A stretch of 64,000 bases of DNA, from positions 69,286 through 133,285 of the forward strand of contig NZ_FOTY01000001.1 of the NCBI RefSeq assembly GCF_900114715.1. The letters run 5' to 3'. The notes beneath the pieces were generated by a model that worked only from the letters and a program-made list of their open reading frames with translations, was not told the origin of the DNA and ran no database searches. This document shows, piece after piece, positions 1-64,000 of this stretch (positions are counted from its first letter, which is position 1; every line of letters starts with the position of its first letter). The stretch comes from Salibacterium qingdaonense (GTDB lineage Bacteria; Bacillota; Bacilli; Bacillales; Marinococcaceae). A program made the position numbers and the translations under genes.

Positions 1-13
1 CTGTATAAGATAG

Positions 14-53
14 AAAAATGCCGAACGATTTTAAAAAATCGTTCGGCATTTTT
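14..53. terminator. Bidirectional intrinsic terminator
   Basis: A perfect 19-bp inverted repeat (14-32 and 35-53) with a 2-nt loop. The GC-rich core is GCCGAACGAT, with A and T runs at the outer ends. It probably ends a gene lying left of the window and could also serve minus-strand transcripts. Confidence 0.85.
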
Positions 54-58
54 CGTTG

Positions 59-317
59 CTGAGACAAACCGCTGCGCCAAAATGCTTCGCTTTTACTCCA
101 GAGCACAAGGGCGACATCGATTCGCCGGGGCTCATCGTGTCTTCTTTGCCGCGGGCACGGCTCAAGCCTCCTCGGAAGAAAATCGCTTCCTGCGGGGTCT
201 TGAGACTCGTGCTGTTCTGAGCAGGAGTCGAAGCATTTTGGCTCCGCTACCATTCGACTGTTGAGCAATGATGCAAAACATTCGTGTTGTCCTCCACCTA
301 TTTTACTTTTGTCTCAG
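59..317. repeat. Intergenic element bounded by 10-bp inverted repeat
   Basis: CTGAGACAAA at 59-68 is repeated as its exact reverse complement TTTGTCTCAG at 308-317, enclosing about 240 bp with no convincing gene. A 60-codon reading frame inside (82-264) is rich in Arg, Ala and Ser, has no ribosome binding site, and looks like chance. The interior has short stem-forming GC-rich pieces (TTCCTGCGGGG, GAGCAGGAGTCG) of a kind I associate with dispersed Bacillaceae intergenic repeats. No transposase is present. That it is a MITE-like or structured-RNA repeat is inference. Confidence 0.5.
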
Positions 318-393
318 ACTCTTTATTTTTTGAAAGGAAAGAGGAAACAGTTTACCGGACACTGAGGGTTGTTCTTGAACGTGGAGTGTCCAC

Positions 394-2931
394 TTAGAGC
401 TGGTTTTTCCATGAGCGGATGACCATGATGGCCTGCTTTTTCAAGTCCTCTGCGGCTTCTTCGCTGATATGGTTTTCGTGATTGGGCATCATCAGCTGCG
501 AAGTAAATGTATACATGAAATGACGCGCCTGATCGATATTGTCTTTCTCGGCGTGATGCTTTGCCTGGCGCAGCCGGTTCTCTAATTTCTGCTGCATAGG
601 TTTGTTGATTTTACCTTCTTTAATGTAATTCTTTAACGTGGCCTCGAGCTGTCCGAGTGGATTGTCCGGCTGGATGACCGGAACCGGAACATCGCCCCAG
701 TTCATGTCCGAACCGAAATAGAAACTGGGATAAGCCGGCTGGTTATATGCTGAATTCTGCCAGGATATTCCGGTACGGTACTGTGGATCGTGCATCAGCG
801 TATAAAGCTTGTGGTCTGTTACCTCCGTGTTCATATACATTCGGATAGCAGAACTGTCCGTAGTGCGGACCAGCATTTCTTCACGCCAGTCTCCGAATAC
901 ATCAGCCACAAGACCCGGATTTCCCTTCGTATAGTTATTTGTTCTCGTTCCCTCGGCGGTAAGAACTGTGCCTTCCTGCCAGTCGTTAATGACCGGCGTT
1001 TCGTCAATGGCACCGTCTATGATTTGAGTCGTCATATCAGCGGACCATTTGATGTTCATGTTCGTTCCGGGCATATCCTCGCTGATACGTTCTCCATCTG
1101 CGGTCCATAAACCTTCCGCCCATGTTTCCAATCCTTCGTATTCAGGATGGATATCTCCGATCATGCCGCGGCCGGTGTCCTCTCCGGTATATTCCCCGTA
1201 GATAACCTCTCCGTTTTCTGCCTCCCGCAGCGCATAGCCGTACGGGGCGTTCGCGCCGGGTTCATGAACCGTGAAAATCTCAAGCCCTTCCCGGTTCGGA
1301 TCGATGTCAGCAACATGCATCGCATCTCCGTGACCGAGACGGGCATCAGCTCCCGGGTCTGCGCTTCCTTCGGGTAAGGTATCAAACGAACTATAAAGCA
1401 GGGAGCCGTCATGGTCAATGGTCGCGGAACCGTAAATGATTTCGTGCTTTCCATCTTCATCTACGTCGGCCGTGCTGAAGGAATGATTGCCCTGTGTGGT
1501 GATAGAGCTGAATTCTTCATTTGTTCCCGGTGTGCCGTGCGGACCGGCGTTAAATGGATTATCCATCGGAGTCCAGCCGCTGTCTACGTACCAATGTTCT
1601 TGTAATTCCTCCCCGTTCCAGCTGTAGGAAACGAGAGAGGTTCTCGTGTAATAACCGCGGGCAAATACGGCATACGGCCTTTTGCCATCAAGATAGGCTG
1701 TTCCTGCCAGAAATCGATCTACCCGATTTCCGGGCTCGATACGGCTCATGGCATAGTCGCCCCACATCAGTCCGTCATCGTGACGAGCAGGCTTATAATC
1801 AATTGTTTCCAGTTCTTCACCGGTTTCTCCGTTGAATACAGTTAGGTATTCCGGTCCTTCCAGGATAAATCCTTCAAGTTCTCTCAAATTGTTCCGGTCA
1901 CTGCGTGACGGCGCGTATTCGTCCATAAAGTAATCGGCCAGACTTTTGGCATCTTCTCTGGATAATGGATATTCATACCGTGGTTCAATGCCGAAACTTT
2001 CTTCCAGCGTCTCCGGCCACCTGCCATTTACAACTTCTTCGTGCTCATGCCACCCCATAAACATCTCAACGATGTGATTATAGTAATCTTCACTGCTCAT
2101 CCGGTAATCGTCAGAATGGCTGTAACCCGCTTCTTTATCTTCTTTTGGCATCGTGATATATTCCTCTGACTCCACTTCTTCGTTATCATCATAATGTATC
2201 ACTTTTGTTCCGGGAGCGGTTTTGAACATAAGTTCCGCCTTGCCGCTGTTGTCAAAATCACTCACTAGAAACTGAGTGTAGTGGGCGCCCGAACGGACGT
2301 TTTTGCCCAGGTCAATTCTGTAGAGCAGTTCTCCGTCATAGGTGTACGTATCAATGTACGTGTTTCCGGTGTATCCATTCTGGGAGACATCCTTGGAGTT
2401 ATCCGGGTCCCATTTCACGACGTATTCATACCGGCCGTCGCCGGTTACATCACCGACACTCATATCGTTGGCGTGATAGGAGTACGTTTGGCCGGCTGGT
2501 GTTACTCCCTCATCGGGCTTCTGGAGCGGCAGTTCATAATAGTTTTCCGCCCAGGGTGTTACTGTTTTACTTGTGGATTTCACGGAACCGTCTGTCACGG
2601 ATTTAACAACGTATTCGTCATCGACATCTCCATCTTCATCCAGATAGTTGGTGCTGTTTTCTACTTCTGCAATCTTTTCTCCATTTCGGAAAACATGAAA
2701 ATCGGCACCTGTCATTCCGGTGTCCGAGTGTCCGGTGACTTCTCCTGCAAGAAGACGCCAGCCCAGAAAGACACCATTATCAACATTTACGGCTTTCAGT
2801 CCACGGTCGAGATCTTCTAATTGTACCGGTGCCTGTGCAGCGTCTGAAGCGGTGGAAGCAGCGGCCGGTACGTGTGGCACCGTCCAGGCACAAATTAAAG
2901 CAGCAGTTAACATGATGGAAAACTTTTTCAT
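394..2931 (-). CDS. Secreted rhamnogalacturonan lyase, PL11 family (YesW/YesX-like)
   Basis: An 845-residue exported protein that would cleave the rhamnogalacturonan I backbone of pectin by beta-elimination outside the cell. The N-terminus is a Sec signal peptide (MKKFSIMLTAALICAW, then an Ala-rich cleavage region near residue 25). The body matches the PL11 beta-propeller: an N-terminal fibronectin-like piece with GVFLGWRLL, then calcium-type DxDxDG loops such as DVTGDGRYE, DFDNSGKAE and DVDEDGKHE, and a C-terminal core with NWGDVPVP. It is longer than the roughly 620-residue Bacillus enzymes. There is an acidic insert around residues 250-340, and an 85-residue helical tail after the core resembles small bundle domains that attach or present surface enzymes. 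A GGGAGGG ribosome site precedes the start. Specificity for rhamnogalacturonan is by family; endo versus exo action cannot be read. Confidence 0.88.
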   Translation of the reverse strand: MKKFSIMLTAALICAWTVPHVPAAASTASDAAQAPVQLEDLDRGLKAVNVDNGVFLGWRLLAGEVTGHSDTGMTGADFHVFRNGEKIAEVENSTNYLDEDGDVDDEYVVKSVTDGSVKSTSKTVTPWAENYYELPLQKPDEGVTPAGQTYSYHANDMSVGDVTGDGRYEYVVKWDPDNSKDVSQNGYTGNTYIDTYTYDGELLYRIDLGKNVRSGAHYTQFLVSDFDNSGKAELMFKTAPGTKVIHYDDNEEVESEEYITMPKEDKEAGYSHSDDYRMSSEDYYNHIVEMFMGWHEHEEVVNGRWPETLEESFGIEPRYEYPLSREDAKSLADYFMDEYAPSRSDRNNLRELEGFILEGPEYLTVFNGETGEELETIDYKPARHDDGLMWGDYAMSRIEPGNRVDRFLAGTAYLDGKRPYAVFARGYYTRTSLVSYSWNGEELQEHWYVDSGWTPMDNPFNAGPHGTPGTNEEFSSITTQGNHSFSTADVDEDGKHEIIYGSATIDHDGSLLYSSFDTLPEGSADPGADARLGHGDAMHVADIDPNREGLEIFTVHEPGANAPYGYALREAENGEVIYGEYTGEDTGRGMIGDIHPEYEGLETWAEGLWTADGERISEDMPGTNMNIKWSADMTTQIIDGAIDETPVINDWQEGTVLTAEGTRTNNYTKGNPGLVADVFGDWREEMLVRTTDSSAIRMYMNTEVTDHKLYTLMHDPQYRTGISWQNSAYNQPAYPSFYFGSDMNWGDVPVPVIQPDNPLGQLEATLKNYIKEGKINKPMQQKLENRLRQAKHHAEKDNIDQARHFMYTFTSQLMMPNHENHISEEAAEDLKKQAIMVIRSWKNQL

Positions 2932-2954
2932 GATAATTCTGTCCCTCCCTTATT

Positions 2955-2968
2955 AGTAAGCGCTTACA
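2955..2968 (-). promoter_or_regulatory. cre-like catabolite operator upstream of PL11 lyase
   Basis: On the minus strand TGTAAGCGCTTACT matches the CcpA consensus TGWAANCGNTNWCA at 13 of 14 positions and contains the perfect palindrome GTAAGCGCTTAC. It lies about 24 bp before the lyase start, so CcpA (or a LacI-type pectin regulator with a similar operator) should repress the lyase. Confidence 0.75.
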
Positions 2969-3217
2969 AAATTAAACACAACTTAATCGTACAATAAATG
3001 ACCAGCAAAAATAATATTGTAAATGTTAAATACCTTTTGAAAATCAACAATCTGTAAAAGGAAAAACAAGGGCGTGTGTCTAAAGTTGTGGATAGGTGGG
3101 GGTGGAGAAGAATGACAGGTGTTTTCGTTGTATATGGATGAGTCTATGTGGGTCATTTGTATGATATACTTTAATAGAATCAAAACGGATAAACTCCGTA
3201 TATGGGGCGGTTACAAA

Positions 3218-5284
3218 ATGAAAACGATAATGTACACGCTTTTTCTTATACTGGCTGCGGGGCTTGCTGGGTGCGGGAACCCTGTGGTTGATGATTCAGC
3301 CGCTTCAAACGGGGTTCTGACTCTTCCGGAAGACGAACAGGAGGAAGCGGTATATACACTGGACGGGGAGTGGAAGTTTTACTGGCAGCGCTTAATGTTA
3401 CCTTCCGAGGTATCCGGAAGCGGGGCGGATCCTCTGTATGTCCAGACTCCTTCTGGTTGGTCTGATACCCAGACAGAAAGCGGCCCGCTTCCTAATAAAG
3501 GATATGGGACCTATCATCTTGAGATAGAGCTTCCAGAACTCCTGACTGATGATACAGCCGGTATATACATACCTGAGATTGCGACCGCTTATACGTTGTG
3601 GGTGGATCAAAAGGTTGTAGCTGAAAATGGGACACCCGGTGTGAGCCGAAGCAGTACGCGGCCTGATCATCATCCACAGGCCGCGTATTTTAAACCGGAG
3701 TCGGATACAATCGACCTTGTACTGCATGTATCAGAGTTTCACCAGCGTAAGTCCGGATGGTGGGATTCCTTTTATATTGGTTCGGCAGAAAATATTCAAA
3801 GCATGAGGGACCAAAATACCACCCGTGAGGTGTTTCTCGTAGTCAGTCTGCTTGTCATGGGGCTGTATCATCTTGGTATCTTCGTGCTCCGTCCGAGCGA
3901 TACCGCCCCTCTCTTTTTCGGCGGACTCTGTTTGGCTGTGGCGGCACGGACTCTGCTCCTTGGGGAAGTGTTGTTTCTTCGTTTTTTCTCCGGTATTCCC
4001 TGGGAATGGACGTTGAAATTCGAATACTGGGCTCCTTGTCTGGGCATTGTTTGTGCTATTTTATTCATTTATACACAGTATCACCGCGATATGAACATTT
4101 GGATACGAAATTCGTTTTTGACTCTGTTCTCGTTGATGGCTTTTATCATTCTTGTAACACCGGCCCGGATTTTCACAGAAGGCATGATATTCCTTCAAAG
4201 CACAGCGGTTTTGGCCCTTGTCTACATTAATATCGTATTGTGGACTGCGCTTTGCCGTGGACGGCGGGGATCCCGCGCTCATGCCGGCGCAATGCTCATT
4301 CTGCTTGCTTTTGTTGTGAACGATGTTCTGCATTACAACCACATCATCAATACTGGAGAAACCGTTTCAATCGGGGTGTTTTCTTACCTGTTTGCCCAGT
4401 CCTTCATTATGGCAAGCCGTTTTACTAATGCTCTCACCCATTCCCGTCAGCTTTCCGACAGGTTGGAAAAGGCCAACCAAACCCTGGAGGAAAAAGTGGA
4501 ACTTAGGACTCGGAAACTGACAGAAACAAATCAGGAGCTTGAAAAGGCGAATCAGAGGTTGGAGCGCATGTACCGTGCCAGGCAGGAGCTGATGTCCAAT
4601 ATTTCCCATGAGCTTGGCACGCCGATGACGTCTATTCAAGGTTATATCAAGGGAATGCTTGACGGCGTGATCGACCGGGGGGATCCGGCGTATCTTCAAC
4701 TCGTTTACAACAAGACGCTGCTTCTTCAAAAGATAACCGATGACCTGAGAGAACTGGCCAAACTCGAGTCCGGCGGCATCACGTACACGTTTGAAGAACG
4801 AAATATGAGGGACTATGTGGAAACAATATATTTCGTTTATAAAGAAGAAATAGAAAGAAAGGGTATTTTATTTACATGGGAGGATCACCTTCCGCCTGAA
4901 AGGAACGGTGTCGTTTCCATAGACCCAATCCGCATGGAGCAGGTGCTTTCCAATCTGCTGCTGAATGCAAAGAAGTTCACCCCTTCCGGAGGTACTGTCA
5001 CTCTTATCGTGCAGGAACAAGAAGACCGCCATTCTATTATGACGGGCGTCAGGGATGATGGCCCGGGAATCGAAGGAGAAGAGCTGCCTAATGTATTCAA
5101 GCGTTTTTTCAAAGGCGGGGCCAATGTGGTGAAATCAGAAGAAGGTGTGGGCCTTGGTCTTGCCATTTCCGCTGAAATTGTGCGGTCCCACGGAGGAGAA
5201 GTCGGGGTGGAGAGCAGGAAAGGAGAAGGAAGCCTGTTTTATTTCTCACTGCCTGTTTTTCCTGTCAATAAGAATGATTCTTGA
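3218..5284 (+). CDS. 7TMR-DISM sensor histidine kinase with lipoprotein signal
   Basis: A 688-residue membrane histidine kinase. The chosen start (ATG 3218, after GGGGCGG) gives a lipoprotein signal with lipobox LAGC at residues 16-19. Residues about 20-225 are an extracellular sugar-binding-like sensor of the 7TMR-DISM type, followed by seven hydrophobic segments (about 240-430), a coiled coil (about 440-490), and the kinase core. The H-box is NISHELGTPM with phosphoacceptor His464, the N-box QVLSNLLLNAKKFTP, and the G-boxes DDGPGIEG and GVGLGLAI. All catalytic motifs are intact. HELGTP, instead of the usual HELRTP, is a minor oddity. No response regulator gene adjoins it. The divergent pectin lyase suggests, but does not prove, a role in sensing plant polysaccharide breakdown products. 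Confidence 0.85.
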   Translation: MKTIMYTLFLILAAGLAGCGNPVVDDSAASNGVLTLPEDEQEEAVYTLDGEWKFYWQRLMLPSEVSGSGADPLYVQTPSGWSDTQTESGPLPNKGYGTYHLEIELPELLTDDTAGIYIPEIATAYTLWVDQKVVAENGTPGVSRSSTRPDHHPQAAYFKPESDTIDLVLHVSEFHQRKSGWWDSFYIGSAENIQSMRDQNTTREVFLVVSLLVMGLYHLGIFVLRPSDTAPLFFGGLCLAVAARTLLLGEVLFLRFFSGIPWEWTLKFEYWAPCLGIVCAILFIYTQYHRDMNIWIRNSFLTLFSLMAFIILVTPARIFTEGMIFLQSTAVLALVYINIVLWTALCRGRRGSRAHAGAMLILLAFVVNDVLHYNHIINTGETVSIGVFSYLFAQSFIMASRFTNALTHSRQLSDRLEKANQTLEEKVELRTRKLTETNQELEKANQRLERMYRARQELMSNISHELGTPMTSIQGYIKGMLDGVIDRGDPAYLQLVYNKTLLLQKITDDLRELAKLESGGITYTFEERNMRDYVETIYFVYKEEIERKGILFTWEDHLPPERNGVVSIDPIRMEQVLSNLLLNAKKFTPSGGTVTLIVQEQEDRHSIMTGVRDDGPGIEGEELPNVFKRFFKGGANVVKSEEGVGLGLAISAEIVRSHGGEVGVESRKGEGSLFYFSLPVFPVNKNDS

Positions 5285-5345
5285 TTGACACTTTCGCCTG
5301 CATCCCTTATCTTTACGCGTAAACACCTTTAGAAAGGAACAGATC

Positions 5346-5879
5346 ATGACACTATATTCCGGCTGGGATCTAACATTAATAGGCATCCTTTCTATCATTC
5401 TATTTGCAGCCTGGCAGCAGGAGAGAGAAGACCATATAGAAGAGATGGCGGCCCGGTCCAGCCTGCATCCCGAAGTGGAGAAAATGAAGCAGGAATTTGT
5501 GGAACAGACGGCAGAGCAGGGAATAGATGTTGTGATTACGCAAGGATACCGTTCCAAAGAGCAGCAAAATGACCTGTATGCCCAGGGACGCAGTGAAGAA
5601 GGTAGTATTGTCACCTATGCCCGGGGCGGTGAGTCTTACCACAATTACGGATTGGCTGTTGATTTCGCCTTGAGAAAGAATAACGGGGACGTGACATGGA
5701 ATACAACATATGACGGAAATGACAACGGCGAAGCGGACTGGCAGGAAGCAGGAGATATCGCAAAGCGTATCGGATTCGAGTGGGGAGGCGACTGGCAGCA
5801 GTTTCAGGACTTTTCCCACCTGCAGTGGAATCCGGGAGTGAGCGTGGAAGCATTGAAGGATGAATCGCAGAATAAATAA
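5346..5879 (+). CDS. M15 family peptidoglycan peptidase (VanY/CwlK-like), membrane anchored
   Basis: A 177-residue protein with an N-terminal transmembrane anchor (LTLIGILSIILFAAW, residues about 9-23) followed by an M15-type zinc peptidase domain. The metal and active-site motifs are present: GYRSKEQQNDLYAQGR, SYHNYGLAVDF (ligands His and Asp) and DFSHLQW (last His ligand). Such enzymes cut D-Ala-D-Ala or L-Ala-D-Glu bonds in peptidoglycan on the outside of the membrane. The EWGGDW stretch near the third ligand is typical of the CwlK/phage endolysin branch, so L-alanyl-D-glutamate endopeptidase is as likely as D,D-carboxypeptidase. It follows the kinase by 61 bp with ribosome site GAAAGGAAC, so co-transcription is possible. 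Confidence 0.8.
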   Translation: MTLYSGWDLTLIGILSIILFAAWQQEREDHIEEMAARSSLHPEVEKMKQEFVEQTAEQGIDVVITQGYRSKEQQNDLYAQGRSEEGSIVTYARGGESYHNYGLAVDFALRKNNGDVTWNTTYDGNDNGEADWQEAGDIAKRIGFEWGGDWQQFQDFSHLQWNPGVSVEALKDESQNK

Positions 5880-5888
5880 AAAAAGAAG

Positions 5889-5928
5889 CCCCTTTCGGCG
5901 TTTATAGCTGAAAAGGGTTTTTTTTTTT
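5889..5928 (+). terminator. Rho-independent terminator after M15 peptidase
   Basis: CCCTTT pairs with AAAGGG around an interrupted stem, followed by a run of 11 T. It lies just after the peptidase stop. Confidence 0.7.
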
Positions 5929-5973
5929 GACAACAGAAAGTCAGGCACAAAGAAGGAATAAAAGGGGAGGACG

Positions 5974-6999
5974 TTGAAGAGTACAGCATGGAGAGGAATG
6001 CTGATGAATTATAAAATAGACCAATACTTTCAAAACGTGTATCAAGAAGCTGCAGAAAACCGGAAGCCGCAGTCTGTCAGCAAAGCTGATCTATCTTCGA
6101 TGCTTGGTGATTTCCAGGAAAAGAAGTCGAGCCGTCCGCCTGAGATACTGGAAACGAAAGAGTTGTCCGCGTACCGGCGGGAACGGTATGTATTCCATTA
6201 CACAGACGACCGGCCGGGTCCGGTGTATGTCCTGACCCCTGACAACGGGGCAAAGCGGCATCCGGCTGTCCTGGCTCTCCACGGGCACGGGTACGGCAGC
6301 CGTGAGATTGCCGGTTTGACAGAAAGCGGGGAAGAGGATGAAGAAGGAAGCGGTATTCACCGCCATTTTGCGGCGCTGCTTGCCTCCAGGGGTTTTAAAG
6401 TATTTGCGCCGGAAATCATCGGCTTTGGAGACCGCAGACTCGACGAAGATAAGCGCCGCAGCCGTCCTAAATCCTGTTACAAAATGGGCGCTCAGCTTCT
6501 GTCTGTGGGAAAAACACTGGCTGGTCTCCGCGTACAGGAAGCAAGGCTTCTTCTTGATGATATGGCTGCCTTTCCCGACGTGAACGAGAATGGCCCCGGT
6601 ATCATGGGGTTCTCGGGGGGCGGACTGATTGCAGCTTACACGGCTGCCCTGGATGAGCGGATCCAGGCGGCCGTGCTTTCCGGATTTGTAAATACATATC
6701 AGGAAAGTCTGTGGCCGGTGGAACACTGTCTCGATAATTACGTACCCGGTCTGTTAAGCGGTGCAGAGCTACCGGCCTATATCGGCTTAACGGCGCCGCG
6801 TCCGTTATTTATTGAATCCGGAAGCAGAGATCCCCTTTTTCCTCTTGAAGGGGCCCGGAAAGCAGTGGAGGTGCTCGGGGATATTTATGAGAATCAGAGG
6901 GCAGCCGGACAACTGGAATGGGAACCGTTTGATGGAGCCCATGAGGTCAGAGCAGGCCGCTGTGTGTCGTGGCTGCATGAACACCTTTCATTCCAATGA
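5974..6999 (+). CDS. Alpha/beta hydrolase (YtaP-like esterase/hydrolase)
   Basis: A cytoplasmic 341-residue alpha/beta hydrolase with no signal peptide. The catalytic triad is visible: nucleophile elbow GFSGGG (Ser), acid GSRDPLFP (Asp) and base DGAHEV (His). The oxyanion-hole region is ALHGHGYGS. It resembles the Bacillus YtaP/dienelactone-hydrolase-like group often found near plant cell-wall polysaccharide genes; some members remove acetyl groups from sugars, but the substrate here is unknown. The start is uncertain: TTG 5974 has GGGGAGG just upstream, while ATG 6004 (protein starting MNYKIDQYF) also has GGAGAGG at a good distance. The next gene begins 39 bp later, suggesting an operon with the YesL-like protein. 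Confidence 0.75.
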   Translation: MKSTAWRGMLMNYKIDQYFQNVYQEAAENRKPQSVSKADLSSMLGDFQEKKSSRPPEILETKELSAYRRERYVFHYTDDRPGPVYVLTPDNGAKRHPAVLALHGHGYGSREIAGLTESGEEDEEGSGIHRHFAALLASRGFKVFAPEIIGFGDRRLDEDKRRSRPKSCYKMGAQLLSVGKTLAGLRVQEARLLLDDMAAFPDVNENGPGIMGFSGGGLIAAYTAALDERIQAAVLSGFVNTYQESLWPVEHCLDNYVPGLLSGAELPAYIGLTAPRPLFIESGSRDPLFPLEGARKAVEVLGDIYENQRAAGQLEWEPFDGAHEVRAGRCVSWLHEHLSFQ

Positions 7000-7038
7000 C
7001 AGCAATGAATGATCCAACAGCAGGAAGGAGGAGGAAAG

Positions 7039-7683
7039 ATGAATAGGAAAAAGGCAGGTTCTGTGTTTCATACGACGCTGAACTGGATTACCAGACTCGC
7101 TTACGTCAATGTCCTCTGGGTTTTGTTTAGTCTTGCAGGGCTTCTTATAGCGGGACTGTTTCCAGCGACTGCTGGGATGTTTGCAGTCGTGCGGAAATGG
7201 CTGACCCAAGATGAGGAAATTGCCGTCCTTCCAACGTTTTGGCAGTCTGTGCGAAGCGAATTTTTACGATCCAATGCAATCGGTTACATCGCGCTCGTCC
7301 CGGCATATGTATTTTACGTCGACTTTCAGTTTTTTTCATCCATGGATGGGATACTGTCCTTTGTATTGATAACCGTGTCCGGGAGTCTGTTTTTACTGTA
7401 CGTCATCACTGTACTGTTTTTGTTTCCGGCCCTTGTGCACTACCGCATGTGCATGATGGAGTATTTCAAACAGGCGTTTTTTATTGGTGCCGGATCTCCG
7501 CTTGGTGTCATTTTCTCGGCTGCCGCATGTGTCATAACGGCGCTTCTTACAGCCTGGTTTTCAGGACTTTTATTCTTTTTTGCCGGAAGTGTGCCGGCAT
7601 ATGTTATCATGTGGAGCACGTTACGAACCATCCGGATCATGGAAGATAAACATATGGCAGGAGGGGAGGAGACCGAAACGTAA
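7039..7683 (+). CDS. DUF624 (YesL family) membrane protein
   Basis: A 214-residue integral membrane protein with about five hydrophobic segments, starting MNRKKAGSVFHTTLNW after an excellent GGAGGAGG site. The FHTTLNWITRLAYVNVLWVLFSL opening region and internal PA(T/S)-rich helices fit the YesL/YteU family (DUF624). In Bacillus subtilis those genes sit in rhamnogalacturonan and oligosaccharide utilisation clusters beside ABC sugar importers; their biochemical role is unknown. Its presence a few kb from a PL11 lyase agrees with a pectin-related neighbourhood, although no ABC importer is in view. It sits directly downstream of the alpha/beta hydrolase. Confidence 0.8.
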   Translation: MNRKKAGSVFHTTLNWITRLAYVNVLWVLFSLAGLLIAGLFPATAGMFAVVRKWLTQDEEIAVLPTFWQSVRSEFLRSNAIGYIALVPAYVFYVDFQFFSSMDGILSFVLITVSGSLFLLYVITVLFLFPALVHYRMCMMEYFKQAFFIGAGSPLGVIFSAAACVITALLTAWFSGLLFFFAGSVPAYVIMWSTLRTIRIMEDKHMAGGEETET

Positions 7684-7757
7684 TAGTGGAAGAATGATGA
7701 ACAGACCGGCACCATATGGTAGGGATATGCTATAATTACGTGAAGGGTGGAAATGAA

Positions 7758-8582
7758 ATGAAGGACGTAACGTTAAATAATGGTGTAGTGATGCCGCAGC
7801 TTGGTTTTGGCGTGTGGAAAGTTCCGGAAGACGAAGCCGTACCTGCTGTCAAAAAAGCGCTCGAAACCGGATACCGCTCCATTGATACGGCCGCTTTTTA
7901 CAATAATGAGCAAGGTGTCGGCCGGGCACTGAAGGAAAGCAGTATCCCCCGGGATGAACTTTTTATCACAACGAAAGTATGGAACGGGGATCAGGGCTAT
8001 AACAGGACACTCGAAGCATTTGAAAGAAGCCTCGATAACCTGGGCCTTGATTATCTGGACTTATATTTGATCCACTGGCCGACGCCTGCTTATGATGATT
8101 ACGTAGATACGTTCAAAGCGATGGAGAAACTTTACAACGACGGGCGTATTAAAGCTATCGGCGTCTGCAACTTTGAAGAAGAACATCTGCAGCGCCTATT
8201 GAATGAATGTGACATAAAGCCGGCTGTGAATCAGGTGGAATGTCATCCTTACTTTGCCCAGACAAAAATGAAGAAATACTGCCATAAACACGACATTTAT
8301 CTGGAAGCATGGAGCCCCTTGATGCATGGTAAAGCGGTGCTTGAGGATGAGGTGGTCCAGGAGCTTGCGGCAGAGCATGACAAAACACCGGCGCAGATCG
8401 TCATCCGCTGGCATCTTCAGAATGATTCTATCGTTATTCCAAAATCCGTGACGCCTTCCCGCATCGAGGAAAACTATCACGTGTTTGATTTTGAATTAAG
8501 TGAAAACGATATGAAAAAGATCGATAAGTTGGACTGCGGCGATCGTCAGGGAGCGGTTCCGGGAGAAATGAATAAAAGATAA
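7758..8582 (+). CDS. Aldo/keto reductase (YvgN/glyoxal-reductase-like)
   Basis: A 274-residue NADPH-dependent (beta/alpha)8 reductase. The start at ATG 7758 is supported by AGGGTGG. The catalytic tetrad is present: Asp in SIDTAAFYNN, Tyr in the same stretch, Lys in TTKVWN and His in LIHWP. The nucleotide-binding signature IPKSVTPSRIEEN is near the C-terminus. The length and the sequence DVTLNNGVVMPQLGFGVWKV are typical of the Bacillus YvgN/YtbE group, which reduces methylglyoxal and other aldehydes in the cytoplasm. It is probably monocistronic. Confidence 0.9.
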   Translation: MKDVTLNNGVVMPQLGFGVWKVPEDEAVPAVKKALETGYRSIDTAAFYNNEQGVGRALKESSIPRDELFITTKVWNGDQGYNRTLEAFERSLDNLGLDYLDLYLIHWPTPAYDDYVDTFKAMEKLYNDGRIKAIGVCNFEEEHLQRLLNECDIKPAVNQVECHPYFAQTKMKKYCHKHDIYLEAWSPLMHGKAVLEDEVVQELAAEHDKTPAQIVIRWHLQNDSIVIPKSVTPSRIEENYHVFDFELSENDMKKIDKLDCGDRQGAVPGEMNKR

Positions 8583-8666
8583 ATAAAAAATTATTCCCGG
8601 GCAGCAGGTATATTTCCGTCATGTATTGAAAGAATAATAGAAGCAGAAAAACAAGGAGGTACCATA

Positions 8667-8942
8667 ATGAATAAAACAGACCTTATTAATGACGTAGCAG
8701 AGAGAGCAGAATTAAGCAAGAAAGACAGTGAAGCCGCGGTGAATGCTACACTGGAAACCATTGAAAGTTCGTTGAAGACCGGCGATAAAGTCCAGCTCAT
8801 CGGATTCGGCAATTTTGAAATCCGTGAACGCGCGGAACGCGAAGGCCGTAATCCGCAGACCGGCGAAACGATGAAAATACCTGCAAGCAAAGTGCCTGCT
8901 TTTAAACCAGGAAAAGGCTTGAAAGAAGCAATCAACGAATAA
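8667..8942 (+). CDS. hbs: DNA-binding protein HU
   Basis: A 91-residue histone-like protein that bends and compacts DNA as a dimer. The start [19 protein letters not shown], the core [18 protein letters not shown] and the ending [14 protein letters not shown] are diagnostic for HU. The beta-arm keeps RNPQTGE and the DNA-intercalating Pro. AAGGAGG precedes the start at a good distance, and a strong terminator follows, so it is monocistronic. It is somewhat more acidic than mesophilic HU, fitting a salt-adapted proteome. A second hbs copy elsewhere cannot be excluded. Confidence 0.95.
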
Positions 8943-8945
8943 CAT

Positions 8946-8980
8946 AAAGCTGTTTTCCCCTTCGGGGGGAGCAGCTTTTT
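8946..8980 (+). terminator. Terminator after hbs
   Basis: AAAGCTG and CAGCTTT flank a CCCC/GGGG inner stem with a TTC loop, followed by TTTTT. Confidence 0.85.
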
Positions 8981-9129
8981 CTATTATACATACCATTTTG
9001 ATTATCAATGATGAGAGGTAATTGATGACAACTCCCTCCCTTTCCCCGTACAGCACCGGATGATTTTTCGAGGCTGAATAAAAGGTTCAGCTCCGAATAG
9101 AAAAGGTGGAAGAATTTCCAGATCACTAT

Positions 9130-9144
9130 TTAAAATTATTATAA
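9130..9144. promoter_or_regulatory. PerR box upstream of katA
   Basis: TTAAAATTATTATAA matches the PerR/Fur-family consensus TTATAATNATTATAA at all defined positions except the fourth. It lies just upstream of the katA promoter, so peroxide-responsive repression by PerR is expected. Confidence 0.75.
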
Positions 9145-9151
9145 TCTAGTA

Positions 9152-9179
9152 TTGATTTTTCGATAATAAGTGTTATCAT
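9152..9179 (+). promoter_or_regulatory. Sigma-A promoter of katA
   Basis: TTGATT (9152-9157), a 16-bp spacer and TATCAT (9174-9179), placed between the PerR box and the katA ribosome site GAGGTGAT. Confidence 0.6.
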
Positions 9180-9213
9180 AGATATATAGAAAAATTCAAT
9201 GAGGTGATCATGA

Positions 9214-10683
9214 ATGAGTAAAGATAACCGTAGCAATTTGACTACCGGATCAGGCATGCCGGTCGGCGACAACCAGCATTCTGTAACAGCCGGATCCAGA
9301 GGGCCGACTGTCATTCAGGACGTCCATCTGCTGGAAAAACTGGCCCACTTTAACCGTGAACGTATTCCGGAACGTGTCGTTCATGCAAAAGGTGCCGGTG
9401 CACACGGCTACTTTGAAGTAACCAACGACGAAATCTCCAAATACACAAAAGCGGATTTCCTCAGCGAAGCCGGTAAAACAACGCCGATGTTCATCCGTTT
9501 CTCCACTGTTGCAGGGGAAGCAGGTTCCGCGGACACGGTGCGCGATCCGCGCGGTTTCGCCGTGAAGTTCTACACCGAAGAAGGAAACTATGATCTTGTC
9601 GGAAACAATACTCCGATCTTCTTCATTCGTGATGCGATTAAGTTCCCGGACTTTATCCATACGCAGAAGCGTGATCCGAGAACACACCTGAAAGATCCGA
9701 ACATGGTTTGGGACTTCTGGTCTCTCTCCCCTGAATCGCTCCATCAGGTTACTTACCTGCACGGCGACCGCGGTCTTCCGGCTACCTACCGTCATATGAA
9801 CGGCTATGGAAGCCACACCTTCAAATGGGTGAACGCGGAAGGCGAAGCGTTCTGGATAAAATATCACTTTGTCAGTGAGCAGGGCGTGAAATCCCTGGAT
9901 CAGGCGACGTTTGACAAGATTGCCGGGGAAAATCCGGACTATCATACAGAAGATCTCTTCAATGCGATTGAAGACGGTGACTTTCCGTCCTGGAAGCTTT
10001 ATGTTCAGATCATTCCGTATGAAGACTATAAGCATCATAAGTGGGATATCTTTGACGTAACGAAGACGGTACCAAAAGATGAGTATCCGCGTATTGAAGT
10101 AGGCCGTATGGTGCTGAACAAGAACCCTGAAAACTATTTCGCTGAGGTGGAACAGGCTGCGTTCTCCCCTGGTCACTTTGTACCCGGAATCGAAGCTTCT
10201 CCGGACAAGATGCTGCAGGGCCGCTTGTTCGCATACTCGGACGCACATCGTTACCGCGTGGGAGCCAATCACGAGCAGATCCCGGTCAACCGCCCTGTAA
10301 GCGGCGCGGACAACTATCAGCGTGACGGCTTCATGAGAACGGACGGCAACGGCGGAGGCACGGTCAACTATGAGCCGAACAGCTTTGACGGCCCGACCGA
10401 AACCGACCGTGGCAGAATCGATCCGTTTGAAGTGGAAGGTCAGGCGGACAGCGTGAACTATGACAGTGAAGATCACTATACGCAGGCCGGTGACCTTTAC
10501 CGTCTTATGGAAGAAGATGAAAAGCAGCGTTTGATTGATGCTATCGTCGGCGATCTGGGCGCTGTGAAGAAAGATGAAATCAAGCTCCGCCAGATTAAGC
10601 ATTTCTACAAAGCTGATCCGGATTACGGCCGCCGCGTCGCAGAAGGCGTCGGACTACACGTACCGGAAGAGCAGGAAGTCTAA
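9214..10683 (+). CDS. katA: Monofunctional haem catalase
   Basis: A 489-residue clade-3 small-subunit catalase that converts hydrogen peroxide to water and oxygen in the cytoplasm. The distal His lies in [17 protein letters not shown] and the catalytic Asn in the [14 protein letters not shown] region. The proximal haem Tyr is in [11 protein letters not shown]. The substrate-channel motif [16 protein letters not shown] is intact. Length and start ([20 protein letters not shown]) are normal for Bacillus KatA, and GAGGTGATC precedes the ATG. The PerR box and promoter upstream imply induction by peroxide. It is monocistronic, with a terminator immediately after. Confidence 0.97.
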
Positions 10684-10720
10684 GAATCTAAGAAACTCTC
10701 TATTTATTCTCATAAACAAA

Positions 10721-10755
10721 CGGGCATCCGTCCTATACGTCGGGTGCCCGATTTG
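10721..10755 (+). terminator. Terminator after katA
   Basis: CGGGCATCCG (10721-10730) pairs with CGGGTGCCCG (10741-10750), followed by ATTTGTG. Confidence 0.8.
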
Positions 10756-10789
10756 TGTATCATGACAGAAAGAGAGGAGCATGGTATGT

Positions 10790-11221
10790 ATGAATCTCCC
10801 GGTATTTGTTTACGGGACGCTGCGAACAGGTCTTCACAACTATGAATTAATCTTGAAAGGACGGACAAAAGAAGAACGCAGCGCGGTGATGACAGGCCGG
10901 CTGTATGCTGCTGATCACGGGCGTTTTCCCTGCCTTGTTAAAGAAGGAAACACGATGGTGCAGGGGGACATCATGTACATACAAAACGACAAGTACGACG
11001 AAGTGCTGGAGGATCTGGACAGGCTCGAAGGATACGATGAAGGTGACACAGCGGGCAGTCAGTACGTGCGGGACATTGTGACGGTCACGGACGAAAGAGG
11101 CCGGGACATCGAAGCCTACACGTATTACTGGAATCAGCCGGCCGGGATCGGGGAGCACATTACAAGCGGGAACTGGATAACCTGGCTGCAGCAGAAACAC
11201 CGCAGCCCCAGCGGGTGGTAA
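10790..11221 (+). CDS. Gamma-glutamylcyclotransferase-like (AIG2/GGCT family) protein
   Basis: A 143-residue cytoplasmic protein of the GGCT fold. The substrate-loop signature VFVYGTLRTGLHN is at the start, and the probable catalytic Glu is in DRLEGYDEG. Family members turn gamma-glutamyl amines or dipeptides into 5-oxoproline, but the exact substrate cannot be read. ATG 10790 is preferred over the in-frame ATG 10781 because GAGGAG lies at a proper distance from it. The stop is followed directly by the 21-bp periodic array. Confidence 0.75.
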   Translation: MNLPVFVYGTLRTGLHNYELILKGRTKEERSAVMTGRLYAADHGRFPCLVKEGNTMVQGDIMYIQNDKYDEVLEDLDRLEGYDEGDTAGSQYVRDIVTVTDERGRDIEAYTYYWNQPAGIGEHITSGNWITWLQQKHRSPSGW

Positions 11222-11253
11222 AGGCAGATTTCCGGCCGCGGAAACACAGCATA

Positions 11254-11366
11254 CGGGCGGATTTTTTTGCCTGCGTTGGCTTGTAATCCAGCTTATTCGG
11301 CATGTAAAGTCTTTCATTCGGCTCGTATTGGGCTTGGTTTGGCGGGAAAACCGCCGGATACGGCGG
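11254..11366. repeat. 21-bp periodic degenerate array (copy 1)
   Basis: Units of the form TYGGCNNGTAA recur with an exact 21-bp step. The cores are TTGGC at 11276, TCGGC at 11297, TCGGC at 11318, TTGGC at 11339 and ACGGC at 11360, with a probable further unit (CGGGC) at 11254. Between cores the sequence diverges. There is no reading frame of merit. The unit starting TTGGCTTGTAATCC closely resembles TTGGCTGATAATCC in the array near 47.7 kb. Confidence 0.7.
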
Positions 11367-11370
11367 GTGA

Positions 11371-11406
11371 AACAGAAAGAACCGGCTGCAGCAAGCATGC
11401 CGGTTC
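11371..11406 (-). terminator. Probable terminator of the minus-strand purine/chrA operon
   Basis: GAACCGGC (11379-11386) and GCCGGTTC (11399-11406) form a perfect stem. On the minus strand it is followed by TTTCTGTTT. It lies downstream of the last chrA gene. Confidence 0.6.
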
Positions 11407-11451
11407 ATCGTTTAGATAGCTTCTGCCGTCTTCGTTCTTTCACAAAAGACG

Positions 11452-11982
11452 TCAAGAAAGAAAAATAACACCGTAAAGCAGGGCAGCCAATATGACAAAT
11501 GCCGGGTGAAGTCTGGTTCGTTCAAACAAAAACAGGCTGCCGGCGCCTAAAATGATCGTGTGGGTGATCCCGGCGTCGGCCGCTCCGCTTTGAAAAAACT
11601 GCACGGCAAGGGCGCCGAGGAGCACTGCAACAGCCGGGCGGATATAAAGCGTCATTTTTTTGACGCGCGGAGAGTCTTTGAATGTATACAATAAGCCGAG
11701 CAGAAAAATCATCGCCAGGAGAGAAGGCGCGATGGTTGCAAATAAAGCTACTGCCGCGCCGGGAACTCCGGCTGCTTCATAACCGATATATCCTGCCATT
11801 TTTGTTGCGATGGGACCCGGGAGCGTGTTGCCGAGCGCGAGCATTTCGCCGAACTGTTCTGTCGTCACCATGCTGTAGCGTTCGACGACTTCATGCTTGA
11901 TCAGGGGGATGGAAGCCGGACCGCCGCCGTATCCTACAATCCCCGGTATAAAGAAAGCCATAAATAATTCCCAGAAAATCAT
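11452..11982 (-). CDS. CHR-family (chromate) transporter, second half-size subunit
   Basis: A 176-residue membrane protein with five to six hydrophobic segments. It carries the half-size CHR signature GYGGGPASIPLIKHEVV near the N-terminus and LGNTLPGPIATKMAGYIGY in the first third. Half-size CHR proteins work in pairs, and the partner is encoded 25 bp upstream. The family exports chromate in characterised cases, but natural substrates of many members are unknown. Start ATG 11982 has GGAGG upstream. It is the last gene of the purine-degradation operon, an unusual place for chromate resistance. Confidence 0.85.
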   Translation of the reverse strand: MIFWELFMAFFIPGIVGYGGGPASIPLIKHEVVERYSMVTTEQFGEMLALGNTLPGPIATKMAGYIGYEAAGVPGAAVALFATIAPSLLAMIFLLGLLYTFKDSPRVKKMTLYIRPAVAVLLGALAVQFFQSGAADAGITHTIILGAGSLFLFERTRLHPAFVILAALLYGVIFLS

Positions 11983-12007
11983 GATGAAAAAACCTCCAGC
12001 AGGCGCA

Positions 12008-12568
12008 TTATTCTTCAGGTGATGCTGGTTTTCTCCAGTACATCACGCCGATAATCAGAAGCAGGGCGATCCAAAACGCGGGGTGAATGTTCAGCAGTTC
12101 GAGAACAACAATGCTGAGCACTGTAAAGACAGTGACAAATAACCACCCCGTCCGGCCTTTGGTACTTTTCAGCGTATTGTAGGTCAGGGTGAGCATCATA
12201 ACCCCGACAACAGGAGCAATGGCGCTTGTCATCCCTTGAACGATCGGAGACGATTGAAATGACAAAAGAGCTCCAATCAAAACGATCATCAGCACCACCG
12301 TCGGAAAAACAGAGGCGGTCAGTGCGCTGAACATTCCGGTCACGCCGCCGGTACGGTAACCGATGTATCCCGCCATTTTTGTCATGATGGGGCCGGGAAG
12401 TGTATTGCCAATCGCCAGAATATCGTAAAATTCCTCATCACTCATCCAGCCGTATCCCTGTACGACTTCTTTGTGAACGAGCGGTATGGAAGCGGGACCG
12501 CCGCCGTACCCGAAAATTCCCGCCCGGAAAAAACCCAGAAATAATTGCTTTTGAAGTGTCCAGTCCAA
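12008..12568 (-). CDS. CHR-family (chromate) transporter, first half-size subunit
   Basis: A 186-residue membrane protein homologous to its downstream neighbour. The signature GYGGGPASIPLVHKEVV is followed by LGNTLPGPIMTKMAGYIGY and a hydrophobic C-terminal half ending with a basic segment (MYWRKPASPEE). The start appears to be TTG 12568 (protein MDWTLQKQLFLGFF), with AAAGGA about 12 nt upstream. The nearby ATG at 12579 is out of frame. It follows allantoinase by 25 bp, so it is probably translated from the same transcript. Confidence 0.82.
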   Translation of the reverse strand: MDWTLQKQLFLGFFRAGIFGYGGGPASIPLVHKEVVQGYGWMSDEEFYDILAIGNTLPGPIMTKMAGYIGYRTGGVTGMFSALTASVFPTVVLMIVLIGALLSFQSSPIVQGMTSAIAPVVGVMMLTLTYNTLKSTKGRTGWLFVTVFTVLSIVVLELLNIHPAFWIALLLIIGVMYWRKPASPEE

Positions 12569-12593
12569 GTCGGCGTCATCCTTTCCTGTCTAT

Positions 12594-13910
12594 CTATGGC
12601 TGCTCTACAGCTCCCTGTTTCTGGTCATAAACCGTACGTCCGCGCTGGAAGGTGCGGACGATCCGGCAGGGAAAAGTGTGTCCTTCATAGAGGCTCTGCC
12701 GGTGTTTTGTGTAAAGATCCTGCTGCGTGATACGGGTCTCTGTTCTGAGGTCCACGATGCTCAGATCCGCGTGCAGCCCTTCCTGGACAGCACCTTTTGT
12801 GTCTTCCATCTGAAAACGGCGGGCCGGTGCCTGCGCTCCCCACTTTGCCACGCGGGAGAGCGGTACGTTGTGGCTGAGTGCCGTCTCGATCAGGGCGGAC
12901 AGGGTGAACTGCCCTCCGTTAATCCCGCCCCACGCCTGAAACATATCGTCGGTGTCTTTCAGATCCGGAGGGCAGGGGGAGTGGTCGGAGGTGACCATGT
13001 CGATTTTGTTGTCCAAAAGACACTGCATGAGTGCCTGCCTTTCCTGTTCCCCGCGGAGCGGCGGCGCGCATTTGGCGGCAGCTCCCCGGGAGCGTAGCGT
13101 ATTATGGTTGAACAGCAGGTAATGAGCGCACGTTTCCACCGTCACGTCCATCCCTTCCTTTTTCGCCTGATCGATGATATGGATGGTTTCAGCGTTGCTG
13201 ATATGGACAAAATGAAGAGCGCATCCGGTAACACGGGCAAAGGAAAGAGCCCGGCGGACTGCTTCGGATTCTGCTTCTGCCGGGCGCGAGCGTGCATATG
13301 AATCGGCATCTGTCCCGGTCTGCCGGCTCTTCATGTGCTCTATAATCGGGGCACTTTCGGCATGGAGTGCAAGGACTTTTCCGCAGTCGGCAATTTCCTT
13401 CATGCCATCCAAGAGCGTCTGATCGTCCGATTTTTCAAACTCAGGGTTACCAGATGGAGCCATAAAAGCTTTAAATCCAATGACGCCATCGGCCATATCC
13501 TTTATATCATGGACATGACCCGGCATCAGTCCGCCCCACAAGCCGGCATCAAGAATCGAATGACGGCCGGCATGTTCTTTTTTCTGTATGAGGGCTTCCT
13601 GTGTGACAGTGGAAGGAACCCCGTTTAACGGCATATCAAAAAAGGTCGTGCATCCACCGGCGGCGAGCATTTGCGATCCCGACTGAAACCCTTCCCAGTC
13701 GGTGCGGCCGGGCTCGTTGAAATGGACGTGCACATCTATCAATCCCGGAAACACGTGGCAGCCCGCTGCATCATATTCCCAGTCCGCCGTGCCATCAAGG
13801 TATGTCTCCAGAGCGGTGATGATGCCATCCCGGATGCCGATATCGAGTTGTTCCACGCGGTCGTCCAGGACGATCTTTCCGTTTCGAATTACAGTATCCC
13901 ATGCCTTCAT
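12594..13910 (-). CDS. pucH: Allantoinase
   Basis: A 438-residue cyclic amidohydrolase that opens allantoin to allantoate in the cytoplasm. Binuclear metal-site motifs of the allantoinase/dihydroorotase superfamily are present: DVHVHF, the carbamylated Lys in GFKAFM, LHAES, HFVHIS and TSDHSPC. The start is placed at the internal ATG 13910 because GGGAGGAGG lies just before it; the longer frame reads through the ribosome site. It lies 22 bp downstream of the GGT-like gene and upstream of the chrA pair. PucR is the likely regulator, by analogy with Bacillus subtilis. Confidence 0.93.
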   Translation of the reverse strand: MKAWDTVIRNGKIVLDDRVEQLDIGIRDGIITALETYLDGTADWEYDAAGCHVFPGLIDVHVHFNEPGRTDWEGFQSGSQMLAAGGCTTFFDMPLNGVPSTVTQEALIQKKEHAGRHSILDAGLWGGLMPGHVHDIKDMADGVIGFKAFMAPSGNPEFEKSDDQTLLDGMKEIADCGKVLALHAESAPIIEHMKSRQTGTDADSYARSRPAEAESEAVRRALSFARVTGCALHFVHISNAETIHIIDQAKKEGMDVTVETCAHYLLFNHNTLRSRGAAAKCAPPLRGEQERQALMQCLLDNKIDMVTSDHSPCPPDLKDTDDMFQAWGGINGGQFTLSALIETALSHNVPLSRVAKWGAQAPARRFQMEDTKGAVQEGLHADLSIVDLRTETRITQQDLYTKHRQSLYEGHTFPCRIVRTFQRGRTVYDQKQGAVEQP

Positions 13911-13932
13911 TCTATTTCCTCCTCCCATAAGC

Positions 13933-15543
13933 TTACCACACAGCAGTCGATCCGTCGGTACGCGGTTCGGTTCCGCCGTAAAGAACGCCGGTGTCCGGGT
14001 CGCGCCAGATTACCTGTCCGCGTCCCATTTCATTGGAATCCACCGACAGCTCCACGTCGTGCCCCGCCTGCTTCAGCGCTTGTGCGATATGCGGGGGCAC
14101 GGATCTCTCCAGCCGGACGGTTTTTTTGCCCATCCACTGCCAGCGCGGAGCGTCGAGGGCCGCCTGGGGATTCAGATGAAAATCGATCATGTTCATTCCC
14201 ACCTGCAGATGCCCCTGCGGCTGCATGTAAAACCCCATCACACCAAACGGACCGACCGGCTGACTTCCCTTGGTAATAAAACCCGGAATGATGGTGTGGT
14301 ATGTTTTTTTGTTCGGCCGGAGTACATTGGTATGCCCGCTGTCCAGCGAGAAACACCGTCCCCGGTTCTGCAGAAGAATGCCGGTACCCGGGACGAGAAG
14401 ACCGGAGCCGAAGTTGTAATAATTGCTTTGAATAAACGATACCATATTTCCTTCGCCGTCGGCGGCAGCGAGGTAGACGGTTCCGCTGTGCTGCGGGGTG
14501 CCGGCGCTTGGTACGGCAGCTTTTTCTCCAATGGACTTCCGCCGCATGGCACCATATTCCGGCGAGAGAAGCTCCTCCGGCTGGACCGTCATATCTTTTG
14601 GATCAGTAATATACTGTTCTCCGTCCGCAAAGGCCAGTTTCATTGCTTCAATTTGTTTGTGGTAGGTGTCTGTCTGTTCTTTTTCCGGGAAAAAGTCGGA
14701 TCGTAATATGTTCATGGCCATCAAAGCAACCGTCCCCTGTCCGTTCGGTGGTGTTTCCCAGATGTCGTATCCTTTGTATGAAATGGAAACCGGGGTGACC
14801 CACTCCGGAGTGTACCGGCTCAAATCCCCTTTTCGGATAAAACCGCCGTGTTCCCTGGAAAAGGCGTCGATGCGGTCGGCAAGATCTCCTTCGTAAAAAG
14901 AGGCTCCTTTGGTTGCGCCGATGTCTTCAAGGGTCCTCGCAAAAGCTTCGGATTTCCATATATCGCCTGCCGCCGGAATCGTGCCGCCGGGAGCGAATGT
15001 TTCAAAGAAGGCATCAAAGGCAGGACCGCTCAGCTCCTGTTTCAGGGATTCCATCGTGTTCTGCCAGTTCCGTGCGGTGACAGGGGAAAGCGGGAACCCG
15101 TCCCGTGCGTACGAGACTGCCGGTTCGAGCACCGTTTCAAGAGACAGACGGCCGAATCGTTCGGACAAAGCGGCCCATGCGCCGGGAGCACCCGGTACGG
15201 TCACGGGCAGAAATCCGCGTTCCGGCATCTCGTCATACCCCTGCTGTTTCACTTCTTCCACGGAAAGATGGTTCGGAGCCGGACCGCTTGCGTTTAATCC
15301 GTGGAGCGTATCGTTGATCCAGACGAGCGCAAAAGCATCGCCGCCGATTCCGTTGGAACAGGGTTCCACCACGGTCAGGCAGGCGGCTGTTGCAATAGCG
15401 GCATCGACCGCGTTGCCGCCTTTTTTGAGCATATCGAGTCCTGCCTGTGAAGCAAGCGGCTGCGAGGTGGTGACCATTCCTTTGGAAGCCGCGGTGGTGG
15501 TGCGTTTTGACGCGTAAGGATAGGTTCCAAGACGCTTTTTCAT
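13933..15543 (-). CDS. Gamma-glutamyltransferase-family Ntn hydrolase (YwrD/HpxW-like)
   Basis: A 536-residue GGT-fold Ntn hydrolase without a signal peptide. It is made as a proenzyme that should cleave itself before the nucleophilic Thr in HSGTVYLAAAD. Other family motifs are GGNAVDAAIATA, CSNGIGGDAF, PGAPGAW and the substrate loop GSGLLVPGTGILLQNRG. It overlaps pucG by 4 bp (ATGA) and sits between two allantoin-pathway genes. HpxW of Klebsiella, a GGT-family oxamate amidohydrolase, acts in allantoin catabolism. PucG makes oxalurate, a precursor of oxamate, so an oxamate role fits well but remains inference. A glutathione or polyglutamate hydrolase is the alternative. Confidence 0.8.
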   Translation of the reverse strand: MKKRLGTYPYASKRTTTAASKGMVTTSQPLASQAGLDMLKKGGNAVDAAIATAACLTVVEPCSNGIGGDAFALVWINDTLHGLNASGPAPNHLSVEEVKQQGYDEMPERGFLPVTVPGAPGAWAALSERFGRLSLETVLEPAVSYARDGFPLSPVTARNWQNTMESLKQELSGPAFDAFFETFAPGGTIPAAGDIWKSEAFARTLEDIGATKGASFYEGDLADRIDAFSREHGGFIRKGDLSRYTPEWVTPVSISYKGYDIWETPPNGQGTVALMAMNILRSDFFPEKEQTDTYHKQIEAMKLAFADGEQYITDPKDMTVQPEELLSPEYGAMRRKSIGEKAAVPSAGTPQHSGTVYLAAADGEGNMVSFIQSNYYNFGSGLLVPGTGILLQNRGRCFSLDSGHTNVLRPNKKTYHTIIPGFITKGSQPVGPFGVMGFYMQPQGHLQVGMNMIDFHLNPQAALDAPRWQWMGKKTVRLERSVPPHIAQALKQAGHDVELSVDSNEMGRGQVIWRDPDTGVLYGGTEPRTDGSTAVW

Positions 15544-16787
15544 GACTTCTGCACCCCTTCTGTGTTTCTTTGATACACTTCCAGCGCTTTTTGCACCGCG
15601 TGTCCCGCGTAAATCGGCACATGATGGGACAGAAGGGCCGCTTCAAGGGCAGACAAGGTGAAAAGTACATTTTCACGCCGGCAGCTGTATCCCATCGTGC
15701 CGATACGCCAGATCTTGCCTTTCAGCGGACCGAAAGACGCTGCGATTTCCACCCCAAACTGTTCCAGCATCAGATGCCGGATCGCGTTTCCGTCGACGTT
15801 AGCGGGGATATTCACGCAGGTGACCATTGGAAGTTTGGCGTCGTGGTCGGCATATAACGACAAGCCCATAGCCTGAAGCCCCGCTCTTAATGCCTGCTCA
15901 TGAAACCGGTGGCGCTTGAAGCGATCCGCCAGTCCTTCTTCGAGAACAATACGGATCCCCTCCTGCAGGCCGTACAGCATGGAAGTCGCCTCGGTGTGAT
16001 GATTCAGCCGGCGCGGACTCCAGTAATCCTGGAGCTGGCTCAAATCAAAATAATTGGAGGCAATGGGCGGCTGTTTCCTTTTTTCCAACTCGTCTTCTGC
16101 GGTTGCGATGCCGCGTTCGACTTTTTTGCGGGCGTTTACCACCTGTTCCACCCGCTCGTTGTAAGTGATCGGTGCCATTCCGGATGGAACGGAGAGACAC
16201 TTCTGTGTGCCGGCGATGGCGGCGTCGATATACCATTCATCGACTTTTACGTCTGTACCGCCCAGTGACGCTACGGCATCGACGACAAAAAGACTGCCCA
16301 TATCCCGGCAGCACCGGCCGATTTCCTGGAGCGGCTGGAGACAACCGGTTGACGTTTCCCCGTGAACGGCGGCCGCGATGTGCGGCTGTATCCTCTCGAT
16401 CTCATCGATCACCTCGGCCGGTTCGAACACCGTCCCCCACTCGCACTCCATCGTGAATACCTCGGCGCCGTAACGTTCGGCAATCTCTGTAAGAAGCTGT
16501 CCGAACCGGCCGAACACAGGGACAAGCACTTTATCTCCCGGATGAATGATGCTGCATAATACAGCTTCCAGTCCGGACCGGGATGTGCCGTCAATGGGAA
16601 ACGCCCAGTGATTGGACGTCTGAAATACCCGGCGGAGGTCTTCCATAACGTCATTCATTATGGATGTGAAAAGAGGATCGAACTGTCCGAGTATCGGTGT
16701 GCTCATGGCTCTCAGCACCCGCGGCTCCGCTTCGACGGGTCCCGGGGTCATAATGGTTCGTTTCGCTGGAACAAATGGCTGCGTCAT
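15540..16787 (-). CDS. pucG: (S)-ureidoglycine-glyoxylate aminotransferase
   Basis: A 415-residue class V PLP aminotransferase. The opening IMTPGPVEAEPRVLRAM and GTSRSGLEA fit the alanine-glyoxylate/ureidoglycine aminotransferase group. The PLP-binding Asp is in VVDAVASLGG, and the Schiff-base Lys is in AGTQKCLSVPSG. PucG transfers the amino group of ureidoglycine to glyoxylate, giving oxalurate and glycine. Gene order after allantoate amidohydrolase supports that function over a serine or alanine aminotransferase. AAGGAGAG precedes ATG 16787, and the 3' end overlaps the GGT-like gene start. Confidence 0.9.
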   Translation of the reverse strand: MTQPFVPAKRTIMTPGPVEAEPRVLRAMSTPILGQFDPLFTSIMNDVMEDLRRVFQTSNHWAFPIDGTSRSGLEAVLCSIIHPGDKVLVPVFGRFGQLLTEIAERYGAEVFTMECEWGTVFEPAEVIDEIERIQPHIAAAVHGETSTGCLQPLQEIGRCCRDMGSLFVVDAVASLGGTDVKVDEWYIDAAIAGTQKCLSVPSGMAPITYNERVEQVVNARKKVERGIATAEDELEKRKQPPIASNYFDLSQLQDYWSPRRLNHHTEATSMLYGLQEGIRIVLEEGLADRFKRHRFHEQALRAGLQAMGLSLYADHDAKLPMVTCVNIPANVDGNAIRHLMLEQFGVEIAASFGPLKGKIWRIGTMGYSCRRENVLFTLSALEAALLSHHVPIYAGHAVQKALEVYQRNTEGVQKS

Positions 16788-16804
16788 ATCGATTATCTCT
16801 CCTT

Positions 16805-18049
16805 TTACCAGGCGATGGTATAAAGAAATTCTGTCATCATACGTACACCTTTTTCAAGATCTTCACGGCAGGTGAATTCCTGAGGAGAATGGCTGATACC
16901 ATTGTGGCTCGGCACAAAGAGCAGGGAGGTAGGAAAAAGGTTTCCAAATACCTGGGCGTCATGCCCTGCGCCGCTGAACATAGGGTGGGCCGGTATGCTA
17001 TGCATGCTGCATTGTTCAAGAGCTCTGCGCGTCAGGCCGGAATCCATGGAAACCGGAGAGACATCCAGCCATTTCGATGCCTGCATGGAAACGCCGTAAT
17101 GTTGGGCTGTTTCTTCCAGATGAGTGAGTACGGAAGAACAGAAAGTATCCAATACATCCTGCTCGTGGTGACGGATGTCGAGAGAGAACACGACATGACC
17201 TGCGATGACGTTTGTCGTATTCGGCCTTGCTTCGATCTGTCCAACGGTGGCGACAAGATAATCATCCTTGAAGGCTTCCCGGTGAATCCAGTGGATCATT
17301 TCCGACGCGGCTGCCATCGCGTCTTTACGGAACGTCATCGGGGTGGTTCCGGCATGGTTGCTTTCTCCTGTGACATGAATGTGATAACGGCGCTGTCCGA
17401 CAATTCCCTCCACAACGCCGACGGAGCATCCATTTTGCTCCAGCACATGTCCCTGTTCGATATGCATTTCCACAAAGCACTCGATATCCGTGCGGTGCGG
17501 AGCCGGATACTGTTTTTTCCCGAAACCGGCTTCGTGCATGGCTGTTTCCAGAGAAACTCCTTCTTTGTCTATGTAATCTTTCGGGTCTTTACCCGCGTAC
17601 TGTCCCGTAATATGACCGGATCCCCAAAATGTGATGGGAAAGCGGCTGCCTTCTTCCTCACACAAAGAAACGACATCAATCGTTTTTTTCGGCGGACCGT
17701 ACGCCTCTATCAGCCGGGTCACTGCGAGAAAGGACGCGACAATGCCATACGCACCGTCATATTTTCCGCCGTTGACCACCGTATCAATGTGGGAACCGGT
17801 AACCACAGCAGGAGATGTCTGCTCGGTTCCTTCCACTCTGCCGTAGAGATTCCCGGCATCATCGAAAAAAGGAGTTAACCCTTTGTTCTGGAACATATCA
17901 AAAACCGCGTGCTGCGCCTCGAGCCAGCTGTCAGAGTAGAGGAGACGCGTCGTGCCGCCATCTTCCGTTTCTCCAAAAGATGCCAGCCATTCAATCAGCC
18001 TGAGGGTTTCACTCTCCGGCACTTCAGATGCCTGTAGATCCGTGCTCAT
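16805..18049 (-). CDS. pucF: Allantoate amidohydrolase
   Basis: A 414-residue M20-family metalloamidase converting allantoate to ureidoglycine plus ammonia and CO2. The metal-site motifs are visible: GSHIDTV, KYDGAYG, SLCEEEGSRF, EMHIEQG and SHNGISHSPQE near the C-terminus. The dimerisation-domain motif GESNHAGTTPM is that of the AllC/hydantoinase/ureidopropionase group. Position at the head of the allantoin operon favours allantoate over N-carbamoyl amino acids. AAGGAGG precedes ATG 18049. It is the first gene of the minus-strand operon and is divergent from pucR. Confidence 0.9.
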   Translation of the reverse strand: MSTDLQASEVPESETLRLIEWLASFGETEDGGTTRLLYSDSWLEAQHAVFDMFQNKGLTPFFDDAGNLYGRVEGTEQTSPAVVTGSHIDTVVNGGKYDGAYGIVASFLAVTRLIEAYGPPKKTIDVVSLCEEEGSRFPITFWGSGHITGQYAGKDPKDYIDKEGVSLETAMHEAGFGKKQYPAPHRTDIECFVEMHIEQGHVLEQNGCSVGVVEGIVGQRRYHIHVTGESNHAGTTPMTFRKDAMAAASEMIHWIHREAFKDDYLVATVGQIEARPNTTNVIAGHVVFSLDIRHHEQDVLDTFCSSVLTHLEETAQHYGVSMQASKWLDVSPVSMDSGLTRRALEQCSMHSIPAHPMFSGAGHDAQVFGNLFPTSLLFVPSHNGISHSPQEFTCREDLEKGVRMMTEFLYTIAW

Positions 18050-18065
18050 GATGAACCTCCTTTTA

Positions 18066-18092
18066 TTTTATGTCAGTATTCCTGACATAAAA
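18066..18092. promoter_or_regulatory. Perfect 11-bp palindrome before pucF
   Basis: TTTTATGTCAG (18066-18076), a 5-nt spacer, then its exact reverse complement (18082-18092). It lies 17 bp upstream of the pucF start, in the divergent pucF/pucR interval. It is a candidate operator for PucR or another purine-pathway regulator; it does not match the Bacillus subtilis PucR box as I remember it. Confidence 0.55.
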
Positions 18093-18201
18093 GCTTTGTG
18101 TTGATTATTTTACTGCTACGATATCCGTAAAGCATTAGCAGATGTGTCATTTTTTCCGTAATTTATTGTGAAAGATGACTAACGAAAAGGAGGGCTTTGG
18201 C

Positions 18202-19827
18202 ATGCACCTGGAAGACATTTTAGAGCTTCCGGTATTTGAGCAGGCCGAACTAGCGGCTGGAGAAAACGGGAAGAAACGGGGAGTGCAGCACGTCAACATG
18301 ATGGATGCGCCGGATATTGTAGATTTTCTGCGTAAAGACGATCTGCTTGTGACCACGGCCTATCATTTTAAAGACGATACGTCGCTGCTTCTTGAGCTGA
18401 TGGAACGGATGGCGGAACAGGGGTGTTCCGGCCTGGGCATCAAAACGGGAAGATTTTTGGACAGCATCCCGTACGAAGCACTTGCTCTGGCGGACCGGCT
18501 CGCTCTACCGCTGATCGAACTGCCGCGTGACGTCCGGCTTGGTACGATTGTAAATCAGACCCTCAGCTCTATCCTGAATATGCGGACGAATGAACTGAAA
18601 CATGCCATGGAAGCGCACCGCGCGTTCACTCATCACATTATGAGCGGCAAGGGGCTGAAGCCGCTGCTGCAGCAGGCTGCATCCATGATCGGTCATCCCT
18701 GTCTGCTGCTCGATCAGCATTCCAAACCTATAGCATCCTCACAATCTCGTATGGATATCGCTGATGATATGGAGAGATTGCAGCGAAGAGGCTATTCTTT
18801 TTTTCTTCCGCAAGCATCTTATTCCAGCTTCACCCTGCTGCAGGAAAACGGAAAAACGCGGACGGTTACCGTTTTTCCCATTTATACTCACCAGGTCAGG
18901 TGCGGGACGTTCGTCGTCCTCGGTGATATTCCGGATGCCGGCAGCGGTGCCATATTGACGGTAGAGCAGGCGACTAACGTCATTGCTTTCGAATTGATGA
19001 AGGAAAATGCCTTGAAGCAGTACGCCCGCCGCGCGAAGAATGATTTTTTCATCAATTTTGTGGAAGATGCGTTTTCCTCCAATGAAGAAATCATCAACCG
19101 CGCCAAGGAATTCAATCTAAGCAAAAATCAGAAATATATCGCTGCGGCCGGGCGGCTTGATGAAGATGAGGTCCGCCTTAGTTTCGCCCAGCACCAAATG
19201 GAAGCGGATCGCGTCTATGAATATCTGGAAGAAGAGCTGGACGTGTTCATGTTACCGGCTCATTTCTTTATGAAAGGTAACATGTGTCTGCTGCTTATCG
19301 AGATTGATGATATGCCTGGGGATATTCATGATGTGGTCGAGGAGCTGCTGGAAGAACTGCAGATCAGCATCTATACTCAGTTCGAGCGCTCGATTTCGTT
19401 TGGCATGAGTAATATCAGCCGTCAGTTCCTCGAGGTGAAAGAGGCGTATAACGAAGCTGTGAATGCCCTGGAATCCGGTCATTTATCAGGCAGCCGCTCG
19501 TTTATCCAGGCTTATCATACGAAAGATATTGCGGAATTGCTGCGCATTATTCCGTCGGATGATCTGGAGAAGTTCTGTGCGTACACGCTTCAGGCTCTGT
19601 CGGATGTGTCCAAGGGGGACCAAAGCCTGCTGCATACTTTGTCGGTGTATCTTGAGACTCACTGTCAGATATCAGAAACGGCAAAAAGGCTGTATGTACA
19701 CCGCAATACTGTCATCTACCGGCTGGAAAAGGTTGAGCAGATACTCGGACAGGACCTGAAAGATCCTGAGACCACCCTGCGGCTGCGGCTCGCCCTGCGG
19801 ATACAGACATCTCTTCAGTTGACATGA
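18202..19827 (+). CDS. pucR: PucR-family purine catabolism regulator
   Basis: A 541-residue transcription factor of the PucR family. Residues about 1-125 form the PucR N-terminal domain (LEDILELPVFEQAELAAG; DLLVTTAYHFKDD), the middle holds a GGDEF-like effector region, and the C-terminus holds the HTH_30 domain (CQISETAKRLYVHRNTVIYR). In Bacillus subtilis PucR controls allantoin and urate genes in response to pathway intermediates. Start ATG 18202 follows AAGGAGG; the upstream in-frame ATG at 18175 lies before that site. It is divergent from the pucF operon and upstream of pucL. Confidence 0.9.
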   Translation: MHLEDILELPVFEQAELAAGENGKKRGVQHVNMMDAPDIVDFLRKDDLLVTTAYHFKDDTSLLLELMERMAEQGCSGLGIKTGRFLDSIPYEALALADRLALPLIELPRDVRLGTIVNQTLSSILNMRTNELKHAMEAHRAFTHHIMSGKGLKPLLQQAASMIGHPCLLLDQHSKPIASSQSRMDIADDMERLQRRGYSFFLPQASYSSFTLLQENGKTRTVTVFPIYTHQVRCGTFVVLGDIPDAGSGAILTVEQATNVIAFELMKENALKQYARRAKNDFFINFVEDAFSSNEEIINRAKEFNLSKNQKYIAAAGRLDEDEVRLSFAQHQMEADRVYEYLEEELDVFMLPAHFFMKGNMCLLLIEIDDMPGDIHDVVEELLEELQISIYTQFERSISFGMSNISRQFLEVKEAYNEAVNALESGHLSGSRSFIQAYHTKDIAELLRIIPSDDLEKFCAYTLQALSDVSKGDQSLLHTLSVYLETHCQISETAKRLYVHRNTVIYRLEKVEQILGQDLKDPETTLRLRLALRIQTSLQLT

Positions 19828-19835
19828 CATGCATA

Positions 19836-19848
19836 GTAACCAATATTT
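19836..19848 (-). promoter_or_regulatory. Candidate PucR box upstream of pucL
   Basis: The minus strand reads AAATATTGGTTAC, matching 11 of 13 positions of the published Bacillus PucR box WWWCNTTGGTTAA. A possible promoter, TTGGAC (19885-19890), 17 bp, CATAAG (19908-19913), lies just downstream and faces pucL. Confidence 0.45.
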
Positions 19849-19958
19849 CTTTTTTCTTTTAGTCATGATAGCTAATGATGCAGCTTGGACTTTTCGTTAG
19901 GATATGGCATAAGATACAAACTGATGTGAAGAAAAATAACATATTGGTGGTGGGGAAG

Positions 19959-21383
19959 ATGACATGGGTGAATAAAATCAATGGTATGACCCGGGAAGCA
20001 TTTATCGAAACGTTCGGCGGTCTGTTTGAACATTCGCCCTGGGTGGCGGATAAAGCGGAAAACGAACGGCCGTTTTCGTCGTTTGAAGGGCTTTTTGAAA
20101 CGATGAGAGGCGTGGTGGAGGCGTCCGGCCGGGAAGCGCAGCTGGGGCTGCTCCGCAAACATCCACAGCTCGGGGCTAAAGACAAGATGAGCTTCACTTC
20201 CTCGCAAGAACAAAAAGGAGCCGGATTGGACCGGTTATCCGAAGAGGAATTCGAAACGTTTCTCAGATTAAACGACCAATACCGCGAAACGTTCGGCTTC
20301 CCTTTTATTCTAGCGGTGAAGGGACAGACGAAGCGTGACGTCTATCAGTCGCTGCAGGAGCGGCTCTCGAGTGGATATGAACAGGAATTTCAGACAGCAC
20401 TGCAGCAGGTGTACCGGATTGCCTGGCTCCGCCTGCAGGATAAGATGACACCAGTTAGGAGCGATAGTATGCGTCGAACCATGTCTTATGGAAAAGGGAA
20501 TGTTTTTGCCTATCGTACATTTATGGAGCCGTTGACCGGACTGAGCGTGATTCCTGAATCTCCTTTCACCCAAAAAGATTATACCGTTTTCGGACTGAAT
20601 GTCACGGTGGAACTTGGCGGGGAAGCGTTTCTGCCGTCCTTCACAGAAGGGGATAACAGCGCTGTTGTCGCGACAGATTCCATGAAGAATTTTATCCAGC
20701 GGCATTTGGGGTCGTTCACTGGAAAAACGGCAGAAGGTTTTGTTCAGTACGTGTCGGAGGCTTTTTTGAGGAAATATCCGCATATTGAATGGGTTCAGAT
20801 GACGGCCGAAGAGCTGCCGTTTGAAACGGCGGTATCGAACGGGGAATCCGGCGGTCTGGTATTCAGCCGATCGAGAAATGAGAAGCTGCAGACCTTTATT
20901 CAAATGGAACGAAACGGGGCGGAACCGGTCGTTACCAGACAGTACAGCGAAGTACGGGATCTTCAGCTCGTCAAAGTGAAAGACAACTCTTTTACCGGTT
21001 TCATCCGTGATGAGTACACCACTCTCCCCGAGGACAGCAACCGTCCGTTGTTTGTGTATGTAAACATAGGCTGGACGTATGAAGACGGGGACGATGCGTA
21101 CGCCGAAGATCCATCGAGGTACGCTGCGCCCGAACAGATACGGGATATCGCGGGCGCGGTGTTTGAAGAGGTGGCGTCCCCGTCCATTCAGAGCCTGATC
21201 TACAGCATTGGACAACGGGTGCTCCAACGATTTCCGCAGCTCACAGAAGTAACATTTGAATCGCAGAACCGTACATGGGACACGGTCCTGGAAGATATAG
21301 ACGGCAGTGAGGGAAAAGTGTACACCGAACCGCGTCTGCCTTTTGGCTTTCAGCGTTTTTGCGTGACACGTGATGATTTGTAA
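19959..21383 (+). CDS. pucL: Bifunctional OHCU decarboxylase / urate oxidase
   Basis: A 474-residue fusion. Residues about 1-165 are 2-oxo-4-hydroxy-4-carboxy-5-ureidoimidazoline decarboxylase (FVEKFGGLFEHSPW-type start here TFGGLFEHSPWVA; LLRKHPQLGAK; FGFPFILAVKG). The rest is a cofactor-free uricase (SYGKGNVFAYRT; a VVATDSMKN motif with the catalytic Thr; FTGFIRDEYTTLPE). The fusion order equals Bacillus subtilis PucL. Urate is oxidised to 5-hydroxyisourate, which PucM and then the decarboxylase domain convert to S-allantoin. ATG 19959 is chosen because GGTGGGG lies upstream; longer frames lack a site. The xanthine dehydrogenase genes are not in the window. Confidence 0.92.
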   Translation: MTWVNKINGMTREAFIETFGGLFEHSPWVADKAENERPFSSFEGLFETMRGVVEASGREAQLGLLRKHPQLGAKDKMSFTSSQEQKGAGLDRLSEEEFETFLRLNDQYRETFGFPFILAVKGQTKRDVYQSLQERLSSGYEQEFQTALQQVYRIAWLRLQDKMTPVRSDSMRRTMSYGKGNVFAYRTFMEPLTGLSVIPESPFTQKDYTVFGLNVTVELGGEAFLPSFTEGDNSAVVATDSMKNFIQRHLGSFTGKTAEGFVQYVSEAFLRKYPHIEWVQMTAEELPFETAVSNGESGGLVFSRSRNEKLQTFIQMERNGAEPVVTRQYSEVRDLQLVKVKDNSFTGFIRDEYTTLPEDSNRPLFVYVNIGWTYEDGDDAYAEDPSRYAAPEQIRDIAGAVFEEVASPSIQSLIYSIGQRVLQRFPQLTEVTFESQNRTWDTVLEDIDGSEGKVYTEPRLPFGFQRFCVTRDDL

Positions 21384-21401
21384 GAAAGGAGGTGCAGCTG
21401 C

Positions 21402-21755
21402 ATGAGCGGCCTGACAACCCATATATTGGATTTAATGCATGGTCGACCGGCTTCCGGGGTCTACCTGGAACTCTATCGGATAAAAGACGGACGGTTTGAA
21501 AAAGTAACGGAATCGAGGACAAACGAAGATGGCAGGGTAAGCGGCCCGCTTCTCGAAGCCGGCCAGATGGAGGCCGGGGAATATGAGCTGCTTTTTGATA
21601 TAGGAACGTACTTTGAAGAAAAGCAGGCAGCCACCGCTGATCCCCCGTTTCTTGGAAAAGTGGCGGTCCGGTTCGGGATCGCCGCCCCGCAGGAACATTA
21701 TCACGTGCCGCTTCTGGTATCGCCGTGGGGGTACCAGGTTTACCGCGGCAGTTAG
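21402..21755 (+). CDS. pucM: 5-hydroxyisourate hydrolase
   Basis: A 117-residue transthyretin-fold HIU hydrolase that acts between the two PucL activities. The diagnostic motifs are the N-terminal LTTHILDLMHGRPA (catalytic His), the central TNEDGRVSGPLL, and the C-terminal signature ending YRGS with HYHVPLLVSPWGYQVYRGS. It is 18 bp downstream of pucL with ribosome site AAAGGAGG, so the two are co-translated. Length and motifs are normal. Confidence 0.95.
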   Translation: MSGLTTHILDLMHGRPASGVYLELYRIKDGRFEKVTESRTNEDGRVSGPLLEAGQMEAGEYELLFDIGTYFEEKQAATADPPFLGKVAVRFGIAAPQEHYHVPLLVSPWGYQVYRGS

Positions 21756-21903
21756 AGGCAGTCATTCGCTGATGCAAAAGAGTAGTTGAAAAAATGTGAA
21801 TAAATTGTAACCTCCTGTACTTCTTCCCGACATAAGGGGTAGACAGAGAAAAGCAGCAGGATAGGACCCCAATGCAGAAAAATTCAGGAGGAGGAATTAT
21901 ATC

Positions 21904-22653
21904 ATGTTGAAAACACGAAGGAAGAAGGTAGCAGGAGCTGTTGCAGCTCTCACGGCAGGAGGCTTTCTGTGCGCCGCCGCTTTCAGTACAGCGCCTGCCG
22001 AAACAGCAGAGGCCGCATCATCCGAAAGCAGCGTGCAAGCCGGGACTATTGTCGTACAGGGAGAATCCAGTGTCAGCGTAGAACCGGATACGGCACAGCT
22101 CCGGCTCGGTGCCGAAGTGACCGACACATCCGCCAGCACCGCGCAGCAGCAGGTCAGTGAACGAATGAGCGCCATCCGTGAAGCGATCAATCAATATGAC
22201 ATTTCGGAAGAAAATATCGAGACCTCCTATTTCGGCGTGAACACCGACCGCGCGGCAGAAGGGGGAGAAGAACAATTCCGCGCCCGCCACATCCTGTCCG
22301 TGGAGTTCAGTGAGATCGACCAGGTCGGCCAGCTGCTGGATGACGCTGCCGCTGCCGGCGCCAACCAGATTCAGCAGACCCGTTTCACCCTGCAGGATCA
22401 AACCGAGTATGAACAACAGGCCCTCCGACAGGCTGTCGAAAACACATCCGCTAAAGCCGAAGCCATGGCCGCCGGTGCCGGAAAATCAAGCGGAGCCGTC
22501 CTCCAGATTTCTGAAAACGGCGCCCAGGTCGACCTCCCTACCGGCAACTACGCCCGCGAAGAATCGCAGAGTGCTGCCGATAACAGTACCTCTATCGAAC
22601 CCGGCCAGGTTGATATCACCCAGCGGGTCAGCGTGGTTTATGAGTTGAATTAA
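21904..22653 (+). CDS. Exported SIMPL (DUF541) domain protein
   Basis: A 249-residue exported protein. A basic N-terminus (MLKTRRKKVAG) and an Ala-rich hydrophobic stretch form a Sec signal that ends near AEAAS, residues about 37-40. The remainder is a SIMPL domain (TIVVQGESSVSVEPDTAQLRL; ISEENIETSYFGVN; QVDITQRVSVVYEL). The family is widespread in the envelope of bacteria (BP26, YggE); its molecular role is not settled, though links to oxidative stress are reported. AGGAGGAGG precedes the start. It is monocistronic with a terminator. Confidence 0.8.
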   Translation: MLKTRRKKVAGAVAALTAGGFLCAAAFSTAPAETAEAASSESSVQAGTIVVQGESSVSVEPDTAQLRLGAEVTDTSASTAQQQVSERMSAIREAINQYDISEENIETSYFGVNTDRAAEGGEEQFRARHILSVEFSEIDQVGQLLDDAAAAGANQIQQTRFTLQDQTEYEQQALRQAVENTSAKAEAMAAGAGKSSGAVLQISENGAQVDLPTGNYAREESQSAADNSTSIEPGQVDITQRVSVVYELN

Positions 22654-22684
22654 AAATTGCGCCGCAAAGTGGTGAATAAAGATG

Positions 22685-22721
22685 AAAAATCCCTGTGGAT
22701 TTTATATCTACAGGGATTTTT
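22685..22721 (+). terminator. Terminator after SIMPL gene
   Basis: AAAAATCCCTGT (22685-22696) pairs exactly with ACAGGGATTTTT (22710-22721). Confidence 0.9.
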
Positions 22722-22751
22722 AAGTCTATTATGTAAGTACTTCATGACAAG

Positions 22752-22883
22752 ATGTTATTCTTCAATAAAGGATACGGTACGCTGGCTGAAGCGGCACTGG
22801 TTGTTCTTTTCCTTGCTTCCGACAAAGCTTCGTTTGTAAACGGTTCCCTATACAATGTAGACGGCGGCATGCAGGCGGACTAA
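22752..22883 (+). pseudogene. C-terminal remnant of a short-chain dehydrogenase (SDR)
   Basis: Forty-three in-frame codons ending TAA at 22881 read as a classic SDR tail: [20 protein letters not shown] followed by [17 protein letters not shown]. The final YNVDGGMQ-type motif and the FLASD helix are hallmarks of the last 40 residues of FabG-like dehydrogenases. The Rossmann nucleotide-binding and YxxxK catalytic parts are absent. The upstream sequence is the SIMPL terminator, so the rest was deleted. It has no ribosome site and is presumably not expressed. Confidence 0.8.
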
Positions 22884-22898
22884 TATCCGTGTGATGCG

Positions 22899-22936
22899 AA
22901 CAGCCTTTGGTGCAGGGCACCGGGGGCTGTTTTTAT
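22899..22936. terminator. Bidirectional terminator between SDR remnant and LysE gene
   Basis: AACAGCC pairs with GGCTGTT around an inner GGTGC/GCACC stem, followed by a T run on the plus strand. It overlaps the last bases of the convergent LysE gene. Confidence 0.65.
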
Positions 22937-23559
22937 TTTTCTCCAAGCACCAGCTGGACCCCGATGATGATGAACAACAGGCCCTGCACGAGATTCATTT
23001 TGCGCGCGGCGCCGGGGTGATTCGTGAGCATCCGCCCGGCCTGATGAGCGAGCAGGCTGACCGTGCCGAACACGAGAAAGGCCTGTGCGATAAAAATTCC
23101 TCCCAGCACAGAGACCTGCAGCGAGGCGGGGCCGGCGCCGGTGTGGATGAACTGCGGCAGAAGCGCGAGAAAAAAGAGCGCTACTTTCGGATTCAGCAGG
23201 TTCATGATGATGCCTTTTCCATACAGATTCCGGTAGGAGGCGCCGCTGTGCTCCGGCATGTCGAGGCCGGGATTCTCCCGGTCTCGGAATGCTTTCCAGG
23301 CAAGGTAAAACAGGTACAGGGCGCCGGCGTATTTCACAATCGAAAATGCGAACGCGGACTGATAGATGACAGCGGAAATTCCGACTGCCGCTGCCGTCAT
23401 ATGTACAAGCAGGCCGGTGCAGAGACCGCACGCCGTTACTACGCCGGCTTTCGCGTTCTGTGCTATGCTTTGCGCGGTGACAAATAAAATGTCGGGACCG
23501 GGGCTTAGAGTAAGCAGAACCGCGGTCCCTAAAAAAGCGAGCAGTGCTGTAGTATCCAT
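22933..23559 (-). CDS. LysE/RhtB family amino-acid exporter
   Basis: A 208-residue inner-membrane exporter with about six hydrophobic segments. The opening LLTLSPGPDILFVTAQS and the internal GIIMNLLNPKVALFFLALLPQF are the two LysE-superfamily signatures. Members export homoserine, threonine, leucine or related compounds; the substrate here is unknown. Start ATG 23559 (MDTTALLAFLGTAV) has AGGGG just upstream, and longer frames cross that site. It is probably a single-gene unit. Confidence 0.88.
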   Translation of the reverse strand: MDTTALLAFLGTAVLLTLSPGPDILFVTAQSIAQNAKAGVVTACGLCTGLLVHMTAAAVGISAVIYQSAFAFSIVKYAGALYLFYLAWKAFRDRENPGLDMPEHSGASYRNLYGKGIIMNLLNPKVALFFLALLPQFIHTGAGPASLQVSVLGGIFIAQAFLVFGTVSLLAHQAGRMLTNHPGAARKMNLVQGLLFIIIGVQLVLGEK

Positions 23560-23664
23560 GGTTATTCCCCTTTGTACGATGCTGCGGATGAAATGTCTTC
23601 CTCTCATTGTTCTGATTCCTTTGTTTATCGTATCATAGGTTAGGAGAAAAAATCGCAGCTGTTC

Positions 23665-23701
23665 TGCGCGCTTAACTTTACTACTTTAAAGCATTTCAGC
23701 T
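23665..23701. promoter_or_regulatory. 37-bp leader element shared with hisC (copy 1)
   Basis: TGCGCGCTTAAC followed by a 25-bp stretch (23677-23701, TTTACTACTTTAAAGCATTT then CAGCT) that recurs with only two changes upstream of hisC (25361-25385). The flanking 12 bp are also alike. Conservation in noncoding DNA implies a common regulator or leader RNA, or a residue of duplication. Confidence 0.55.
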
Positions 23702-23747
23702 CAGCGTTGAACCACCATTATTTTTTAGAAAGACGGGGAACGACGAC

Positions 23748-25172
23748 ATGAAAACAAGACAGGCAACGTTAACCGGATCTCTCATTGTACTGCTTCTGAT
23801 TACCGTCGTACTTGGTGTCAGTATTCTGCATTACGGGGTCCTGCCGCACATCCCGATTGTGCTGGCAACGATTATTACAGCGGTATACGGGCTGATGCTC
23901 CGGTACAGCTGGAAGGACATGGAGCAGTCCATGGTAAAAGGCATTTCTTACGGGATACCGGCTGTTCTGATTTTAAGTCTGATTGGTATATTGATTGGGG
24001 TATGGGCTTTGAACGGCACGGTGCCGACGATCACGTTCTACGGGCTTCAGGTACTTTCGCCGGATTTCTTTTTGGTGACAGCCGTTATCATTACAGCGGT
24101 GGTGGCCACGATGACCGGGAGTTCGTTGAGCGCGATGGGGACGATTGGTGTATCGCTGATGGGCGTCGCCTACGGTATGGGGATCTCGCCTGAAATGACA
24201 GCGGGGGCGATTGTGTCCGGGGCCATTTTTGGTGACAAATTGTCTCCGCTGTCGGATACGACGAATCTGGCGGCGGCTACGGCCAAAGTGGATGTGTTTG
24301 CACACATCCGCCACATGCTTTGGACGTCGGTACCGGCTTTTCTTATTGGATTAATTATTTTCGTTTTTATTGGATTTACGAACAGTCAGGGAGGTGCCGA
24401 TACGTCCCAGGTGGATGAAATGGCCCGCACGATGCAGTCTGAATTTATGATTACGCCGGTGACGCTGTTGTCCCCGCTTCTCATTATTGGTCTGGCCGCA
24501 CGCCGCGTCAAACCTGTGCCTTCGCTTGCGATCGGTCTTGTTGCCGCGGTGCTGACGACGTTTTATACCACCCCGGGGGCAGGTCTTGGTGACATTATGA
24601 CGGCTGCTCACGAAGGCTACACCGCAGATACCGGAATGGAATCAATAGACAGCCTGCTCTCTCTCGGCGGTCTTGAGAGTATGTTATCCGGAATATCTCT
24701 GATCATCGTGGCGCTTGGGTTCGGGGGATTGTTCCGCGGTATCGGCATCGCCCATGCGCTGATCGACAGCTTGAAACAAGTTCTCCGTAAAAAAGGCAAC
24801 GTCATCACTTCGACTGTTGTATCCTGTTTCGGCGTGAACGCGGTGATCGGGGAGCAGTATTTATCCATCATTCTCCCGGGCCAGATGCTGGAGGATTCCT
24901 ACCGCAGGGCCGGACTTCATCCGAAAAATCTGTCGCGGACACTGGAAGACGCCGGTTCGGTGCTGCATCCGCTGATTCCGTGGGGTGTGATAGGAGCGTT
25001 TGTGATGACGACGCTGGATGTCGGCATGGGGTATGTCTTCTTTACCTTCACCAGCCTTGTTACGCCGTTTATCACCCTGTTTTACGCCTATACCGGCTGG
25101 GCTCTGACCCCGCTTGATAAGGATAGTGAAAGCATGGTGGACGCCGGCGGGGATACAGATAAAACATTTTGA
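23748..25172 (+). CDS. NhaC-family Na+-coupled antiporter/transporter, paralog 1
   Basis: A 474-residue, roughly 12-helix membrane transporter of the NhaC family. Family motifs include GVWALNGTVPT, GAIFGDKLSPLSDTTNLAAA and EQYLSIILPGQM. The family includes Na+/H+ antiporters, malate/lactate exchangers and Na+-dependent amino-acid importers (TyrT, MetT). Placement beside an aromatic-type aminotransferase and a 4-HPA pathway makes amino-acid or aromatic-acid transport more likely than pH homeostasis (inference). It is nearly a duplicate of the 26640 gene: I count about 16 differences in the first 185 residues. ATG 23748 has ACGGGGAACG upstream, and a terminator follows. Confidence 0.85.
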   Translation: MKTRQATLTGSLIVLLLITVVLGVSILHYGVLPHIPIVLATIITAVYGLMLRYSWKDMEQSMVKGISYGIPAVLILSLIGILIGVWALNGTVPTITFYGLQVLSPDFFLVTAVIITAVVATMTGSSLSAMGTIGVSLMGVAYGMGISPEMTAGAIVSGAIFGDKLSPLSDTTNLAAATAKVDVFAHIRHMLWTSVPAFLIGLIIFVFIGFTNSQGGADTSQVDEMARTMQSEFMITPVTLLSPLLIIGLAARRVKPVPSLAIGLVAAVLTTFYTTPGAGLGDIMTAAHEGYTADTGMESIDSLLSLGGLESMLSGISLIIVALGFGGLFRGIGIAHALIDSLKQVLRKKGNVITSTVVSCFGVNAVIGEQYLSIILPGQMLEDSYRRAGLHPKNLSRTLEDAGSVLHPLIPWGVIGAFVMTTLDVGMGYVFFTFTSLVTPFITLFYAYTGWALTPLDKDSESMVDAGGDTDKTF

Positions 25173-25175
25173 GGT

Positions 25176-25216
25176 AAAAATCCGAACGGATGGAAAAGAA
25201 TTCGTTCGGATTTTTC
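25176..25216 (+). terminator. Terminator after nhaC paralog 1
   Basis: AAAAATCCGAACG (25176-25188) pairs with CGTTCGGATTTTT (25203-25215). It separates the first transporter from hisC transcription. Confidence 0.9.
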
Positions 25217-25291
25217 TATATTCATGACTGCCATCTGGTTTTTTATATATGGATTTCCTATAGAATACCAATGTTTTTTATATAAATTTAA

Positions 25292-25305
25292 AGAAAACGC
25301 TTTCA
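25292..25305 (-). promoter_or_regulatory. cre-like site upstream of hisC
   Basis: The minus strand TGAAAGCGTTTTCT matches TGWAANCGNTNWCA at 13 of 14 positions. It lies 170 bp before the aminotransferase start, upstream of the shared 37-bp element. It suggests CcpA control. Confidence 0.6.
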
Positions 25306-25348
25306 AATATACTGCGGTGACAGGGATGCGTGACAGCGTCCCTTGACG

Positions 25349-25385
25349 TGCGGGCTTTCCTTTACTACTTCAAAGCATCTCAGCT
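25349..25385. promoter_or_regulatory. 37-bp leader element shared with nhaC paralog 1 (copy 2)
   Basis: TGCGGGCTTTCC plus the 25-bp core at 25361-25385, which differs from the copy at 23677-23701 only by two T-to-C changes. An imperfect hairpin (AGGGATGC / GCGTCCCT, 25322-25343) precedes this copy. The rest of the 305-bp hisC upstream interval shows only the terminator and cre site listed separately. Confidence 0.55.
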
Positions 25386-25477
25386 TTAAATGATATTCTT
25401 GTGAAGGCGGCGGAATCTCTCTACTATTACAGGCAGTATCATTCATTTATTTTTCACAGAAGGAGGTTTTATCAGAA

Positions 25478-26575
25478 ATGGTGAAACCGAGAGCACAAAT
25501 GACAGAGGTGGCGATGTATTCGCCGGGCAAACCGGTGGAGGAGCTGCAGCGGGAACTCGGTCTGTCCCGGGTCATTAAGATGGCTTCTAATGAAAACCCT
25601 TACGGATCCTCGCCAAAAGCAAGAAACGCGATGATGGAGGAGATGGAAAATATTCATTTCTACCCGGAAGTGACCGCACCGGTGCTGGCGGATGCACTGA
25701 GCAAACATCTGAATGTCTCCTCCGATCGTTTCATTTTCGGAAACGGTTCTGATGAAATTATCCGGATGCTTACTCGGACGTATGTGAATCCGGGCGAGGA
25801 AGTGGTGATGGCAGAGGTCACGTTTCCGCGTTACCGTACGAACGTCTTTATTGAAGGCGGAGTGCCGGTAAGCGTTCCAATGCGGGACGGGACCCACGAT
25901 CTTGAAGGAATGAAAACAGCGCTGAATGAAAGGACGAAAATGGTGTTTGTCTGCAATCCCAATAATCCGACCGGTACCATTGTCGGCGAACAGGAACTGC
26001 TCCGTTTTCTGGAAAGCATTCCCCCGGATGTTTTGGTCGTACTGGATGAAGCGTATTATGAATACGTGCATTCCGGCGATTACCTGGAGTCATTGGAGTA
26101 TCTGGATCAATTTCCAAACCTGATTATTCTCCGCACATTTTCTAAAGTGTACGGCATGGCGTCCGTCCGGGTTGGTTACGGTATCACCCAGCCGGAAATC
26201 GTTCAGGAACTGCTGAAAGGGAAGGAACCGTTTAATGTCAACCGGCTGGCACAGGTTGGAGCGGTTGCGGCCCTGGAAGATAATGAATTTCTGGAGAATA
26301 CACTCAAAAAGAATAAAGAAGGCCGGATGTATCTCGAAGATGCCTTCAAACGGCTGGGGCTGTCCTCTTTTCCAACACACACGAATTTTATTATGGTGGA
26401 TGTGAAACAGGATGCAGCAGCGGTGCACGAAAGTCTGTTGAAGCAGGGAGTCATTATCCGCCCGGGCCATGTGATGGGATATCCGACAATGCTGAGAGTG
26501 ACCATCGGTACAGAAGAGGAAAACGAGCAGTTCAGTCGCGCACTGGAAAAAACACTCGAAGCGATGAACGTATAA
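25478..26575 (+). CDS. HisC-type class I/II aminotransferase (histidinol-phosphate / aromatic)
   Basis: A 365-residue PLP aminotransferase of the HisC branch. The motifs are MASNENPYGSSPKA, the PLP-ring region DEAYYEYV, CNPNNPTGT, Schiff-base Lys223 in RTFSKVYGMASVRVGYG, and the C-terminal carboxylate-binding Arg in TMLRVTIG. HisC-type enzymes often also act on tyrosine and phenylalanine. No other histidine gene is nearby. It lies between two NhaC paralogs and upstream of a 2-oxoacid dehydrogenase and 4-HPA genes, so conversion of tyrosine to 4-hydroxyphenylpyruvate is the best contextual guess; histidinol phosphate remains possible. AGGAGG precedes ATG 25478. Confidence 0.8.
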   Translation: MVKPRAQMTEVAMYSPGKPVEELQRELGLSRVIKMASNENPYGSSPKARNAMMEEMENIHFYPEVTAPVLADALSKHLNVSSDRFIFGNGSDEIIRMLTRTYVNPGEEVVMAEVTFPRYRTNVFIEGGVPVSVPMRDGTHDLEGMKTALNERTKMVFVCNPNNPTGTIVGEQELLRFLESIPPDVLVVLDEAYYEYVHSGDYLESLEYLDQFPNLIILRTFSKVYGMASVRVGYGITQPEIVQELLKGKEPFNVNRLAQVGAVAALEDNEFLENTLKKNKEGRMYLEDAFKRLGLSSFPTHTNFIMVDVKQDAAAVHESLLKQGVIIRPGHVMGYPTMLRVTIGTEEENEQFSRALEKTLEAMNV

Positions 26576-26597
26576 TATATCTTTTTGACATCGTTTT

Positions 26598-26611
26598 TGA
26601 ATGCGCTTTCA
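26598..26611 (+). promoter_or_regulatory. cre-like site upstream of nhaC paralog 2 operon
   Basis: TGAATGCGCTTTCA matches the CcpA consensus at 13 of 14 positions. It lies 28 bp before the transporter start, in the 64-bp gap after hisC. Confidence 0.6.
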
Positions 26612-26639
26612 ATTTTTAAGGAAAAACGGGGGTTAAATC

Positions 26640-28085
26640 ATGGAAACGAAAAAAGCAACGTTAACCGGGTCCCTTGTCGTTCTGCTGCTGATCATTGTGG
26701 TACTCGGCGTCAGTATTCTGCATTACGGCGTGGCGCCGCACATCCCAATTGTACTGGCTACAATTATTACAGCCGTGTACGGGCTGATGCTCAAATTTTC
26801 GTGGAAAGACATGGAGCGGGCGATGGTGAAGGGAATTTCCTACGGGATCCCGGCCATTCTGATTCTCAGTCTGATCGGTGTGCTGATCGGGGTATGGGCG
26901 CTGAACGGAACGGTGCCGACAATTACATTCTACGGACTGCAGGTGCTGTCGCCGAGCTTCTTCTTGGTATCAGCTGTCATCATTACAGCGGTGGTGGCGG
27001 TCATGACTGGAAGTTCGCTGAGTGCGATGGGAACGATCGGTGTGTCGCTGATGGGTGTCGCCTACGGCATGGGTATTTCCCCGGAAATGACAGCTGGTGC
27101 GATTGTATCCGGCGCGATTTTCGGTGACAAACTGTCTCCGCTTTCGGATACAACGAACCTGACGGCTGCGACGGCAAAAGTGGATGTGTTTACCCATATC
27201 CGTCATATGCTGTGGACGACCATTCCGGCTCTTGTCATTGCACTGATTATCTTCGGTGTCATAGGTTTTACAACCAGCCAGGGAGGGGCTGATACCTCTC
27301 AGGTGGATGAAATGATCAGCACGATGCAGTCTGAATTTATGATTACACCTATCACGCTGATTTCGCCGTTATTGATCATTGGTCTTGCGGTGCGCAGGGT
27401 GAAGCCGGTGCCGTCTCTTTCGATGGGGTTGATTGTTGCGGTGCTTACAACATTTTACACAAGCCCGGGATCGAGTTTCGGCGATATTATGAACGCTGCC
27501 CATGGCGGATATACAGCTGATACCGGGGTGGAGTCGATTGACAGTCTGCTGTCGCTCGGAGGACTGGAAAGTATGCTCTTCGGTGTATCACTAATAATCG
27601 TGGCGCTTGCGTTTGGCGGTCTGTTCCGAGGCATAGGGATTGCACATGCGTTGATAGACAGCATGAAAAATGTTCTCCGCAAGAAAGGCAATGTCATCAC
27701 CTCCACTGTTGTGTCCTGCTTTGGCGTGAACTTTGTGATTGGGGAACAGTATTTATCCATCATCCTTCCGGGACAGATGCTGGAAGACTCTTACCGTAAT
27801 ACCAATCTTCATCCGAAAAACCTCTCGCGGACGCTGGAAGACGCGGGATCTATTCTGCATCCGTTGATTCCGTGGGGTGTCATTGGTGCCTTTGTGATGA
27901 CGACACTGGACGTCGGCATGGGATATATCTTCTTCTGCTTCCTTTGTCTGGTGACACCGTTTATCACGCTGATCTATGCGTACACCGGCTGGACGCTCAC
28001 ACCGCTGGATGAGGATACGGGCAGCATTGTCGATACCGAAGAAGAGGAAACCGACGAGAATTCGTCCCGGTCGGAAGCGTTGTGA
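26640..28085 (+). CDS. NhaC-family Na+-coupled transporter, paralog 2
   Basis: A 481-residue NhaC-family membrane protein, near-identical to the 23748 gene through all helices and the GAIFGDKLSPLSDTTNL motif. The two differ mainly in conservative changes and in an acidic C-terminal tail (TEEEETDENSSRSEAL). It heads a tight plus-strand run: a GNAT gene 6 bp later, then E1alpha, E1beta, E2-like and esterase genes. Being first in a 2-oxoacid dehydrogenase operon suggests uptake of the substrate or exchange of a product. GGGGG lies before ATG 26640. Which of the two paralogs is ancestral cannot be read. Confidence 0.85.
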   Translation: METKKATLTGSLVVLLLIIVVLGVSILHYGVAPHIPIVLATIITAVYGLMLKFSWKDMERAMVKGISYGIPAILILSLIGVLIGVWALNGTVPTITFYGLQVLSPSFFLVSAVIITAVVAVMTGSSLSAMGTIGVSLMGVAYGMGISPEMTAGAIVSGAIFGDKLSPLSDTTNLTAATAKVDVFTHIRHMLWTTIPALVIALIIFGVIGFTTSQGGADTSQVDEMISTMQSEFMITPITLISPLLIIGLAVRRVKPVPSLSMGLIVAVLTTFYTSPGSSFGDIMNAAHGGYTADTGVESIDSLLSLGGLESMLFGVSLIIVALAFGGLFRGIGIAHALIDSMKNVLRKKGNVITSTVVSCFGVNFVIGEQYLSIILPGQMLEDSYRNTNLHPKNLSRTLEDAGSILHPLIPWGVIGAFVMTTLDVGMGYIFFCFLCLVTPFITLIYAYTGWTLTPLDEDTGSIVDTEEEETDENSSRSEAL

Positions 28086-28091
28086 TGTGCC

Positions 28092-28610
28092 ATGACGATC
28101 CGAAACGCAAAGGTCGAAGATGCCCGAAAGATCGCAGAGCTTCATATCGAAGGATGGCGCCGGGCGTATGACGGGATTTTTCCGGAAGACGTACTGAAAG
28201 AACTGGATGTGACGGATTGGACAACGTGGTGGTCCGACATGCTGCAGCAATCGCAGGTCATCACGAAGATCGTCGTCTCCGAATACGGAACGATTGTTGG
28301 AGTGGTCAGCGGTGGACCGCTTCGCGACTCTTTCATTTCGGGATATGACGGGGAACTGTATGCAATATATCTGGCTCCGGAAGTGCAGGGAACGGGTTTG
28401 GGACGAAAGTTGTTCTTATCGATGGCCGGACAGCTGCAGGAATACGGCTTTACGTCGATGATTGTCTGGCTGGCTGTGAAAAACGAAACCCGCTATTTTT
28501 ATGAAAAATATGGACCTGTGGAAGTGAAACGTGTCATTAATCAATACGGTGTGGAAGATGCGGCGTACGGATATACGCTGCAGAACCTCACAGACATCGA
28601 AAGAACATGA
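28092..28610 (+). CDS. GNAT family N-acetyltransferase
   Basis: A 172-residue acetyl-CoA-dependent acetyltransferase. The acetyl-CoA-binding motif A is seen in ELYAIYLAPEVQGTGLGRKL, and the N-terminal MTIRNAKVEDARKIAELHIEGWR is typical of the family. The substrate is unknown. It begins 6 bp after the NhaC stop without a clear ribosome site, so it probably depends on translational coupling. E1alpha follows 21 bp later. It may modify an amine intermediate or a protein of the pathway, but there is no direct evidence. Confidence 0.8.
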   Translation: MTIRNAKVEDARKIAELHIEGWRRAYDGIFPEDVLKELDVTDWTTWWSDMLQQSQVITKIVVSEYGTIVGVVSGGPLRDSFISGYDGELYAIYLAPEVQGTGLGRKLFLSMAGQLQEYGFTSMIVWLAVKNETRYFYEKYGPVEVKRVINQYGVEDAAYGYTLQNLTDIERT

Positions 28611-28631
28611 AGAAAGGACGGTGATCGGCAG

Positions 28632-29699
28632 ATGATGCTGGATCAATTTCCGATGCGTCAGATATTGAATGAAGAGGGACAGGTAATCGAAGGAGAACAG
28701 CTGCCTTTTTCGATAGAAGAGGTCAAACGGTTTTATTACCTGATGCTGCGGGCGCGCATGCTTGATAAAAAAAGTGTAAATATGCAGCGGCAGGGCCGGA
28801 TCGGCACCTACGTGCAGTATGAAGGACAGGAGGCGGCCCAGGTCGGAAGTGCGGCGGCACTCGAAGACGGGGACTGGATGTTTCCGACGTACCGTGACCA
28901 TGCGGCGACCCTTACATTTGGTCATTCGATGCGGAACCTTCTGCTGAACTGGCGGGGGCGGCTGGAAGGCGGACTGCCGCCGGAAGGGGTGAATATTTTT
29001 CCGCCGGCGATTCCGATTGCTTCCCAGCTCCCTCATGCGGCCGGTGCGGCCTGGGCGGAGAAAAAACGCGGCACGGACCGTGTTTCCCTTGTCTATTTCG
29101 GTGACGGTGCCACGTCGGAAGGCGATTTTCATGAAGGATTGAACTTTGCCAGTGTGTTCCAGGTACCGGCGGTGTTTTTCAATCAGAATAACGGCTTTGC
29201 AATCAGTGTGCCGATGGAAAAACAGATGCACGCCAAAACGATTGCCCAGAAAGGGCTCGGCTATGATATTCCGTGCGAACGTGTCGACGGTAACGATATT
29301 ACCGCTGTCTATACGGCGGTGAAAGAAGCGGTGCATCGTGCCCGGAGCGGGGGAGGTCCGACGCTTCTCGAGGCAGTAACATGGCGGTACGGTGCTCATA
29401 CGACAGCAGATGATCCGACCAAATACCGGGATCAGTCAGAAAGTGAGCGCCGCCGGGAAACGATGGATCCGCTGCTCCGCCTGGAACGTTATCTGAAACA
29501 TCAGGACGCCTGGAAAGATCAATGGGTGTCTTCCCTGGAGGAAGAGATCTCAGCGGAAATCGAGCAGGCAGTGGAAGAGATGGAAAACTATCCGGAAGCC
29601 GATATCAGTCAGTTGTTTGATCATGTCTATGATGTACCAACATGGACGCTGCAGGAGCAGATTGACGAACATCTGGCAGTGAAAGGGAGGAATGGCTGA
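28632..29699 (+). CDS. 2-oxoacid dehydrogenase E1 component, alpha subunit (PdhA-like)
   Basis: A 355-residue thiamine-diphosphate E1 alpha subunit. The TPP motif runs from FGDGATSEGDFHEG to FNQNNGFAIS (GDG...NN). Other signatures are GRIGTYVQYEGQEAAQVGSA, FPTYRDHAATL and YGAHTTADDP with the phosphorylation-loop-like region. With the beta subunit it decarboxylates a 2-oxoacid and transfers the acyl group to lipoyl-E2. Bacillus pdh and bkd operons contain E3 and a full-length E2, which are lacking here, so this is a dedicated extra complex. Context suggests 4-hydroxyphenylpyruvate as substrate. It ends in a TGATG overlap with the beta-subunit gene. Confidence 0.9.
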   Translation: MMLDQFPMRQILNEEGQVIEGEQLPFSIEEVKRFYYLMLRARMLDKKSVNMQRQGRIGTYVQYEGQEAAQVGSAAALEDGDWMFPTYRDHAATLTFGHSMRNLLLNWRGRLEGGLPPEGVNIFPPAIPIASQLPHAAGAAWAEKKRGTDRVSLVYFGDGATSEGDFHEGLNFASVFQVPAVFFNQNNGFAISVPMEKQMHAKTIAQKGLGYDIPCERVDGNDITAVYTAVKEAVHRARSGGGPTLLEAVTWRYGAHTTADDPTKYRDQSESERRRETMDPLLRLERYLKHQDAWKDQWVSSLEEEISAEIEQAVEEMENYPEADISQLFDHVYDVPTWTLQEQIDEHLAVKGRNG

Positions 29700-30697
29700 T
29701 GACAACAACAGTGGAAACCAAAAATCTGACCATGATCCAGGGGATTAATGAAGCGCTCCGGACCAAACTGGAGGAAGATGACCAGGTGCTCGTGCTCGGC
29801 CAGGACGTCGGGGTGAACGGCGGTGTGTTCCGCGCGACGGAAGGACTTCATGAACAGTTCGGCGGCGAACGGGTCATTGATACTCCACTCGCCGAGTCCG
29901 GCATCGTCGGGACTTCGGTCGGCATGGCGGCGAACGGGTTCCGGCCGGTGGCGGAGATGCAGTTTCTCGGCTTTATTTATCCGGCTTTCAACCAGATTAT
30001 GACGCACGTCAGCCGTATCCGCCAGCGTTCGATGGGGCGCTATACAGCGCCAATGGTAATCCGGGCGCCGTTTGGAGCAGGCGTTCGTGCGCCGGAGGTT
30101 CATTCCGACAGCGTCGAAGCGTTGTTTACGCATATGCCGGGTGTGAAAGTAGTGGTGCCTTCCAACGCTTATGATGCCAAAGGCCTTCTCATTTCTGCCA
30201 TCGAAGATCCGGACCCTGTCATTTTTCTTGAGCCGATGCGCTGTTACCGGTCTTCCCGCACGGAAGTCCCGGAAGAAAAATACACGGTTAAGCTCGGCAA
30301 AGCAGCCGTGCGCCGGGAAGGAGAAGACATTTCTGTATTCACCTGGGGGGCCATGACCATCGAGACGATGAAAGCTGTGGAACAGGTGGAACAGGAAGAA
30401 AATATCACCTGTGACGTGATTGATCTGCGCACGCTGTATCCCATGGATAAAGAAGCCATTGCCGCCTCCGTTCAGAAAACAGGACGCGCCCTTATCGTTC
30501 ATGAAGCACCTGCCACCGGCGGAGTAAGCAGTGAAGTCATGGCTGTTATTAATGATACGTCGTTTTTGTACCTCTGTTCTCCGGTGGAACGCGTCTGCGG
30601 CTTTGACACGCCGGTGCCGGTGTATTCTCTCGAGAACGAATACATTCCGAGCCCGGAAAAAATTAAACGTGCCATCAGACGCAGTGTTGCGTTTTAA
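29699..30697 (+). CDS. 2-oxoacid dehydrogenase E1 component, beta subunit (PdhB-like)
   Basis: A 332-residue E1 beta subunit. The signatures are ALRTKLEEDDQVLVLGQDVG, GVFRATEGL, DTPLAESGIVGTSVGMAANG and APFGAGVRAPEVHSDS, with GYDTPFP replaced by GFDTPVPVYSLENEYIPS. It forms the alpha2beta2 core and supplies the lipoyl-binding face. The start overlaps the alpha-subunit stop, and the E2-like gene starts 18 bp later with AAAGGAGG. No lesions are seen. The substrate is unassigned from sequence alone. Confidence 0.9.
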   Translation: MTTTVETKNLTMIQGINEALRTKLEEDDQVLVLGQDVGVNGGVFRATEGLHEQFGGERVIDTPLAESGIVGTSVGMAANGFRPVAEMQFLGFIYPAFNQIMTHVSRIRQRSMGRYTAPMVIRAPFGAGVRAPEVHSDSVEALFTHMPGVKVVVPSNAYDAKGLLISAIEDPDPVIFLEPMRCYRSSRTEVPEEKYTVKLGKAAVRREGEDISVFTWGAMTIETMKAVEQVEQEENITCDVIDLRTLYPMDKEAIAASVQKTGRALIVHEAPATGGVSSEVMAVINDTSFLYLCSPVERVCGFDTPVPVYSLENEYIPSPEKIKRAIRRSVAF

Positions 30698-30715
30698 TGG
30701 AAAGGAGGCGGAACG

Positions 30716-31843
30716 ATGTTTGAAGTGAAACTTCATGATATCGGCGAAGGCATGCACGAAGCCGAAGTGCTGCATTATTTTGTCGAGACGGGGGATGCCG
30801 TAAAAAATGACCAACCGCTCGTGGAAGTGCAGACGGATAAAATGAACGCAGAAATTCCGTCGCCGCGCGCAGGGACCATCAAAGAGCTGAAAGCGGCGGT
30901 CGGTGACGTAGTAGAAGTTGGAAATACGATACTTGTGCTGGATGACGGACAGGAAGCATCGGAATCTGGTGCTGCTTCCGGTTCGGAAGCCGGGAAAGCG
31001 GAACCGGCAGGAGGGGCTCCTACTGCGGTGAAATCCAAAACGGAAACAGCTGCGGCTGTCATGACACCGCCCCGGCATAAACGGGTTATCGCAGCACCGC
31101 ACACGAGACGGATCGCCCGGGAACAAAAGGTGGACATCGAACAGATTGAAGGAACGGGTAAAAATGGCCGGGTGCTGGATGAAGACATTTTTACCTTCGC
31201 GCGGAACGGGGATAACGTTGGGAAAGCGACGGCAGAGCCGCAGGAAGAAATGATGCCGGACACGGCGGCGCTTTCTGAAACAACCGGCTTTTTTACCCTG
31301 CCTGCTGTCAGTTACCGCCGGGAAGTGGATGTGACCAAGGTGCAGGAGCGCCGGAAAGTGCTTCAGGAGCACGGATTGAATATATCTGTGACCGCGTTTG
31401 TGATCAAAGCACTGCAGACAGCCTGGTCGAAGAGTTCTTTGAAGCAGGCGGAAGAATGTCATATCGGCCTTGTGACGGAGACAGAAACCGGTTTTGCCGT
31501 CCCGGTGCTGGAAGATGTGCAGCATATCTCGTTATCCCGCATTGACACTGGGCGCAGGGAGGCATCATCTTCTGACACTGCTCCGGTACTGGCGGTGACG
31601 AATATGGATCCGGAAGAGGACACGCCGGTTCCGATGGGCTGTACGAAAGTACCGACGGCTGTTCTGCATCCTATTACGGAAAAAGCAGCGGTGAAAAACG
31701 GGGAAGTATCGGTATGTGACATGATGGAAGTTACGCTGACCATCGATACGCGTCAGGTGCCGCCGCAGGCAGCGGCAGGTCTCCTCCGCGAGACGGCAGG
31801 CCTGATCGAACATCCCGACTTGATGCTCGCGGAAATGGTTTGA
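30716..31843 (+). CDS. E2-like lipoyl protein with degenerate acyltransferase domain
   Basis: A 375-residue protein with E2 architecture. A lipoyl domain (residues 1-80, lipoylated Lys42 in [11 protein letters not shown]) is followed by an Ala/Gly linker, a peripheral subunit-binding domain ([20 protein letters not shown], about 125-160) and a catalytic-like domain (about 185-375). The last is shortened and altered. The universal DHRxxDG motif reads DTRQVPP (residues 344-350), so the catalytic His and Asp-Gly are gone, and the FTISNLGxFG stretch is replaced by [16 protein letters not shown]. CoA transacylation is therefore doubtful. It could carry acyl-lipoyl for another acceptor, perhaps the adjacent esterase. 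The linker and lipoyl parts look functional. Confidence 0.85.
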
Positions 31844-31854
31844 GAGGTGGGACT

Positions 31855-32748
31855 ATGACAAAGTCATTGGCACAAGAAACGATCATGATACATGGCACGG
31901 AGCGGATATACCGTTATTATGTTCCTTCAACGGTGACGACGGATACCCCGGCGCCGCTGATGATCAGTTTTCACGGCGCCGGCAGTGACGCTGCCTATCA
32001 CAGCAGGTTAACAGGCTTTACCGAAACAGCGGAAGAGGAAGGGTTTATCGTTCTCTTTCCGGAGGCGGTCGAAGCAAAGCCGGGCCGGTCTTTAACAAGA
32101 CAGTGGAATGAAGGCCGCAAAGGGAGCATGGCATCTGAGGCAGGCATCGAGGATATTCTTTTTACAGAAAAAATTCTGAAACAATGGCAGAAACACTATA
32201 CGGTGGATACGAATCGAATCTATGCGACCGGATTCTCCAACGGCGCCAGTTTCAGTCTCCGGGCTGCGATTGAACTTCCGGGCACGTTTGCCGGCGTCGG
32301 GGCTGTTGCAGGTCCGCTTCCGGAACCACTGCAGCAGCAGGAAACCAACGGTCTTCCGCCGCTTGTGTTTATCATGGGCCGCGAAGATCCAGTCGTCCCG
32401 TTTGCCGCTGAAGATGCCAAAGGCGAAGTGGACTATGACATCACCGGACTGCTCGGATCCCGTGCGACAGCGGAATGGTGGACCTACCAGTCGGCTTCTT
32501 CGTGGGAGCGGAAAGAAGAACGGCTTGCCCCGCTCTCGCTGCATGATTCGACGCGGGTGGAGCGCGATCTTTATGAAACAGATACCGGTCAGATAGCGGC
32601 GGCACTCTATATCATAAAAGGGGGAGGCCATACGTGGCCCGGAGGACTGAAAGTACAGCACCCGGACTTTGGCCGCGTCAGTCAACAGCTCGATGCAGGC
32701 CGAACCATCTGGCAGATGCTGCAGTCGATGTCCGGAGCCAGCCGGTAA
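31855..32748 (+). CDS. Cytoplasmic CE1/LpqC-type esterase
   Basis: A 297-residue alpha/beta hydrolase of the PHB-depolymerase/feruloyl-esterase (LpqC) group. The triad motifs are GFSNGASFSL (nucleophile Ser), GREDPVVPF (Asp) and GGGHTWPGG (His); the oxyanion region is SFHGAGSDAAYH. Relatives are usually secreted, but this protein has no signal peptide. Start ATG 31855 follows GAGGTGGG, 11 bp after the E2-like stop, so it is the last gene of the dehydrogenase operon. I infer that it may hydrolyse the acyl-thioester product or an aromatic ester to give free 4-HPA; a plain aromatic esterase is the alternative. Confidence 0.8.
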   Translation: MTKSLAQETIMIHGTERIYRYYVPSTVTTDTPAPLMISFHGAGSDAAYHSRLTGFTETAEEEGFIVLFPEAVEAKPGRSLTRQWNEGRKGSMASEAGIEDILFTEKILKQWQKHYTVDTNRIYATGFSNGASFSLRAAIELPGTFAGVGAVAGPLPEPLQQQETNGLPPLVFIMGREDPVVPFAAEDAKGEVDYDITGLLGSRATAEWWTYQSASSWERKEERLAPLSLHDSTRVERDLYETDTGQIAAALYIIKGGGHTWPGGLKVQHPDFGRVSQQLDAGRTIWQMLQSMSGASR

Positions 32749-32779
32749 ATGGTTCTATTCAGCGGGTAAACAAGAAAAG

Positions 32780-32812
32780 CCTGCCGGGAAAAGGCCCGGC
32801 AGGTTATTTTTT
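32780..32812 (+). terminator. Terminator between esterase and hpaF
   Basis: CCTGCCGGG (32780-32788) and CCCGGCAGG (32795-32803) form a perfect stem, followed by TTATTTTTT. It ends the plus-strand operon and overlaps the last codons of the convergent hpaF. Confidence 0.9.
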
Positions 32813-33190
32813 ATACCGTGGATGGATATTGTTTTTCTTATAGGTCCCGCCTTCGCCGAATTCCTGCAGTTCGAGGGAGAGAGCGAGGTACCGTTTCTCA
32901 AATAGATCGGAGAAGTGCGTTTCCATCACTTCAAATAATTTCTCAGAGATCATCGTCTTGTCCTCTTTTGAACGGCCGCCGCCGATTTTCAGCATGGCGT
33001 GGATGAAGGCATCGTCTTCGGTATCATCGGCAATGACATAGTCGTTCAGCTCGATGGCGCGCGACCGAACGCCCCCGACGGGAAAAAGGTCGGGGTGGGC
33101 GGTCAGCACGTCATTGATTTTTTTCAAAAACCCGCGGATGTCGCCGTCTGCTTTCAGGTTATCGGTATATTCCACGATGAAATGCGGCAT
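32804..33190 (-). CDS. hpaF: 5-carboxymethyl-2-hydroxymuconate delta-isomerase
   Basis: A 128-residue tautomerase-fold isomerase of the homoprotocatechuate meta-cleavage pathway. It isomerises 5-carboxymethyl-2-hydroxymuconate to the 2-oxo-3-ene form. The N-terminal Pro2 (MPHFIVEYTDNL) is the catalytic base after Met removal, and the family motifs RSRAIELNDYVIAD, FIHAMLKIGGGRS and HFSDLFEKRYLALSLEL are clear. Length is normal. It lies 14 bp after hpaG2 with GGAGGAACC-type ribosome sequence and is the last gene of the minus-strand hpa operon. Confidence 0.93.
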   Translation of the reverse strand: MPHFIVEYTDNLKADGDIRGFLKKINDVLTAHPDLFPVGGVRSRAIELNDYVIADDTEDDAFIHAMLKIGGGRSKEDKTMISEKLFEVMETHFSDLFEKRYLALSLELQEFGEGGTYKKNNIHPRYKK

Positions 33191-33204
33191 GAGTGGGTTC
33201 CTCC

Positions 33205-33945
33205 TTATGCGTGGCGGATGTAGTTGGTCAGGGCGCCGATTCCTTCGATTTCAGTGACGACCGTATCGCCTGCGTGCACCTGATCGAGCCCTTCCGGTGT
33301 GCCTGTCAGAATGACGTCATTGGGATTCAGGGTCATAAAGCTGCTCAAGTATTCAATCAGATCCGGAATCTTGAAAATCATATCGGCGGTCGTTCCTTCC
33401 TGGGTAAGACGGTCGTTGATGTAGGTTTTCAGCGTCAGGTTCATCGGGTCGTAAATATCGTCGCGGTCAACAAACCAGGGGCCGAGCGGGGTGCACGTAT
33501 CCCGGTTTTTTACGCGCAGGTTGGGACGGTAATAGTTTTCGAGATAATCGCGGATAGCATAATCATTACCGATGGTGTACCCGGCGACATAGTCATAGGC
33601 GTCTTCTTTTTTTACATCTTTGGCCGTCCGTCCGATGACAACGCCCAGTTCACACTCGTAGTGCATGTTTTCCGCTTCCTGCGGACGCTTTGTTTCGCCG
33701 CGGTGGCCGATAAATGTATTTGGCCCTTTCAGAAAAACAAGCGGTTCCTCGGGAGCTTTAAAGGAAAGCTCTTTGGCGTGGTCGGCGTAGTTCAGACCGA
33801 GGGCAAAGGTAGTCTGCGGCTGCACCGGCGGCAGCCATTCCACGTTTTCTTCATTCAAAAGGCGTCCGTCTTCCAGTTTGATACATCCGTTTTCTTCGAC
33901 GGCATCGTGAAGAACGCCGCCTGCAGCGACTCGTGCTCGTTTCAT
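33205..33945 (-). CDS. hpaG2: HpaG2: homoprotocatechuate-pathway decarboxylase/isomerase, C-terminal-half homolog
   Basis: A 246-residue FAH-fold protein equal to the second half of the fused E. coli HpaG. Metal-binding motifs are ALGLNYADHAKEL, FLKGPNTFIGH, MHYECELGVVIG and the C-terminal LTGTPEGLDQV. Together with HpaG1 it decarboxylates 5-oxo-pent-3-ene-1,2,5-tricarboxylate and isomerises the product 2-hydroxyhepta-2,4-diene-1,7-dioate. Start ATG 33945 follows GGAGGATG; a longer frame overlapping hpaG1 has no site. The gap to hpaG1 is 16 bp. Confidence 0.88.
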   Translation of the reverse strand: MKRARVAAGGVLHDAVEENGCIKLEDGRLLNEENVEWLPPVQPQTTFALGLNYADHAKELSFKAPEEPLVFLKGPNTFIGHRGETKRPQEAENMHYECELGVVIGRTAKDVKKEDAYDYVAGYTIGNDYAIRDYLENYYRPNLRVKNRDTCTPLGPWFVDRDDIYDPMNLTLKTYINDRLTQEGTTADMIFKIPDLIEYLSSFMTLNPNDVILTGTPEGLDQVHAGDTVVTEIEGIGALTNYIRHA

Positions 33946-33961
33946 GATTGTACATCCTCCT

Positions 33962-34708
33962 TTATTGTATCGTGTTTTCGAGTGTGCCGATCTGTTCAAT
34001 GGTAACCTGGACGTGATCGCCTTTCTGCACGTGTGGGGGACGGGCCGGCGTACCGGTGAGCAGAACGTCTCCTTCATACAGTGTCATGAATTCTGTGACG
34101 TCAGCCAGGAGCCGGGGAATGGAGCGCACCAATCCGGCGGTGGAAGCTTTCTGTTTTGTTTCACTGTTCACCTTTGTTTCGATCGTCAGTTGATCGGGGT
34201 CCGGCACATCAGCTTTATCAACAATCCAAGGTCCGACCGGGCAGAATTTATCCCGTGCTTTCTGTTTGATGGGAGGGCGGTGGAAACTCTCGAACGGCAG
34301 GCTGATATCATTGGCAGCCGTGAAGCCCTCAATATATTCCCATGCGTCTCCGGGATTCACCTGAACGGCTGTTTTTCCGATTACAATGCCGAGGGATGCT
34401 CCTGTCTGAAGCTCATTTTCGTCTGCAGGCATCGGCACCGGGTGCTGGTGTGGATTCAGTGTGTTCACTGGTTTGATGTACAGCACCGGAGCTTCCGGCG
34501 GTTTGTTGTACGGTTTTTCGTGAAGAGCATCTCCCAGTTCGTCCAGTTCTTCCCTATAATTCAGGGCCGCGCCGTATACGGTGCCGTTCACCGGAACACG
34601 CCATGTCACGTTGTTGTCCGGCAGTCCGCGGACGTCGTTGGTTTCAGGCTGCACGTCCATCGGTACCGGATATATTTTCTCGTTGTAAAGCCCCTTGGCA
34701 GTTGCCAT
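33962..34708 (-). CDS. hpaG1: HpaG1: homoprotocatechuate-pathway decarboxylase/isomerase, N-terminal-half homolog
   Basis: A 248-residue FAH-fold protein equal to the first half of fused HpaG. Motifs are VYGAALNYREELDEL, PVLYIKPVNTLNPH, GASLGIVIGKTAVQV, GFTAANDISLPFES and LLTGTPARPP. It starts at ATG 34708 (MATAKGLYNEKIYPV) after AAGGAGTG. The split gene pair is the Gram-positive arrangement. No hydratase (HpaH) gene accompanies it, although HpaH shares this fold, so one of the two could in principle supply that activity. It is the first gene of the minus-strand run hpaG1-hpaG2-hpaF. Confidence 0.87.
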   Translation of the reverse strand: MATAKGLYNEKIYPVPMDVQPETNDVRGLPDNNVTWRVPVNGTVYGAALNYREELDELGDALHEKPYNKPPEAPVLYIKPVNTLNPHQHPVPMPADENELQTGASLGIVIGKTAVQVNPGDAWEYIEGFTAANDISLPFESFHRPPIKQKARDKFCPVGPWIVDKADVPDPDQLTIETKVNSETKQKASTAGLVRSIPRLLADVTEFMTLYEGDVLLTGTPARPPHVQKGDHVQVTIEQIGTLENTIQ

Positions 34709-34825
34709 ATTCTTCACTCCTTTATCAGTAATACGAAAGCGCATTCACTATATAATATATTTAATAATATATGATTTTAAATAAAAACTCAACAGAAAAG
34801 GAGCCAACCCCTTCAAGGTTCTCCT

Positions 34826-35470
34826 TTACGCTCTGTTTTCGTACGCATCCAGTGTGTTGAGTTTGTGCTGCCGTGCAAAGGCTTCGACGGCATCGTTTGT
34901 CGGCGGATCTTCGATGAGATCAATCAGCTGATCATGCTCTTCCACCGAATATGGCGCGCGCATTGGAAAATAGGCAAAGCCGGCGCTACGGACTGTATCG
35001 AGCTTTTCCCAGGACGCCCGGATGTCTTCGACGAGAAGCTGGTTAGGGCAGTGGGAATAAATCGCAAAATGAAATGATTTGTTCAGTTCACTAAACCGAT
35101 TCAAGTCATACCGCTGCAGACATTCTTTCATGTCTTCATTGATTGCTTTAATTTCCTCGATATGTTCGTCATTCATGTGACCGATGCTGAGTTTGGTCGC
35201 ATAACCCTCCAGCACAGCAAGCATTTCAAGCGTCTGCTTATATACTTTCTCATCAATCGACAGTACCAGGGCTCCGGCATTCGGTCTGTATTCAATCAGG
35301 TTGTCGGCTTCAAGCCGGCGTATTGCTTCCCGCACCGGGATGTGGCTCGATCCGATTTCTTTGGCGATCTGGTCGAGAATAATGCGCTGGCCGGGGGCAT
35401 AAGTGCCATCCAGGATTCTGTCTTTTATAACGGTGTACGCATATTTGGTCTTGTTCATCTTCTTTTCCAT
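34826..35470 (-). CDS. GntR-family (FCD) transcriptional regulator
   Basis: A 214-residue regulator. The N-terminal winged helix shows KDRILDGTYAPGQRIILDQIA and SSHIPVREAIRRLEADNLIEYRP; the C-terminal FCD ligand-binding domain has FHFAIYSHCPN and a final EEHDQLIDLIEDPP with metal/ligand-type His residues. It lies between the lysR and hpaG1 genes on the same strand. It probably senses 4-HPA or a pathway acid and controls the AT-rich intervals around it. The start is uncertain: ATG 35470 (MEKKMNKTKYAY) or ATG 35458; upstream sequence is AT-rich with only weak ribosome sites. Confidence 0.83.
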   Translation of the reverse strand: MEKKMNKTKYAYTVIKDRILDGTYAPGQRIILDQIAKEIGSSHIPVREAIRRLEADNLIEYRPNAGALVLSIDEKVYKQTLEMLAVLEGYATKLSIGHMNDEHIEEIKAINEDMKECLQRYDLNRFSELNKSFHFAIYSHCPNQLLVEDIRASWEKLDTVRSAGFAYFPMRAPYSVEEHDQLIDLIEDPPTNDAVEAFARQHKLNTLDAYENRA

Positions 35471-35507
35471 ATTTTTATTATATATTTTTTTATATATTAT
35501 ATCAAAC

Positions 35508-36428
35508 CTAAAGGCGCTTTCCGCCTGCTTTTCCCTCCGGGGAAAAAGACGATGCAAACAAATCGATAAAACGCTGTGCCGCCTTCGTTAGATAGCGGTC
35601 CTTATTCCATATAAGAGCAGGATCAGCTGTGATTGAAAAGTCATTGATATTCATCACTCTGATATTTTCATAAGAAAAAGCGTACAAAGTTGATTTTGGA
35701 ATAATGGTGGCACCGAGTCCGGCGGCAGTGAGTGACAGCAGCATGGAGGCATCCGGACATTCGCAGATGACATTCGGCTCATTGCCGTGGCGCCGGCATT
35801 CGTTGACAATCAGCTCAAACTGACCGGCCCCGCTGATACGGTGCAGCAGCATCAGCGGCATCTCTCCGATTTCTTTCATATCCACATTTTTGCGGTGTGC
35901 GGCAAATGTATTCCATTCCCCGGGAAGAACGAGAACATAGCGTTCTGATGGCAGCGGCAGCATATGAAACTCTTCCGGATCGACCGGCAGGCGGACGACA
36001 GCAAGCTCGATCTCGCGGTTACGGATGCTTTCGGCAAGATAGAACGTATCGCCTTCGCGGAGTTTGAAAATGATGTGGGGATGCCGTTCGCGCATTTGAT
36101 TCATCTGTTCGGGCAGAAACGAAAAGCAGGACTTATTCGACCCGATCGTCAGGGTGCCGCGGATCCCTTCATCGATTTCCTGCACCTCGGTAACCGTATC
36201 TTCGAGCTCATGCATTATTTTCAACGCTTTATGATAGAGAATTTTTCCTGCCTCGGTTAATTCAATGTTGCGTCCGTTTTTCTGAAACAGATCAATGTCC
36301 AGTTCTTCTTCCATGTTTTTCAGCTGCTGGCTGAGGGGCGGCTGTGCCATATGAAGACGTTCGGCCGCTTTGGTAACCTGGCCTTCTTCTGCCACGGCAC
36401 AGAAGTAACGGAGCTGTCTGATATCCAT
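35508..36428 (-). CDS. LysR-family transcriptional regulator
   Basis: A 306-residue LysR-type regulator. The HTH is MDIRQLRYFCAVAEEGQVTKAAERLHMAQPPLSQQLKN (positions 1-38), and the effector domain includes GTLTIGSNKSCFSFLPEQM and LLSLTAAGLGATIIPKSTLYAF. LysR proteins typically activate a divergent operon, here the hpaE-B-D series. GGAGGTGCAG precedes ATG 36428. Ligand likely 4-HPA or a ring-cleavage intermediate (inference). It ends 38 bp before the GntR gene, so both may share one transcript. Confidence 0.88.
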   Translation of the reverse strand: MDIRQLRYFCAVAEEGQVTKAAERLHMAQPPLSQQLKNMEEELDIDLFQKNGRNIELTEAGKILYHKALKIMHELEDTVTEVQEIDEGIRGTLTIGSNKSCFSFLPEQMNQMRERHPHIIFKLREGDTFYLAESIRNREIELAVVRLPVDPEEFHMLPLPSERYVLVLPGEWNTFAAHRKNVDMKEIGEMPLMLLHRISGAGQFELIVNECRRHGNEPNVICECPDASMLLSLTAAGLGATIIPKSTLYAFSYENIRVMNINDFSITADPALIWNKDRYLTKAAQRFIDLFASSFSPEGKAGGKRL

Positions 36429-36449
36429 TTCTGCACCTCCTTTTTAAAA

Positions 36450-36463
36450 TGACAGCGCTTTCT
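36450..36463 (+). promoter_or_regulatory. Weaker cre-like site in the lysR/hpaE interval
   Basis: TGACAGCGCTTTCT matches the CcpA consensus at 12 of 14 positions. It lies close to the lysR start. Confidence 0.4.
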
Positions 36464-36475
36464 TTTATCTATATC

Positions 36476-36525
36476 ATATATGAAAAACGTATAGGTTATC
36501 AATATTATTTATATTTTTCATATAT
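36476..36525. promoter_or_regulatory. Paired inverted operator between lysR and hpaE
   Basis: ATATATGAAAAA (36476-36487) recurs as its exact reverse complement TTTTTCATATAT (36514-36525) with 26 bp between. The left half also forms a small palindrome, TCATATATGA. Placement in the divergent promoter region suggests binding sites for the GntR or LysR regulator. Confidence 0.5.
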
Positions 36526-36559
36526 ACAAGGGCGTGCTATCTTGAAGGTGCAGGTTAAT

Positions 36560-36573
36560 TGAAAGCGCTAACA
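36560..36573 (+). promoter_or_regulatory. Perfect cre site before hpaE
   Basis: TGAAAGCGCTAACA fits TGWAANCGNTNWCA at every position. It lies 22 bp before the hpaE start and just ahead of its GAGGAGG ribosome site, so CcpA bound here could block transcription of the hpa operon. Confidence 0.8.
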
Positions 36574-36594
36574 AAAGAGGAGGTATCCTTTATT

Positions 36595-38115
36595 ATGGCT
36601 GATTCACGTTTACAGGATGTCAGTGAAGCAGGAAAACAGGCAATAGAATCGATTTCTGATATTCCATTGTATATCGACGGCACGTTTACGGGTGCTGCGT
36701 CCAACGAAACATTTGATAATATTTCTCCTTTTACGAACACAAAAATAAACAGTGTTGCCTCCGGCGGCGGAGAGGATATTGAAAAAGCCGTAAAAGCTGC
36801 AAGAAGTGCTTTTAACGGTGAATGGGGCAATCTGAAACTGAAAGAACGGCTGAACTACATTCATAAAATCGCGGATCTGATTGATGAGCATATTGATGAG
36901 ATCGCACCACTCGAATCTTACGACACCGGGCTTCCGCTCAGCCAGACGAAAAAAATGGTGGCCCGCGCCGCCCAGAACTTCCGTTTTTATGCGGAGATGG
37001 TATCGAGCCGGCTGGTTGGGGAGGTTTACCAGGTGGATGATGACTTCATCAACTACACCATCCATAAGCCGGTTGGCATTGCAGGACTGATCACGCCGTG
37101 GAACGCACCATTCATGCTCGAAACATGGAAGATTGCACCTGCCCTTGCAACCGGTAACACGATTGTGCTGAAGCCGGCGGAATGGTCGCCGCTCACAGCC
37201 AACCGGCTTGCTGAAATCATCGATAAGGCCGAACTTCCGGACGGAGTATTTAACGTCGTGCACGGCTTCGGAGAAACAGCAGGAGCGTCCCTTGTGTCCC
37301 ATCCGGATGTGGAGCTGATCTCTTTTACCGGTGAAACGACAACCGGCGCGGAAATCATGAAGAACGGTGCCGATTCTCTGAAGCAGTTCTCGATGGAGCT
37401 CGGCGGCAAGTCGCCCATTATTGTATTCGATGACGCTGATATTGAACGGGCGTTGGATGCGTGCACGTGGGGCATTTTTTCCTTCAATGGCGAACGCTGC
37501 ACTGCCAATTCGCGCCTGTACGTTCATGAAAACATTGCCGAGTCGTTCACGAAACGGCTGAAGGAAAGGGTGCATAACATTATCGTCGGTGATCCGATGA
37601 AAACCGATACCCAGGTTGGACCGCTTATCCACACGAACCACTATGAAAATGTGAAACAATATCTTGAACTGGCGGAGCAGGAAGGCTGTGAGGTTGTCAG
37701 CGGCACTGTACCGGAAGAGATGAAAAGCGGAAACTTCATTGCACCGACGGTTCTTTTGAACGCCGGCAACAGTATGCGTGTCGTACAGGAGGAAGTATTC
37801 GGGCCGGTGATTGCCGTCATGACATTCACAGATGAAGAAGAAGTGATTGAAAAAGCGAACGATGTCCGTTACGGCCTGGCCGGTTATGTTTGGACGAAAG
37901 ATATCCAGCGCGGCCACCGCGTCGCCCAGAAAGTTGATTCCGGTATGCTCTGGGTTAATTCCCAGAACGTCCGCGATCTCCGCACCCCTTTTGGCGGGTC
38001 AAAGCACAGCGGCATCGGCCGGGAAGGCGGCCATTATGCCTTTGAATTCTACACCGAAGTTCAGATTATTCATGTCGCGCTGGGAGACCACCACATTCCG
38101 CAGTTCGGAAAATAA
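36595..38115 (+). CDS. hpaE: 5-carboxymethyl-2-hydroxymuconate semialdehyde dehydrogenase
   Basis: A 506-residue NAD-dependent aldehyde dehydrogenase that oxidises the ring-cleavage semialdehyde. The motifs are the N-terminal oxyanion Asn in GLITPWNAPFMLETWK, NAD-binding ISFTGETTTGAEI, the general base Glu in MELGGKSPIIVFDD and catalytic Cys in FSFNGERCTANSRLYVH. It matches HpaE in length and in the C-terminus EFYTEVQIIHVALGDHHIP. ATG 36595 is chosen because GAGGAGG precedes it; the longer frame starts inside the cre site. It is the first gene of the hpaE-B-D-ALDH-C operon. Confidence 0.92.
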   Translation: MADSRLQDVSEAGKQAIESISDIPLYIDGTFTGAASNETFDNISPFTNTKINSVASGGGEDIEKAVKAARSAFNGEWGNLKLKERLNYIHKIADLIDEHIDEIAPLESYDTGLPLSQTKKMVARAAQNFRFYAEMVSSRLVGEVYQVDDDFINYTIHKPVGIAGLITPWNAPFMLETWKIAPALATGNTIVLKPAEWSPLTANRLAEIIDKAELPDGVFNVVHGFGETAGASLVSHPDVELISFTGETTTGAEIMKNGADSLKQFSMELGGKSPIIVFDDADIERALDACTWGIFSFNGERCTANSRLYVHENIAESFTKRLKERVHNIIVGDPMKTDTQVGPLIHTNHYENVKQYLELAEQEGCEVVSGTVPEEMKSGNFIAPTVLLNAGNSMRVVQEEVFGPVIAVMTFTDEEEVIEKANDVRYGLAGYVWTKDIQRGHRVAQKVDSGMLWVNSQNVRDLRTPFGGSKHSGIGREGGHYAFEFYTEVQIIHVALGDHHIPQFGK

Positions 38116-38144
38116 TAGATTCCAATATAAAGGAGGAAACATCA

Positions 38145-39620
38145 ATGCCAGCAAAAACAGGAGCTGAATACAAAGAGAGACTCAGACAGGCAGGGAACAA
38201 TGTTTATATCCACGGGGAGAGGGTGGACGATCCAACCACACACACAGCTTTTAAAAATGTGATTGACTCCATGGCCCATCTCTATGATCTTCAGTTTGAA
38301 AAGCCGGAAAAAATGTTGTATACGTCTCCAACCTCCGGAGAGCAGGTAGGAATGACTTTTTTTCAGCCGAAAACGATTGATGACTTGATCAAGAGAAGAG
38401 AAGCCATTCAGGAGTGGGCGAAAACCTCCGGCGGTATGCTCGGCCGTTCCCCGGATTACCTGAACGCTGAAGTGATGGCGATGGGTATTGCGAACGATCT
38501 GTTCGCCGAAGATGATCCGATGTTTGCCGAGAATGCGAAAAAATACTATGAATATGCAAGAGAAAATGACATCAGTCTCACCCACACACTGATTCATCCG
38601 CAGGTAAACCGGCAGAAAGCCCAAAATGAACAAGATGATGCAAACGTAGCGCTGCACCTTGTGGAAAAACAGGAAGACGGCATTGTTGTAGACGGCGCCA
38701 GGCTCCTTGCAACGCAGGGCGGTATCACCGACGAAATTCTTGTCTTCCCATCAACGGTTAAAAAATCCGGGGAGCAGGACGATCCTTACTCCCTTGCTTT
38801 TGTAGTGCCGAATAATACAACAGGATTGAAATATATCAGCCGTGAATCCTTTGATTACGGGAGAAACGAATGGGATCATCCATTAAGCAGCCGTTTCGAA
38901 GAAGGAGACGCTATCGTATACTTTGATAACGTTTTCGTACCTTGGGAGAGAGTTTTTGTCTGCGGTAATTCATCAATCTGCAACCGCACGTTCACAGAAA
39001 CCAATGCGGTGGTGCACATGACTCATCAGGTTGTTGCCAAAAACATCGTAAAAACGGAGTTTGTTCTTGGCGTTGTCCTGAAACTCATTGATGCGATCGG
39101 TATCGATCAGTTCCAGCATGTGCAGGATAAAGGAACAGAAATCATGCTCACGCTTGAAACAATGAAATCGCACCTTTACCGTGCCGAACACAATGCTTCC
39201 CTTGATAAATGGGGAACCATGACACCGGATTTTGATGCACTGAATGCAGCTAGAAACTGGTATCCGAGAATTTATCCACGTCTTGTGGAAATTCTCCGTA
39301 TTCTCGGAGCATCCGGCCTGATGGGCATTCCGACGGAAGAAGACTTCCATAATGAAGAAATCGGCCATCTTGTAAACCGTGGCCTGCAGGCGAAGAATCT
39401 CGAAGGTTATGAAAGAGTGAAACTGTTCCGTCTTGCCTGGGATCTTACCATGAGCGCCTTTGGAAGCCGCCAGATGCATTATGAATATTATTTCTTCGGC
39501 GATCCGATCAAGATGGGCATGGCTTATTTCGAGCAGTATGACAAAGAACCTTACAAAAAATATGTGGAAGACTTTTTGGACAGCGTGAAATCGTCCAAAC
39601 CGGACTTCTCCAACATTTAA
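38145..39620 (+). CDS. hpaB: 4-hydroxyphenylacetate 3-monooxygenase, oxygenase component
   Basis: A 491-residue FADH2-using hydroxylase that turns 4-HPA into 3,4-dihydroxyphenylacetate. It needs reduced flavin from HpaC. The motifs SLTHTLIHPQVNRQKA, the flavin/substrate segment VVDGARLLATQGGITDE, and FVPWERVFVCGNSSICN are those of the acyl-CoA-dehydrogenase-fold HpaB family. The sequence ARNWYPRIYPRLVEILRILG and the tail fit Bacillus/Geobacillus-type HpaB. GGAGGAAAC lies before ATG 38145. It is 29 bp after hpaE. Confidence 0.94.
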   Translation: MPAKTGAEYKERLRQAGNNVYIHGERVDDPTTHTAFKNVIDSMAHLYDLQFEKPEKMLYTSPTSGEQVGMTFFQPKTIDDLIKRREAIQEWAKTSGGMLGRSPDYLNAEVMAMGIANDLFAEDDPMFAENAKKYYEYARENDISLTHTLIHPQVNRQKAQNEQDDANVALHLVEKQEDGIVVDGARLLATQGGITDEILVFPSTVKKSGEQDDPYSLAFVVPNNTTGLKYISRESFDYGRNEWDHPLSSRFEEGDAIVYFDNVFVPWERVFVCGNSSICNRTFTETNAVVHMTHQVVAKNIVKTEFVLGVVLKLIDAIGIDQFQHVQDKGTEIMLTLETMKSHLYRAEHNASLDKWGTMTPDFDALNAARNWYPRIYPRLVEILRILGASGLMGIPTEEDFHNEEIGHLVNRGLQAKNLEGYERVKLFRLAWDLTMSAFGSRQMHYEYYFFGDPIKMGMAYFEQYDKEPYKKYVEDFLDSVKSSKPDFSNI

Positions 39621-39629
39621 GGAGGGATC

Positions 39630-40613
39630 ATGGTGAACTTTGATATTATTCGGTGTGGGCGTGCCGTCCTGCATGTCACTGATCTGGAAAAGTCGAAAGA
39701 GTTTTATGACGCTCTTGGTTTTATTGAAACCGAAGCAGACAGCGAAAATATTTTTTTACGAGGGTTGGAGGAGCACAATCACCACAGCCTCTGGTTGAAA
39801 AAAAAGGCTGAGCCGGCACTCGAAGTCATCAGCTACAAAGTCCGCTCGGAAGAAGACCTGGATGCCTTGGCAGGCTTCTTTGAATCGCAGCAGCGGCAAG
39901 TTATCTGGATGGAAGCCGGATCCCAGAATGCCCTGGGACGTTCCCTCCGGGTGATGGATCCGAACGGCCTGCCGGTAGAGTACTATGCCCGGATGGATAC
40001 GGCAGAGCGGATGCTTCAGCGCTACGATGTGTATAAAGGCGCCAAAGTCCAGCGTATTGATCATTTTAACTGCATGGTGCCGGATGTAGAAGGAGCGCAC
40101 AACTATTATATCGATGAACTCGGCTTTGCCTGCTCGGAGTATACGGCCGGAGAAGAGGAACGGATCTGGGCGGCATGGCTGCACCGGAAGCCGAGTGTTC
40201 ATGATGTGGCATTTATGAATGGACCGGGACCGCGGCTTCATCACGTTGGCTTCTGGTTGAAAGATCCGATGAGCCTGATCGATGGCTGCGATTATCTGGC
40301 CGCTAAAGGGTTTGCCCCTGGTATTGAACGCGGTCCGGGACGCCACGGTTTGTCGAATGCTTTTTTCCTCTATCTCCGTGATCCGGATGGACACCGTATT
40401 GAGTTGTACAACGGAGACTATCTCACAAGTGACCCGGACTTCAAACCGATCCGCTGGGATCTGAACGACCCTATGCGTCAGACCTTCTGGGGACACGAAG
40501 CACCGGACAGCTGGTTTGAAGAAGCCACGGAAGTCCTTGATGTTCATTCAGGCAGAAAGCGCGGTTTGGAGGAACCATTGTTGAAGAAAAGAAAGCCGAA
40601 TTTTGTAACCTGA
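39630..40613 (+). CDS. hpaD: 3,4-dihydroxyphenylacetate 2,3-dioxygenase
   Basis: A 327-residue extradiol dioxygenase with two vicinal-oxygen-chelate modules. The metal ligands are His in VQRIDHFNCMV, His in PRLHHVGFWL and Glu in HRIELYNGDYL, the type I extradiol set, so Fe(II) (or Mn(II)) opens the ring of homoprotocatechuate between C2 and C3. Its residue pattern with FWLKDPMSLIDGCDYLAAKG and the basic C-terminal tail KKRKPNFVT resembles Arthrobacter/Brevibacterium HpcB-MndD more than the unrelated E. coli type. AAGGAGGG precedes ATG 39630, 9 bp after hpaB. Confidence 0.92.
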   Translation: MVNFDIIRCGRAVLHVTDLEKSKEFYDALGFIETEADSENIFLRGLEEHNHHSLWLKKKAEPALEVISYKVRSEEDLDALAGFFESQQRQVIWMEAGSQNALGRSLRVMDPNGLPVEYYARMDTAERMLQRYDVYKGAKVQRIDHFNCMVPDVEGAHNYYIDELGFACSEYTAGEEERIWAAWLHRKPSVHDVAFMNGPGPRLHHVGFWLKDPMSLIDGCDYLAAKGFAPGIERGPGRHGLSNAFFLYLRDPDGHRIELYNGDYLTSDPDFKPIRWDLNDPMRQTFWGHEAPDSWFEEATEVLDVHSGRKRGLEEPLLKKRKPNFVT

Positions 40614-40640
40614 TGAATAGAAAGGGTGGGATGACCCACG

Positions 40641-42086
40641 ATGCTCAAACATGAAATCCCTGCGTACCAGCTGCTCTTTGTGAATGGGAAATGGAAAAAA
40701 CCCAAAGAATACAAGGCTTTATATGCTCCTTTTGATCAGAAGGAACTGACAAAGATTCCAGCAGCCGGCGAAGACGAAGCAGAAGATGCCTTACAGGCAG
40801 CTGTGGGGGCGAAACGTTCGATGCAGCAGATGGCTGCCCATCAGCGCAGCACCATTCTTTCCAATCTAGCGCATCTGCTGGAAGAAAATAAGGAACGGGC
40901 AGCGGAGCTGATTGCTCTTGAGGCAGCAAAACCTATTACGACGGCCAGGGGCGAAGTAGCCCGGACAATCCAGACGTACACGTTTGCTTCCCAGGCAGCC
41001 AGTCAGCTGTACGGCGAAACGCTGCCTATGGATGCGGCTCCCGGCGGAGAAAATCGGATTGGTTATACCACGCATGAACCGATTGGCGTTATCGGTGCCA
41101 TTACTCCGTTTAATTTTCCGATGAATCTCGTCGCCCATAAAGTCGGCCCGGCGATTGCAACGGGAAATACCATCGTGTTAAAGCCGGCGTCCCAGACACC
41201 GCTGTCGGCATTCTTCCTGGCGGAGCTGCTGGAAGAAGCAGGGCTTCCTGCTGGAGCATTGAATGTGATGACCGGGAGCGGCCGGGTGATTGGCGATAAG
41301 CTTGTCACCGATGAGCGGGTCAGCATGATTACGTTTACCGGCAGTCCGGAAGTTGGAAAGCAGATCCGAGGCCGGGCCGGACTGAAAAAAACAACGCTTG
41401 AACTTGGTTCCAACTCTGCCGTCATTGTAGACGAGAATACGGACATGGATCACATTGTACCTCGCTGTGTACAGGGAGCGTTTGCGTTTCAGGGGCAGGT
41501 CTGCATATCCCTGCAGCGGATTTATGTTCACGACAATATATTCCGGACATTTGTTGATAAATTCACCGAAGAAACGAAAAAACTGAAAACCGGTGATCCG
41601 ATGGACGAAGGAACGAATGTATCGGCGATGATTTCACCGGATGATGCCGACCGGGCTCTGTCCTGGATTAGAGAAGCGCAGGACAGCGGAGCCAATGTCG
41701 AAACGGGTAATACAAACGAAGGAAACGTCGTGCTGCCGACGGTTTTAACCGGTGTGCCAAGCGATCAGAAAGTATCCTGCGAAGAAGTATTCGCGCCGAT
41801 CGTACTGATCAACAGCGTGTCGTCGGTGGAAGAAGCCACCGGAGAAGTCAATGATTCCAGATACGGGCTGCAGGCCGGTATCTATACACGGGATATCCAG
41901 AAAGCCATGAAAGCGTCCGAACAGCTCGAAGTCGGCGGTGTATTGATCAATGACTTTCCAACCTTCCGTGTCGATCATATGCCGTACGGCGGTGTAAAAG
42001 AAAGTGGAACGGGCCGGGAAGGCATCAAGTACGCGGTGGATGAAATGACAGAACTCAAGTTGACTGTCATCAATAATAATTTTTAA
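40641..42086 (+). CDS. Aldehyde dehydrogenase (probable succinate semialdehyde dehydrogenase)
   Basis: A 481-residue NAD(P)-dependent aldehyde dehydrogenase. It has GVIGAITPFNFPMNLVAHK with the oxyanion Asn, FTGSPEVGKQI, the base Glu in TLELGSNSAVIV, and catalytic Cys in FAFQGQVCISLQRIYVH. The phosphate-type region and overall pattern match the SSADH/GapN-like group. Meta-cleavage of homoprotocatechuate ends in pyruvate and succinic semialdehyde, so oxidation of the latter to succinate is the likely job. It lies 27 bp after hpaD and 12 bp before hpaC. Confidence 0.85.
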   Translation: MLKHEIPAYQLLFVNGKWKKPKEYKALYAPFDQKELTKIPAAGEDEAEDALQAAVGAKRSMQQMAAHQRSTILSNLAHLLEENKERAAELIALEAAKPITTARGEVARTIQTYTFASQAASQLYGETLPMDAAPGGENRIGYTTHEPIGVIGAITPFNFPMNLVAHKVGPAIATGNTIVLKPASQTPLSAFFLAELLEEAGLPAGALNVMTGSGRVIGDKLVTDERVSMITFTGSPEVGKQIRGRAGLKKTTLELGSNSAVIVDENTDMDHIVPRCVQGAFAFQGQVCISLQRIYVHDNIFRTFVDKFTEETKKLKTGDPMDEGTNVSAMISPDDADRALSWIREAQDSGANVETGNTNEGNVVLPTVLTGVPSDQKVSCEEVFAPIVLINSVSSVEEATGEVNDSRYGLQAGIYTRDIQKAMKASEQLEVGGVLINDFPTFRVDHMPYGGVKESGTGREGIKYAVDEMTELKLTVINNNF

Positions 42087-42098
42087 CGAGGTGATAAC

Positions 42099-42575
42099 AT
42101 GGATGATCGTATGTTCAAGACAGCGATGGGAAAATTCGCTACAGGAGTGACCGTTATTACAACGGAATTCGATGATCAAGTGCGCGGTATGACAGCAAAC
42201 GCTTTTATGTCAGTGTCTATTGACCCAAAACTTGTATTGATATCTGTTGCCAATAAGGCTAGAATGCTTGATTGGATCAAACAATCCGGCCATTTTGCGG
42301 TGAATATTCTATCAGAAAGCCAGCAGGATAAATCCATGATATTTGCCGGACAGCTGCAAGACCGGGAAGTAGAATTTGAACGATTTGAAGGACTTCCTGT
42401 CATTGAAGACTCTTTGGTAACTCTGGCCTGCGATGTGTATGAAACCCACCTGGCCGGTGACCACACTCTATTTGTCGGAGCCGTGAAAAATCTTCAGCTG
42501 CAGGACAGACAGCCTCTTACTATTTATGAAGGAAAATATAAGGACGTCAGCGATAAAGCAGCAACCGAAGTTTAA
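42099..42575 (+). CDS. hpaC: 4-HPA 3-monooxygenase flavin reductase component
   Basis: A 158-residue NADH:flavin reductase of the HpaC/split-barrel family. The motifs are KFATGVTVITTEFDDQVRGMTANAFMSVS (positions 12-40), DPKLVLISVANKAR and GDHTLFVGAVKNLQ. It supplies FADH2 to HpaB by diffusion. AGGTGATAAC precedes ATG 42099, and the FAD-synthetase-like gene follows after 15 bp. Length is normal. Confidence 0.92.
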   Translation: MDDRMFKTAMGKFATGVTVITTEFDDQVRGMTANAFMSVSIDPKLVLISVANKARMLDWIKQSGHFAVNILSESQQDKSMIFAGQLQDREVEFERFEGLPVIEDSLVTLACDVYETHLAGDHTLFVGAVKNLQLQDRQPLTIYEGKYKDVSDKAATEV

Positions 42576-42590
42576 ACGGGAGGGATCATC

Positions 42591-43466
42591 ATGAGAACCA
42601 TTCATGTGCAGCATCCAATAAAGAAAACCATACAGGATAACAGCGAACCGTGTGTGATGGCATTAGGATTTTTTGACGGAGTGCATCTGGGGCATCAGGA
42701 AATCATCAAAACAGCTAAAACTATCGCAGATCAGAAAAATCTGAAACTCGCTGTTATGACCTTTTTTCCTCATCCAAGTACGGTTATCAAAAAAGGCAAT
42801 CAGATTACCCGCTATATTACGCCGCTCTCCGTAAAGGAAAGGATGTTTGAAAAGCTGGGTGTCGATTTGCTCTACGTTACAGCTTTTGATATGAACGTGG
42901 CTGCAGTGCCGCACAAAGAGTTTGTTGATGATTACCTGCACGGCCTGAAATGCCGCCATGCAGTCGCCGGCTTTGATTACACGTACGGATTCAAGGGCAA
43001 AGGCAATATGGCGCAGCTGAATCTTGATGCAGACGGCCGTTTCGGGGTGACGACAGTGGAAAAACTGGAGAAATATCATCAGAAGGTCAGCTCCACTCTC
43101 CTCCGTCAGCTGATTACTACCGGGCGGGTTGAGCATATCCCGAGCTACCTCGGCAGCCGCTATGAAATACAGGGAATTCTCTGCCGGCAAGGGCATCAGT
43201 ACCGGATCTATATCGATAATGACTATCTTCTGCCGTCACCAGGTTCCTATGAAGTCACACTTAAGAGCGGCACACTGATTACGAAAGGGATGTGTGAAGT
43301 GAAATCCGGCGGTGCCCCTGGAGAACTGACCCTGCATACCTTCTATGATCTGCCGTTTGATGATGACACGCCGGTGCAGATGCTATGGGAAAACTTTATT
43401 GCGGATTACGACATGGATGCGTTCCACGCCCAGCTTCCGTTTGATGAACTGGAATTGAGTATGTAA
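42591..43466 (+). CDS. RibF-like FAD synthetase with degenerate riboflavin-kinase domain
   Basis: A 291-residue RibF/RibC paralog. Residues about 20-180 are an FMN adenylyltransferase: GFFDGVHLGHQEII with the nucleotidyl HxGH, FFPHP, ITPLSVKERMFEKLGVD, GFDYTYGFKGKG and VSSTLLRQLI. The C-terminal part (about 185-291) keeps the beginning of a riboflavin kinase (LGSRYEIQGILCRQ) but has lost the GxxxGRxLGFPTAN phosphate loop and the catalytic Glu region, and is shortened. It therefore likely makes FAD from FMN only. Sitting 15 bp after hpaC, it would raise FAD supply for the FADH2-dependent HpaB. A housekeeping ribF should exist elsewhere. Confidence 0.82.
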   Translation: MRTIHVQHPIKKTIQDNSEPCVMALGFFDGVHLGHQEIIKTAKTIADQKNLKLAVMTFFPHPSTVIKKGNQITRYITPLSVKERMFEKLGVDLLYVTAFDMNVAAVPHKEFVDDYLHGLKCRHAVAGFDYTYGFKGKGNMAQLNLDADGRFGVTTVEKLEKYHQKVSSTLLRQLITTGRVEHIPSYLGSRYEIQGILCRQGHQYRIYIDNDYLLPSPGSYEVTLKSGTLITKGMCEVKSGGAPGELTLHTFYDLPFDDDTPVQMLWENFIADYDMDAFHAQLPFDELELSM

Positions 43467-43552
43467 GTGTGATTTATTATGCCCTTTATGGCAAAATACG
43501 GGGAATAAATATACAGAAGGCAGCACTTAAATTTTCGTAAGAATCAAAACGA

Positions 43553-43581
43553 ATTCCCGATAAAAGATAATATCGGAATTG
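43553..43581. promoter_or_regulatory. Imperfect inverted repeat upstream of dapA-like gene
   Basis: AATTCCCGATA and TATCGGAATT flank a short loop within the 249-bp gap after the FAD-synthetase-like gene. No T run follows, so an operator or leader hairpin is as likely as a terminator. The rest of the gap is AT-rich without a gene. Confidence 0.35.
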
Positions 43582-43685
43582 TTGCTGCTGAAGTTGCAGG
43601 GTGCGTTTGGGGTTCAACTCACACCGAAGTATTTTCTAACTTGAAATCATATATTAAATTATATGCAATAAAACCACCATTAAAA

Positions 43686-43699
43686 TGAAAGCGATTTTA
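43686..43699 (+). promoter_or_regulatory. cre-like site before dapA-like gene
   Basis: TGAAAGCGATTTTA matches the CcpA consensus at 13 of 14 positions and lies just upstream of the GTAGGAGG ribosome site. Confidence 0.6.
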
Positions 43700-43715
43700 T
43701 GTAGGAGGTATCGTT

Positions 43716-44636
43716 ATGGTTGCGAACTATGAAGAGGTAAAGTCCAGGCTGCGCGGCTCGATGGCCCCGGTCATCACACCGTTCACCAAAAATCACGATG
43801 TCGATTACGAGAAACTGGCGGAGCTGATCGAATTTCAGATAGACAACGGGAGCCACGCCATTTCAGTTACCGGGACGTCCGGAGAACCGAGCTCTCTCTC
43901 AGTGGAAGAGCGGGAAAAAGTGATGGAGACAGCGGTGAAAACAGTCAACGGCCGTGTGCCTGTTGCTCCCGGTACAGGATCAACCAATCACGCCGAAACG
44001 ATGCGGCTGACGAAAAGCGCAGAGGAAATGGGCGCGGACGCAGCTCTTGTGATTGTGCCGTATTACAACAAACCGAATCAGGAAGCACTATTCAAACATT
44101 TTAAGACGGTTGCCGATTCGGTGGAGATTCCGGTTATCATTTACAATATCCCTGGGCGGACGGCGCAGAACCTGCAGGTGTCGACTCTGGCGCGGCTGAA
44201 TGACGCGTGCCCGAATATCATCGGAGTGAAGGAATCCAACAAAGACTTTGAGCATGTGAACCGGGTGCTTCTCAACTGCGGCAGAGACTTCCTGCTGTTC
44301 TCGGGGATTGAACTGCTCTGCTATCCGATGCTTGCGATCGGAGGCACCGGCTCTATCAGTGCCACGGCAAACGTCCTGCCGTCGAAAGTGGCGGAACTGC
44401 ACGATGCCTGGTTTGACGGTGACGTGGAAAGGGCACAGGAACTTCATTATGACCTGATGCCGTTGAATGATGTGCTCTTTAAAGATACGAACCCGGCGCC
44501 GGTTAAATCAGCGCTCGGCATGATGGGTAAAATAGAACCAGAGCTGCGTCTTCCGATGGATGTTCCTTCAAAAGACCTGCAGCAGGAAATCTATGAGACA
44601 TTAAAGCAGTATAATATTAAAGCACAATATGCATAA
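43716..44636 (+). CDS. DapA-family aldolase (probable HpaI replacement)
   Basis: A 306-residue (beta/alpha)8 Schiff-base aldolase of the dihydrodipicolinate synthase family. Tyr is in VIIYNIPGRTAQNL, the Schiff-base Lys in IIGVKESNKDFEH, and the substrate-carboxylate motif is TGTSGEPSSLS (GTTGE equivalent with Ser/Pro changes). These changes, and the absence of other lysine genes, argue against DapA itself. The pathway requires cleavage of 4-hydroxy-2-oxoheptanedioate to pyruvate and succinic semialdehyde and no HpaI is present, so this aldolase probably does it (inference). It is separated by 249 bp from the main operon and has its own cre-like site. Confidence 0.8.
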   Translation: MVANYEEVKSRLRGSMAPVITPFTKNHDVDYEKLAELIEFQIDNGSHAISVTGTSGEPSSLSVEEREKVMETAVKTVNGRVPVAPGTGSTNHAETMRLTKSAEEMGADAALVIVPYYNKPNQEALFKHFKTVADSVEIPVIIYNIPGRTAQNLQVSTLARLNDACPNIIGVKESNKDFEHVNRVLLNCGRDFLLFSGIELLCYPMLAIGGTGSISATANVLPSKVAELHDAWFDGDVERAQELHYDLMPLNDVLFKDTNPAPVKSALGMMGKIEPELRLPMDVPSKDLQQEIYETLKQYNIKAQYA

Positions 44637-44646
44637 ACCGTACATG

Positions 44647-44670
44647 CAGGGGAAATGACCATTTCTCCTG
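44647..44670 (+). terminator. Hairpin after dapA-like gene
   Basis: CAGGGGAAATG and CATTTCTCCTG form a near-perfect stem shortly after the stop. It lacks a clean T run, so it is a weak terminator or attenuator. Confidence 0.45.
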
Positions 44671-44686
44671 CTGTTCTCCCTTATTT

Positions 44687-44700
44687 TGAAAACGTTTTAT
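44687..44700 (+). promoter_or_regulatory. cre-like site before symporter genes
   Basis: TGAAAACGTTTTAT matches the CcpA consensus at 12 of 14 positions and is followed 30 bp later by the small accessory gene. Confidence 0.5.
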
Positions 44701-44729
44701 AAAAGGGATAAATAGAAAGGAGCAAGCTC

Positions 44730-44843
44730 ATGTTTGGAATGGAAAGCATAGCCGCATTGTCCGGGTGGCTTGCAACGATATTATCAGCTGTTTTCTGTAT
44801 TATTTACGGTTTGGTGAATTGGAATAAGGGGGGAGGTGAATAA
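44730..44843 (+). CDS. Symporter small accessory protein (37 aa)
   Basis: A 37-residue single-span membrane peptide beginning MFGMESIAALSGWLATILSA and ending with the cytoplasmic-looking tail NWNKGGGE. It is one hydrophobic helix (about residues 8-30) with an early acidic residue. A good site (AAAGGAGC) precedes ATG 44730, and the stop lies 2 bp before the SSS symporter ATG, whose ribosome site GGGGGGAGGTG lies inside its last codons. Such short genes directly upstream of SSS-family symporters encode small accessory subunits. Coupled translation suggests a 1:1 partner of the transporter. Confidence 0.8.
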   Translation: MFGMESIAALSGWLATILSAVFCIIYGLVNWNKGGGE

Positions 44844-44845
44844 GA

Positions 44846-46447
44846 ATGGAGCTGTCTATTTTTATTCCAATTTTAATTCTGTACTTGGTTATCATGAGCT
44901 GCCTTGCCTATTATGGATACCACAAGACAGTAACTGAAGCAGATTATTTAATAGCCGGAGGCAATATCAACCCTGTTGTAATGGCGCTTTCTTACGGAGC
45001 AACGTTCATCAGTACATCTTCTCTCATTGGATTCGGTGGAACGTCAGCAACATTCGGCTTCGGACTTTTATGGTTATCCGCCCTCAATATCATTTTTGGT
45101 GTATTTGCTGCGTTCGCTATCTATGGTACCAGAATCCGCAGCCGGGCCAAGCAGCTCAATGTCTTCACGTTTCCGTCTCTGTTAGGGGGCATGTATAAAT
45201 CCAGATTTGTGACAATTTTTGCAGGAACTATGATATTTATATTTATGCCGGCCTATACGAGTATTGTGTTAATCGGCGGCGGCCGGTTCATACAGGAAAC
45301 GATGGGGATTAATTATAATCTGGGTCTGCTTCTGATTGCGGCTATTGTAACCGTCTACGTGTTAAGCGGCGGACTTCGGGCTGTGATGTATACCGACGCG
45401 TTTGCCGCCGTTATCATGGTTGTGATGGCTTCAGTATTATTATTTGTTACTTATCAGCAGGCCGGAGGAGTGATTGACGGTCACCGCGCTTTATCTTCCA
45501 TGGAAAACCTGGTACCTTCAGCGCTTGTAGAGCAGGGTCATCAGGGATGGACATCTATGCCTGCTATTGGATCGCCGCAATGGTGGACATTGGTAAGCAC
45601 ACTCATTATGGGAGTCGGTATTGGTGTGCTGGCCCAGCCTCAACTGGCGATGCGTTCCATGACGGTAAGCAGTGACCGATCCTTATATCGCTCAATTGCT
45701 GTTGGAGGCGTTGTCATTTTCTTTCTGGCAGGGGGAGCCTATATGGTAGGTCCTCTCAGTAATATCATTTTTCAGGATATTGAAGGAGTCCTTGCTATGG
45801 AAGCGGCAGGAGGAAATACGGATCTGGTAATCCCTATACTGATTAACGAAATTATGCCGGACTGGTTTATTTACCTTTTCACATTAACGGCCATTTCGGC
45901 AGCACTCTCAACGGTCAGTTCCCTGATTCATGTCCAAGCCGCCTCTTTGAGTGAAGATATTTTGAAAAAGCTGAATATCACCGCTGTGTTCAACGGCAAA
46001 ATCAGCATGTCCCGTCTTGGCGTATTGATTGGTATGACAGCGGCGATTTCGCTTGCCTACGTGCTTCCGGGCGGTGTGATCGCCCAGGCAACTGCCTTCT
46101 GGTTCGGCATCTGTGCCGCTGTCTTCCTGCCGGCTCTGACCGGTGGTTTGTTTTGGAAAAAGGCATCCAAAGCCGGTGCTGAAGCAAGCATTGTCGTTGG
46201 ATTTCTGGCAAGTACGAGCGGTTTTCTGTTTTTCCATGCCAAAGAGGCTTCTGCTATCGGATTATCGGAAGCGGTTTTCGGAAAAACGACGCTGCTTCCT
46301 TTTCCAATGACACACATTGATCCATTGTTTTATGCGTTCCCTCTCTCGGCATTAACCTTTATTGTCGTCAGCCTGATAACTTCTGAAAAGAAGGCAGGGA
46401 AGGTGGACATGGAAGGAAAAGTGGAGCAGGTAGAGGCTAATCAATAA
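44846..46447 (+). CDS. SSS-family sodium:solute symporter (candidate 4-HPA importer)
   Basis: A 533-residue membrane protein of about 13 helices in the sodium:solute symporter family. It shows EADYLIAGGNINPVVMALSYGATFIST (positions 31-57), Na-site region TAISAALSTVSSLIHVQ, and GGLRAVMYTDAFAAVIM. It belongs to the monocarboxylate/acetate-like branch. Position at the end of the hpa cluster, with a cre-like site, suggests import of 4-HPA or a related acid. The tail (residues about 515-533) is hydrophilic. A terminator follows. Confidence 0.87.
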   Translation: MELSIFIPILILYLVIMSCLAYYGYHKTVTEADYLIAGGNINPVVMALSYGATFISTSSLIGFGGTSATFGFGLLWLSALNIIFGVFAAFAIYGTRIRSRAKQLNVFTFPSLLGGMYKSRFVTIFAGTMIFIFMPAYTSIVLIGGGRFIQETMGINYNLGLLLIAAIVTVYVLSGGLRAVMYTDAFAAVIMVVMASVLLFVTYQQAGGVIDGHRALSSMENLVPSALVEQGHQGWTSMPAIGSPQWWTLVSTLIMGVGIGVLAQPQLAMRSMTVSSDRSLYRSIAVGGVVIFFLAGGAYMVGPLSNIIFQDIEGVLAMEAAGGNTDLVIPILINEIMPDWFIYLFTLTAISAALSTVSSLIHVQAASLSEDILKKLNITAVFNGKISMSRLGVLIGMTAAISLAYVLPGGVIAQATAFWFGICAAVFLPALTGGLFWKKASKAGAEASIVVGFLASTSGFLFFHAKEASAIGLSEAVFGKTTLLPFPMTHIDPLFYAFPLSALTFIVVSLITSEKKAGKVDMEGKVEQVEANQ

Positions 46448-46452
46448 AAAAG

Positions 46453-46493
46453 AAACGGAGCTGCAGGTTATGTGAAACCCGGCTCCGTTTTTT
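46453..46493. terminator. Terminator between symporter and ywnB-like gene
   Basis: AAACGGAGC (46453-46461) pairs with GCTCCGTTT (46482-46490), with flanking A and T runs. It serves both convergent genes. Confidence 0.85.
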
Positions 46494-46494
46494 A

Positions 46495-47130
46495 TTAGGA
46501 TTTTTCTCCGATGACAGTATAACGCTCATTCTCGTGTTCTTTGTTTTCAAGTTCATCGAGAACGGCGATGGCGTAGTCGGCGTAGCTGATGTAGCTGTTA
46601 CCTTCGGAGTTGGTGATCATATGGTCTTTGCCCACCTGGTACGTGCCGGTGCGCGCACCCTCTGCATCAAATTCCACGGCCGGGCTGAGGAACGTCCAGT
46701 TCAGATGTTGTGCGTTCTGGAGTTTGGAGAGGGCTTCGGCCATGCCGCCCGCCATTGGTTTGATCGCATCCGGGAAATCCGGGGTATCGATAACCTGTGT
46801 GGTCTTGCCTTCGTCGACGTACAGGCTGGCTGCACCTCCGACCACAAACAGACGGGTACTGGTTCCCTGCAGGGCGTTTGTCAGGACATCGGCCGCATCG
46901 ATATGAGGCTGTCCCTGGTCGGGAGTTGTGCCGAATGCATTAACGACAACGTCAAAGCCGGACAGATCTTCCTGTGTCAGGTTGAAGAGGTCCTTTTCGA
47001 TAACAGGAACATCGTGCTCAAGCTTGGAACGGCTGCGTATAATCGCCGTAACGTCGTGGCCGCGCTGTTGTGCTTCTTTTAAAATAAGATCTCCGGATTT
47101 TCCTGTTGCTCCGATAATACCGATATTCAT
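46495..47130 (-). CDS. ywnB: NAD(P)-binding Rossmann protein (YwnB-like)
   Basis: A 211-residue atypical SDR/NmrA-like protein. The N-terminal dinucleotide motif is MNIGIIGATGKSGDLILKEA, followed by DLFNLTQEDLSGFDVVVNAFGT and a C-terminal YISYADYAIAVLDELE. It lacks an obvious catalytic YxxxK. Bacillus ywnB is adjacent to the Rrf2-type ywnA, as here, suggesting a quinone/aldehyde stress reductase, though the substrate is unknown. ATG 47130 follows AGGAGGGA. A TGTAAC-N7-GTTACA palindrome upstream matches one at the Rrf2 gene. Confidence 0.8.
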   Translation of the reverse strand: MNIGIIGATGKSGDLILKEAQQRGHDVTAIIRSRSKLEHDVPVIEKDLFNLTQEDLSGFDVVVNAFGTTPDQGQPHIDAADVLTNALQGTSTRLFVVGGAASLYVDEGKTTQVIDTPDFPDAIKPMAGGMAEALSKLQNAQHLNWTFLSPAVEFDAEGARTGTYQVGKDHMITNSEGNSYISYADYAIAVLDELENKEHENERYTVIGEKS

Positions 47131-47157
47131 GGGAATCCCTCCTGTATGAAATGATTT

Positions 47158-47176
47158 TGTAACTGATTCTGTTACA
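47158..47176. promoter_or_regulatory. Rrf2 operator at ywnB-like gene
   Basis: TGTAAC, 7 bp, GTTACA: a perfect dyad 28 bp upstream of the ywnB-like start. The same dyad precedes the neighbouring Rrf2 gene. Confidence 0.65.
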
Positions 47177-47199
47177 GGATCGGCACGGAAAAACACCTT

Positions 47200-47610
47200 T
47201 CAGGCAAAAAGGTGCTCCATGGTATCTGCGAGTGTCTGCCGGGCGAGCTCATCTTTCATCGCCTGCTCCGCGCGTTCAAAATGTGTATCCAGAGTGTCCT
47301 GTATGTTGCGGCCGACCTGGCAGTCCGGATTCGGTGTGTTATGAATGGAAAACAGGTCTTCCCCGGCAAAGACGGCGTCATACACATCGAGCAGCGTAAT
47401 CTCAACCGGCGCTTTCGTAAGGACGGCTCCTGCTGTTCCGGGAGATGACGTGACAATGCCCGCTTTGCGGAGCATGCCGGTCAGGCGCCGGATGACGACG
47501 GGGTTGGTCTGCACGCTTCCTGCGATGTACTCAGACGTCAGCCGGTCACGCGGGTGAGACGCCAGCAGGGATAAGATATGGATGGCCACACTGAGACGGC
47601 TGTTAATCAT
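47200..47610 (-). CDS. ywnA: Rrf2-family transcriptional regulator (YwnA-like)
   Basis: A 136-residue Rrf2 winged-helix protein starting MINSRLSVAIHILSLLASHP after AGGAGCGG. The HTH contains LTSEYIAGSVQTNPVVIRRL, and the wing region is SSPGTAGAVLTKAPVEITLLDVYDAV. The three-Cys [2Fe-2S] cluster set of IscR/NsrR is missing; only one Cys (NPDCQVG) remains, so it is of the cluster-free YwnA/CymR-like kind, or a single-thiol sensor. Two matching dyads, before this gene and before ywnB, suggest autoregulation and control of the partner. Confidence 0.85.
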   Translation of the reverse strand: MINSRLSVAIHILSLLASHPRDRLTSEYIAGSVQTNPVVIRRLTGMLRKAGIVTSSPGTAGAVLTKAPVEITLLDVYDAVFAGEDLFSIHNTPNPDCQVGRNIQDTLDTHFERAEQAMKDELARQTLADTMEHLFA

Positions 47611-47625
47611 GATGTATCCCGCTCC

Positions 47626-47644
47626 TGTAACAAGATTGGTTACA
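47626..47644. promoter_or_regulatory. Rrf2 operator at its own gene
   Basis: TGTAAC, 7 bp, GTTACA, identical in both arms to the dyad at 47158-47176. A further TGTAAC half-site follows at about 47658. Confidence 0.65.
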
Positions 47645-47690
47645 AATCTACTTTTACTGTAACCGGACTTGGATACGAATGTCAATGAAT

Positions 47691-47844
47691 GGACGGATAA
47701 CGAAGATGCTTTGGCTGATAATCCTTCTTATTTGGCGGATAAATGAAGAGATTCAGCGGATAAGTTCCTGGTTGGCGGATATTGTCCCAACTTTGACGGA
47801 TAAACAGAACAATTTCGCCGATAAATGAGTACATTTGACGGATA
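47691..47844. repeat. 21-bp periodic degenerate array (copy 2)
   Basis: Eight units around a GATA core (consensus TTNGCGGATAA). The GATA positions are 47696, 47717, 47738, 47759, 47778, 47799, 47820 and 47841: steps of 21, 21, 21, 19, 21, 21 and 21 bp. Spacers between cores are not conserved, so this is neither a CRISPR nor an ordinary tandem repeat. It fills the interval between the Rrf2 gene and trhO. The unit TTGGCTGATAATCC resembles TTGGCTTGTAATCC in the 11.3-kb array. Confidence 0.8.
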
Positions 47845-47856
47845 CCACCCTTTATC

Positions 47857-47885
47857 CAAAAAAACTGCCCGCAAAAGGGCAGTTT
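47857..47885 (-). terminator. Terminator of trhO
   Basis: AAACTGCCC and GGGCAGTTT form a perfect stem; on the minus strand it is followed by a T run. It lies just past the trhO stop. Confidence 0.85.
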
Positions 47886-47895
47886 CAACAACCAT

Positions 47896-48861
47896 CTATA
47901 CTCTCTGTTTCAGACTTTCCCCAATCTCGTTCAACCGCTCTTCCCACTCCTCTTGATTCATGGAATGTTCGACGATGTAGCGGTTCTCCGGATCGACGCG
48001 GCACTCAGGCGAGCAGCCGCGCAGGTATTTGTGCTCGTTTTCTTCTGAGCAGAGAATCTGGTCATTGCACTCCGGAGACGCGCAGTTGACGTAGCGTTCG
48101 CACGGTTCGCCGTCAAAGTGGTCGCGGCCGACGACGACGTGTTCTTCCTGGTTGATCGGCACGCTGATTCGTTCATCGAAGACGTAGCACTGGCCGTCCC
48201 AGAGTTTTCCCTGTACTTCTTCATCTTTGCCGTACGACACGATGCCGCCGTGAAGCTGGTTCACGTTCTCAAAGCCTTTGTTTTTCAGCCAGCCGGAGAA
48301 CTTCTCGCAGCGGATGCCGCCGGTGCAGTACGTAAGGATTTCTTTGCCTTCGAGCTCTTCTTTGTGCTCTTCAATCCAATCCGGCAGTTCCCGGAAGGCA
48401 TTGATATCCGGACGGATGGCGCCGCGGAAATGACCGAGATCATATTCGTAGTCGTTGCGGGCATCAATGATGATCGTGTTCTCCTGATGCATTTTTTCGT
48501 AGAACTCTTTCGGGCTTAAGTAATTGCCGGTGAGTTCATTCGGGTCGATGTCTTCTTCGAGACGGAAGGAGACAATTTCGTCGCGGTGGCGTACGTGCAT
48601 CTTCTTAAAGGCGTGGCCGTCCGACTCGTCGATTTTGAATTCAATGTCGGAGAAGCGCGGGTCTTTCCGCAGATCCTCCATATATTGAGTGGTCTGTTCC
48701 ACCGTTCCGGACACTGTGCCGTTCAATCCTTCGTGGGCCACGAGAATCCGTCCGCGCAGACCGAGTTCTTTGCAGTAGTCAAGATGTTCGATCGAAAACG
48801 TTTCCGGGTCGTCGATGGGAACATACTTGTAGTAAAGCAGAACCTGATAATTATTTTCCAT
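47896..48861 (-). CDS. trhO: tRNA uridine(34) hydroxylase, rhodanese-like
   Basis: A roughly 321-residue TrhO/YceA family protein that hydroxylates U34 of certain tRNAs to 5-hydroxyuridine. An N-terminal acylphosphatase-like domain ([31 protein letters not shown]) precedes the rhodanese domain ([15 protein letters not shown]; active-site Cys in [17 protein letters not shown]) and a C-terminal Cys-rich domain ([18 protein letters not shown]). Three starts are near one another: GTG 48870, ATG 48867 and ATG 48861. The last has AGGTGA at the best distance and gives [14 protein letters not shown]. Confidence 0.9.
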
Positions 48862-48901
48862 TTTCATCACCTATTTGTTTTATATTTGCAAGATATAAAC
48901 G

Positions 48902-48942
48902 CGTATAGGCTTATACGGGTTTCTTACAATAGTCTATTGTAA
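48902..48942. promoter_or_regulatory. Two palindromes in the trhO/glcD interval
   Basis: CGTATA-GGCT-TATACG (48902-48917) is followed by TTACAATAG-T-CTATTGTAA (48924-48942), a perfect 9-bp dyad with a one-base centre. Both lie in the divergent trhO/glcD region and are likely regulator sites. A possible glcD -10 element, TATAAT, is at 49022-49027 with a poor -35. Confidence 0.5.
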
Positions 48943-49056
48943 ATACAAACGCCCTCGTTTCGCAACCCTTTTCGCACCCTTACAAGTCCCGCACCGCATT
49001 TTCAGCCTGTCCGGGAAGGTTTATAATAAAAAGAAAAGCAGAAAGAAGGGCCCGTT

Positions 49057-50463
49057 ATGCAGAAGTGGTTGGAAGAGCTGAAGGACAGTCTTCCGGAAAA
49101 ACAGATTATGACGGATACGGCCGACCGGTTCAGCTATAGTTTTGACGCGTCTTTCGGCGAATACCTGCCGGAAGCAGTAGTGCAGGTGAAAACGACAGAA
49201 GAAACCGTGCATGTGATGAAAACGGCGAACGCCCACGGGGTGCCGGTAACCCCGCGGGGACAGTCCACCAGTCTGAGCGGCGGGCCGCTTCCCGTAAAAG
49301 GCGGGATCGTGCTTGACATGGCGCAGTGGCCGGAAAAAATAGACGTCACGCCTGATGACTTGATTGCAGTCGTCTCGCCGAGTGTGCTGACTGCCGACAT
49401 CGATAAAACGGTGCAGGAGTACGGCCTGATGTACCCGCCCGACCCAAGCAGTGCCCATGTGTGCACGATCGGCGGCAATCTGGCGGAGAATTCCGGCGGT
49501 CCGCGCGGGCTGAAGTACGGTGTCACGAAGGATTACGTTATCGGTCTGGAGGTTGTGACACCGGAAGGAGAGGTGGTGAAAACCGGCGGCCGGACGATCA
49601 AAAACGTTACCGGGTTCGACTTGACGAAATTGATTGTCGGATGTGAGGGAACGCTTGGTGTGATAACGGAAGCGGTCGTGAAACTGGTGCCGAAGCCGCC
49701 TGCGGTACAGACGCTGATGGCGGTGTTTGATGACGTGGAAACCGCCGGACAGGCCATTTCCAAAACGCTCACCTCCGGAATCCTGCCGTCCAAGATGGAA
49801 TTTGTCGATCAGGCGTGCATCCAGGCAGTGGAACAGTACAAGCCTATCGGTCTGCCTGTGGAAGCGGCGGCGGTGCTGATCATCGAACTCGACGGCCATC
49901 CCGAAGCGATATCGATCGAAACCGGACAGGTGGAGCGTATCATGCAGGATCTCGGCGCAACGGACACCCGGATTCCGGACACGCAGGAGGCCGCGGCTGA
50001 AATCTGGCAGGCGAGAAAGTTGGTGTCACCGGCGATTGCAACAATTAAGCCGACAAAAGTGGCAGAGGATGCAACCGTCCCGCGCAGCCAGATCGCACCG
50101 ATGATGAGGCGTCTCCAGGCCATTAGGGAGAAATATCATGTTGATCTTGTTGTGTTCGGCCATGCCGGAGACGGCAACCTCCATCCGGACGTGATGTGTG
50201 ATAAACGGGACCAGGAAGAAATGGAGCGGGTGGAGCGTGCCGTGGCCGAAATTTTTGAAGCCGCGATTGACCTCGGCGGCACTCTTTCCGGAGAGCATGG
50301 TATCGGCACGATGAAATCTGCGTTCATGGAACAGGAACTCGGCGCAGCCGGCGTGGATATGATGAAACGGATTAAAGAAGCCTGGGATCCGAACAACATC
50401 CTCAATCCGGGCAAAATTTTCCCTGAACAGGGACAGACAAGGTTGGTGCTGCGTGATGAGTAA
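49057..50463 (+). CDS. glcD: Glycolate oxidase FAD subunit
   Basis: A 468-residue FAD-linked (VAO/PCMH fold) 2-hydroxyacid dehydrogenase. FAD-binding motifs are VTPRGQSTSLSGG, PPDPSSAHVCTIGGNLAENSGG and GRTIKNVTGFDLTKLIVGCEGTLGVI (positions around 170-195). The C-terminal active-site region has VFGHAGDGNLHPDVM, GTLSGEHGIG and WDPNNILNPGKIF. It oxidises glycolate (or D-lactate) with electrons passing through the iron-sulphur GlcF subunit to the quinone pool. AGAAGGG precedes ATG 49057. It overlaps the glcF start. Its partner gene carries an in-frame stop. Confidence 0.9.
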   Translation: MQKWLEELKDSLPEKQIMTDTADRFSYSFDASFGEYLPEAVVQVKTTEETVHVMKTANAHGVPVTPRGQSTSLSGGPLPVKGGIVLDMAQWPEKIDVTPDDLIAVVSPSVLTADIDKTVQEYGLMYPPDPSSAHVCTIGGNLAENSGGPRGLKYGVTKDYVIGLEVVTPEGEVVKTGGRTIKNVTGFDLTKLIVGCEGTLGVITEAVVKLVPKPPAVQTLMAVFDDVETAGQAISKTLTSGILPSKMEFVDQACIQAVEQYKPIGLPVEAAAVLIIELDGHPEAISIETGQVERIMQDLGATDTRIPDTQEAAAEIWQARKLVSPAIATIKPTKVAEDATVPRSQIAPMMRRLQAIREKYHVDLVVFGHAGDGNLHPDVMCDKRDQEEMERVERAVAEIFEAAIDLGGTLSGEHGIGTMKSAFMEQELGAAGVDMMKRIKEAWDPNNILNPGKIFPEQGQTRLVLRDE

Positions 50464-51760
50464 TGGAACATCGCTTAAAGACGCACTTGCTTATGACAAG
50501 ACCTTTGACTGTGTGCAGTGCGGCTACTGTCTGCCCGCCTGTCCGACCTATGAAACAATGGAAAAGGAAACCCATTCGCCGCGCGGCCGGATTAATTTAA
50601 TCAAAATGGCGGCTGAGGGCAAGGCATCCCTCGATGACTTGAAAGAGCCGATTGAAAAATGTCTCGGCTGCATGGCCTGTACGACGGTGTGTCCGACGGA
50701 CGTGCAGTACGGGGACCTTCTGGAAGCGGCGAAAGAAACGCTGGAAAAGCATGAGACCAAAACGAAAACGCAGTAGAAAACGGAAGATTTTCTGTTCGGT
50801 TCGTTTTTTCCTTCGGCGTCCTGGATGAACCGTCTCGGACAGGCGGCCTGGTTGTATCAGGCTTCCGGTATGCAAAAAGCCGCCCGCGTGCTTCGCTTAA
50901 CGTCGATGGCCCCGCTGCATCTCGGGGAATTTGAGCAGGTTGTTCCGGCCCAGCCGTCTCCGAAGCAAAGAAAAGCACGGAGCCGGCGGGTGAAGCCGGA
51001 TGGTGTACCAGTGGCCAGGGTGGCTTTTTTTACCGGCTGTGTGATGGACAGTGTGTTTTTTGAAACCAATCAGAATACGGTGGAACTTCTGCGGTTGTCC
51101 GGGGCGGAGGTCATACTGCCTGAGAATCAAACGTGCTGCGGGGCGCTTCATGCTCACGCCGGCAAAACCGACATGGCAAAAGAGCAGGCAGCCGCCAATA
51201 TTCAGGCGTTCGAAGAAGAGGACGTGGATTATATCGTCAACAATGCCGGAGGCTGCGGCGCAAGATTGATCGAATATGATCATATGTTTGAAGAAGGAAC
51301 AGAGTGGCATGACAGGGCACTTGCCTTTACAGCGAAAGTAAAGGATATTTCGGAAGTGCTCGTTGAACTCGATGGACTGGACTTTTCAAAAGAAGTTTCC
51401 AAGACCATAACGTACCAGCCGTCCTGTCACATGACGAATGTGCAGCGCGTGACAACCCCTCCCCGTCAGTTGATGGAAAGCATTCCCGGTCTGACGCTCA
51501 AGGAAATGAATAATCCGGACTTTTGCTGCGGTTCGGCCGGCATCTATAATATTGTAAATTATGATGATGCGATGGACATTCTCGATGTGAAAATGGACGA
51601 CGTAAAGAAGACGGCGCCGGAATGCATCGTCACCACGAACCCGGGATGTCTGCTGCAGATGAAGCTCGGTGTCGAGCGCGAAGGGCAGGGACGGAATATG
51701 GAGGCGGTTCATTTGGTGGATCTTCTAATGGAGGCAGCACCGCTCCCCCGCCGAAAATAG
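50453..51760 (+). pseudogene. glcF: Glycolate oxidase iron-sulphur subunit, interrupted by in-frame TAG
   Basis: A 436-codon frame of normal GlcF length, broken by a single TAG at 50774-50776 without a frameshift. The first part (107 codons) has both ferredoxin clusters, CVQCGYCLPACP and CLGCMACTTVCP. After TAG the same frame continues with FGSFFPSASWMNRLGQAAWL and the two CCG domains (CCGALHAHAG; CCGSAGIYNI). All motifs on both sides are preserved, so the lesion is recent, a sequencing error, or read through. GTG 50453 or ATG 50456 is the start, overlapping glcD. Separate translation of the second piece from ATG 50825 has no good ribosome site. Confidence 0.85.
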
Positions 51761-51764
51761 TGCA

Positions 51765-51779
51765 AGGAAGCGTTTTCCT
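51765..51779. promoter_or_regulatory. cre-like palindrome upstream of glpF
   Basis: AGGAAGCGTTTTCCT is a near-perfect dyad centred on CG, matching the CcpA consensus at about 11 of 14 positions. It lies 48 bp ahead of the glpF -35 element. Confidence 0.5.
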
Positions 51780-51826
51780 GAAATGCAAGGATTATCATTT
51801 TTGTGAAAAAATAAAACGCATGACCG

Positions 51827-51855
51827 TTGACGACGTTTTCAGATAGTTGTAAAGT
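51827..51855 (+). promoter_or_regulatory. Promoter of glpF
   Basis: TTGACG (51827-51832), a 17-bp spacer and TAAAGT (51850-51855). It is followed by a 178-nt untranslated leader. Confidence 0.65.
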
Positions 51856-51891
51856 AATGGCAGGTTAATAACGTGATGGAGACTATGAGAC

Positions 51892-51960
51892 TCACACCGG
51901 CTTTTGGATGCACGGGAGACGTGTATATTGTATCTAAAAGGGCTAGGTGTGATTTTTTTT
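51892..51960 (+). terminator. GlpP-type antitermination leader terminator
   Basis: TCACACCGG...CTTTT pairs with AAAAG...AGGTGTGA, followed by eight T. The preceding ATGGAGACTATGAGACTC is like the conserved leader of Bacillus glp operons. In Bacillus subtilis GlpP with glycerol-3-phosphate prevents termination here. The glpP gene itself is not in the window. Confidence 0.7.
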
Positions 51961-52033
51961 GTTGGATGTGTCAATAGTTGTCTGTTATATGAATATATTA
52001 ACCGCTATCATATTGAAGCAGGAGGGAATATAT

Positions 52034-52864
52034 ATGTCTCCCTTTCTTGGCGAACTGCTTGGGACGATGATTCTCGTTATTTTAGGGTGCGGCGTAGTAG
52101 CCGGCGTCACATTGCGTGGCTCCAAGTCGGAAGGTGCGGATTGGATCGTTGTATCGATAGGCTGGGGACTGGGCGTTGCCATGGGTGTGTACGCTGTCGG
52201 GAGTTTCACCGGCGCTCACATTAATCCGGCCGTAACCATTGGTTTTGCGGCGGCCGGCACGTTTCCGTGGGCGGACGTTCCGGTTTATATCGCAGGACAG
52301 ATGGTCGGAGCGGTCCTTGGTGCCTGCGTTGTGTATTTTCATTATCTCGCTCACTGGAGCAAAACTGAAGACAAGGGAGCAAAACTCGGGGTGTTCGCGA
52401 CAGACCCCGCGATACGGAATTACCCGGCTAACCTTGTCAGTGAGATTATCGGCACATTTATTCTTGTGCTCGGGCTGCAGTTCATCGGCGCAAATGAGTT
52501 CACAGAGGGGTTGAACCCCCTTATTACAGGGCTGTTGATCGCAGCTATCGGCATTTCGCTTGGCGGCCCTACAGGCTATGCGATTAACCCGGCGCGGGAT
52601 CTCGGACCGAGAATTGCGCACGCGTTTCTGCCTATTCCGGGCAAAGGTCCTTCCGACTGGGCGTACGCATGGATTCCCATTGTCGGACCTATCATTGGAG
52701 GGGTCTACGGCGGTGTGTTTCACCAAGCCTTTTTCGTTGGGAATGTAACGCCGGTGTTCTGGATATTCACTGTTATCGTAGCTGCAGCACTCGTCCATGC
52801 GTTCATGAACGATGTCCAGGGAACCAAGCAGACGATGCAGCCAGGTCAAAATCATCAGGCATAA
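52034..52864 (+). CDS. glpF: Glycerol uptake facilitator
   Basis: A 276-residue aquaglyceroporin with six membrane segments and two half-helices. The two NPA motifs are GAHINPAVTIGF and GYAINPARDLGPR; the Asp after the second NPAR is the glycerol-facilitator hallmark. Start ATG 52034 (MSPFLGELLGTMI) follows AGGAGGG; the longer frame reads the leader. It is the first gene of glpFK, with glpK 73 bp later, and is controlled by the leader terminator and a cre-like site. Confidence 0.93.
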   Translation: MSPFLGELLGTMILVILGCGVVAGVTLRGSKSEGADWIVVSIGWGLGVAMGVYAVGSFTGAHINPAVTIGFAAAGTFPWADVPVYIAGQMVGAVLGACVVYFHYLAHWSKTEDKGAKLGVFATDPAIRNYPANLVSEIIGTFILVLGLQFIGANEFTEGLNPLITGLLIAAIGISLGGPTGYAINPARDLGPRIAHAFLPIPGKGPSDWAYAWIPIVGPIIGGVYGGVFHQAFFVGNVTPVFWIFTVIVAAALVHAFMNDVQGTKQTMQPGQNHQA

Positions 52865-52892
52865 TAAAACAGAACGGTCGCAAGACACATAG

Positions 52893-54428
<1,536 letters not shown>

Positions 54429-54462
54429 CGGCACAAGTTAATAAATGGTTGGAGCTCATGAG

Positions 54463-54517
54463 AAACCGGAAAACCCTTTTTTCAAACAACGAGAAAAGGG
54501 ATTTTCCGGTTTTTTTA
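54463..54517 (+). terminator. Terminator after glpK
   Basis: AAACCGGAAAACCCTTTTTTC pairs in two blocks with GAAAAGGG and ATTTTCCGGTTT; seven T follow. Confidence 0.9.
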
Positions 54518-54645
54518 ATGGATCCGTAATCGGTGGTTTGGGAAAGAATTCCTGCGGAAAGAAGAACAGAATCAGCGTTTATTCATCTATCATCAGCGGA
54601 ATTCTATTCTTTACCAGTCAAAGAATATAAAAGGAGGACAAAATA

Positions 54646-56304
54646 ATGAGTGCTTTTTCAAGTAAACAACGCAACAGCCAAAAGGAACATATGAGCCATA
54701 CAGAATTTGATGTATTGGTTATCGGGGGCGGAATTACAGGCTCCGGCATTGCGCTCGATGCAGCGACAAGAGGAATGAATACGGGTCTGGTGGAGATGCA
54801 GGATTTTGCGGCAGGCACGTCCAGCCGCTCGACAAAACTCGTGCACGGCGGTCTCCGTTACCTGAAACAATTTGAAGTGAAGATGGTGGCCGAAGTCGGG
54901 AAAGAACGTGAAATTGTGTATCAGAATGCGCCGCACGTGACGACACCCGAATGGATGATGCTGCCGTTTCACCAGGGCGGTAACTTCGGTCCATTCTCCA
55001 CGTCGCTCGGCCTCCGCGTTTATGACTTTCTCGCAGGCGTGAAGAAGAGCGAACGCCGGAAAATGTTCAGCCGCGAAGAAACCCTGCGCCGGGCTCCGCT
55101 TCTTAAACAGGACGGACTCCGGGGAAGCGGCTACTACGTGGAATACAAAACCGATGACGCCAGACTTACGATTGAAACAGCCAAAGAAGCGGCAGCTAAT
55201 GACGCTTCCATGATCAATTACACAAAAGTACTCGATTTCGTTTATGACGGAGAAAGAGCCGCCGGTGTCACTGTGGAAGACCAGCTGAGCGGGGAAACGT
55301 ACACCATCCATGCCCGCAAAATCGTGAACGCGGCAGGGCCGTGGGTTGACCAGCTCCGTGAAAAAGACAATGCGAAAAAGCAGAAACACCTGCGTCTCAC
55401 CAAAGGAATCCATCTTGTTTTTGATGACACCGTGTTTCCATTGACCCAGGCGGTTTACTTCGATACGCCGGACGGCCGGATGGTATTTGCGATTCCGCGC
55501 GAAGGAAAAACGTATGTGGGAACCACAGATACTGTCTATGAAGGCGATATTGCCAATCCAAAAATGACAGAAAGCGACCGTGATTATCTGCTGGATGCTA
55601 TTGCCGATATGTTTCCGAAAGTAACCGTCACAAAAGACGACGTGGAGTCCAGCTGGGCCGGTCTTCGTCCGCTGATCGCAGAAGAAGGAAAAGATCCATC
55701 CGAGATTTCCCGAAAAGACGAAATCTGGGAACATGATTCCGGAATTTTTTCGATTGCCGGTGGAAAGCTTACCGGTTACCGGAAAATGGCACAGCACGTG
55801 GTGGATAAAGTGGCCAGCCGTTTTAAAGAAGAATACGGTGTCGCTTTCCAATCCTGCCAGACAAAGTACTGGAAGCTCTCGGGCGGTGACGTCGGCGGCG
55901 GCAAAGGTTTCCCAGGTTTTTTGAAGGAAAAAACGAAAGAAGGGGAAGCTCTCGGGCTGTCAGCAGAAGAAGCGGCATATTTGGCGCGGACCTATGGTTC
56001 CAATGTTGATCAGCTGTTTGCTGATGTAAAAGAAGCCGGCGAAAAAGGACCATACGGCATGACACCGTTTGTGTATGCTCAGGTAAACTATGCACTGGAA
56101 CAGGAAATGACCGAAACCCTGATGGACTTTTTCACAAGGCGGACCGGTGCTCTCTTTTTCGATATTCATTGGGTGCATGACTGGAAAGATGCAGTCCAGT
56201 CGTACATGGCTGAGAAGCTGGAATGGAGCACAGACCAGGCGGATCAGTACAGGGAAATGTTGGAGAAACAGCTGCATGATGCCGTTGTTCCGGTTCAGGG
56301 ATAA
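54646..56304 (+). CDS. glpD: Aerobic glycerol-3-phosphate dehydrogenase
   Basis: A 552-residue membrane-associated FAD dehydrogenase oxidising glycerol-3-phosphate to dihydroxyacetone phosphate and reducing quinone. The FAD motif is DVLVIGGGITGSGIALDAATRG (positions 23-44); GTSSRSTKLVHGGLRYLK and FAIPREGKTYVGTTDT are active-site signatures. AAAGGAGG precedes ATG 54646. The 217-bp interval after glpK contains the glpK terminator but no clear GlpP-type leader, so glpD may have its own promoter. Confidence 0.96.
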   Translation: MSAFSSKQRNSQKEHMSHTEFDVLVIGGGITGSGIALDAATRGMNTGLVEMQDFAAGTSSRSTKLVHGGLRYLKQFEVKMVAEVGKEREIVYQNAPHVTTPEWMMLPFHQGGNFGPFSTSLGLRVYDFLAGVKKSERRKMFSREETLRRAPLLKQDGLRGSGYYVEYKTDDARLTIETAKEAAANDASMINYTKVLDFVYDGERAAGVTVEDQLSGETYTIHARKIVNAAGPWVDQLREKDNAKKQKHLRLTKGIHLVFDDTVFPLTQAVYFDTPDGRMVFAIPREGKTYVGTTDTVYEGDIANPKMTESDRDYLLDAIADMFPKVTVTKDDVESSWAGLRPLIAEEGKDPSEISRKDEIWEHDSGIFSIAGGKLTGYRKMAQHVVDKVASRFKEEYGVAFQSCQTKYWKLSGGDVGGGKGFPGFLKEKTKEGEALGLSAEEAAYLARTYGSNVDQLFADVKEAGEKGPYGMTPFVYAQVNYALEQEMTETLMDFFTRRTGALFFDIHWVHDWKDAVQSYMAEKLEWSTDQADQYREMLEKQLHDAVVPVQG

Positions 56305-56372
56305 CGAAGCGGCTTGTTTGAAATACTCTTCTGTGAGGTATAGCACAAGGACAGCTAAGGGAGGGTATAACT

Positions 56373-57362
56373 ATGAAAGCACTAGCCATCAATGAGCCAG
56401 GCTCTGTTGATAATATGGAACTCATGGATATGGAAACACCGGAACCAGGACCGCAGGACGTGCGGGTCAAGGTTCACGCCGTCGGTCTGAACCCTGTTGA
56501 TTATAAATTAGTGGAAGGCGGAGGCCTGCCGGAATGGAAGTACCCGCATATTTCCGGACTGGATGTGGCCGGTGAAGTAGATAAGACGGGAAGCAGTGTA
56601 ACAGACTGGAAGCCCGGCGATACCGTTTACTTTCACGCCAGTCTTGCTCATCAGGGAGGATTCGCTGAATATGTAACGGCTTCCCGCACCGTACTGGCTT
56701 CTCTTCCATCCGGATGGAGTTTCGCCGAAGCGGCCACCCTGCCGACTCCTGCGCTCACCGCCTATCAGGCCCTTCACCGGAAAGTGCGGATGAACCAAGG
56801 CGGAACAATCCTGATTCAGGCCGGCTCCGGAGCGGTAGGAGGATTTGCCATCCAGCTTGCTGCACGCGTGGGGATGCGTATTATAACCACATGTTCGCCG
56901 GAGAACAACGAGTACGTGAAGAATTTGGGTGCGCATGAAACGATTGATTATCATACCGAAAATATTGTGGAAAAAGTACACGAGTACACCAATGGCCGCG
57001 GAGTCGATATTGTGATGGATATGGTCGGCCGGAAAACGGCAGAGGAAGCGTTTGATTACCTCGCTTTCAATGCTGATCTTATATGTGTCGCCGACCTTCC
57101 GGATATGGAGCGCTATACCCCGAAGACACTCGCTCCGAGCATCCACGAAATCGCGCTTGGGTTTGTGTACCGCTCGGAGGACTATGAACAGATTGCCGAC
57201 CTTGGCCGTATGGCAGAAGAGGTAGGCGGGCTTGCAGCTTCTTCGGCCCTTCAACCAATGCTGGAAGAAGAAATCAATCTTGAAGATGTACCGGATGCGC
57301 TGCGGCGTATGAGAGACGAGCGGATCCGCGGAAATATTACAGCGCATGTAACGCACGACTAA
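56373..57362 (+). CDS. Zinc-independent quinone oxidoreductase / MDR-family reductase
   Basis: A 329-residue medium-chain dehydrogenase/reductase of the NADPH:quinone oxidoreductase branch. It has the N-terminal VGLNPVDYKLVEGG, GLDVAGEV, and the Rossmann motif ILIQAGSGAVGGFAIQLA; catalytic-zinc ligands are absent. Such enzymes reduce quinones or enones with NADPH in the cytoplasm. AAGGGAGGG precedes ATG 56373. It is followed closely by an old-yellow-enzyme gene, suggesting an operon for reduction of electrophiles. The physiological substrate is unknown. Confidence 0.85.
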   Translation: MKALAINEPGSVDNMELMDMETPEPGPQDVRVKVHAVGLNPVDYKLVEGGGLPEWKYPHISGLDVAGEVDKTGSSVTDWKPGDTVYFHASLAHQGGFAEYVTASRTVLASLPSGWSFAEAATLPTPALTAYQALHRKVRMNQGGTILIQAGSGAVGGFAIQLAARVGMRIITTCSPENNEYVKNLGAHETIDYHTENIVEKVHEYTNGRGVDIVMDMVGRKTAEEAFDYLAFNADLICVADLPDMERYTPKTLAPSIHEIALGFVYRSEDYEQIADLGRMAEEVGGLAASSALQPMLEEEINLEDVPDALRRMRDERIRGNITAHVTHD

Positions 57363-57400
57363 ACCGGCGCGTGTATTCGACAGAAAGACAGGTGATCGAT

Positions 57401-58522
57401 GTGGCAGATTATGAGAACACGCTTTTTGAGCAGGAGCATATCAGTAATCACATTCTGAAAAACCGTTATATCACAGCGCCGATGACAAGGGTCAGTTCGG
57501 ATGAAGACGGCACGCCCAATGGGAGAGTGCGGCGGTATTATGAACAGTTCGCCGCCGGCGGGTTCGCAGCGGTTATCACAGAAGGCGTCTATCCTGATAC
57601 GGCTTACAGCCAGGGTTATGAGTACCAAGGCGGTCTCGCAACCGAAAAGCATAAGGAAGCCTGGAAGCCGATTGTCTCTGACATACAGCAGCACGGCGCG
57701 AAAGCAATCGCGCAACTGATGCACGCCGGTGCCCAGTCCCAGGGAAATTATTACAAAGACACATCGGTCGCTCCCTCGGCCTTCCAGCCGCCCGGCGGAA
57801 AAGTATCGGTGTACGGCGGCGAAGGGGAATTTCCGACAGCGGAACCTCTTTCCAAAGAAGGTATTGATGAGGTGAAACAGGGATTCCTCCAGTCGGCACG
57901 TCTTGCCCGTGATGCAGGATTTGACGGCATCGAACTGCATGGTGCCAATGGCTACCTTCTGGACCAGTTCTTGTCGGAAACCATCAATGTCCGGGAGGAT
58001 GAATACGGAGGATCCGTCGAAAACCGGCTCCGCATGCTGGTTGAAACGATTCATGACGTGCGGGCGGAAGTCGGTTCGAATATGATGCTTGGCATCCGCA
58101 TCTCCCAGCTGAAAGCAACAAACCCGCATTTCCGCTGGTCCGGCGGTGAAGAAGATGCACGAATCATCTTTACCGCACTTGGTGCCTCCGAAGTCGACTA
58201 CATTCATATTTCAGATATGGACGCAACGGCTCCGGGATTCGGAGAAAATACGATGACGATGACCGAAGCCGCCCAAAAACACAGCGGCAAGCCTGTGATA
58301 GCATGCGGCAGCCTGTCTGATCCGGAGACAGCATCATCGCTTATTGAAAACAACGTCGCTGATTTCATCAGTATCGCCCGTCAGGCACTGGCCAATCCGG
58401 ATACACCAATCCGCGTCAAGCGGGGGCTTTTGCTGGATGAGTTTGATAAAGAAGCGATCATGAAGCCGAAAGCCTACATTAAAGACAGTGAGCTTGAAAA
58501 AGAGCTGGCCGAAGATAGATAA
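57401..58522 (+). CDS. Old yellow enzyme (NADH:flavin oxidoreductase family)
   Basis: A 373-residue FMN-dependent (beta/alpha)8 reductase. The motifs are YITAPMTRVSSDEDG, QLMHAGAQSQ, the substrate-binding ELHGANGYLLDQFLS, and GGSVENRLRMLVE; the C-terminal ACGSLSDPETA and FISIARQALANPD bind FMN phosphate. The group reduces activated alkenes. Start GTG 57401 (MADYENTLFEQEHIS) has AGGTGAT; an upstream GTG 57371 in the same frame has none. The gap to the quinone oxidoreductase is 38 bp. A terminator follows. Confidence 0.86.
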   Translation: MADYENTLFEQEHISNHILKNRYITAPMTRVSSDEDGTPNGRVRRYYEQFAAGGFAAVITEGVYPDTAYSQGYEYQGGLATEKHKEAWKPIVSDIQQHGAKAIAQLMHAGAQSQGNYYKDTSVAPSAFQPPGGKVSVYGGEGEFPTAEPLSKEGIDEVKQGFLQSARLARDAGFDGIELHGANGYLLDQFLSETINVREDEYGGSVENRLRMLVETIHDVRAEVGSNMMLGIRISQLKATNPHFRWSGGEEDARIIFTALGASEVDYIHISDMDATAPGFGENTMTMTEAAQKHSGKPVIACGSLSDPETASSLIENNVADFISIARQALANPDTPIRVKRGLLLDEFDKEAIMKPKAYIKDSELEKELAEDR

Positions 58523-58538
58523 AGACATGTTTTTGATC

Positions 58539-58586
58539 AACCGTACAATGGTGCCATGCTCTGCATGTGCTGTTGTACGGTTTTTT
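58539..58586 (+). terminator. Terminator after old yellow enzyme gene
   Basis: AACCGTACAA (58539-58548) pairs with TTGTACGGTT (58572-58581), followed by TTTT. Confidence 0.85.
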
Positions 58587-58691
58587 GATGGAGGACTGAC
58601 TGTTTGATATCTGCCTCTTTTGCCACCCCAATCAAGCGGATGATGTGACATGACGGATATGCTGACGGATAAAATGTCTGCAACGTTGAGG

Positions 58692-58813
58692 TTAGACCCA
58701 TTTTACATATGAAAATGGGTCTAAAATAAATATAGTGGACATTTTGGGAGCTTCCGGCTGTGAAAATGGCTGTAATATTATTTTTACGGCCATTATCCTG
58801 TGAAAAATGTCCA
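58692..58813. repeat. Structured noncoding block with nested inverted repeats
   Basis: Three inverted repeats in 122 bp: TTAGACCCATTTT/AAAATGGGTCTAA (about 58692-58725); TGGACATTTT (58737-58746) with AAAATGTCCA (58804-58813); and, inside the latter, AATGGC-TGTAA with TTACG-GCCATT (58766-58795). No reading frame explains them. The remainder of the 510-bp interval 58523-59033 holds the preceding terminator and the promoter of the next small gene; otherwise I see nothing in it. Confidence 0.55.
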
Positions 58814-58969
58814 TAAAACGTTTCCATCCGTCAGGAGAGCTCTTTATGAAAAACAATGCAAAACCCTGTGGCATAGAAACTCAAAGAAATCATGAGAAAA
58901 AAAGAGAAACGAAGGGATGACGAACGCTTTCATTTCTGATGTTTTCGTTTTCATGCCTAACACCTGCTT

Positions 58970-58998
58970 TTGAGATTTCAGCCGGTGTAAGACATAAT
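58970..58998 (+). promoter_or_regulatory. Promoter of 32-residue small protein gene
   Basis: TTGAGA (58970-58975), a 17-bp spacer and CATAAT (58993-58998), giving a leader of about 30 nt. Confidence 0.65.
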
Positions 58999-59033
58999 GA
59001 AAACAGCATAAACGAAGAAAGTGGGGATGAATC

Positions 59034-59132
59034 ATGAAAAAATTTCTTAAATCCGTAGGCAGCATTATCGTAGATGCAAGCGAACTGCAAAAAGAAGCAG
59101 AAAGACGCTTTCCACATACAAACGTTCAATAA
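59034..59132 (+). CDS. Unrecognised 32-residue small protein
   Basis: A 32-codon gene, MKKFLKSVGSIIVDASELQK then EAERRFPHTNVQ. I do not recognise a family. The first half is basic and amphipathic or weakly hydrophobic; the second half is charged and predicted helical. Support for it being real: a sigma-A-type promoter at proper distance, a GTGGGGATGA ribosome site, and a terminator 11 bp after the stop. It could be a small membrane-interacting regulator or a toxin-like peptide, but nothing in the sequence decides this. Too short for coding statistics. Confidence 0.6.
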   Translation: MKKFLKSVGSIIVDASELQKEAERRFPHTNVQ

Positions 59133-59142
59133 ATAGATAGAG

Positions 59143-59173
59143 GAGTTTTCCCATAAAGGAAAGCTCTTTTTTT
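59143..59173 (+). terminator. Terminator after small protein gene
   Basis: GAGTTTTCC pairs with GGAAAGCTC (one G-T pair), followed by seven T. Confidence 0.8.
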
Positions 59174-59276
59174 ATGCCCGATTCTCCCAAATCAGTGTGG
59201 TCCGTGCGACGGTAACGCCGGCTGTGCTGTTCCATGTTATAATAAGCCCAGCATGCCATGAAGGAGTACACGCTGG

Positions 59277-60002
59277 ATGATGTATAAACAGATTGAAACG
59301 AAAAAAATCGCAGAAATTGTCCGCGAGCAGATTGAGGACATGATTAAAAACGGCGATCTGCAGCCGGGAGATAAACTGGAATCTGTCGTCACGCTGTCGG
59401 AACAATTTCAGGTCAGCCGTTCGGCGGTGCGCGAGGCACTGAGTGCGCTCCGTGCGGTCGGCATTGTAACGATCAAGCAGGGCGAAGGCACGTTTGTGAA
59501 CCAGTATGATTTCTCCGGCGTACTTGATCCGATGAAACCGGAGCGTATTATTTCCAACAAAGAAATGCTGGAACTATTTGAAGTGCGTAAAATCATGGAA
59601 GTGGGCGCCGCCGAACTGGCCGCTGAAAAACATACGACGGAGCAGCTGGAACAGATGAAGCAGGCGCTTGCGGAGATGGATACTGCCTCGGAGGAAAACA
59701 ATGTTGGTGAAGCGGCGGATGTTGCTTTTCATATGGCAGTGGCCGAAGCGTCTCATAACCAATTGATGCTAGACATGATGCACGAGCTTTCGGACACGCT
59801 CCGCAGGACGATGTTTGAAAGCCGCCGCATCTGGCTGTTCTCGGAAAAGAAAAGCCTGCAGCGGCTTTATGATGAACATGAGAGAATTTTAAAAGCAATC
59901 AAAAACCGGGACGCTGCTGCTGCTAGAACGGCAATGCTGGATCATCTTACACAAGTGGAAGCTGCGCTGCAGCTCCAGCAGACGGAAGGGCAGGAAGGAT
60001 AA
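59277..60002 (+). CDS. GntR/FadR-family regulator with FCD domain
   Basis: A 241-residue transcription factor. The winged helix is AEIVREQIEDMIKNGDLQPGDKLES (positions 12-36) and SRSAVREALSALRAVGIVTIKQGEGTFV; the FCD domain contains LFEVRKIMEVGAAELAA and the metal-ligand-like set FHMAVAEASHN and YDEHERILKAI. FCD regulators respond to lactate, glycolate, gluconate or other acids. No target gene adjoins it; the glc genes 8 kb upstream are one candidate. AAGGAG lies before ATG 59277 (ATG 59280 also possible). Confidence 0.87.
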   Translation: MMYKQIETKKIAEIVREQIEDMIKNGDLQPGDKLESVVTLSEQFQVSRSAVREALSALRAVGIVTIKQGEGTFVNQYDFSGVLDPMKPERIISNKEMLELFEVRKIMEVGAAELAAEKHTTEQLEQMKQALAEMDTASEENNVGEAADVAFHMAVAEASHNQLMLDMMHELSDTLRRTMFESRRIWLFSEKKSLQRLYDEHERILKAIKNRDAAAARTAMLDHLTQVEAALQLQQTEGQEG

Positions 60003-60038
60003 ACGATCCGGAACAACCGAATAGAGGTCAGCTCATAA

Positions 60039-60095
60039 TCCGAACCATGACACAGAATGCGGTTCTTGGCATATGTCATCGTTCGGATATTTTTG
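60039..60095 (+). terminator. Terminator after GntR regulator gene
   Basis: ATCCGAAC-C-ATGACA (60039-60053) pairs with TGTCAT-C-GTTCGGAT (60075-60089), then ATTTTT. Confidence 0.85.
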
Positions 60096-60220
60096 TCGAT
60101 AAGAATATGCAGCATATTGCATTTTTGGTCATCAGCTTCAGTCCCGGCTGCTCGAAGGGAAAGGGATAATAGGGACCCGCCAATACGTCAAAAGAGATAA
60201 TCAGCAGCGAGATCCCATAA

Positions 60221-60261
60221 AAAAGACGGAAGCGGGATTCTGCTCCCCAACTCCGTCTTTT
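60221..60261. terminator. Bidirectional terminator, ends minus-strand beta-propeller gene
   Basis: AAAAGACGGA (60221-60230) and TCCGTCTTTT (60252-60261) form a perfect 10-bp stem with A/T ends. Between 60096 and 60220 I see no gene. Confidence 0.8.
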
Positions 60262-60293
60262 CTAATAAACTCTTTTGTCCCGGTATTTCTCTA

Positions 60294-61577
60294 TTACGGT
60301 ATCTTCCGTGATAAGGCGCCGGTAACCCAGAACACGGCGGCAAAGATGATCAGTGCTGTGGCAGCAGGGCCGACTGCCAGGTTGACGAACTGATACGTCC
60401 ATGGATCCTGGAAGTTCACTATATAACCCGCAGCACTTCCCGCAGCGCTGATGACAACAGGAATGTAGACGGCTTTTCTTCTGCGGCGCAGCAGAAAGAT
60501 GAGCGAAATCCCGAACATCAGATACAACGCGGCAGTGACCGTATTGTTCATGAAAAAGCCGGCAGTCGCTCCCAGGAGAACATGCTTTTGTATTCCTGTT
60601 ACTTCCGGTTCGAGAGTTGTGGCATTGCCGCTTGCTACATCCATGGACCGGAGGTGGTAGTCTGTGGCTGCCTTTGGCCAGTTCATGTCCTCCATGTAGA
60701 GGATGCTGTTCGATTCATGATAAAACACCGGTGACTCCACGTTGGTCGCAGCCGACGTTAATCGCTGCGTCTGTCCATCGTTTTGATCGAGCAGAAAAAG
60801 GTCATATTGGAAGTTCCCATTGCTGCTTGTATCTGTCACGGCGGTGTAAGCAACATGTTCTCCGTTTGGTGAAAGGGAAGCGCCGTACATTCCACTTGGC
60901 AGCTGCCGGTAAGGGACAGGAATGTCTGTCCCTTCCGTAAGCGGCGTGGTTTCGACGCTTTCTTCGGTTCCGCTGCTTACTGTGAACATGAGATAATCAC
61001 CGGAAGGGGAAACGGATAAATTGTTCATTAAGTAGTAATCCTGTTCTGTGATCTGGGATACATCGCCGGATTCTCTGTCTATTTCATAAATATCGAATCC
61101 GGTGGACGATTCTGCGCTGGTGGCCATCCATTCATCTGCGGGCATACCAATGGCATATACCGACTGTCCGTCTGGAGAATATACAGCGTCTTCGAAGTGC
61201 ATCTCTTCTCCTGATGGGTGCAAGATTTCGGTTTCCCTGTTTTTTACCGTATACAACGATTGGATATCCGTTGTCGATGTCCCAAGAAACAGGAGTTCAG
61301 AGCCGTCTGGTGAAAAAGCCGGAGCCGTTTCTTTGATGCCGGCTTTCCTTGTTACGCGTTCAGCTTCTCCACCATCGATGGAAGTTCGATACAATTTGGT
61401 GGTACCCTGGACATAATAAGTGAAAACAATGCCCTCATCCTGCGGCGCAATCGCTGCTTCCTCGCCCATGCCGGAATAAAACCTATCGTTATCAAAAGCA
61501 AAAGATAAAAGAAGGGAGACAGTCAGCAGGACGCCGGTCAGTAAGGCAAATGAAGGTATCAAAAAAGAACGTTTCAT
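60294..61577 (-). CDS. Membrane-anchored TolB-like beta-propeller protein with C-terminal membrane helices
   Basis: A 427-residue protein. An N-terminal anchor (FLIPSFALLTGVLLTVSLLLSF region, residues 4-27) precedes WD40-like/PD40 repeats: PAFSPDGSELLFLG, AVYSPDGQSVYAIG, LSVSPSGDYLMFTV and ASLSPNGEHVAYTA, each a propeller blade. After residue about 335 come four hydrophobic helices with RRRRKAV between the first two. The propeller would face outside the cell. I do not recognise a named family or function; propellers of this type bind proteins or peptides. Start ATG 61577 follows GGCGG; the frame open upstream to 62012 overlaps another gene antisense and is not credible. Confidence 0.7.
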   Translation of the reverse strand: MKRSFLIPSFALLTGVLLTVSLLLSFAFDNDRFYSGMGEEAAIAPQDEGIVFTYYVQGTTKLYRTSIDGGEAERVTRKAGIKETAPAFSPDGSELLFLGTSTTDIQSLYTVKNRETEILHPSGEEMHFEDAVYSPDGQSVYAIGMPADEWMATSAESSTGFDIYEIDRESGDVSQITEQDYYLMNNLSVSPSGDYLMFTVSSGTEESVETTPLTEGTDIPVPYRQLPSGMYGASLSPNGEHVAYTAVTDTSSNGNFQYDLFLLDQNDGQTQRLTSAATNVESPVFYHESNSILYMEDMNWPKAATDYHLRSMDVASGNATTLEPEVTGIQKHVLLGATAGFFMNNTVTAALYLMFGISLIFLLRRRRKAVYIPVVISAAGSAAGYIVNFQDPWTYQFVNLAVGPAATALIIFAAVFWVTGALSRKIP

Positions 61578-61695
61578 ATGTAACCGCCTGCCTTTGATAT
61601 CATTCCAACCTCTATCATAGCACTTACGCGATAAAGAACATAGTTGTCCTTCTGTTTTTAGGAAAAAGGATGGAGAAAAATAACCGAAAGGAACG

Positions 61696-62205
61696 ATGGA
61701 TATGATACAAACGAGAAGATTGAGCGTGGAAGATGCCGACGCTTGCGCTGCGCTCCGTGAAGAAGCACTGCTTGCTTCTCCGGAGGCTTTTGCGGTAACA
61801 CACGAAGAAGAAGCAGTAGATGGCGATTTTATGGGAATTGTGCAGGAACGCTTGTTGTGGAGACACGCGGTGACGATTGGCGTGTTTGAAGACGACACTT
61901 TGGTCGGCACAGCTATGCTTTTAAAAAACACACTGCAGAAAATGGAGCATAAAGCAGATCTGGAGGGGATGTACATTACCACGTCTTTTCGCGGGAGAGG
62001 AGCGGGTTCCAAACTGATGAACGCTCTCCTGGAGCAGGCACGCCTTTGGGACGTGGAACAGCTTCAACTGGCGGTTGTTTCTTCGAATAAGCAGGCGAAA
62101 TCTTTTTACGAGTCGGTTGGATTTCAGACGTTTGGTACCGAATCCAGGGCTCTTAAATGGCAGGGAAGCTACTGGGATGAAGAACATATGGTTCTGTTTC
62201 TTTGA
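61696..62205 (+). CDS. GNAT family N-acetyltransferase
   Basis: A 169-residue acetyltransferase. The acetyl-CoA motif is EGMYITTSFRGRGAGSKLM, followed by LAVVSSNKQAKSFYESVGFQTFG, typical of the RimI/YjcK-like group. The opening IQTRRLSVEDADACAALREEAL fits small-molecule or protein N-acetyltransferases. The substrate is unknown. GAAAGGAACG precedes ATG 61696; an in-frame ATG lies two codons later. Confidence 0.85.
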   Translation: MDMIQTRRLSVEDADACAALREEALLASPEAFAVTHEEEAVDGDFMGIVQERLLWRHAVTIGVFEDDTLVGTAMLLKNTLQKMEHKADLEGMYITTSFRGRGAGSKLMNALLEQARLWDVEQLQLAVVSSNKQAKSFYESVGFQTFGTESRALKWQGSYWDEEHMVLFL

Positions 62206-62261
62206 TGAACCACCACACACATCGGCGCTTTCAAGCGTTTTCCGCAAATTGTGGAACAAGA

Positions 62262-62275
62262 TGAAAACGTTCTGT
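62262..62275 (+). promoter_or_regulatory. Possible cre site upstream of PTS regulator
   Basis: TGAAAACGTTCTGT matches about 11 of 14 CcpA positions and lies just upstream of a TACAAT -10-like element (62290-62295). Confidence 0.35.
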
Positions 62276-62335
62276 GCCGGTATTTGCTATACAATAAAAG
62301 TGTAAGGGATTTCAAAAAAGGAGGGAGGTGAAAAG

Positions 62336-64000
62336 GTGGAACAGCTGAATGCACGGCAGGTCCGGTTATTGCTTTATCTGCTTCATTATGAAGGGTTTCA
62401 TGCATCCCAGGAACTCGGGAGGGGTTTTCAGGTTACATCCCGCACGGTCCGTAATGATGTGGACCGGATCGCGGAGTTTATCGATGATTTGGAACTTGAT
62501 GCAGAAATCACCAGAAAACCAAGTGAAGGGATTCAACTGCAGACATCCATCAAAACAGCTCAGATTATAAAAATGGCATTGCGTCCGCATCCGGATACGC
62601 TTGATAAAACGTTAAGAGACCTTCTTTTCGAATTCGCTTCCAAGGCGTCTTACATTCATATGCAGGATGTGATGGATCGTTATTTTGTAAGCCGCTCCAA
62701 AGCAGTTCAGCTATTGGGTGAATTGGAAACATGGCTTAAGCGTTATGGTCTGGAGCTGGAACGCAGGAAACAAAAGGGCTTCCGTCTCCTGGGGGAGGAG
62801 TGGCAACTAAGGCAGATGATGAAAGACGTCTCTATAGAAGAGAAGAAAAGTCATAACTCGGATTACGATTTTCAGTTGGTTTTTCAGGAATTTAAACAAA
62901 TGGAACAGCACCTTCAATTCCCTCTGACAGACCGGGCTCGTAATAATCTACTGTATCATACGCTAATATTTATACAACGCCTGAGACTGGGGAATGTTAT
63001 TGAAGAAGATGAACGAAAAGCGGACGATTCGTTGTACCGTCATCCTGAGTATCAAACGGCCTGTCACTTTGTCTACCGCCTTGCCGACCTTCTGCAGATT
63101 CGGATTCCCTCACAGGAGGCAGATTATTTTGCCCTGCATCTGCTTGGCAGCAAGCGCGAGAGAATGAGTACTCCGGAAACAAATGATAAGGGCTGCTGGA
63201 ATCTTTTTGACAATAAAGCAACAGCAATGATGGAGACATTTATAGAAGCGGTTGCTGCTGACTTTTCAGAGGATATGGCTCGTGACGATGATTTTAAAAG
63301 TGCACTGATTCTTCATTTTCAAACGACACTGCACCGTCTTCGGTATGGCCTGCGTGTGGAAAATCCAATTCTTCAGGAAATAAAAGAAGAGTATGAATCG
63401 TCATTTGATTGGGTGAATTATTGGCTGCAGAACGTGGAGGATCCACTTTTGAAAGATGTTCCGGAAGATGAAGCAGGATTTCTTGCGATTCATCTTCAAT
63501 CGGCTATAGAGAGACACCGGCAGATGAATGAACCAATCCGGAAAGTACTCATCGTCTGTGAAAGCGGCATGGGAACCGCCTATCTGATAAAAGAAAAATT
63601 CAATAATCTATTCCCCGGAACGCGGGAGACGGAGGTCTCTGCGGTCCATGAGTGGAAAAGAAAAAAGGAGTGGATGCATCCGGACTTGATACTTTCCACA
63701 GTAGCGATTGACGATGAGCACGTGTTTCAGGTCTCTCCGGTCTTTTCCAGAGAAGATCAGAAAGCACTGATCCGTTGGATGAATACAAAAGAAGAGACAA
63801 TGCCCGCTCTGATTAAATACGGCAGTGCTTCGCTGTTTTTCTCCGGTATGGAGGCTGTTTCCAGAAACGATGCGATTGAACAACTCGCAGATGCCTTGGT
63901 TGAACAGGGGTATGCACGTTCCTCCCTGAAAGAGCATGCACTGGAACGCGAAACACTTGGAAGTACTGCTATCTCCTCCCAGATAGCCATCCCGCACGGA
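62336..64000 (+). CDS. BglG/MtlR-type PTS-domain transcriptional regulator, 3' end beyond window
   Basis: At least 555 codons, open to the window edge. GTG 62336 follows GGAGGGAGGTG. Domain order: N-terminal HTH (ELGRGFQVTSRTVRNDVDRI, about 22-41) and a second HTH (YFVSRSKAVQLLGELETWL); PRD1 with conserved His in DYFALHLLGSKRE; PRD2 with LILHFQTTLHRLRYGL and FLAIHLQSAIERH; an EIIB-like domain with Cys in VLIVCESGMGTAYLI; and the start of an EIIA-like domain, LGSTAISSQIAIPHG, whose His is the phosphorylation site. Such proteins activate sugar PTS operons (mannitol, fructose, mannose or cellobiose types) when phosphorylated properly. The controlled PTS genes should lie right of the window. Confidence 0.88.
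   Translation, partial: MEQLNARQVRLLLYLLHYEGFHASQELGRGFQVTSRTVRNDVDRIAEFIDDLELDAEITRKPSEGIQLQTSIKTAQIIKMALRPHPDTLDKTLRDLLFEFASKASYIHMQDVMDRYFVSRSKAVQLLGELETWLKRYGLELERRKQKGFRLLGEEWQLRQMMKDVSIEEKKSHNSDYDFQLVFQEFKQMEQHLQFPLTDRARNNLLYHTLIFIQRLRLGNVIEEDERKADDSLYRHPEYQTACHFVYRLADLLQIRIPSQEADYFALHLLGSKRERMSTPETNDKGCWNLFDNKATAMMETFIEAVAADFSEDMARDDDFKSALILHFQTTLHRLRYGLRVENPILQEIKEEYESSFDWVNYWLQNVEDPLLKDVPEDEAGFLAIHLQSAIERHRQMNEPIRKVLIVCESGMGTAYLIKEKFNNLFPGTRETEVSAVHEWKRKKEWMHPDLILSTVAIDDEHVFQVSPVFSREDQKALIRWMNTKEETMPALIKYGSASLFFSGMEAVSRNDAIEQLADALVEQGYARSSLKEHALERETLGSTAISSQIAIPHG

Follow-up and report, generated by a model that had tools for sequence, protein, structure and literature searches.

In the window, the 64,000-nucleotide stretch of Salibacterium qingdaonense DNA analysed here, an operon for a 2-oxoacid dehydrogenase complex encodes an E2-like protein (E2*, P0001) that retains its lipoyl and subunit-binding domains and has lost the acyltransferase motif, a loss shared by all 11 orthologues found in the family. 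It is moderately favoured that E2* supplies lipoyl carriage and subunit binding to a dehydrogenase complex for arylpyruvate (4-hydroxyphenylpyruvate) in which CoA esters are no longer formed and from which a hydrolase of the same operon would free the acid (features in Table 1). The aminotransferase would convert tyrosine to 4-hydroxyphenylpyruvate, and E1 (alpha and beta) would decarboxylate this product and load the resulting 4-hydroxyphenylacetyl moiety onto the lipoyl arm at Lys42. The serine hydrolase (or, alternatively, water), replacing the E2 active site, would cleave the thioester to give free 4-hydroxyphenylacetate for consumption by HpaB, while E3 would reoxidize the dihydrolipoyl group with NAD+. 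Within this scheme, the substrate, the acyl acceptor and the docking of the hydrolase are the parts that we infer.

Table 1. Position of the operon genes, the parts of E2* and the neighbouring hpa genes in the window
Feature	Position	Strand	Evidence
HisC-like aminotransferase, proposed tyrosine to 4-hydroxyphenylpyruvate	25478..26575	+	TIGR01141 hisC 357.8 bits, cut-off 276.55
NhaC-family antiporter	26640..28085	+	TIGR00931 441.2 bits
E1 alpha, ThDP-dependent 2-oxoacid decarboxylase subunit (P0003)	28632..29699	+	E1_dh 304.3 bits; TIGR03181 460.6 bits
E1 beta	29699..30697	+	Transket_pyr, Transketolase_C
E2*, lipoyl carrier without acyltransferase motif (P0001)	30716..31843	+	Translation, Pfam, orthologue alignment
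Lipoyl domain, residues 1-76; Lys42 at 30839-30841	30716..30943	+	Biotin_lipoyl 76.6 bits
Peripheral subunit-binding domain, residues 124-158	31085..31189	+	E3_binding 47.5 bits
Remnant of the catalytic domain, residues 192-375, with a probably retained fold and without its active site	31289..31840	+	
DTRQVPP replacing DHRxxDG	31745..31765	+	Translation, alignment
Alpha/beta hydrolase (P0002), PHA-depolymerase/feruloyl-esterase type, proposed acyl-lipoyl thioesterase; Ser128 32236-32238, His259 32629-32631	31855..32748	+	
HpaF-like isomerase	32804..33190	-	NF011605 123.3 bits, below cut-off 215
HpaG C-terminal-type subunit	33205..34077	-	TIGR02303 394.2 bits
HpaG N-terminal-type subunit	33962..34744	-	TIGR02305 260.9 bits
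HpaE semialdehyde dehydrogenase	36559..38115	+	TIGR02299 796.7 bits
HpaB 4-hydroxyphenylacetate 3-monooxygenase	38145..39620	+	TIGR02309 778.4 bits
HpaD ring-cleavage dioxygenase	39630..40613	+	TIGR02295 446.1 bits
HpaC-type flavin reductase	42099..42575	+	NF042921 135.4 bits, below cut-off 200
HpaI-type aldolase	43716..44636	+	TIGR02313 496.1 bits

The E2* gene translates into 375 codons uninterrupted by stops, as the original prediction for this DNA had it, and the two N-terminal domains are as intact as was then claimed. The Biotin_lipoyl match in Pfam spans residues 3-75, Lys42, the predicted site of modification, is invariant in 11/11 orthologues, and the 11 proteins together retain 98% of 21 near-invariant lipoyl positions and 100% of nine such positions of the subunit-binding domain, all nine being kept in every one of them. 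The acyltransferase domain scores 58.6 bits in Pfam over the whole protein, the best stretch covering just 26-127 of 232 positions, and a profile search of the genome returns it in two pieces (26-128 and 178-231 of 232). At the motif, the sequence reads D344-T345-R346-Q347-V348-P349-P350, with the catalytic His replaced by Thr and the Asp-Gly pair by Pro-Pro, and the TFTxSNxG strand is altered in all 11 orthologues, that of the window included; both changes had been predicted, the latter as a rewritten FTISNLGxFG-type strand. Alignment further reveals that the N-terminal helix motif RRKxIA is absent from 11/11 E2* and that the segments between this helix, the strand and the motif have been shortened. 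E2* is like the E2 of other bacterial 2-oxoacid dehydrogenase complexes in its lipoyl and subunit-binding domains, in a CAT-like core (in the structure model) and in being encoded together with both E1 subunits and, in most cases, E3, but unlike it in these three catalytic-domain changes, which are common to all 11. None of the 11 has the catalytic His of DHRxx(D/N)G, and, as judged from sequence, the complex would be a variant of the 2-oxoacid dehydrogenase complex whose E2 falls outside the definition of an acyltransferase at the catalytic residue.

Orthologues were sought with P0001 in 29 genomes of the family, and E2* was identified as the top match, among the matches listed, in 11 of these (G000, G018, G002, G004, G005, G006, G007, G017, G024, G025 and G026, the last of which we take to be Salsuginibacillus kocurii DSM 18087, L037); in the 18 remaining genomes the motif was read for part of the weaker E2 matches. 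Among the matches listed, E2* occurs in seven of 12 genera and is patchy inside them (two of four genomes in g1, two of three in g3, one of four in g9), so that loss or transfer of the entire operon must also have occurred; this patchiness counts against the main reading. In one alignment, the catalytic His is missing from 11/11 E2*, while DHRxxDG is kept by 27/27 related E2s, a pattern beyond chance; whether homologues share the lost motif had been proposed as a check, and all 11 orthologues found in the family do. The intact set and the tree described below exclude the locus L072, the tree includes L113, which has no E2 and so is not among the 27, and L125 and L126 are in neither. The residues occupying the His position across the 11 E2* are T, T, R, R, Q, T, T, S, T, P and P, and D344 and R346 are retained in 11/11. 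Fifteen of the 55 catalytic-domain positions that are near-invariant in the 27 intact E2s are lost from all 11 E2*, with a mean retention of 38%, and the domain spans 192-222 aa in E2* versus 223-229 aa in the 27 others. Nine residues are invariant in the E2* remnant, all of them the commonest residue in the intact E2s, which suggests that structure has been preserved and not that another active site has formed. Local decay of E2* and a sequencing error were both rejected, the loss being common to 11 genomes.

A tree of E1 alpha and E1 beta (39 taxa, 679 columns; supports as SH-aLRT/bootstrap) joins the 11 E2* genomes in one clade (99.9/100), with four genomes from another family of the same order as its sister (joint clade, 100/100), and a single motif loss on the branch to the 11 accounts for the data. 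All four sister genomes have the gene order aminotransferase, E1 alpha, E1 beta, E2, NhaC-family antiporter, hydrolase, two HpaG-type genes and HpaF, with HpaE, HpaB and HpaD next or running off the stretch read, and the E2 of these operons has an intact motif (FDHRVADG). Such intact relatives had been named in advance as a sign of local decay; they do exist, but in a sister clade whose operon already includes the esterase. Together, the E2* and sister groups join complexes found across the order (99.5/99), with weak support for a placement inside or beside them (88/53, 61.6/48). Since the hydrolase occurs in both sister groups, its arrival in the operon probably predates the loss of the motif. 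The same distribution counts against the main reading, as a hydrolase that accompanies an intact E2 may act on CoA esters or on unrelated esters.

We would give an even chance to the broader proposal of a 2-oxoacid dehydrogenase complex that releases free acid without CoA, having discarded its acyltransferase and using a separate serine hydrolase for release. The thioesterase would have joined the operon first, as in the sister clade with its intact E2, and the CoA step would then have been lost once, in the lineage that seven genera now represent, because it is the free acid that feeds the following pathway. Textbook 2-oxoacid dehydrogenase complexes conserve the thioester as acyl-CoA; if the proposal is true, the complex can be used for oxidation and release only, and an intact E2, an intact E2 with hydrolase and a dead E2 with hydrolase would form a natural series for studying the loss of a central activity. 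Among the open-access literature matches listed (titles and starts of abstracts), there was neither an acid-releasing lipoyl complex nor a phenylpyruvate dehydrogenase complex of bacilli, a weak negative.

Selection was estimated by the Nei-Gojobori method for three E2* pairs and two intact-E2 pairs, with the pairs G006-G005 and G365-G116 left out due to saturated dS in most parts. Omega for the catalytic core is 0.212, 0.187 and 0.204 in the E2* pairs (95% upper limits 0.314, 0.361 and 0.419) and 0.016 and 0.015 in the intact pairs; the values for the intact pair G190-G398 (dS near 1.5) and the E2* pair G000-G018 (dS near 0.9-1.8) are rough. The dead catalytic domain is thus relaxed about tenfold, yet it is under purifying selection (omega of about 0.2). 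For the lipoyl domain, the same three E2* pairs have omegas of 0.080, 0.248 and 0.105, and in the pair G004-G002 this domain is no tighter than the core (0.25 vs 0.19), which counts against the main reading; E1 alpha and E1 beta range from 0.017 to 0.069 in three E2* pairs. The original prediction of selected change in place of decay holds in that the change is inherited, kept and constrained, but needs modifying for the catalytic domain, which looks eroded (omega of about 0.2 vs about 0.015).

Of the checks that had been proposed, comparison with E2 catalytic domains confirms the loss of the motif, and structure prediction suggests a conserved fold. A structure model of E2*, of low confidence (mean pLDDT, 59.9; built from a four-row alignment including two E2s with an intact motif), matches the E2 core fold over residues 187-374 (6zzn; Z, 15.2; 3.3 Å; 173 residues), so the CAT-like core fold is probably retained. 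The sequence suggests that the catalytic domain has been eroded and not rebuilt, and what remains of the C-terminal domain probably serves folding or assembly only.

Two less likely explanations bear on these results. If the complex is decaying, E1, E2* and E3 would be remnants or have a minor role (e.g., lipoyl redox chemistry) and the operon would survive for its other genes. This would fit the relaxed and variably long catalytic domain, the departure of E3 from the operon in 2/11 genomes and the patchiness within genera, but is very improbable given the low omegas of both E1 subunits, the 98-100% retention of lipoyl and subunit-binding positions, a catalytic remnant that is still below neutrality and the occurrence of E2* in seven of 12 genera among the matches listed. 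Equally improbable is a residual E2* domain that slowly hydrolyses or transfers the acyl group with a changed site, while the hydrolase serves the hpa pathway in the ordinary way by releasing esters. The invariant D344 and R346 and a core omega below 1 are compatible with some activity, and, in a study of E. coli E2o, the His is not strictly needed, with H375A costing 54-fold rather than all activity and H375W little (PMC5986005). Loss of the His alone is therefore no proof of inactivity; E2* has also lost the helix motif and has a changed strand. Against a working site, the residue in place of the His may be T, R, Q, S or P, and the nine invariant residues of the remnant, being those commonest in intact E2s, leave a new site unmarked.

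NCBIfam names the aminotransferase as HisC and E1 alpha as pyruvate dehydrogenase, and it follows that 4-hydroxyphenylpyruvate as the substrate is a guess from context, as is the aromatic role suggested for the HisC-like enzyme. An aminotransferase homologue lies in the stretch read in 8/11 E2* genomes, that of the window included, and directly before E1 alpha in 4/4 sister operons; in the other three E2* genomes the stretch read has none, which counts against the main reading. In the window the aminotransferase is flanked by two copies of an NhaC-family antiporter (23748-25172 and 26640-28085), and a homologue of the second copy sits between E2 and esterase in all four sister operons. E3 is encoded inside the operon in 9/11 E2* genomes, the operon copies having dihydrolipoyl dehydrogenase as their best match just below the cut-off (372-408 vs 408.8 bits), a shortfall that counts against the main reading. 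The window genome has its E3 outside the operon, with three other E3s above the cut-off. The E2* operon of G002 (L042) adjoins carnitine-dehydrogenase-like, ProV-type and HMG-CoA-lyase-like genes far from hpaB, and the neighbourhood in G004 (L041) looks similar, the gene families having been tested on L042.

A hydrolase homologue is present in the E2* operon of all 11 genomes, and within the family the hydrolase is found in the same 11/29 genomes, with a weak and partial twelfth match (28% over 140 residues). S128 (in GFSNG), D178 and H259, to which triad roles are assigned by conservation, are invariant in 11/11, so the original choice of the esterase as the first candidate for receiving the acyl group appears sensible. 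It had also been proposed that the esterase gene overlaps that of E2*. The overlap depends on a TTG start at 31840 and was rejected as an artefact, as the homologue alignment fits the ATG at 31855, which leaves an 11-base gap. P0002 scores 137.4 bits against the type 1 scl-PHA depolymerase family NF050058, under the cut-off of 150, and its nearest solved relatives are one enzyme that is called feruloyl esterase in the sequence comparison and acetyl xylan esterase in the fold comparison, plus a PHB depolymerase; as the esterase model is poor (mean pLDDT, 47.2; two rows), the fold matches are used as agreement with the sequence only. In a sample of 397 genomes of the order, the hydrolase occurs in 12 (E<=1e-30), of which 10 have it within such an operon and two (L067 and L068) outside one, the latter being excluded from the members. 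A search at the level of the class (398 genomes, E<=1e-40) returned the window's own genome alone (1/398).

A lipoyl carrier coupled to a hydrolase-fold enzyme has a counterpart in the AcoC-type E2 of acetoin dehydrogenase, in which one chain holds a lipoyl domain and an alpha/beta hydrolase that is thought to transfer the acyl group to CoA. The E2* system is alike in that a functional CAT-like acyltransferase is replaced by the pairing of a lipoyl carrier and an enzyme of the hydrolase fold, but it is split over two genes, its hydrolase belongs to the PHA-depolymerase/feruloyl-esterase type, and its carrier still has a CAT-like domain, though a dead one. It is improbable that the operon hydrolase acts in the same manner, as an acyltransferase from lipoyl to CoA. 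The presence of its gene together with that of the carrier in all 11 operons would suit this role, as would a match of the carrier part of P0001 to NF011457, named acetoin dehydrogenase E2, a family that we take to carry the hydrolase domain. P0002 itself, however, has no match to NF011457 at E<=0.001 and instead matches PHA-depolymerase and feruloyl-esterase families, and, with HpaB needing the free acid, a CoA ester would demand a further step.

The known protein nearest to E2* is the eukaryotic E3-binding protein (E3BP; protein X, PDHX), which has the domain order of E2 and an inactive core, reduced in fungi and devoid of the catalytic His in animals; it functions in a complex that also contains an active E2, and one study argues that its gene is broadly eukaryotic (PMC10156792). 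E2* differs in being bacterial and the sole E2 of its operon, with a hydrolase gene and, in most genomes, genes for an aromatic-acid pathway as neighbours, and the E1 tree, which holds no eukaryotic sequence, groups its operon with bacterial arylpyruvate complexes. The main rival to the proposed acid release is that E2* is a bacterial counterpart of E3BP, a dead paralogue in or on an active E2 core that carries out the CoA transfer, with a separate thioesterase freeing the acid. Lipoyl domain, subunit-binding domain and an inactive, partly reduced core are the layout described for E3BP (PMC10156792), the low-confidence model of E2* keeps the E2 core fold, the motif is intact in four further E2s of the window genome, and G005 and G006 encode a second arylpyruvate-type E1-E2 with an intact motif. 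We nevertheless regard this as unlikely. No active E2 partner lies in the E2* operons read, the hydrolase co-occurs with E2* across the 29 genomes, and 11/11 E2* no longer have the RRKxIA helix motif. Further, 5/6 E2* genomes of the order sample have one E1 alpha at E<=1e-115 (best five or fewer candidates scored per genome), which implies no close second aryl complex for E2* to join. Retention of a dead core in mammalian E3BP has been called unexplained (PMC10156792), and the E2* clade would allow the persistence of such a core to be studied in bacteria.

The pathway next to the operon is that of 4-hydroxyphenylacetate, with both HpaG subunits, HpaE, HpaB, HpaD and HpaI above their cut-offs in the window and HpaF- and HpaC-like proteins below; a RibF-like FAD synthase gene (42591-43466), below cut-offs, adjoins the HpaC-type flavin reductase. 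HpaB above the cut-off is present in 11/11 E2* genomes versus 5/18 other family genomes (one, G009, broken), and the distance from hpaB to E2* is at most about 15 kb in 8/11 and about 30 kb, along one contig, in G007; G002 and G004 have the two far apart, which counts against the main reading. In G009, the main copies of hpaB and hpaD are broken (C25:15716-18090). HpaB takes the free acid, whereas the paa pathway begins from phenylacetyl-CoA. HPPD, the usual next step for 4-hydroxyphenylpyruvate, was not detected in any of the 11 E2* genomes and was present in 1/29 genomes of the family overall; if the proposed scheme is true, the operon would let bacteria with no detected HPPD convert tyrosine to 4-hydroxyphenylacetate. 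In the order sample, HpaB is found in 88/397 genomes (E<=1e-175), including all 10 with the operon hydrolase. The esterase as a general partner of 4-hydroxyphenylacetate genes was rejected, with 78/88 HpaB genomes giving no hydrolase match at E<=1e-30.

Genomes G008-G011, four of the five that have HpaB and no E2*, lack the hydrolase, and the stretch with their paaA also holds E1-E2 genes in which FDHRVADG is intact; paaA, paaB, paaC and PaaX were identified on L069, the locus tested for paa genes. However, paaA also occurs in 4/11 E2* genomes, each with an adjacent PaaK, and in 6/18 of the others, so the contrast between acid and CoA is not exclusive. G005 and G006 carry, in addition to the E2* operon, a separate arylpyruvate-type E1-E2 locus with an intact motif, and a strict split of acid and CoA by genome was rejected on these grounds. 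The second E2 of G006 (L126, 5835-6794), 319 aa with an intact motif, has no N-terminal lipoyl part in the open frame. At L072 in G010, E1 beta is in two pieces, the E2 has an intact motif and no lipoyl part, and paaA has an internal stop; the aryl complex may be decaying in this genome.

The operons found across the order (L103-L122) encode E1 alpha, E1 beta, E2 and mostly E3, with an E2 in 19/20 loci, the motif intact in 19/19 and an E1 alpha 58-68% identical to P0003. They share the E1 alpha, E1 beta, E2 order of the E2* operon, with which the E1 tree groups them, but differ in the intact motif and in an amino-acid dehydrogenase that replaces the aminotransferase, which together with an FlK-type thioesterase precedes E1 alpha at L104, the one locus tested. 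The P0002-type hydrolase was absent from the genomes with these operons at E<=1e-30. The order-wide operon probably encodes an arylpyruvate (phenylpyruvate) dehydrogenase complex; the open-access literature matches listed include no paper on it. Some of these operons lie near PaaX/paa-like genes or HPPD (L118). At L113 (G386, 9888-11950), E1 alpha and E1 beta of the subfamily occur with no E2 gene found within the stretch read.
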